The notes under the pieces are model-generated. The model saw nothing but the letters and a program-made list of their open reading frames with translations. It did not search any database and was not told the origin of the DNA. A stretch of 21,964 nucleotides of DNA, from the IMG/VR virus record IMGVR_UViG_3300022937_003539, positions 1 to 21,964 of that record. One strand, given 5' to 3'. The translations under genes and the position numbers were made by a program. This document shows, one piece after another, positions 1 through 21,964 of the stretch; within the stretch, counting starts at the first letter, position 1; each line of letters starts with the position of its first letter. The stretch is from a virus.

Positions 1-11
1 ACCTTTTTAAA

Positions 12-1208
12 ATGCCAACTTTAAAAGATTATAAAATGGACAATCAAGATAATAATGAACCAGAGGTTGATTCATCTGCGGAGGAATCAAATGTAGAAGT
101 AGATGCTTTTGATGACTTAGGAGTAGATATTCCTGATATTCCTTTGCCTATGGAAGATGAAGCCGAGCAACCTATTGAAGATGAATTTGAAAGTGCTTAT
201 AAGTTTGCTATTGTAGGCGTCGGTCAAGGAGGATCTCGACTAGCAGAAACTTTTTGGAAGTTAGGGTATAGGCGAGTCGCTGTTATTAATACTGCAGCTC
301 AAGATTTGAAGCCTATCTCTCTTCCTGATGCTAATAAATTACTTATTGGAGGTAGTGGTGCAGGTAAAGATCGAAAAGTAGCCCAAGGTATTTTTCAAGA
401 ACACCGTGAAGATATTTTAGACTTTCTTAAGAAGGTTTTTAAATCTGGTATTGATAGGATTTTAGTTTGTATTGGAGCTGGTGGTGGCACAGGTGCTGGT
501 GGTGGCCCTGTAGTTGTGGACATCTGCCATGATTTATGTCAAACGTTTGGCGTAGAAACATCAGACTACGAAGCTAAAGTTGGAGCTATCTTAGCTTTAC
601 CAACTAAAGCAGAGGGATCTCGTGTCAAGAACAATGCGAAGGAAACTGCTGACGCTTTGATCAAATACACAACAAACGGAACTCTTTCTCCACTTATTAT
701 CCTTGATAACGAAAGAATCAAATTATTATATCCTAAATTATCTGTTAATAAGTTTTGGGGTACTGCAAATACCAGTATTTGTTCTTTATTCCACTTGTTT
801 AACAAAATTGCTGCACAAGATTCAGAATATACTGCATTTGATAAAGCGGATCTAGATACTGTTATGTCTTCTGGTATTATTTCTTTTGGCGCTGTACCTG
901 TTAGACCAAAAGGTGACATCGTTGAAGAAACTGATATTAGTTATGCTGTAAGAGACAATCTTAAAAAGAATATCTTAGCTAATATTGATGTTAATACTGG
1001 TAAGTTTGCAGCATGTGTTGTTATCGGCGACAAAGAAACACTTGATAATACACCGCAGGAAAGTTTAGAGCATGGATTTGAGCAGTTAAGCAGATTGCTT
1101 GGAGAAGGCTCCACGGTTCATCGTGGTATTTATCATACCTCTAAGAAAGGACTGGTCGTTTATACTATTATTGGAGGTATCGAAGCCCCTGAACAGTTGT
1201 TCGCATAA
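12..1208 (+). CDS. FtsZ/CetZ-like tubulin-superfamily GTPase (phage tubulin)
   Basis: A 398-residue protein with the tubulin/FtsZ GTPase fold. Visible motifs are a glycine loop GVGQGGSR (69-76), NTAAQDL (93-99), GAGKDRK (116-122), the tubulin signature GAGGGTGAGGGP (155-166), an FtsZ-like PTKAEGSR segment (197-204) and a T7 synergy-loop equivalent FDKADLDTVM (276-285). That loop keeps both aspartates (277, 280) of the FtsZ NxDxxD motif, but the asparagine is replaced. By family knowledge it should bind GTP and form filaments, with hydrolysis completed by the neighbouring subunit. In jumbo phages, tubulins such as PhuZ centre or move the replicating phage, but this protein looks closer to FtsZ/CetZ. 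Residues 1-60 are a very acidic, likely disordered extension, and the C-terminus is short. Start: ATG at 12 gives the longest form and ATG at 36 is also possible; neither has a clear Shine-Dalgarno sequence. A terminator follows the gene. Confidence 0.88.
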   Translation: MPTLKDYKMDNQDNNEPEVDSSAEESNVEVDAFDDLGVDIPDIPLPMEDEAEQPIEDEFESAYKFAIVGVGQGGSRLAETFWKLGYRRVAVINTAAQDLKPISLPDANKLLIGGSGAGKDRKVAQGIFQEHREDILDFLKKVFKSGIDRILVCIGAGGGTGAGGGPVVVDICHDLCQTFGVETSDYEAKVGAILALPTKAEGSRVKNNAKETADALIKYTTNGTLSPLIILDNERIKLLYPKLSVNKFWGTANTSICSLFHLFNKIAAQDSEYTAFDKADLDTVMSSGIISFGAVPVRPKGDIVEETDISYAVRDNLKKNILANIDVNTGKFAACVVIGDKETLDNTPQESLEHGFEQLSRLLGEGSTVHRGIYHTSKKGLVVYTIIGGIEAPEQLFA

Positions 1209-1227
1209 CCTTAAATAAAGTTTAATT

Positions 1228-1266
1228 AAAACGCGCTAACAAGTAGAATTGTTGGCGCGTTTTTTT
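1228..1266 (+). terminator. Rho-independent terminator after the tubulin-like gene
   Basis: Positions 1228-1242 pair with 1249-1263 to form a stem of about 15 bp with one G-T wobble (1237:1254), a GC-rich core (ACGCGC/GCGCGT) and a 6-base loop (GTAGAA). A run of seven T (1260-1266) overlaps the base of the stem. This is a textbook intrinsic terminator. It should separate the tubulin-like transcript from the long operon downstream, and it rules out the TTG at 1249 as a start, because that codon lies inside the hairpin. Confidence 0.92.
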
Positions 1267-1270
1267 ATTA

Positions 1271-1286
1271 TCCATAAATTTATGGA
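1271..1286. repeat. 16-bp perfect palindrome covering the operon's first start codon
   Basis: TCCATAAATTTATGGA is its own reverse complement and contains the ATG (1282-1284) of the first glycosyltransferase gene. A TATTAT sequence that could act as a -10 box lies just before it (1266-1271), and there is no Shine-Dalgarno sequence. It could be an operator, a translation-occluding site or part of a leaderless start. It could also be chance in AT-rich DNA. Confidence 0.45.
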
Positions 1287-3198
1287 AACGAGAAAAAAGA
1301 AGGTTCTTATTCATAGTAATTTTTGCAAAGCTTTCACAGGATTTGGAAAACACAAAAAGAATCTATTAAAATATTTATATAAAACTGATAAATATGAAAT
1401 TGTAGAGCTTGCTAATGCAAAACAAAAGAACGACGAAGTTTTGCAAAAAATGCCATGGAAAGCTATTGGTACATTACCTTCTGATCAATACACAATAAAA
1501 AAATTACATAAAGATCAAACGAGAGCCAGAAATGCAGGTTATGGCCATGAATTGATCGACGAAATTATTAGAGAAGAAAAGCCTGATATTTATTTAGGGG
1601 TAGAGGATATTTGGGCATTTTCTGGATTTACCAAGAGGCCATGGTGGGATAAAGTTAATTCAATTATTCATACTACTCTTGATAGCTTGCCTTTGTTACC
1701 AGAATCCATAGAAGCAGCGCCATCAATTAAACATTATTTTGTATGGGCTGGATTTGCTGAAAAAGCAATGAAAAAAATGGGATTCAATCATGTAAAAACT
1801 GTACATGGAATCGTAGAGCATGAGCATTTCTATAAACTACCTGATTTAGAAAGACAAAAACTTAGAGACGTTAATAATTTAACAGATGAATTCATTATTG
1901 GCTTTGTATTTAGAAACCAACTGCGTAAAAGTGTACCAAACTTATTAGATGGATTTAAATCTTTTATTAACAAGAATCCCAAATCAAATGCAAAATTATT
2001 GCTACATACTCATTGGGGTGAAGGATGGGATATCAAAAGATTATTGGACGAAAAAAACATAGACAATAAATTAGTTTTAACAACTTATTTCTGCGGTCAT
2101 TGTAAACAATACGAAGTAAAACCTTTTGAAGGTAATGGTATTGAATGTCCTAAATGCTCATCAAAAAATGGCTGCCATACCACTAATATTAAACACGGAG
2201 TTAATGAGCATCAGTTAAATGAAGTTTATAATTTAATGAATGTATATTGTCATCCATTTACTAGTGGAGGACAAGAAATTCCAATTCAAGAAGCTAAATT
2301 AACAGAGTTGATTACACTAGTTACTAATTATAGTTGTGGTGAAGATTGTTGCACTCCAGAAAGTGGTGGTTTGCCTTTAGATTGGGCTGAATATAGAGAA
2401 CCCGGAACACAATTTATTAAAGCTTCTACTTCGGCAGTATCTATTGCAAAGAGTATTGAAAAGGTATACAAAATGGATGCCAAACAAAAAGAAAAGATGG
2501 GTAAAACAGCTCGTCAGTTTGTTATTGATAATTATTCAACTGAAGTAGTAGGTAAAATTTTCGAAGATTATTTTGATAATCTGCCAGCAGTAGATTGGTC
2601 AAATATTGATCTAACGGCAGTAGAAGAGCGAGATCCAGATTATGTACCTGACGCCAACCTATCTAATTCAGATTGGCTATTGGCTTTGTATCATAATATG
2701 TTGAAGATGAAGATAACTGAAAAAGATAGTGGTTATTTGTATTGGATGCAGCAATTTTCAAAAGGTGCAGATAGAGTTGGTATTTATAATTATTTTAAAA
2801 AAACTGCTGTTAAAGAAAATGCTGAATTAGTATCTCAAGTTACATATAAAGATTTGATTGATTATGATAGACCTAATAAAAGAATTGCATACGTTATGCC
2901 AATGCATTATGAAGATGTTTTTATGAGCACAAGTATAGTGAACTCTTTAAAAGAGGTTTACCCAGATCATGATATATACTTTTTTACTAAACAAGAGTAT
3001 TTTCATTTAATTGACGAATGCCCAGCTATACATAAACTGTGCGAATATAAAGATGAAATGGAAAGCAATTCTTATTTTGAAGGTCAAGCTGATCAAAAAG
3101 GTTTGTTTGATTTGGCTTTTACTCCATTTTGGGAGACAAAGAAAATTTTGAATTATACTCATAACGGAAAAGATAAAGTAGAATTACAATTACAATGA
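1282..3198 (+). CDS. GT-B glycosyltransferase with zinc-ribbon insert and C-terminal half-GT9 segment
   Basis: 638 residues from the ATG at 1282; the longer TTG frame from 1249 runs through the terminator and is rejected. Residues 1-430 read as a GT4/GT1-type GT-B enzyme. HSNFCKAFTGFGKH (11-24) fits the N-terminal acceptor lobe, and the SGGQEIPIQEAK stretch (328-339) matches the nucleotide-sugar-binding E-x-E region. Inserted between the lobes is CxxC-x14-CxxC (Cys271, 274, 289, 292), which looks like a zinc ribbon. Residues 533-638 (RIAYVMPMHYEDVFMSTS onward) resemble the N-terminal half of a GT9 heptosyltransferase fold, and the matching second half appears to be in the next gene. The stop overlaps that gene's start (ATGA). 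Donor and acceptor sugars are unknown. The GT-B call is solid; the half-domain reading is by eye. Confidence 0.82.
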   Translation: METRKKKVLIHSNFCKAFTGFGKHKKNLLKYLYKTDKYEIVELANAKQKNDEVLQKMPWKAIGTLPSDQYTIKKLHKDQTRARNAGYGHELIDEIIREEKPDIYLGVEDIWAFSGFTKRPWWDKVNSIIHTTLDSLPLLPESIEAAPSIKHYFVWAGFAEKAMKKMGFNHVKTVHGIVEHEHFYKLPDLERQKLRDVNNLTDEFIIGFVFRNQLRKSVPNLLDGFKSFINKNPKSNAKLLLHTHWGEGWDIKRLLDEKNIDNKLVLTTYFCGHCKQYEVKPFEGNGIECPKCSSKNGCHTTNIKHGVNEHQLNEVYNLMNVYCHPFTSGGQEIPIQEAKLTELITLVTNYSCGEDCCTPESGGLPLDWAEYREPGTQFIKASTSAVSIAKSIEKVYKMDAKQKEKMGKTARQFVIDNYSTEVVGKIFEDYFDNLPAVDWSNIDLTAVEERDPDYVPDANLSNSDWLLALYHNMLKMKITEKDSGYLYWMQQFSKGADRVGIYNYFKKTAVKENAELVSQVTYKDLIDYDRPNKRIAYVMPMHYEDVFMSTSIVNSLKEVYPDHDIYFFTKQEYFHLIDECPAIHKLCEYKDEMESNSYFEGQADQKGLFDLAFTPFWETKKILNYTHNGKDKVELQLQ

Positions 3199-4352
3199 AT
3201 GTTTTAGAAAAATATGCTGTTAACTGTGGCGTAAAAATTAGAAAGCCGTACGTAGGTTTATCCTATTTCCCAGTTCCAGAAAACCCTTATATCATTATTG
3301 ATAACAGGCATCGAGATGGCGCTAATACATATGATATGTTTTCAGATGTTATTGGTTACATCAAACCTATATTAGAAAGAGAGAATATTGATATATTTGT
3401 TTTCCAAAAAGATGGCAATAATTCTTTACAAGGCACAAAAGCTTTCGTTGAATTATTTAAAAAGCAAGAAGCGTTTCTTATCAAACACGCTAAAATGGTT
3501 ATTGCCTCTGATAATTTATCTAATTATTTTGCTTCTGCGCTTGATATTCCTAATGTCGGGTTATATTCAACATATCCATCTCAAGCCACCAAGCCCATAT
3601 GGAGCAACAAACATTACGTTATTGAAAGTAGTAGAGATGGTAATTTGCCCGGCTATGGTGCAGCAGAAAACCCTAAAACCATCAATTTGATACAGCCAGA
3701 ATTGGTCGCTAAGCATATTTTATGTTGTCTAGGGTACGATGATCAAATTAATCACGAAACAGTGTTTATTGGCGATTTATACCCCATTAAAGTGGTTGAG
3801 GTAATTCCTGATTTTGCGCCGCCACAAGGGTTTATGGAGCAAAGAGCTCTTAATTTAAGAATGGATTACCATTTTGATGAACAAAATCTAATACAGTGGT
3901 TGCAAAATCGAAAGCTTAACATCCTAACAGAAAAACCAATTAGTATTTCTCTACTTAAATATTTTAAAAATAATATCGCACAGCTAACAGTCAACATCAA
4001 TGATAGTTTCGATGAAGAGTATTTTAGAAAAATTCAATCAATTGGAATTAATCTGCAAATTTTTTGCGAAGATCAAGATAAGATCAATGATTATAGATTT
4101 AAATTTTTTGATTTTGAGGTTAGTGAAAGTTTGTTTAAAACAAAAGAAGATACAGAGTGTGTTGAAAAAATCGATGCAAATACAAAATTTGTTACAGGTA
4201 AAGTTTTACTAAGCCAAGGAAAGAAGTATTCTTGTTATGAAGCTAAAAAAGCAGGAAAAGAGTTGACAAGTCAACCTGAAGTGATTTATGATACAGAAGA
4301 ATTTTGGAAAGAACTAGATCATTACAGATTGATTAATGAAACAGATATATAA
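3195..4352 (+). CDS. Second half of a split GT9-like glycosyltransferase plus unknown C-terminal domain
   Basis: 385 residues. The opening MNVLEKYAVNCGV and the segment AKMVIASDNLSNYFASALD (about 98-116), followed by IPNVGLYSTYPSQATKPIW, resemble the C-terminal, nucleotide-sugar-binding half of GT9 enzymes, where the family has a xSDxGxxHLAxALxxPxxxLFG pattern. The usual His is Tyr/Phe here. No N-terminal GT9 lobe is present, but one sits at the end of the preceding gene, so the two products may dock. Residues from about 195 on (PIKVVEVIPDFAPP onward) form a second region I do not recognise. The start overlaps the previous stop by 4 bases, suggesting coupled translation. The end overlaps the next gene by 17 bases. 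Confidence 0.68.
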   Translation: MNVLEKYAVNCGVKIRKPYVGLSYFPVPENPYIIIDNRHRDGANTYDMFSDVIGYIKPILERENIDIFVFQKDGNNSLQGTKAFVELFKKQEAFLIKHAKMVIASDNLSNYFASALDIPNVGLYSTYPSQATKPIWSNKHYVIESSRDGNLPGYGAAENPKTINLIQPELVAKHILCCLGYDDQINHETVFIGDLYPIKVVEVIPDFAPPQGFMEQRALNLRMDYHFDEQNLIQWLQNRKLNILTEKPISISLLKYFKNNIAQLTVNINDSFDEEYFRKIQSIGINLQIFCEDQDKINDYRFKFFDFEVSESLFKTKEDTECVEKIDANTKFVTGKVLLSQGKKYSCYEAKKAGKELTSQPEVIYDTEEFWKELDHYRLINETDI

Positions 4353-5052
4353 AAGAAATGAACTGGGCCTACTAGAAGGCGTTGAATACCAATACAATGA
4401 AGATGGCTCTGTAAACTGGAGAGCTATGGTTGGTGAAGAGCATCTTTACCCTAATAAAGGTTGGTTTGAGAAGTTTAATAAGCCCGTACCTAAAACTGTA
4501 GAAGGACTTGGGGACCATCAGTTATTGATTAAATTATCTGGAATCAAAGAGCTTGCAAAGCTTCGAGGTTTTACAAAAGTTACTCATGAAATTGTAAAGT
4601 GTGACATAGAGCATGTAGCTGTTAAATGTGGCATTACATGGAATTCAAATTATGAATCAGATAATCAAGAAGTATATTTTGAAGATATCGCTAATGCTAC
4701 TGTTTACAATACAAGTAGTTTTGCAAGAAAGTTTTTAGAGACAATTGCTACTAACCGTGCGTTTGTTAGATGTGTAAGAAATTTTCTCAATGTACATATT
4801 GTTGGCGCAGATGAAATTGATACTTCGGATTCTAAAACTCCAGAAGAAACCAGTAGTACTACTAACAAATTGAAGCCTCGTAATGTTCTAATGAAGAAGG
4901 TTGGACTTGGGCCAGATGATTTTAGTACCTTCAAAGATATTCTTAGAGGACTATGGAAAAGTGGAAAATATCAAAATGAACAAGTTTCAGATTGGGAAGA
5001 TTGGGGAGATATTCCTAAAAAAGAAATGATGAAATTATTGGAGATCCTTTAA
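4336..5052 (+). CDS. Conserved phage protein, possibly Rad52/ERF-like
   Basis: 238 residues. VNWRAMVGEEHLYPNKGWFE (26-45), DIANATVYNTSSFA (117-130) and FLETIATNRAFVRCVRNFLN (133-152) resemble a conserved hypothetical protein of marine T4-like phages as I remember it. The last segment looks like the AETRAxxRAxRN-type helix of single-strand annealing proteins (Rad52/ERF class), so a role in DNA annealing or recombination is possible but not shown. A Ser/Thr/Glu-rich linker (163-178) precedes a C-terminal region of about 50 residues ending in an acidic/Trp stretch (DWEDWGD, 219-225). It sits among glycosyltransferases without an obvious glycan role. It starts inside the end of the previous gene. 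Confidence 0.7.
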   Translation: MKQIYKRNELGLLEGVEYQYNEDGSVNWRAMVGEEHLYPNKGWFEKFNKPVPKTVEGLGDHQLLIKLSGIKELAKLRGFTKVTHEIVKCDIEHVAVKCGITWNSNYESDNQEVYFEDIANATVYNTSSFARKFLETIATNRAFVRCVRNFLNVHIVGADEIDTSDSKTPEETSSTTNKLKPRNVLMKKVGLGPDDFSTFKDILRGLWKSGKYQNEQVSDWEDWGDIPKKEMMKLLEIL

Positions 5053-5053
5053 A

Positions 5054-6283
5054 ATGCCTGACGCAAGCGATAGAATCTGTGCAGTAGTATTTGGCAATAA
5101 AATGCCAAATGAAATTGTTAGTCATCCTAATTATCCAGAATGGATAGAGAATAAAATAACAATTTTTAACTATGATTCTGATGAAAATTTACATCGCATT
5201 GAAAAAATGTTGAAACCAAATGTTTATGTAACATTTGGAAACTGGAAACTTCATAAAAATTTAAGTGATGCTCATTTTGATATCAGAAAAAAATGGATTA
5301 ATTTAAATATTGAAAGCTCTGTAGAATCAGTTGCTGAAAGTATTTACAGCGCTTATAAAAAATCTTGCTTCATACCTCCTAATGAAAAATACCCATTAGT
5401 ATCTGTTATTACTCCAACCTATAAAACTGGAGAAAAGATATTTAGACCATATGAAAGTTTAGTGGCGCAAACTTATCCAAACTGGGAATGGATTTTATAC
5501 GACGATTCCGATGATAACAATGAAACGTATGATTTGTTATGCAAACTTGCTTCTAATGACAGTAGAATCAAAGTCTTCAAATCTGATGTTAGGAGCGGTA
5601 GAATTGGTCAAGTTAAAAGAAATGGATTTGTATTAGGTAGTGGAGAATTTTTGTGCGAGTTAGATCACGATGATGTTTTAACTGATAGTTGCTTGCTTGA
5701 TTTGGCTAATAGTTTTAGAGCATATCCAGAAGTAGGTATGTGTTATACTGACTGCGTCGAGTACATTGAAGCAACTGGAGAGTGTACAGATTATGGTAAT
5801 TATGCGTTTGGATACGGTAAGTATAAAATGGTTGAATATAAAGGTAAAACTTACCGAGCGATGGATTACCCACGACTAAACCAAAAAACTATACGTCATA
5901 TTGTTGGTGTACCTAATCATGTTAGGTGTTGGAGAGCTGAAACATACCATAAAATTGGCGGACATAATCCTAATCTTCATGTGGTTGATGATTATGAGTT
6001 GATCGTAAGAACTTTTTTGCATTCTAAAATTTGCCACATTCCTAAATTAGGTTATATTCAATATGCTAATCAAGATCAATCCAATACTACTGATTTGAGG
6101 CGACGAGAAATTCAAAGGTTAGTTGAAATGGTTAGAGATGAATACGACGAACAAATTCATCATAGACTCATAGAACTCGGATTGCCAGATGATATCTGGG
6201 ATCCATATACTAATCGCAGCGATATGGACAAACAAATTGATTTTTGTGAAAAACACGCTTGCATTATTTCAGAAGTCGTGTAG
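5054..6283 (+). CDS. GT2-family glycosyltransferase with ~110-residue N-terminal extension
   Basis: 409 residues. The GT2 GT-A domain starts near residue 113: PLVSVITPTYKTGEKI (114-129), YDDSDDNNE (149-157) for nucleotide binding, the DxD-containing ELDHDD (202-207), and VDDYE (311-315), which corresponds to the catalytic-base/acceptor region. This should be an inverting transfer of a sugar from an NDP donor with a divalent metal. Residues 1-110 form a separate extension (ICAVVFGNKMPN early on) not usual in minimal GT2 enzymes; its function is unknown. GGAG at 5040-5043, 10 bases before the ATG, is a plausible ribosome site. The start comes one base after the previous stop. Confidence 0.9.
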   Translation: MPDASDRICAVVFGNKMPNEIVSHPNYPEWIENKITIFNYDSDENLHRIEKMLKPNVYVTFGNWKLHKNLSDAHFDIRKKWINLNIESSVESVAESIYSAYKKSCFIPPNEKYPLVSVITPTYKTGEKIFRPYESLVAQTYPNWEWILYDDSDDNNETYDLLCKLASNDSRIKVFKSDVRSGRIGQVKRNGFVLGSGEFLCELDHDDVLTDSCLLDLANSFRAYPEVGMCYTDCVEYIEATGECTDYGNYAFGYGKYKMVEYKGKTYRAMDYPRLNQKTIRHIVGVPNHVRCWRAETYHKIGGHNPNLHVVDDYELIVRTFLHSKICHIPKLGYIQYANQDQSNTTDLRRREIQRLVEMVRDEYDEQIHHRLIELGLPDDIWDPYTNRSDMDKQIDFCEKHACIISEVV

Positions 6284-6293
6284 TATATAAGTT

Positions 6294-6380
6294 ATGGAGT
6301 TCGCATTTGTTGTTATTAGCGGCATATTATTTACAATCGCTTTATGCATTAAAAGCGATCACAACCCTTGGATCAAATGA
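6294..6380 (+). CDS. 28-residue single-pass membrane peptide
   Basis: An ATG at 6294 opens a short frame ending in TGA (6378-6380): MEFAFVVISGILFTIALC followed by IKSDHNPWIK. It has one hydrophobic helix (about residues 3-18) and a short polar, basic-aromatic tail, like many small phage membrane proteins. Coding is supported because it fills the only apparent gap here and its stop overlaps the next gene's ATG (6377) as ATGA, the junction style of this operon. No Shine-Dalgarno sequence is visible. Function is unknown; small phage inner-membrane peptides often act in lysis control or superinfection exclusion, but nothing here says which. Confidence 0.6.
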   Translation: MEFAFVVISGILFTIALCIKSDHNPWIK

Positions 6381-6553
6381 ATTTAATTAATCGTTTAAAC
6401 GTTAAGCGTTTTACATCAAAACTCTTAAAAGAGTTACGTCCAGAAATAACAAGAATTTCCCCATCTTTTTTAGAGAAGGTGGAAAAACAGGTTAAGTTGA
6501 CAGTTAAAGACTTAATCATAAATCATAAGTCAAAAGATAAAACACTAAAATGA
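6377..6553 (+). CDS. Small basic helical protein, unknown function
   Basis: 58 residues from the ATG at 6377, chosen over the TTG at 6368 because it gives the 4-base ATGA overlap with the upstream small gene. It is Lys/Arg-rich and helical, with the central segment RPEITRISPSFLEKVEKQVK; the tail is Lys-rich. A nucleic-acid-binding role would fit the charge, but there is no family motif I can name. The stop overlaps the next start as ATGA. Confidence 0.65.
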   Translation: MNLINRLNVKRFTSKLLKELRPEITRISPSFLEKVEKQVKLTVKDLIINHKSKDKTLK

Positions 6554-6852
6554 GTAATACAGCAGATACGCAAAATAACGAATGGAAAGAAAGAGAACTC
6601 GGAGCACTGTGGGTAAAAAGCGGTAAATCTGGAGATTTTCTTACTGGTCATTGTTTGGTTGATGGCAATCGAGTTGAAATGGTTGTTTTCAGAAACAAGA
6701 ATAAAACTTCTGATAAAGCACCAGATTATATTATGTATAAGTCAAAAGCATTAGAGGGTGATCACATTATAAAGAAAACACCTATTCAAAGTACAAATAC
6801 ATCTGATTCTAGTGAAGAAGAATCTGATGAAGTGCCAGCACTTTTACAGTGA
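6550..6852 (+). CDS. DUF736-like small protein
   Basis: 100 residues. The core ELGALWVKSGKSGDFLTGH (16-34) through APDYIMYKS (57-65) matches the DUF736-type pattern (GALW...G.F.tG...PDY). The family is common in phages and plasmids, and its biochemical role is not established. The last 25 residues are a Ser/Thr/Glu/Asp-rich acidic tail (SSEEESDE) reminiscent of the acidic tails of single-stranded-DNA-binding proteins; that comparison is inference. Both ends overlap neighbours by 4 bases. Confidence 0.72.
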   Translation: MSNTADTQNNEWKERELGALWVKSGKSGDFLTGHCLVDGNRVEMVVFRNKNKTSDKAPDYIMYKSKALEGDHIIKKTPIQSTNTSDSSEEESDEVPALLQ

Positions 6853-7307
6853 TTAGAACTATATCACAAGCTGATATATTGCCAATAATTAAACTCACTG
6901 AAAAGTTTTGGCTAGAATCTTGTAGTCAATCTTTGTTTGGAGAGTTTGATCCAAAGCATTACCAAAGATCGCTCATTCAACTGTTAAAATCAGAATTAAT
7001 GGTTGGATGGGCATCTTTTACCTCTGATAAAGAAATTAAAAGCATACTATTGGCTTGCTTAGATGTTTCTATATGGACCAATATAACTTTATTAAAGGAG
7101 ATAATGTGGTATACAGATCCAGCGCACAGAGGTAGCCCTTCATCTTTTAAACTGTATAAAGAGATGGAAAAATATGCAAAACAAAATGGATATGCTGGCG
7201 TAGTTATGGGGCGTATTAAAGGGCCTAATAATTATGATAAGTTAGATCAATTTTATATTAAGAATAATTTTAAATCTTTAGAAGATAGTTATATTAAAAT
7301 ATTATGA
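6849..7307 (+). CDS. GNAT-family N-acetyltransferase
   Basis: 152 residues starting at GTG (6849), which overlaps the previous stop as GTGA. Visible GNAT features are the N-terminal IRTISQADILPIIKL (2-16), the beta4 strand/acetyl-CoA loop MWYTDPAHRGSPSSFKLY (86-103) with the HRGSPSS pyrophosphate-binding turn, a following helix EMEKYAKQNGYAGVVMGR, and a C-terminal YIKNNFKSLEDSYIKIL. It would transfer acetyl from acetyl-CoA to an amine. In this setting the substrate could be an amino-sugar or a protein. Phages often carry such GNATs and substrates are rarely known. Confidence 0.78.
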   Translation: MIRTISQADILPIIKLTEKFWLESCSQSLFGEFDPKHYQRSLIQLLKSELMVGWASFTSDKEIKSILLACLDVSIWTNITLLKEIMWYTDPAHRGSPSSFKLYKEMEKYAKQNGYAGVVMGRIKGPNNYDKLDQFYIKNNFKSLEDSYIKIL

Positions 7308-7504
7308 TGAATATATCTGAGTTTGAGCGCAACAAGCCAAGAATAACATATAAAAAATTGAATGATTTAATTCAAGGTTATGAAACATATGTTAGAGAAA
7401 TGGATGTGATAATGGACGCAGAAGATGCTGCTTACAAACACGCGTATACTGTATTTATAGAAGAGTTAAAAGATTTACGTCATTCTTTTCTTAAAGGAGA
7501 ATAA
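7304..7504 (+). CDS. Small helical protein, unknown
   Basis: 66 residues, charged and predominantly helical by composition (KKLNDLIQGYETYVREM, then EELKDLRHSFLKGE). I recognise no family. The start overlaps the previous stop (ATGATGA allows ATG at 7304 or 7307). The final codons contain AAGGAG, which doubles as the ribosome site for the next gene. Confidence 0.6.
   Translation: MMNISEFERNKPRITYKKLNDLIQGYETYVREMDVIMDAEDAAYKHAYTVFIEELKDLRHSFLKGE
7494..7499 (+). promoter_or_regulatory. Strong ribosome binding site AAGGAG before 7504
   Basis: AAGGAG lies four bases before the ATG at 7504. It is one of few strong Shine-Dalgarno sequences in this run (the other is GGAGG at 11421-11425). It shows that the host ribosome can use such sites, while most overlapping starts here rely on coupling. 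Confidence 0.7.
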
Positions 7505-7737
7505 TGAAAGTCATAGCTAACATAGAGCATTCTAATTTTGAGAATGATTTTCTTTCGTCCAACTCATTTATTGATATTACTGGTACCGATGTAATGACTT
7601 TAAAAGTGGGAGCCAACAAATATTATTTTGATGTAAAGTCTACAGCTTTTACATCTAATAAACTCTTATTAGAAGGTATTATTTCTGATGATAAAGAGCT
7701 TTTAGGCAGATGTGTTTTAAACATTAAAATTCAATGA
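7504..7737 (+). CDS. Small beta-rich protein, unknown
   Basis: 77 residues with alternating hydrophobic/polar strands (FIDITGTDVMTLKVG, KYYFDVKSTAF, KLLLEGII, RCVLNIKI), suggesting a small beta-sandwich or barrel. No family is recognised. The ATG shares its A with the previous TAA. A strong ribosome site precedes it, so it is probably well expressed. It ends with an ATGA overlap into the epimerase/reductase gene. Confidence 0.6.
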   Translation: MKVIANIEHSNFENDFLSSNSFIDITGTDVMTLKVGANKYYFDVKSTAFTSNKLLLEGIISDDKELLGRCVLNIKIQ

Positions 7738-8576
7738 AACCATTATTATTAGGATCCACTGGCTATATAGGTCAAAAATTCGCACAAAAAATTGACTGTG
7801 TGAAAATGAAGCATCAAGATGTTAGCGTAAGAAATTTATTAAAATTATGGGCTCAAACATCTTTTGATACAATTATTAATTGCGCCGGTGTGGTTGGTCG
7901 TCCTAATGTAGATGCTGTAGAAAAACGTAAAGAAGACGCTGTTAATGGAAATGTGGTATTGCCAGCTATATTAGCTCAATTTGCTAATCTACAGAAGGAC
8001 ATGAAAATTTTACATGTCTCTACAGGCTGTTGTTATGAATCAAATCAAGGTCAAGTTTTTACAGAAGATGATGAGCCAAATTTAGATTGGAATGGAAAAC
8101 AAACGTGCAGCTTTTATTCTGGGTCTAAATCATTAGCAGAGAAATGGATTCAATCATATGAAAAGCATTATATTTGTAGATTGAGAATGCCTTTTGATAA
8201 ATATGACGGAGAAAGAAATTATCTATCTAAGTTAATGAATTATGGTAAGATTTTATCTGCATCTAATTCTTTGTCTCATAGGGATGATTTTGTTAACTCT
8301 TGTTTAAAGTTATTAGAGATTAAAGCTAACTATGGAACATATAACATAGTTAATACTGGATTTATTAATGCAAAGGTTATTTGCAACTATATAAATTCAT
8401 ATACGAATATTAAAAAAGATTTTAAATTTTTTGAAGATCTAGAAGAATTTTACTTTGAAACAAAATCTGTACTGCGTAGCAATTGCATGCTTAGTAATAA
8501 AAAGCTGCTTGACGCTGGTGTAAGTATCAGAAATGTTGATGAAGCAATTATAGATAGTTTAAAAAATTGGTCATGA
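7734..8576 (+). CDS. NDP-4-keto-6-deoxyglucose 3,5-epimerase/4-reductase, RHM/UER type
   Basis: 280 residues, extended SDR fold: GSTGYIG (7-13, NAD(P) loop), INCAGVVGRPNVD (48-60), STGCCYE (96-102), active-site YSGSK (128-132), and CRLRMPF (148-154). GRPNVD, STGC, SFYSGSK and LRMPxD are the pattern I associate with the C-terminal domain of plant RHM, with UER1/NRS-ER and with giant-virus homologues, rather than with classical bacterial RmlD. These enzymes convert the 4-keto-6-deoxyglucose nucleotide to L-rhamnose in one polypeptide, replacing separate RmlC and RmlD. The 4,6-dehydratase that makes the substrate is the next gene, overlapping by 4 bases. Whether the carrier is UDP or dTDP cannot be read from sequence. 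Confidence 0.8.
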   Translation: MKPLLLGSTGYIGQKFAQKIDCVKMKHQDVSVRNLLKLWAQTSFDTIINCAGVVGRPNVDAVEKRKEDAVNGNVVLPAILAQFANLQKDMKILHVSTGCCYESNQGQVFTEDDEPNLDWNGKQTCSFYSGSKSLAEKWIQSYEKHYICRLRMPFDKYDGERNYLSKLMNYGKILSASNSLSHRDDFVNSCLKLLEIKANYGTYNIVNTGFINAKVICNYINSYTNIKKDFKFFEDLEEFYFETKSVLRSNCMLSNKKLLDAGVSIRNVDEAIIDSLKNWS

Positions 8577-9829
8577 AATATTTAATTACTGGCGGCTCTG
8601 GATTTATAGGTTCAAATTTCATTGAGTATATTCTTGCAGATGATAAAACTAAAAGAGTATATAATATAGATAAATTAACATATGCTGCCGATAAAACTTT
8701 TGCTCCAAAGGATGAAAGATATACTTTTACTCCTTATGATATTGCAGATATACATGATTTAAATTTAGTCATAAGAAATCACAAGTTTGATGTGGTTGTA
8801 AATTTTGCTTCTCATTCTCATGTAGATAATTCTATATCTAACCCAGAGTTATTTTGGAGCAATAATATCTCTTCTTATTGTAGATTTTTGTTTACCTGTC
8901 AAAAAATGCAGCAAGACGGAGATATTGGTAAATTTATTCACATATCTACTGATGAAGTGTTTGGTGACACTGATGTAGATCATCCATTTAACGAAGCTTC
9001 GTTATTTAAACCATCATCTCCATATTCAGCTTCCAAAGCAAGCCAAGAGATGTTTATACATTCACTTAGAAAGATGTATGGATTTAAAGCTAATATTGTT
9101 AGGTTATGTAATAATTATGGACCTCGACAATACAAGGAAAAACTTTTACCTGTTGTTATCAATGCAATATTAAAAGGAAAAGATATACCTGTATATGGGG
9201 ATGGCAATCAAAAAAGAGAATGGATTCATGTAAAAGAGTCTGCTGATATAATCAATCAAATTGCTTGCAATGTTAATGACAATGAAGATTATTGTATAGG
9301 GTCAGGTAACGTCAAAACAAACATTGAAGTGATTAAAATGTTAAATTCTTTATTTAATGGTAATAATCATGATAATATTAAGTTTGTTGTTGACAGAATA
9401 GGTCATGATAAGCTATATTTAACAGATAGTAGTAAAGTTGACTTTGCTTATCCAAAACGAAATAAAATACAGTTTGAAGATGGGCTAAAAGAAACATTTG
9501 AATTTTTCAAAAATAAATTTGACAACATAAAATTATTAGTTAATATAAATAAAAATATTATTCATGCTATGAGCGAAAATAATAGTTTACATAATGGAAG
9601 CACTTTAATGAGTGCCATTGAAAAAGCTACACCTGTACAGGTTGATACTTTATGGAGTATTCTCAAGTATAAGGAAATCGGAATTCTGCGAAAAGTAAAA
9701 TGTATGAGCGATGTATTGCATCTTGATACGAATAATGTTCTTGATGAATTGCCAGCAGATCAAGAGGGTCGATTACTTGATTACAAGACTCGACACATGA
9801 TTCATGACACTTTAATTAAAGTATCTTAA
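8573..9829 (+). CDS. NDP-glucose 4,6-dehydratase with fused ~86-residue tail
   Basis: 418 residues from ATG 8573; the TTG at 8567 is rejected because 8573 gives the ATGA overlap. RmlB-type motifs: GGSGFIGS (7-14), NIDKLTYAAD (31-40), SHVDNS (82-87), STDEVFGD (125-132, with the catalytic Asp-Glu pair), YSASK (151-155) and NNYGPRQ (180-186). It should remove water from NDP-glucose to give the 4-keto-6-deoxy sugar for the preceding enzyme's product. The dehydratase fold should end near residue 320-330. From Met333 there is an unrelated tail (MSENNSLHNG onward) that looks like an independent small phage protein joined in frame. An ATGA lies exactly at that point (9569-9572), suggesting the two were once separate genes or that a base is miscounted upstream. 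Confidence 0.86.
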   Translation: MKYLITGGSGFIGSNFIEYILADDKTKRVYNIDKLTYAADKTFAPKDERYTFTPYDIADIHDLNLVIRNHKFDVVVNFASHSHVDNSISNPELFWSNNISSYCRFLFTCQKMQQDGDIGKFIHISTDEVFGDTDVDHPFNEASLFKPSSPYSASKASQEMFIHSLRKMYGFKANIVRLCNNYGPRQYKEKLLPVVINAILKGKDIPVYGDGNQKREWIHVKESADIINQIACNVNDNEDYCIGSGNVKTNIEVIKMLNSLFNGNNHDNIKFVVDRIGHDKLYLTDSSKVDFAYPKRNKIQFEDGLKETFEFFKNKFDNIKLLVNINKNIIHAMSENNSLHNGSTLMSAIEKATPVQVDTLWSILKYKEIGILRKVKCMSDVLHLDTNNVLDELPADQEGRLLDYKTRHMIHDTLIKVS

Positions 9830-9833
9830 TTTT

Positions 9834-10064
9834 ATGGCTAACAATAGCGAAACAGCAACTGGCTCTTATATTGTAAGAGATAAACGTGGAGCATATATGG
9901 GGGCTTACAGTGAAAAATTGGGCTCAACAAATGCTAAAATCTGGGCTACTGACTGCGCTAGACAATCGAGAGGTATCCTGTATTACCGGGAAACTCAAGA
10001 AGGTGAAGAGCGCGAGATTCAAAGCTTTATTGAGCTTGGTAAAAAAACTGTCTCTTCTGAGTAG
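9834..10064 (+). CDS. Small protein, unknown function
   Basis: 76 residues with the segments SYIVRDKRGAYMGAYSE (11-27) and RGILYYRETQEGEEREI. It looks like a small beta-rich domain with a charged C-terminus. I do not recognise a family. It starts four bases after the previous stop, and its TAG stop shares a G with the next gene's GTG start (TAGTG). No glycan-related motif is visible. Confidence 0.6.
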   Translation: MANNSETATGSYIVRDKRGAYMGAYSEKLGSTNAKIWATDCARQSRGILYYRETQEGEEREIQSFIELGKKTVSSE

Positions 10065-10816
10065 TGCTGAATAAAAAAAGCATATATTTACCTGTTATAG
10101 CGTACGGTGGCAGTTGCCGCGCAGAGTTTGCTATGAGTTGTTCTGGCTTGTTTGTTAAAACAATTCAGAATCACCCTAATCTTTCAATCCAATCAACTGG
10201 AATATTTTTTGAAAGTTTAGTCTCAAGAGCAAGAAATGCCGCAGCAGCTGCTGCCTTACATTATAAAACAGATTATTTATTATTTATTGATGCTGATATT
10301 GCATTTGATGCAGATGACGTATTCAAATTAATAAAGCACGATAAAGATGTAGTTTGTGGACCATATGCTAAAAAGTATCTAAGCGAACAAAAAATTCAGT
10401 ACCTTACAAAACATAAGCCAGAAGTGTTTGATACAAACGAATGGAAATCTTTATCTACAGACTTCTCTTCAGAAATCAAACCTAGTAGCTCTGATTTAAT
10501 TGAAGTAGATTATGCTGCCACAGGTTTCATGCTAATAAAAACTGACGTATTTAGAAAAATAGCTTTAAATTTTCCAAAAATTAAATATAAAAATGATATA
10601 GATGGTTATTTAACTTGGGGTGATAATTTTTATAACTTTTTCCCAGCAGAGATCAATCAGTCGTCTTTAAAATATGAAAGTGAAGATTATGGATTTTGTA
10701 AATTATGGAGATCTATTGGTGGCAAAATCTTTTTGGATACTTCGATCAATTTACACCATATTGGCAATATGACTTACGAAGGAAATTTAAAACAACAATT
10801 ACAAACGTATAAATAA
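10064..10816 (+). CDS. GT-A glycosyltransferase (Anp1/GT2-like phage type)
   Basis: 250 residues from GTG 10064 (TAGTG junction). LLFIDADIAFDADD (72-85) contains the DxD metal/nucleotide-sugar motif. SRARNAAAAAALH (54-66), ATGFMLIK (152-159), ESEDYGFCKLW (205-215) and LHHIG (230-234) follow in the order seen in GT-A enzymes such as the Anp1/mannosyltransferase-like and phage GT2-like groups, where a late acidic pair and a C-terminal His complete the site. The short length and lack of membrane helices suggest a soluble enzyme. The product is unknown. The TATAAATA spanning its last codons is produced by Tyr-Lys-stop. Confidence 0.78.
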   Translation: MLNKKSIYLPVIAYGGSCRAEFAMSCSGLFVKTIQNHPNLSIQSTGIFFESLVSRARNAAAAAALHYKTDYLLFIDADIAFDADDVFKLIKHDKDVVCGPYAKKYLSEQKIQYLTKHKPEVFDTNEWKSLSTDFSSEIKPSSSDLIEVDYAATGFMLIKTDVFRKIALNFPKIKYKNDIDGYLTWGDNFYNFFPAEINQSSLKYESEDYGFCKLWRSIGGKIFLDTSINLHHIGNMTYEGNLKQQLQTYK

Positions 10817-10817
10817 T

Positions 10818-11441
10818 ATGGGATGTTTTAGCGTTAACAAAGCAATCATTAATCCAAACTATAAGAAAAATTTTATTGTAGTAGATAATTTTTATGAGAA
10901 TCCAGATTATGTAAGAGAGTTTGCTTTACAGCAAAACATGGTTGCTCATCCAGAAAGCCATAAAGGCTGTAGAACAGACGATAGATTTTTTGCCCCGAAT
11001 ATGAAAGAAGTTTTTGAAAATATTTTGGGACGCAAAATAGCTAATTGGTACAATCAAGATTACTGTAATGGAGTTTTTCAATATTGCACTACTAACGATC
11101 CTATTGTTTACCATTGTGATAATCAGGATTGGGCTGGAGCAATTTATTTGACGCCAGATGCACCGTATGATAGTGGTACTTCATTTTTTGCATCCAAATA
11201 TAAAGGTTTCAGAGATGCTACAGATCCTAATTTTAATTTTGAAAAAATTTTTAATGGAGAGTTTTTAAATAGAGCTAGGTTTGATAAGGTGGACGAAATT
11301 GGAAATGTGTATAATAGGTTAGTTATATGGAACTCTAGATTAATTCATGCGGCCACAAGTTATTTTGGATCGAATCCAGAAAATTCTAGATTGTTTCATT
11401 TATTCTTTTTTGATTTAGAGGGAGGACAAAACCATGAGTGA
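10818..11441 (+). CDS. DUF6445-like protein with 2OG-Fe(II)-oxygenase-type residues
   Basis: 207 residues. VVDNFYENPDYVREFAL (21-37) is a common opening in phage and bacterial proteins of the DUF6445 or related jelly-roll type. YHCDNQDWAGAIYL (98-111) supplies a HxD pair (His99, Asp101), followed by SGTSFF (119-124), a distal LIHAATSYFG (175-184, His177) and Arg191. That layout matches Fe(II)/2-oxoglutarate oxygenases, so hydroxylation of a protein, sugar or small molecule is plausible but the substrate is unseen. Its end overlaps the next gene by 8 bases and carries that gene's ribosome site. Confidence 0.65.
   Translation: MGCFSVNKAIINPNYKKNFIVVDNFYENPDYVREFALQQNMVAHPESHKGCRTDDRFFAPNMKEVFENILGRKIANWYNQDYCNGVFQYCTTNDPIVYHCDNQDWAGAIYLTPDAPYDSGTSFFASKYKGFRDATDPNFNFEKIFNGEFLNRARFDKVDEIGNVYNRLVIWNSRLIHAATSYFGSNPENSRLFHLFFFDLEGGQNHE
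11421..11425 (+). promoter_or_regulatory. Strong ribosome binding site GGAGG before 11434
   Basis: GGAGG is followed after eight bases by ATG (11434). It lies inside the last codons of the upstream gene (Glu-Gly-Gly-Gln). It confirms the start of the second oxygenase-like gene. Confidence 0.75.
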
Positions 11442-11940
11442 AAATGTTTCTGTTATTGATAATGTTTTATCAATTGATTTATGTCATGAATTAGTTGATA
11501 AATATAAGCAAACGCCTCATTGCAATAGAACAAATAAAACAATATGGAGTGAAAATATCATCCATCATTCAAATTATGTTTTAGTTAATGATCTAAATAA
11601 TCATGAGAGGAATAAGGTGCTGCAACATGTATTTAAAGTATTGCCTGAATATTCTGATGACAATATTCACGCTATGTTTTATAGGTGGACTAAATTTTCT
11701 TATATTCCACCCCATGATGATCAGCATGTGGATTATGCTATTACTATCCATTTAAATGTAAACTATACAGCAAGTCAGGGAGGCGTTTTCATGTATAAAG
11801 AGCAAGATGACATTCATTGGACTGGAGTCGAACCTATTTTTAATAGGTTGGTTTGCAATAAAAATCATATTGTTCATTGGGTTACTCCTGTAACATCTAA
11901 CGAAGATCGCTACTCATTACAGATATTCCCCATAAAATGA
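11434..11940 (+). CDS. 2OG-Fe(II) oxygenase-like protein
   Basis: 168 residues. IPPHDDQHVDYAITIHLN (91-108) gives the HxD metal pair (His94, Asp96); ASQGGVFMY (113-121) is the usual GG-x-[FL] strand; NHIVHWVTPV (144-153) supplies the distal His148; EDRYSLQIF (157-165) supplies Arg159 for 2-oxoglutarate binding. This is the compact prolyl-hydroxylase-like layout of many phage dioxygenases, with a short N-terminal helical part. It would couple oxidative decarboxylation of 2-oxoglutarate to hydroxylation of an unknown substrate. The start is supported by GGAGG, and the end overlaps the next oxygenase by 4 bases. Confidence 0.8.
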   Translation: MSENVSVIDNVLSIDLCHELVDKYKQTPHCNRTNKTIWSENIIHHSNYVLVNDLNNHERNKVLQHVFKVLPEYSDDNIHAMFYRWTKFSYIPPHDDQHVDYAITIHLNVNYTASQGGVFMYKEQDDIHWTGVEPIFNRLVCNKNHIVHWVTPVTSNEDRYSLQIFPIK

Positions 11941-12656
11941 TTAATATAGATTTATTTAATAATAAAGAGGTGTACAATCAAATATATACCAAAAACTCTC
12001 CTTTTCCTCATATTGTATTTGAAGAGTTATTTGATAAAACGTTAATTAAAGAAGCTGCAAAGGAAGCCAAAGTTTTTTGTAATGATTATTTAAGATCTCG
12101 ACCAATGACGGAAGAACATGAATTTCAATCTAAAAAACATGGTGTTAATAATATTTTAGAATTGCCCCCTGTTCTAAGATTGATTTGTAAATATATTAAT
12201 AATCCAGATTTTATTGCATTTTTAAGAAAAATTACTGGCTTGAAGTCTATAATAGGAGATTCGTATTTTATGGGAGGTGGATTACATTTTACGGAGCGCG
12301 GGGGCAGATTAGGAGTTCATCATGATTTTAATTTTTTAGGAGATAAAAATACTCCGGATTATTATAGAAAATGCAACTTAATTATTTTTTTAAACGATAA
12401 GTGGGATGATAGTTGGGGTGGAGGATTAGAGCTTTGGGATAAAAATCTTATGTCAAAAAGACATGTAGTTATGCCTAAATTAAACAGAGCTGTGTTGTTT
12501 AATATTGAAAATGCTCCGCATGGTCATCCAGATCCTTTGAATTGCCCAACGCAAGAGTCCAGAAGAAGTTTAGCTTTCTATTTTTATGATAAGATCCCCA
12601 CAAAGAATCGTTTATATGAGAGAGCTTACTGGAAATTTGGTAATGTTTTGAGGTGA
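11937..12656 (+). CDS. 2OG-Fe(II) oxygenase (prolyl 4-hydroxylase-like)
   Basis: 239 residues. LGVHHDFNF (125-133) carries HxD (His128, Asp130), CNLIIFLNDKW (146-156) and WGGGLELWD (160-168) form the central strands, NAPHGHPDP (192-200) gives the distal His (195 or 197), and SRRSLAFYFY (208-217) gives the 2OG-binding Arg. These match prolyl-hydroxylase-type oxygenases. Homologues in glycan loci are annotated as hydroxylases of proteins or sugars. The N-terminal 100 residues (SPFPHIVFEELFD early on) are typical for the longer subgroup. It follows the previous gene with ATGA, so the three oxygenase-like genes form a tight block. Confidence 0.84.
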   Translation: MINIDLFNNKEVYNQIYTKNSPFPHIVFEELFDKTLIKEAAKEAKVFCNDYLRSRPMTEEHEFQSKKHGVNNILELPPVLRLICKYINNPDFIAFLRKITGLKSIIGDSYFMGGGLHFTERGGRLGVHHDFNFLGDKNTPDYYRKCNLIIFLNDKWDDSWGGGLELWDKNLMSKRHVVMPKLNRAVLFNIENAPHGHPDPLNCPTQESRRSLAFYFYDKIPTKNRLYERAYWKFGNVLR

Positions 12657-12680
12657 TTTTGTAACATAAAATATATTTAT

Positions 12681-13115
12681 ATGAAAATAGCAATAGTTAG
12701 CGGCGGCTTCGACCCTATACATATTGGACATATTGAGTTAATGCAAAGAGCACGTTCATTAGCTGATGCTTTGATTGTGATTATAAATGACGATCAATTT
12801 TTAATAAATAAAAAAGGTAAATTCTTTATGCCATTCTTTGAGCGCAAAAAGATTGTAGAAAGCATTAAATATGTAGATATGGCAATAAAATGCATTGACA
12901 AAGATCAAACAGTATGTCAGACTTTAAGAGGTCTTGCTTCTTGCAGAGCTTTAATTAATAATCAACCATATGAAAAACTATTTTTTTGTAATGGAGGAGA
13001 TAGAACTTCCGGTGAAAATACGCCTGAGCATTTAGTTTGTTCAGAATTAGGTATTGAATCGGTTTATGGTCTTGGAGCTAAAATTCAAAGCAGTAGCTGG
13101 CTCACTAATAAATAA
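12681..13115 (+). CDS. Sugar-phosphate/glycerol-phosphate nucleotidyltransferase (HldE-C/TagD-like)
   Basis: 144 residues. SGGFDPIHIGH (7-17) contains the HxGH catalytic motif of the nucleotidyltransferase superfamily; GKFFMPFFERKKIVE (46-60) and FFCNGGDRTS (101-110) follow, and the protein ends AKIQSSSWLTNK, close to the SSSW-x-L ending I know from phage and bacterial members. It would activate a sugar- or polyol-phosphate with CTP or ATP; heptose-1-phosphate or glycerol-3-phosphate are the usual substrates of near relatives. The TibC-like domain downstream would need an NDP-heptose, which fits, but no heptose kinase or phosphatase gene is visible. AT-rich DNA with no SD precedes the ATG. 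An overlapping frame continues past the stop (see 13066-13218). Confidence 0.85.
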   Translation: MKIAIVSGGFDPIHIGHIELMQRARSLADALIVIINDDQFLINKKGKFFMPFFERKKIVESIKYVDMAIKCIDKDQTVCQTLRGLASCRALINNQPYEKLFFCNGGDRTSGENTPEHLVCSELGIESVYGLGAKIQSSSWLTNK

Positions 13116-13218
13116 TTTTTTTGATGATTTTTTAAAACTTATTAATTCTAATTTAGCAAGCTCTGAAACTAATTTAGGTTATTGGAGGAAAGAGCGGCGA
13201 CATATTGAAAATGAATGA
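13066..13218 (+). CDS. Small ORF, or frameshifted C-terminus of the nucleotidyltransferase
   Basis: A frame open from before 13066 (ATG) to TGA 13216-13218 encodes about 50 residues; the part beyond the upstream stop reads NNFFDDFLKLINSN followed by ETNLGYWRKERRHIENE. It fills the 99-base space before the next glycosyltransferase and ends with an ATGA overlap (13215), like the real genes here. Either it is a small gene starting inside the upstream one, or it is the continuation of the nucleotidyltransferase after a +1 shift near its TAA (13113-13115), where AATAAATAATTTTTTT offers slippery or error-prone DNA. No good ribosome site precedes the ATG. Confidence 0.4.
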   Translation: MVLELKFKAVAGSLINNFFDDFLKLINSNLASSETNLGYWRKERRHIENE

Positions 13219-13934
13219 AAAAAATATTAATTTACTCTTATTATATTGATCCAAACAATTTAAGAAGAAAAGAAATCAACCATGTGTTGGAAAAAAACTT
13301 TTCTGCAGGATTTGATTATATTTTTATACATTCAGAGGCTTCTATCGAAGAAATTAAAAATCAAATTGACTTTAACACGCTATCTCCACACACTCAATTG
13401 ATGATTGGATTGATTAGCCAAAGACCTACTTTTAATTCTTTATTCAAAACAGCAGAACACAAAATTCTTAAAGATATTAAAGATAAATTATTGTTTGTTG
13501 CAAATTCAGATATTTATTTTGATAAACTGCAAGAATATGAAAGAATATATAAAGTTTTTCAACACAAAGAAAAAATTGCTTTAGCTCTTTCTAGATGGGA
13601 CATACAAGAAGATGGCTCTTCTCAGTTTGTTGATCGTTTAGATAGCCAAGATGCTTATGTTTTTTATGGGGACATCGAGTTCAGATTAAAAAAAGATTTT
13701 TGCATGGGTGTGCCGGGATGTGATAATCGTTTAGTTTATGATTTAATCGAAGCTGGATATAATGTCTTAAATCCCAGTTTAAATTTAAAAATTTATCATT
13801 ACCATATTAGTGACGTTAGAAGGTATATGGGTGAAGGAGAAGTGCATAAACCTTTTCTCGGTAACGAAAAACAAAGAATAGATGGTCCGTATGCCATACT
13901 ACCAGTTTTAGATATACGTAAACATGATGGATAA
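13215..13934 (+). CDS. Putative GT-A glycosyltransferase (LPS-locus type)
   Basis: 239 residues. The ordered motifs RPTFNSLF (70-77), ANSDIYFD (96-103), SRWD (126-129), SQDAYVF (144-150), PGCDNRLVYDLIEAGY (167-182) and YHYH (194-197) match a family I recognise from LPS and capsule loci and phages. NSD would replace the DxD and a late Asp-Asn pair would close the site. It has no membrane helices. Donor and acceptor are unknown. The start is ATGA-coupled to the small upstream frame, and the end overlaps the next gene by 11 bases. Confidence 0.7.
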   Translation: MKKILIYSYYIDPNNLRRKEINHVLEKNFSAGFDYIFIHSEASIEEIKNQIDFNTLSPHTQLMIGLISQRPTFNSLFKTAEHKILKDIKDKLLFVANSDIYFDKLQEYERIYKVFQHKEKIALALSRWDIQEDGSSQFVDRLDSQDAYVFYGDIEFRLKKDFCMGVPGCDNRLVYDLIEAGYNVLNPSLNLKIYHYHISDVRRYMGEGEVHKPFLGNEKQRIDGPYAILPVLDIRKHDG

Positions 13935-14805
13935 AAATATTGTATTTTATTCTGATCAAAAATGTTTAGATCAAACTTTGTTGGCAATTGATAGCTTTAC
14001 AAGGTTTTGTGTAAATTCAGAATTGAATACGTTTACTTTTTATTATTTTTGCATTGGATTTAAACCAAATTTGAATCGCAAAGAAATAGTTGAAATACAA
14101 ATTGACCCCATAGAAAATATACCTACTTTTTGGTTTTATAAACCAGTGATTATTAAAAAAGCGTTAGAGTTTTTAGATCATTTCGTTTTTTTAGACTCTG
14201 ATATTATAGCTTCTCATAATTTTAATTATAACAAGCTACTTTCTTCAGTTCATAAATATCCTAAAGCTTCTATCATACACAATTGGAATTATCCTTATTA
14301 TTGGTGGTTTGACGACAAAGGGGAAAAGCATACAATGAGCTACAAAAAGCTAATGGATTATATTGGAGTAGAAAAAGAGACTCAGCATTTTGTATGCACA
14401 CCTTTGATGGCAGTAAATAAATCGTGCCGAGATTTTGTTAACGAGTGGTGTGATATTTGCATGAATAAAGATTTGTGGTTTTTAGATCATAAAGAACCTA
14501 TTGTACAAATAGGAGATTTTGTTATTACAAAATTTCTAGAATTATTTCCAGCTGGAGATGAGACACTATATAATGTATTATTGTGGCGCGACAAAGTTAC
14601 AGATTACTTTTTTGAAGGAGCTATTATTAACACAGATTTAAAAGTTACAATATTAGCTCTTGAGAATTCTCAATCTATTATCAACGAAAATTTAGAGCCT
14701 GATAATGACGGCGCTTTTTGTGTAGATTCTAAGTTGATTCAAATATACCATAGAATAAAAGATATAGATTTAAAGCGGCAAATCATATATAATTTAATAA
14801 ATTAA
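13924..14805 (+). CDS. GT8-like GT-A glycosyltransferase
   Basis: 293 residues. FVFLDSDII (87-95) is a DxD strand as in GT8 and related retaining enzymes; WFYKPVIIKKALEF (70-83) before it resembles the W-xxKP-xxI segment preceding DxD in such families. Further on are the segments PLMAVNKSC (159-167) and AGDETLYNVLLW (209-220), where Asp-Glu would face the acceptor, and a late YHRIKD. Two start codons are adjacent (13924, 13927), and neither has a clear ribosome site. The subfamily is uncertain; glycosyltransferase activity is fairly safe. Confidence 0.74.
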   Translation: MMDKNIVFYSDQKCLDQTLLAIDSFTRFCVNSELNTFTFYYFCIGFKPNLNRKEIVEIQIDPIENIPTFWFYKPVIIKKALEFLDHFVFLDSDIIASHNFNYNKLLSSVHKYPKASIIHNWNYPYYWWFDDKGEKHTMSYKKLMDYIGVEKETQHFVCTPLMAVNKSCRDFVNEWCDICMNKDLWFLDHKEPIVQIGDFVITKFLELFPAGDETLYNVLLWRDKVTDYFFEGAIINTDLKVTILALENSQSIINENLEPDNDGAFCVDSKLIQIYHRIKDIDLKRQIIYNLIN

Positions 14806-15750
14806 ATGGCCAAAGAGATTTATTATCAAATACACTGCTCTACACTTGGAGATGTTCTAAGTGCAACTCCTACTATACGCAAATTACATAAAGTTTATGG
14901 ACAAAAAATCAATGTAGTTAACAATAATTCAGCAGTTTTAAAAAACAACCCCAGAATTAGCAAATTAATTAGGCACGAAGAATTTAATCCATCACATCTT
15001 TCAAATGGAGATGAATGGTTTCAAAGTTATGTATTAGCTGGTTTGCCAAATCAGTTTGGAGTAGAAAAGAAGTTTAATACAATTGATATAAGATTGATAC
15101 ATAGTTTAGATTTAGGTTTTGGTTTAATGCCAGAGGAAATGAGCTGTGAATTTTACCCAGACGCATATACCAACCCCTTTAACCTTCCTGATCATTATAT
15201 AGTTTTACATACGGCAAAAAACTGGCCCAATAGAACGTGGCCAAGAGAAAGCTGGCAGAAAATAATTAATTATCTTAACGATAGAAAAATATACACAATT
15301 TTAATTGGTAAAAATGTTGAAGAAAAAGATTTTCATTATATTAAAAAAGATTTTTATGAATTTGATAATATTTATGGTCAAAATCTAATCAACAAAGATA
15401 CTTTAGATATATGCTGGCACATATTGAATAATGCTAAATTATTTATAACATTTGATACAGGTCCTTTACATTTAGCAGGTACAACAGATGTTTCTATATT
15501 GCAACTAGGTAGCGCCAAAGATCCTAGATTAAGCGCTCCATATAGATATGGTACGCAAGATTACAAATATGAGAATCTAAAAGGTCCGTGTGACATATAC
15601 TGTACAAACAATATTAAGTATTCAATTAAAGAGTGGGGCACAATAAATGCAGTGCCACCACTACCTACTTGTTTAGAAGGTAAAGAAATATTTGAATGTC
15701 AACCTTCTGTGGATCAAGTGATTGAGTATTTAAATAAAAATTTATCATGA
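14806..15750 (+). CDS. GT9-like heptosyltransferase-fold glycosyltransferase
   Basis: 314 residues with a complete GT9-type GT-B layout: QIHCSTLGDVLSATPTIRKL (8-27) matches the N-terminal acceptor lobe (GDxLxxTP), HTAKNWPNRTWPRESWQ (135-151) starts the second lobe, and FDTGPLHLAG (216-225) is the donor-binding GPxHLA loop. Family members transfer heptose or other sugars from ADP/UDP donors to LPS cores; the phage acceptor is unknown. The C-terminus has several Cys (GPCDIYC, LPTC, FEC). The ATG follows directly after the previous stop. The end is ATGA-coupled to the next gene. Confidence 0.86.
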   Translation: MAKEIYYQIHCSTLGDVLSATPTIRKLHKVYGQKINVVNNNSAVLKNNPRISKLIRHEEFNPSHLSNGDEWFQSYVLAGLPNQFGVEKKFNTIDIRLIHSLDLGFGLMPEEMSCEFYPDAYTNPFNLPDHYIVLHTAKNWPNRTWPRESWQKIINYLNDRKIYTILIGKNVEEKDFHYIKKDFYEFDNIYGQNLINKDTLDICWHILNNAKLFITFDTGPLHLAGTTDVSILQLGSAKDPRLSAPYRYGTQDYKYENLKGPCDIYCTNNIKYSIKEWGTINAVPPLPTCLEGKEIFECQPSVDQVIEYLNKNLS

Positions 15751-16439
15751 GGATAGCTGTACTAACCGCTTATACAAAGAATAACCCATGGACCGACAAT
15801 GGTAAATGTGATTTTTTGGAAGCTGCATATCCAAATCATATGGATTATTGTTTAAAGCATGATTATACTTATATAGCAGAATGTTACGAGGATATCGAGA
15901 TAAAAGGCATTCATCCTACATGGATTAAAATATTCGCTATACAAAAGTTCATTAAACATTTTGATTATGTATGTTGGATAGATGCTGATGCTATTTTTAC
16001 AAATTCAGATTTCACTGTAGAACAATTTTTAGAAGAGGATACGAATTTAGTTTTATGCCAAAGTAATCCAGATAAAAGAACTAATAACATGTTCACAGTT
16101 ATCAATACTGGATTTATGATATTTAAAAATAATAGTTGGTCACACAATTTGTTACAATCGTTAGTTGATAATTCTGGAGTTTTTAAAACAGAATATTTTC
16201 AAGAACAAACTGTATTAGATAATTATTTGAAAGATAATGGATATTATGATAAATCTCCAATACTCAATAGCATGTCAAGCGATTCATTAAAAGAACGTTA
16301 TCAATATAATAATATTATTATACTTCCCTCTACTTATCATTGCTACGAAATCTCAGATAAACCTAAGTTTATTTATCACGCCGCAGGTGATTCAGCAAAC
16401 AAGAAGAATAAATTAATTCAATATTTACAAAACGTATGA
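15747..16439 (+). CDS. GT34-like (GMA12/MNN10-type) glycosyltransferase
   Basis: 230 residues. HPTWIKIFAIQKFI (56-69), WIDADAIF (77-84, DxD), NTGFMIFKN (120-128), EQTVLDNYL (153-161) and a C-terminal IYHAAGD are the ordered motifs of GT34 alpha-galactosyl- or xylosyltransferases (GMA12/MNN10 pattern). It should be a retaining enzyme with a metal ion. Eukaryotic members are membrane-anchored, whereas this one has no signal anchor and is the bare catalytic domain. It overlaps both neighbours by 4 bases. Confidence 0.8.
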   Translation: MRIAVLTAYTKNNPWTDNGKCDFLEAAYPNHMDYCLKHDYTYIAECYEDIEIKGIHPTWIKIFAIQKFIKHFDYVCWIDADAIFTNSDFTVEQFLEEDTNLVLCQSNPDKRTNNMFTVINTGFMIFKNNSWSHNLLQSLVDNSGVFKTEYFQEQTVLDNYLKDNGYYDKSPILNSMSSDSLKERYQYNNIIILPSTYHCYEISDKPKFIYHAAGDSANKKNKLIQYLQNV

Positions 16440-19400
16440 TAAAGAAGGAGTACAAATTTGGAATTTATACATCTTTCTATAACGCAGAAAGATTTATTGA
16501 TGACATCTTTAAACAGTTCGAAGCAATTAATTATCAAAATTGGAAATGGATAGTTACAGATGATTTTAGCTCTGATAACACTAAGAACCTCTTAATTCAA
16601 AAATGTAAACAATATGATTTTGTAGAATATGTCGAGCAGCAACATAAAAAGGAGATGTATTGGCAACCTAATAAGTTTTTTGATGATAGTTTTGATTATG
16701 TGGTGCTTATGGATTGTGATGATGAGTTTGATGTTGAGTTCTTGAATATATACAATCACTTTGCAAATCAATATCCTGATGCTGTTTATTTAACAAGTGA
16801 CATGATCAAAATAGAAGGTGATCGAACACACTCACTTTCTTTAATTCATAATCACACAAACCTATTAGATAAATTAGATCATTATCATCCATTAGTTAAT
16901 TACGTCAACAATCCATCTTATTATTGCCTTGGTTATTTGCGCTGCTTTAAAAATATACCAACTTTAGATTTTAAGATAGACGATTTCAATGCGTGTGCTG
17001 AAGATTCCTACAGGGCCATGTATATGAATAGTTTGGGCAAATGGCTCCATATACCCAGAGTCCTTTACAAATGGATTGTAAGAAAAGATTCTGAATCTCA
17101 CTCTCAAGTGGTGGAAAATTTCAATGGTAATTTTGATGGCGCTTATAATAGAATAAAAGATCAATGCTATGATCCTTATTATGACTTTCAAGATGTGTAC
17201 AAAGAAACATCAGCTTTACAATTAATTGGCACCAGTGAATTACATAATAAAAATATTTGTATTATTTCACGAGGTTTAACAAACGAGCAAAAGAATAAAT
17301 TACGTAATCTGTATTTTGACTGCGAGTTATTTTTCAACAAACAACCAAATTGCGATCACTATGTTGTAGTATTAAATTATTTTAATGACTCTTATTGTAA
17401 TGAATTAGATGATTGGATAAAAATAAATGCTGGTAGCTGTAAAACAACTTATTATTATTTTGAAGAAGAGTGTCATGAAAACATGGACGCTTTAAATGCT
17501 AAAATAGCTAAAAAGTTTCATCCAATCATTGATAGCAGAAATAATTTTTTTATGTATTTTCGTCACAATTATACAACAATACAACAAGAGAAAAAAAATA
17601 AACTATTATTTATAGCGCCGCATTTGTCGACTGGTGGCTCTCCAGCTTATTTAGAGTGGTTGATTGGCAAACGTAAATCAGAAGGCTATGACGTAAAAGT
17701 ATTAGAGTATTCTTATTATGGCGCATATGACGTTCAAAGAAAGCGTATTAAAAAATTAGTTGGAGATCATAATTTTATTAGTTTTTGTACACATTGGGAA
17801 GATGATGAAAAGATTATATCAAGAGGAAGTGATGTTGTTGATATGGTCAAAAAAATTAATCCAGACATAATACATTTAAATGAAATTTCTGAGATATTTT
17901 GTTACAAACCATTTGTTCAAGAGTTAAAAGATTACCTGTACAATCCAAACAAATCTTTTAAATTAATTGAAACATGTCATACGTCTGAATTTGATTTTAA
18001 GAAAAAAACATCTATTCCTGATGAATTTCATTTCTGTAGCCCATACCATGCCACTTTAACAAATCACATTGATATACCAAAGATTTTAGTGGACATGGAG
18101 TTACCTAAAATAGAGCGCCCAGATAGAAAAAAAGCGCTGAGCAATCTGGAGCTATCTCCTGATTATTATCATGTTTTAAATGTTGGGTTGTTTAACGAAT
18201 TTAAAAATCAAAAATATATTTTTGAATTAGCCAGTAAATTACAAGACTACAAAATACAATTCCATTTTATAGGTAACGATTGTTATTTAGGTAATTGTGG
18301 TATTGATGAAAATTTACTAAATCTTCCGAATTGTATCGTTCACGGAGAAAAAAATAATGTGCTGGAGTACATGGCGGCTGTAGATTTATTTTTATTTTCT
18401 TCTCTTAAAGAGCTTAATCCAATTTGTTTAAAAGAAGCTATTAGTTGCGATCTGCCTATTTTCATGTATAATTTAGATGTCTATAATGGGCATTATGATA
18501 ACCATCCTTTAATTTCATACATTAAAGAAGATAACGTTTTAAATTTTTTATTAAATAAAATGAATACAACTTATGATCATATAATTAACGAATCTGGAAG
18601 TCTTGGGGATTGTTTAGCGTGGGCTCCTATTGTGGCGGAATACGCTAGACAAAAAGGTAAAAATGTTAATTACTATACTCCTCATAAAGACATTTTAGAA
18701 GATTCGTATCCTCAAGTTAATTTTTATAATTATTCAGATAAAAATAATATCACTGAAGGCGAAGTTGTTTCCATAGGGTGTTTTACTGGATCAGATTGGC
18801 AAACAAAAAACCTACAAAAAGTAGCGACTGATATTTTGGGCATGGAATTTAAAGAAGTTCGTTGCCAAATTTCTCATAAATTCAAAAAGAAAAATAACTT
18901 TGATAAAAAATATGTATGTATTGGTACTCAATCAACTGCTCAAGCTAAGTATTGGAATAACCCGACAGGATGGCAACAAACTGTAGATTATATAAAAGAG
19001 TTAGGTTATGAAGTTGTTTGTATAGATAGAAATGCTTCTTTTGGTGTGGATGGAAAATTTAATTATATGCCTAAAAATTGCATAGATAGAACAGGAGATT
19101 TTCCTTTACAAGATAGAATTAATGATTTGTTTCATTGCGAGTTTTTTATTGGTCTTGGCTCTGGATTGTCTTGGTTAGCATGGGCTTGTGGAAAACCTGT
19201 TATTATGATTTCTGGATTTTCCGCTCCGTATGCTGAGTTTACGACTCCTTATAGGCTTATCAATGAAAATGTATGTAACAGCTGTTGGAACGATACAGAA
19301 TGTAAATTTGACGCTAATAATTGGTTGTGGTGCCCAAGAGATAAAAACTTTGAATGCTCAAAAGAGATTAGCTTTGATATGGTTAAAGAAAAAATTAATC

Positions 19401-20050
19401 AACTTTTAAACATAGGACAAAAGAATATTCATCAAAGTACATATCACGAAATTTTTGAGTTGAATCAATACCAACAATTTGTTCAAGTAGAGCAAAATGA
19501 TTTTGTTTTAGACGTGGGTTGTTCGCAAGGCCCATTTTATTTTCAAAACAAAGATAAACATATTGACTATGTAGGAGTTGACGCGAGCATACATTGTATA
19601 GAAGATTTTTACTCAAATCTCACCAACGAAGATTTAACAATCATTAATGCAATCATAAGTCCAAAAACAGGAATTCAAAAATTCAATTGGTTTATTTATA
19701 ATGAGCCCGAAGTAAAAGTTAATTCAATAACTTTTCCAGCATTAATGAAATTACTCAATAGAAAAATTGATTTTTTTAAATTTGATATCGAGGGATACGA
19801 GATGACCTTCTTAAAAGATTATTATGATTTATTTAAAAAATACATCTATAAATTTGCTGGAGAACTACATTTTTTAAATAATCCATGGAGTCGAGCAGAG
19901 TTTCATGAGATGTTGTTAAAACTTAAAGAAGATTCACAAATTGAATTTAAATTATATTCTTTGGATATGATAGACATTACAACTTCTTATTATGATAATG
20001 GCGATTATTATACCGAAATTATTATTAATGGATATGTTAAACAATCATGA
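16436..20050 (+). CDS. Four-domain fusion: GT2 + GT-B + TibC-like O-heptosyltransferase + FkbM methyltransferase
   Basis: 1204 residues. (1) 5-250: GT2 GT-A domain, KFGIYTSFYNAERF (7-20), TDDFSSDNT (41-49), MDCDDEFD (92-99) with DxD. (2) About 388-705: GT-B/GT4-like domain, FIAPHLSTGGSPAYLE (392-407), GLFNEFKNQ (584-592), LKELNPICLKEAISCDLPI (657-675). (3) About 713-992: GT9-like lobe starting NESGSLGDCLAWAP (718-731), with GLGSGLSWLAWACGKPV (906-922) and a cysteine cluster CNSC (947, 950), Cys956, WCPR (Cys966), FEC (Cys974). This matches the iron-finger region of bacterial autotransporter O-heptosyltransferases (TibC type). (4) About 1000-1200: FkbM-type methyltransferase, LDVGCSQG (1025-1032) and FKFDIEGYE (1114-1122). 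All four carry recognisable active-site motifs. Middle residues 265-385 are a linker-like region. The start is ATGA-coupled. Confidence 0.85.
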   Translation: MIKKEYKFGIYTSFYNAERFIDDIFKQFEAINYQNWKWIVTDDFSSDNTKNLLIQKCKQYDFVEYVEQQHKKEMYWQPNKFFDDSFDYVVLMDCDDEFDVEFLNIYNHFANQYPDAVYLTSDMIKIEGDRTHSLSLIHNHTNLLDKLDHYHPLVNYVNNPSYYCLGYLRCFKNIPTLDFKIDDFNACAEDSYRAMYMNSLGKWLHIPRVLYKWIVRKDSESHSQVVENFNGNFDGAYNRIKDQCYDPYYDFQDVYKETSALQLIGTSELHNKNICIISRGLTNEQKNKLRNLYFDCELFFNKQPNCDHYVVVLNYFNDSYCNELDDWIKINAGSCKTTYYYFEEECHENMDALNAKIAKKFHPIIDSRNNFFMYFRHNYTTIQQEKKNKLLFIAPHLSTGGSPAYLEWLIGKRKSEGYDVKVLEYSYYGAYDVQRKRIKKLVGDHNFISFCTHWEDDEKIISRGSDVVDMVKKINPDIIHLNEISEIFCYKPFVQELKDYLYNPNKSFKLIETCHTSEFDFKKKTSIPDEFHFCSPYHATLTNHIDIPKILVDMELPKIERPDRKKALSNLELSPDYYHVLNVGLFNEFKNQKYIFELASKLQDYKIQFHFIGNDCYLGNCGIDENLLNLPNCIVHGEKNNVLEYMAAVDLFLFSSLKELNPICLKEAISCDLPIFMYNLDVYNGHYDNHPLISYIKEDNVLNFLLNKMNTTYDHIINESGSLGDCLAWAPIVAEYARQKGKNVNYYTPHKDILEDSYPQVNFYNYSDKNNITEGEVVSIGCFTGSDWQTKNLQKVATDILGMEFKEVRCQISHKFKKKNNFDKKYVCIGTQSTAQAKYWNNPTGWQQTVDYIKELGYEVVCIDRNASFGVDGKFNYMPKNCIDRTGDFPLQDRINDLFHCEFFIGLGSGLSWLAWACGKPVIMISGFSAPYAEFTTPYRLINENVCNSCWNDTECKFDANNWLWCPRDKNFECSKEISFDMVKEKINQLLNIGQKNIHQSTYHEIFELNQYQQFVQVEQNDFVLDVGCSQGPFYFQNKDKHIDYVGVDASIHCIEDFYSNLTNEDLTIINAIISPKTGIQKFNWFIYNEPEVKVNSITFPALMKLLNRKIDFFKFDIEGYEMTFLKDYYDLFKKYIYKFAGELHFLNNPWSRAEFHEMLLKLKEDSQIEFKLYSLDMIDITTSYYDNGDYYTEIIINGYVKQS

Positions 20051-20400
20051 TAACACTAAAAGTAGACGAAGCTTATGCTTTTGATTATCTAAGTATATTA
20101 GAAATTAAAAAATATAAAACTAACGATGAATCTAAATGGTTAGAATGTCTTGATCATTTGTCTTGTCAATTTGATATTGACTTCTTTAAAGAAATGATTG
20201 CATCTCAAGAGTACAAAGACATGATTAAAGCTAACGAATTAACATTTAAAGCTGTGGATAAAGCTAAAAGAAATGAAGTTAGCGCCAAAGATGTAGATTA
20301 TTGTAACTTTCAAAGACACTTAGCAAAAGAAAACTTCCAAAGAAAATTCTTTGGAAGTGATCTATCGGAGAAAAAAATAGGATACGAAAAATATTTATAA
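20047..20400 (+). CDS. DUF6165-like small protein, last gene of the glycan operon
   Basis: 117 residues. The opening DEAYAFDYLSILEIKKYK (7-24), a mid segment ELTFKAVDKAKRNEVSA and RHLAKENFQRKFF (89-101) resemble the DUF6165 layout (G-E-xxDxLTILEIK, N-xxLWxxED, LA-xxNdxR), a helical family found next to LPS glycosyltransferases and in phages. The function is unknown; its repeated placement beside glycan genes suggests a structural or regulatory partner. ATGA-coupled to the giant fusion gene. Its TAA overlaps the stop of the minus-strand gene (TTATAA). Confidence 0.62.
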   Translation: MITLKVDEAYAFDYLSILEIKKYKTNDESKWLECLDHLSCQFDIDFFKEMIASQEYKDMIKANELTFKAVDKAKRNEVSAKDVDYCNFQRHLAKENFQRKFFGSDLSEKKIGYEKYL

Positions 20401-20886
20401 ATTATACAATATACCAGATGGAAAGTATACCTGACCATCTTCTCCAGCTACTTGAACTGGAGCTGCTTGATACATATTGTATGATGTAATTAATTTTTCT
20501 AATTCAGCATTAGCATCATTAGCCAAGCCTCGATAGGTTTTGGCTAATTCGTTTTTGTTTGTGCGAGTGATCATCGAGTCACCTTCACGTAAAGATATAA
20601 AGTCTACTTCAGAATCAACGCCACGTAATACTTGGCGCGTCTTCTTTGTATAGAATTCATATAGGTACATTTGTTTATAAATGGCTCGTTCTTCTTGTTT
20701 AAACGATCCTGTGGGCGCAAAGTATGCGCCACTAACTTCGTAACTTGTAAACAAACGATTATTTAATTGCCCAATATTATTAGCTAACCAGCCACTAATA
20801 AAATAAAATTGAGCATAACCGCTGTCATAATCAAACTCATTAGCGAATATCTCGTCAGCTAAATTATGTACACTGTATGATACCAT
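20395..20886 (-). CDS. Phage protein of unknown function in the tail module
   Basis: 163 residues, soluble and helix-rich. The opening MVSYSVHNLADEIFANEF, the segment GYAQFYFISGWLANNIGQLN (23-42) and a C-terminal ELEKLITSYNMYQ are the main visible parts; a small C-terminal turn-rich section ends SGILYNL. I recall similar sequences among uncultured marine phage structural regions but cannot name a role. It lies downstream of the tail-fibre-assembly-like gene on the same strand and is probably a virion or tail-connector component. The ATG is preceded by TATATAAT and no Shine-Dalgarno sequence. Confidence 0.68.
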   Translation of the reverse strand: MVSYSVHNLADEIFANEFDYDSGYAQFYFISGWLANNIGQLNNRLFTSYEVSGAYFAPTGSFKQEERAIYKQMYLYEFYTKKTRQVLRGVDSEVDFISLREGDSMITRTNKNELAKTYRGLANDANAELEKLITSYNMYQAAPVQVAGEDGQVYFPSGILYNL

Positions 20887-20896
20887 ATATTATATA
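20887..20896 (-). promoter_or_regulatory. TATATAAT element directly before the start at 20886
   Basis: On the minus strand TATATAAT (20896-20889) ends two bases before the ATG. The same octamer sits three bases before the ATG at 21483. If it were a -10 box, transcription would begin inside the gene, so an AT-rich unstructured ribosome landing site is the simpler reading. Confidence 0.35.
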
Positions 20897-20925
20897 TACA
20901 CTTATTTGGTTAAATGTTCAGATTT

Positions 20926-21483
20926 TTATACAAGAGGAGGAAATGGAGGTAATGGCGGCAAATTAACATTAGATGCTCCAGTAGGTATATCTGGCCAACT
21001 TACGCCTGTATTAGATTCTGAAAAATTATCAAACATTCCCCGAAGCTCGACTCTGAATGTAGCAAATTCTTGTTTGCTTTCTTCAGAAATAGGGGCGTCA
21101 GGCAACTGCGTAAAATCTGTTTCCCTTAAATAAACATTTCTTATTTCTCTAGCCCTAAAAAGCCATTGATTTTTTTTATCTTCTATTTCTGCACCTGTTA
21201 AATTAATTATATTGTAACTCACATCAACTACTTCGCTTTCAGCATTTACTGCATATATTTCGCCTAGTTTTTGCGAAAATGATAATTCTGGTTTTTCTGC
21301 GTAAGCTGCTTGCCAAAAAGCTAAATCCGGCTGATTAATCCAAGACATGTCCTTTAATAAATTTGGATTATTATCTGCTATTAAATTAAAGTTTGAAACT
21401 TCACCATAAATTGACGGTAAAGGCTCTGGGCCTTTTAAAATTAAAGGATTTCCATTGTTTAGGTGTATTAAAAAATAATTCAT
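20926..21483 (-). CDS. Tail-fibre-assembly/XkdW-like protein
   Basis: 185 residues from ATG 21481-21483; longer frames from 21534 run into the upstream gene and are rejected. IRNVYLRETDFTQLPDAPIS (114-133) followed by ESKQEFATFRVELRGM matches the pattern RxxLLxxTDWTQLPDxP...WxxYRxxLR seen in phage tail-fibre-assembly and XkdW-like proteins, which help fold or attach receptor-binding fibres. The N-terminal half (NLIADNNPNLLKDMSW) is unassigned. The last 11 residues are proline-rich (LPPLPPFPPLV). The gene follows the LamG-like fibre gene by 11 bases, the classic fibre-then-chaperone order. Confidence 0.74.
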   Translation of the reverse strand: MNYFLIHLNNGNPLILKGPEPLPSIYGEVSNFNLIADNNPNLLKDMSWINQPDLAFWQAAYAEKPELSFSQKLGEIYAVNAESEVVDVSYNIINLTGAEIEDKKNQWLFRAREIRNVYLRETDFTQLPDAPISEESKQEFATFRVELRGMFDNFSESNTGVSWPDIPTGASNVNLPPLPPFPPLV

Positions 21484-21494
21484 ATTATTATATA
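21484..21494 (-). promoter_or_regulatory. TATATAAT element directly before the start at 21483
   Basis: The 11-base gap between the LamG-like gene's stop and this ATG contains TATATAAT (21494-21487), repeated before the next minus-strand gene. There is no Shine-Dalgarno sequence in this gap. Confidence 0.35.
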
Positions 21495-21964
21495 TTATTG
21501 TAATTTTAAATATTTCTGCATATAAGCACTGCAAAGAGCACTTAATATAGGGCTTTCATAACCAGAGCCTAATGGAACTGGATTGATATTATCCCACAAA
21601 GCGATATGACCTATTTTCACATTTGAATATTGATAACTACTTGCGAAAGATCTCCCTATGGACATCCCATAACTCTGAAACGTTTCCCAACTATTATTTG
21701 AATTAGAAGATACAATTGCTACATTAAATCTATTGATTTGATTATTATAATACATCTGAGATGTAAAATAATTATAATTACTCAAAGAGCTTATATCAAA
21801 AGCTACTACAGTCGGAAAAGTCGTGGAGACACTTACTCCAGTACTATCAACATTGCTCCCATCAGAAAATTCAAGAGTAGAATAACCACTCGAATTAAGA
21901 CCAAAATACCAATATCTTCCGTTACTTGTATTATAGGAACCACAATAAACATTGTTAAAACCAG
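21495..21964 (-). CDS. LamG/concanavalin-like fibre or adhesin protein, C-terminal part (5' end outside window)
   Basis: The frame is open from the window edge (about 21962) to TAA at 21495-21497, so only the last ~156 residues are present; the TTG at 21785 is not the true start. The sequence is rich in Ser, Asn, Tyr and Gly and has strand-turn repeats (NGRYWYFGLNSSG, STLEFSDGS) ending in SNVKIGHIALWDN, which resembles the closing strand (IGxIxIWN...) of LamG/concanavalin-A-like domains used in phage receptor-binding fibres. It probably binds a host surface glycan. Its Ser/Asn-rich loops could also be glycosylation targets; that is inference. Confidence 0.66.
   Translation of the reverse strand, partial: GFNNVYCGSYNTSNGRYWYFGLNSSGYSTLEFSDGSNVDSTGVSVSTTFPTVVAFDISSLSNYNYFTSQMYYNNQINRFNVAIVSSNSNNSWETFQSYGMSIGRSFASSYQYSNVKIGHIALWDNINPVPLGSGYESPILSALCSAYMQKYLKLQ

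Follow-up and report, generated by a model that had tools for sequence, protein, structure and literature searches.

The window analysed here, the whole 21,964-nt stretch of IMG/VR virus record IMGVR_UViG_3300022937_003539, carries an island of glycosyltransferase and nucleotide-sugar genes (Table 1). One of them encodes a polypeptide of 1204 residues, with zero internal stops across the frame and 4-nt overlaps shared with the neighbours on both sides. A first-pass annotation had described this gene as one unbroken chain with GT2, GT-B, TibC-like GT9 and FkbM methyltransferase domains in series, and suggested domain searches and structure prediction as a check. Both were run: the coordinates (16436-20050) are exact, Pfam/NCBIfam profiles, AlphaFold and Foldseek agree on all four enzyme types, and the motifs lie where claimed and are conserved among relatives. 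What that map passed over is residues 256-386, a distinct conserved module of its own. AlphaFold models of the 1204-aa protein are confident (mean pLDDT 86 and 92).

Table 1. Features of the glycan gene island and modules of the 1204-aa protein, in window coordinates.
Feature	Coordinates	Strand	Support
Nucleotide-sugar enzymes: RmlD-like reductase and NDP-sugar 4,6-dehydratase	7734..9829	+	PF04321, PF16363
Nucleotidyltransferase, HldE-C/G3P-cytidylyltransferase type, possible sugar-donor enzyme	12681..13115	+	phrog_7878 E=1e-22
Separate GT9 glycosyltransferase	14806..15750	+	PF01075
GT34-like (GMA12/MNN10) glycosyltransferase, upstream, 4-nt overlap	15747..16439	+	PF05637 E=2.5e-15
Multidomain glycosyltransferase/methyltransferase gene, 1204 aa	16436..20050	+	single open frame
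Module 1, GT-A fold GT2 glycosyltransferase, residues 1-255	16436..17200	+	PF00535, model
Module 2 (MID), alpha/beta domain of unknown function, residues 256-386	17201..17593	+	pairwise/profile matches, model
Module 3, GT-B fold GT4 glycosyltransferase, residues 387-706	17594..18553	+	PF00534/PF13692, Foldseek
Module 4, TibC-type GT9 heptosyltransferase domain, residues 714-992, N-terminal barrel absent	18575..19411	+	TIGR04414, phmmer, Foldseek
Module 5, FkbM-family class I SAM-dependent methyltransferase, residues 994-1204	19415..20047	+	PF05050, structural matches
117-aa companion protein DEAYAFDYLSILEIKK, 4-nt overlap with main gene	20047..20400	+	homologues beside TibC cassette in other phages
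Tail-fibre assembly chaperone flanking island	20926..21534	-	PF16778 above cut-off; phrog_4912

The first module matches PF00535 at residues 12-137 (46 bits, cut-off 23) and presents the features of a GT2 enzyme, namely a GT-A fold in Foldseek, the DxD motif and the catalytic Asp, with D42-D43, D93-x-D95-D96 and D190 all present and conserved in relatives. Its model is confident save for short stretches near residues 130-165 and 225. MID, in which alpha/beta elements are visible in the structure model, stands directly behind most GT2 modules of the viral family according to profile matches, with a pairwise match in L014. For the GT4 module, PF00534 (residues 570-679, 37 bits, cut-off 26) and PF13692 both score above their cut-offs, N591-Q592 and E659-x7-E667 are conserved in relatives, and Foldseek finds a GT-B fold resembling BshA, MshA and WaaG; fold and E-x7-E motif are those of GT4. 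At the C-terminal end, PF05050 matches residues 1058-1165 (33 bits, cut-off 23) and TIGR01444 stays below its cut-off (21.7 vs 37.7 bits); structural matches are class I methyltransferases, and D1026-x-G1028 and D1117 are again conserved. The boundary of this module coincides with the start codon of a stand-alone 211-aa FkbM gene in L016, its closest relative (61% identical).

Module 4 is, judged by its sequence, a genuine TibC-type domain. TIGR04414 (hepto_Aah_TibC) scores 285 bits against a cut-off of 200 over residues 716-989 (profile 87-373 of 374), PF01075 matches residues 817-953 (29 bits, cut-off 22), and PDB entry 4rap is recovered by both phmmer (E=1e-62) and Foldseek (rmsd 1.9 A). 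Shared with TibC/BAHT (TIGR04414; PDB 4RAP, 4RB4) are the GT-B catalytic core, the beta-hairpin insertion, the equivalents of Asp110 and Lys230 (by alignment D725, within G724-D725, and K838) and the four-cysteine iron finger, whose residues 339, 342, 358 and 370 in TibC correspond to C947, C950, C966 and C974, with predicted iron binding. Lys/Arg230 is found in 120/120 TibC modules and Asp110 in 119, the remaining one being an ORF that starts past the motif.

Module 4 differs from TibC in being one part of a longer chain and in lacking the N-terminal beta-barrel (TibC 1-97): GT4 ends near residue 706, the TibC core begins near 714 and the profile match starts at position 87. Thumb-tip residues F265 and V266 of TibC are replaced by G and K, and both positions are hydrophobic in only 12 of the 120 phage modules, with the alignment gappy there. 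In TibC itself, barrel deletion abolishes activity on TibA, and the hydrophobic thumb tip is required for the dodecamer and for TibA activity. With the barrel missing and the tip altered, the known TibC substrate mode is thus not kept, and for the same reason a TibC-style dodecamer is not favoured. No autotransporter partner is found among the window genes.

The presence of four different enzymes in one viral chain is confirmed, each with its predicted catalytic residues intact. The lost barrel and altered thumb tip could also be signs of a decaying or partly dead fusion, in which at least one domain is inactive and merely holds the chain together, and because fusion and fission are frequent among relatives, non-functional intermediates are to be expected. 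We consider this improbable, given that all four enzymes conserve their catalytic residues over deep divergence and that TibC modules without a barrel recur and are retained in the TibC tree. As for a sequencing error joining adjacent genes into one frame, the FkbM module of L016 is a separate gene with a 4-nt overlap, so that one small indel would join or separate the two. TibC-FkbM fusions are nevertheless seen in many independent contigs, identical ones recur across metagenomes (e.g., L088/L089/L092), and such an assembly artefact is extremely improbable.

The protein is one member of a large viral family: across 263 non-redundant proteins, these five modules form about 31 strings. The relatives surfaced with single-module alignments; when viral and bacterial genome collections were scanned with the whole chain as a single query, there were zero matches. 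Among phages, the window as a whole finds no close match at the DNA level, and its tubulin homologue no tblastn match. The exact domain order, which the first-pass annotation could assign to no described protein, is indeed unique to the window protein in the set of 263, but the four-type combination is no singleton: the search for other such proteins, also proposed there, found nine, ordered GT4-GT2-MID-TibC-FkbM or GT4-GT2-MID-FkbM-TibC. Relatives also carry the modules as runs of separate adjacent genes. Closest relatives differ among the modules of the window, with L085/L086 for GT2 (66-67% identical), L116 for GT4 (57%), L088 for TibC (62.5%) and the L016 gene for FkbM, and the chain is therefore a mosaic. 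The TibC tree holds at least 33 changes of N-terminal neighbour and at least 23 of C-terminal neighbour, and 75 loci present a fixed site with variable cassettes. Comparison of these sequences establishes shuffling among relatives and presents the gene as a single version of a modular, hypervariable cassette, whose GT2-MID, GT4, GT9/TibC and FkbM modules are swapped, fused, split and reordered. An in-frame TGA at the L020 TibC gene was considered as stop recoding and ruled out, lying upstream of the gene's start region. In a literature search covering mainly open-access journal articles, we found no account of this set of modules in phage proteins.

By domain make-up, a viral multi-domain glycosyltransferase/methyltransferase chain has a characterised precedent in chlorovirus PBCV-1 A064R, a 638-aa protein with two rhamnosyltransferases and a methyltransferase that extends and methyl-caps the viral capsid glycan (PMC9614988), part of which it builds (PMC9614988, PMC7826918); chlorovirus A111/114R unites three glycosyltransferases in one protein (PMC9614988, PMC7826918). 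A064R belongs to a virus of eukaryotic algae, however, and its domains have been described as a GT34-like one, one of a new GT family, and a methyltransferase, with no GT9/TibC. Bacterial capsule-polymerase multienzymes (for example A. pleuropneumoniae serotype 3, PDB 8QOY; heparosan synthase 2, PDB 8VIW) likewise carry several glycan-building domains per chain and match the GT-A/GT-B half structurally. They differ in being polymer synthases, and we know of no TibC or FkbM module in them. Protein WWT39291 of Microcystis phage Mel-JY01 (1226 aa, annotated "methyltransferase FkbM") resembles the window protein in its GT4, in a C-terminal domain of TibC type and in a methyltransferase match, which is weak, but has no GT2-MID, shows a weak TibC_1st (barrel) match in its C-terminal TibC and follows another order. 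A related chain is also present in the cultured Synechococcus phage DSL-LC02. The host recognition cluster of pelagimyophages and cyanomyophages is also a hypervariable island with tail-fibre and glycosyltransferase genes, whereas the passages covered mention neither fused modular chains nor a TibC iron-finger module (PMC7029224).

Among the upstream genes, the separate GT9 shares 43-47% identity with the GT9 module that precedes GT4 in the fusions of L016/L034/L040, and three genes are of DUF6445/2OG-Fe(II) oxygenase type. The latter might point to DNA hypermodification, with glycosyltransferases decorating modified phage bases against restriction; phage DNA glycosyltransferases are known from T-even phages (PMC9614988, PMC7029224). 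This is highly unlikely here: the oxygenases match 2OG-FeII_Oxy_3-type families rather than TET/JBP, no domain matches a known DNA glycosyltransferase family in Pfam/NCBIfam/PHROG scans, and base-modification genes were not found in the window.

LPS and O-antigen loci commonly contain GT9, GT4 and FkbM families, which, together with the nucleotide-sugar genes of the island, are compatible with an enzyme that remodels the infected cell's LPS or capsule and so blocks superinfection by competing phages. Other authors have interpreted islands of phage glycosyltransferases as serving to modify host LPS, and such a role has been proposed for pelagimyophage host-recognition clusters (PMC7029224). We regard this as a possibility on the doubtful side, since the GT9 domain belongs with TibC, which modifies proteins, and not with WaaC/WaaF, and no window protein has a plausible transmembrane segment. 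Within this 22-kb fragment, no flippase, polymerase, lipid-carrier glycosyltransferase or other lipid-linked step is visible, nor the membrane flippase and membrane-anchored transferase of GtrABC-type O-antigen conversion; the window being a fragment, membrane or structural genes could lie beyond its ends.

On balance we lean towards reading the gene as a form of the modular cassette that encodes a soluble enzyme for building a short glycan and capping it with a methyl group, the carrier most likely being a virion (fibre) protein. The gene product would be a soluble cytoplasmic multi-enzyme assembling part of this glycan: the TibC-type domain would transfer heptose or a heptose-like sugar, probably onto a protein side chain, GT2 and GT4 would add further sugars, and FkbM would O-methylate a hydroxyl, thereby capping the chain. 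The likeliest acceptor is a protein of the virion, for instance a tail fibre, so that the product would be a phage-specific, methyl-capped surface glycan. We infer that every domain is active, and propose order of action, heptose donor and virion acceptor on the same footing; the "prime, extend and cap" scheme is a reasonable hypothesis, but the reactions need not run in the order of the domains.

A heptose donor is hinted at by the HldE-type nucleotidyltransferase of the window, matched below cut-off by TIGR01518 (58 bits) and TIGR02199 (43 bits) and with a 57% identical homologue in the related phage contig G001, and, in a relative belonging to the same phage group, by genes resembling heptose kinase and HAD/HldE-C, none of which reaches a curated cut-off. 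A protein acceptor is suggested by the TibC kinship, as characterised members of that family glycosylate proteins (PMC4358343), by the lack of a visible membrane step in the window, by the chaperone beside the island and by L005 and L002, in which related GT or FkbM genes have collagen-like fibre genes beside them.

Swapping, fusing, splitting or reordering modules would alter the glycan without inventing new enzymes. More tentatively, the fixed site may be a combinatorial glycan-synthesis locus that shuffles GT2-MID, GT4, GT9/TibC and FkbM into single-chain assembly lines, module content and order setting the structure of a methyl-capped virion glycan. We speculate that it could act as a surface-diversity generator, whose logic would resemble that of modular polyketide synthases or of capsule loci in bacteria. 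If so, phages of aquatic bacteria would diversify their surface glycan through enzyme-module rearrangement and not point mutation, the split, fused and reordered blocks of the relatives would reflect repeated rebuilding of a small machine that puts a custom sugar chain probably on the virus particle, and dozens of natural permutations could be used to relate module content and order to glycan structure. The TibC iron-finger family, known from bacterial adhesins, would gain a widespread, often barrel-less viral role.

Immediately downstream, the 117-aa companion reaches an hhalign probability of 11% against DUF6165, and seven other loci have a homologue (51-68% identical) shortly after the cassette.

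The single 1204-residue polypeptide proposed in the first-pass annotation is borne out by a frame that is open throughout (see the table) in the 21,964-base IMG/VR virus record, and its ends fall within the final 4 bases of an upstream glycosyltransferase gene and the initial 4 bases of a 117-aa companion gene; given both overlaps, the coordinates indicate that the three genes are probably translationally coupled. Its four proposed enzyme types (GT2, GT-B, TibC-like GT9 and FkbM methyltransferase) were all recovered, with Pfam, NCBIfam, AlphaFold and Foldseek in agreement. GT2, GT4, GT9 and FkbM domains exceed curated Pfam cut-offs and the GT9 part scores 285 bits with NCBIfam hepto_Aah_TibC, for which the cut-off is 200. 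AlphaFold models based on alignments of viral relatives reached mean pLDDT 86 (residues 1-712) and 92 (705-1204), with unreliable inter-domain placement in both (pTM 0.56 and 0.68). In Foldseek comparisons the N-terminal half resembled GT-A and GT4 enzymes, and the C-terminal half TibC (1.9 Å) and class I methyltransferases. All catalytic motifs checked are intact and conserved among relatives.

Coordinates of the genes and loci discussed
Feature	Location	Strand	Remark
Multidomain GT/methyltransferase gene	16436-20050	+	uninterrupted open frame, 1204 codons
Companion gene	20047-20400	+	
DUF6445/2OG-Fe(II) oxygenase genes	10818-12656		
Tubulin/FtsZ-family gene	3-1208		
L108, Chloroflexi MAG contig	5998-9432		
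L005, Synechococcus phage DSL-LC02	4353-6506		
L002, 735-kb uncultured phage	9809-17782		
L257, phage contig G001	1903-13598		

A fifth module, overlooked in the first pass, lies directly behind GT2: residues 256-386 (MID) form an alpha/beta domain in the AlphaFold model and match the stretch after GT2 at a related locus, L014. Because the MID profile is recognised after GT2 in most GT2-bearing relatives, GT2-MID behaves, at the sequence level, as a single unit. One scan of the genome collection with the GT2 alignment returned a sole match, a 1144-aa GT2-MID-x-TibC protein (L108) on a Chloroflexi MAG contig, which may be a viral contig inside a Chloroflexi bin.

The closest solved structure to the GT9 part is E. 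coli TibC (4RAP, E=1e-62). Aligned to 4RAP, D725 falls on TibC Asp110, which is mutated to Ala in 4RB4, an inactive form; K838 falls on Lys230, and C947/C950/C966/C974 fall on iron-finger cysteines 339/342/358/370 (PMC4358343); the 100% occurrence of these cysteines among TibC modules is by construction, as modules had been picked for having them. TibC requires its barrel for activity on the autotransporter TibA and thumb tip F265/V266 for dodecamer formation (PMC4358343), whereas the window protein has neither; barrel, thumb tip or both are also missing from many other phage TibC modules. The fourth module is therefore a TibC-type catalytic domain, but one to which the ring-shaped mechanism of autotransporter modification cannot simply be extended.

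Scanning viral contigs with the TibC alignment yielded 432 stretches that encode relatives, and GT2, FkbM and GT4 alignments added more; each scan contributed its best 80 loci, and counts and uniqueness hold among the matches listed. Annotation of all ORFs with five module profiles gave at least 263 non-redundant proteins in about 31 module strings. The first-pass suggestion of an undescribed order stands insofar as GT2-MID-GT4-TibC-FkbM occurs once among these matches, but all four types also share a chain in two other orders: GT4-GT2-MID-FkbM-TibC (at least 4 proteins) and GT4-GT2-MID-TibC-FkbM (at least 3, plus at least 2 with MID under threshold, GT4-GT2-TibC-FkbM). Some other relatives have a second GT9 fused ahead of GT4, and further strings include GT4-TibC, TibC-FkbM, FkbM-TibC and GT4-FkbM. 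At L086, GT4-GT2-MID, TibC, an additional TibC-type gene and FkbM are spread across neighbouring genes, while at L016 FkbM is a separate 211-aa gene (61% identical to the window FkbM) with its start codon at the module boundary and a 4-base overlap with the TibC gene. Viral precedents include the proven GT-GT-methyltransferase chain A064R (PMC9614988) and the three-GT chain A111/114R (PMC7826918), both of PBCV-1; predicted multi-GT chains are known from giant viruses and tailed phages, and hypervariable islands of marine T4-like phages have been described as carrying glycosyltransferases (PMC7029224). We found no description of shuffled TibC-containing chains in the open-access literature searched.

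No two of the window's modules share their nearest relative among the matches listed, and the chain is, judged by sequence, a mosaic. Traced on a tree built from 120 TibC modules, the neighbour on the N-terminal side switches at least 33 times and that on the C-terminal side at least 23 times; these counts are rough, since the tree is a quick one and some of the switches come from truncated contigs and an 'unassigned' class. That close pairs (L088/L183; L084/L071) have unlike neighbours shows that rearrangement is recent and ongoing.

Among the matches listed, 75 loci, several sharing a contig, carry the cassette between conserved genes. The left flank, where kept, has a gene with a zinc motif plus an NAD-dependent epimerase; to the right come an opposite-strand GT4 gene, then phoH and, further along, the terminase. 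The companion often ends the cassette there, as in the window. It encodes about 117-132 aa with an invariant DEAYAFDYL and closes the cassette in the window, L011, L013, L014, L032, L034, L041 and L086; family searches gave nothing convincing (a marginal CagE_TrbE_VirB match; a possible distant link to DUF6165, hhalign probability 11%). The window phage belongs to another group, its tubulin-like protein and following three genes being 54-78% identical to counterparts in phage contig G001. The G001 island holds a stand-alone TibC gene without barrel, a multi-glycosyltransferase of 1534 aa and genes resembling those of the heptose pathway. Parts of the cassette thus seem to pass from one phage group to another. 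Clustered at L257 in G001 are heptose-7-phosphate-kinase-like, HAD/HldE-C fusion, HddA-like kinase, GDP-mannose dehydratase and GDP-fucose-synthase-like genes. The window tubulin-family protein (PF00091; weak C-terminal TubZ-like match; 78% identical in G001) suggests that this phage has its own cytoskeletal filament.

As to the acceptor, plausible transmembrane segments are absent from all proteins of the window, which counts against a lipid-carrier O-antigen route. Taken with a tail-assembly chaperone among the genes to the right, more glycosyltransferases and nucleotide-sugar enzymes upstream, and the fact that characterised TibC enzymes modify proteins, this makes cytoplasmic glycosylation of a virion protein the favoured reading, short of proof. 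Also upstream, within the glycan island, three successive genes have DUF6445 or 2OG-Fe(II) oxygenase matches, and their products may add hydroxyl groups to the acceptor or to a sugar. Elsewhere, a gene annotated FkbM at L005 is a TPR, FkbM, radical SAM and SPASM fusion adjoining collagen-like and tail-fibre genes, and at L002 a collagen-repeat protein lies next to two large GT chains, one of 1140 aa and one of 738 aa; the shorter chain has a TibC-type domain at its end.
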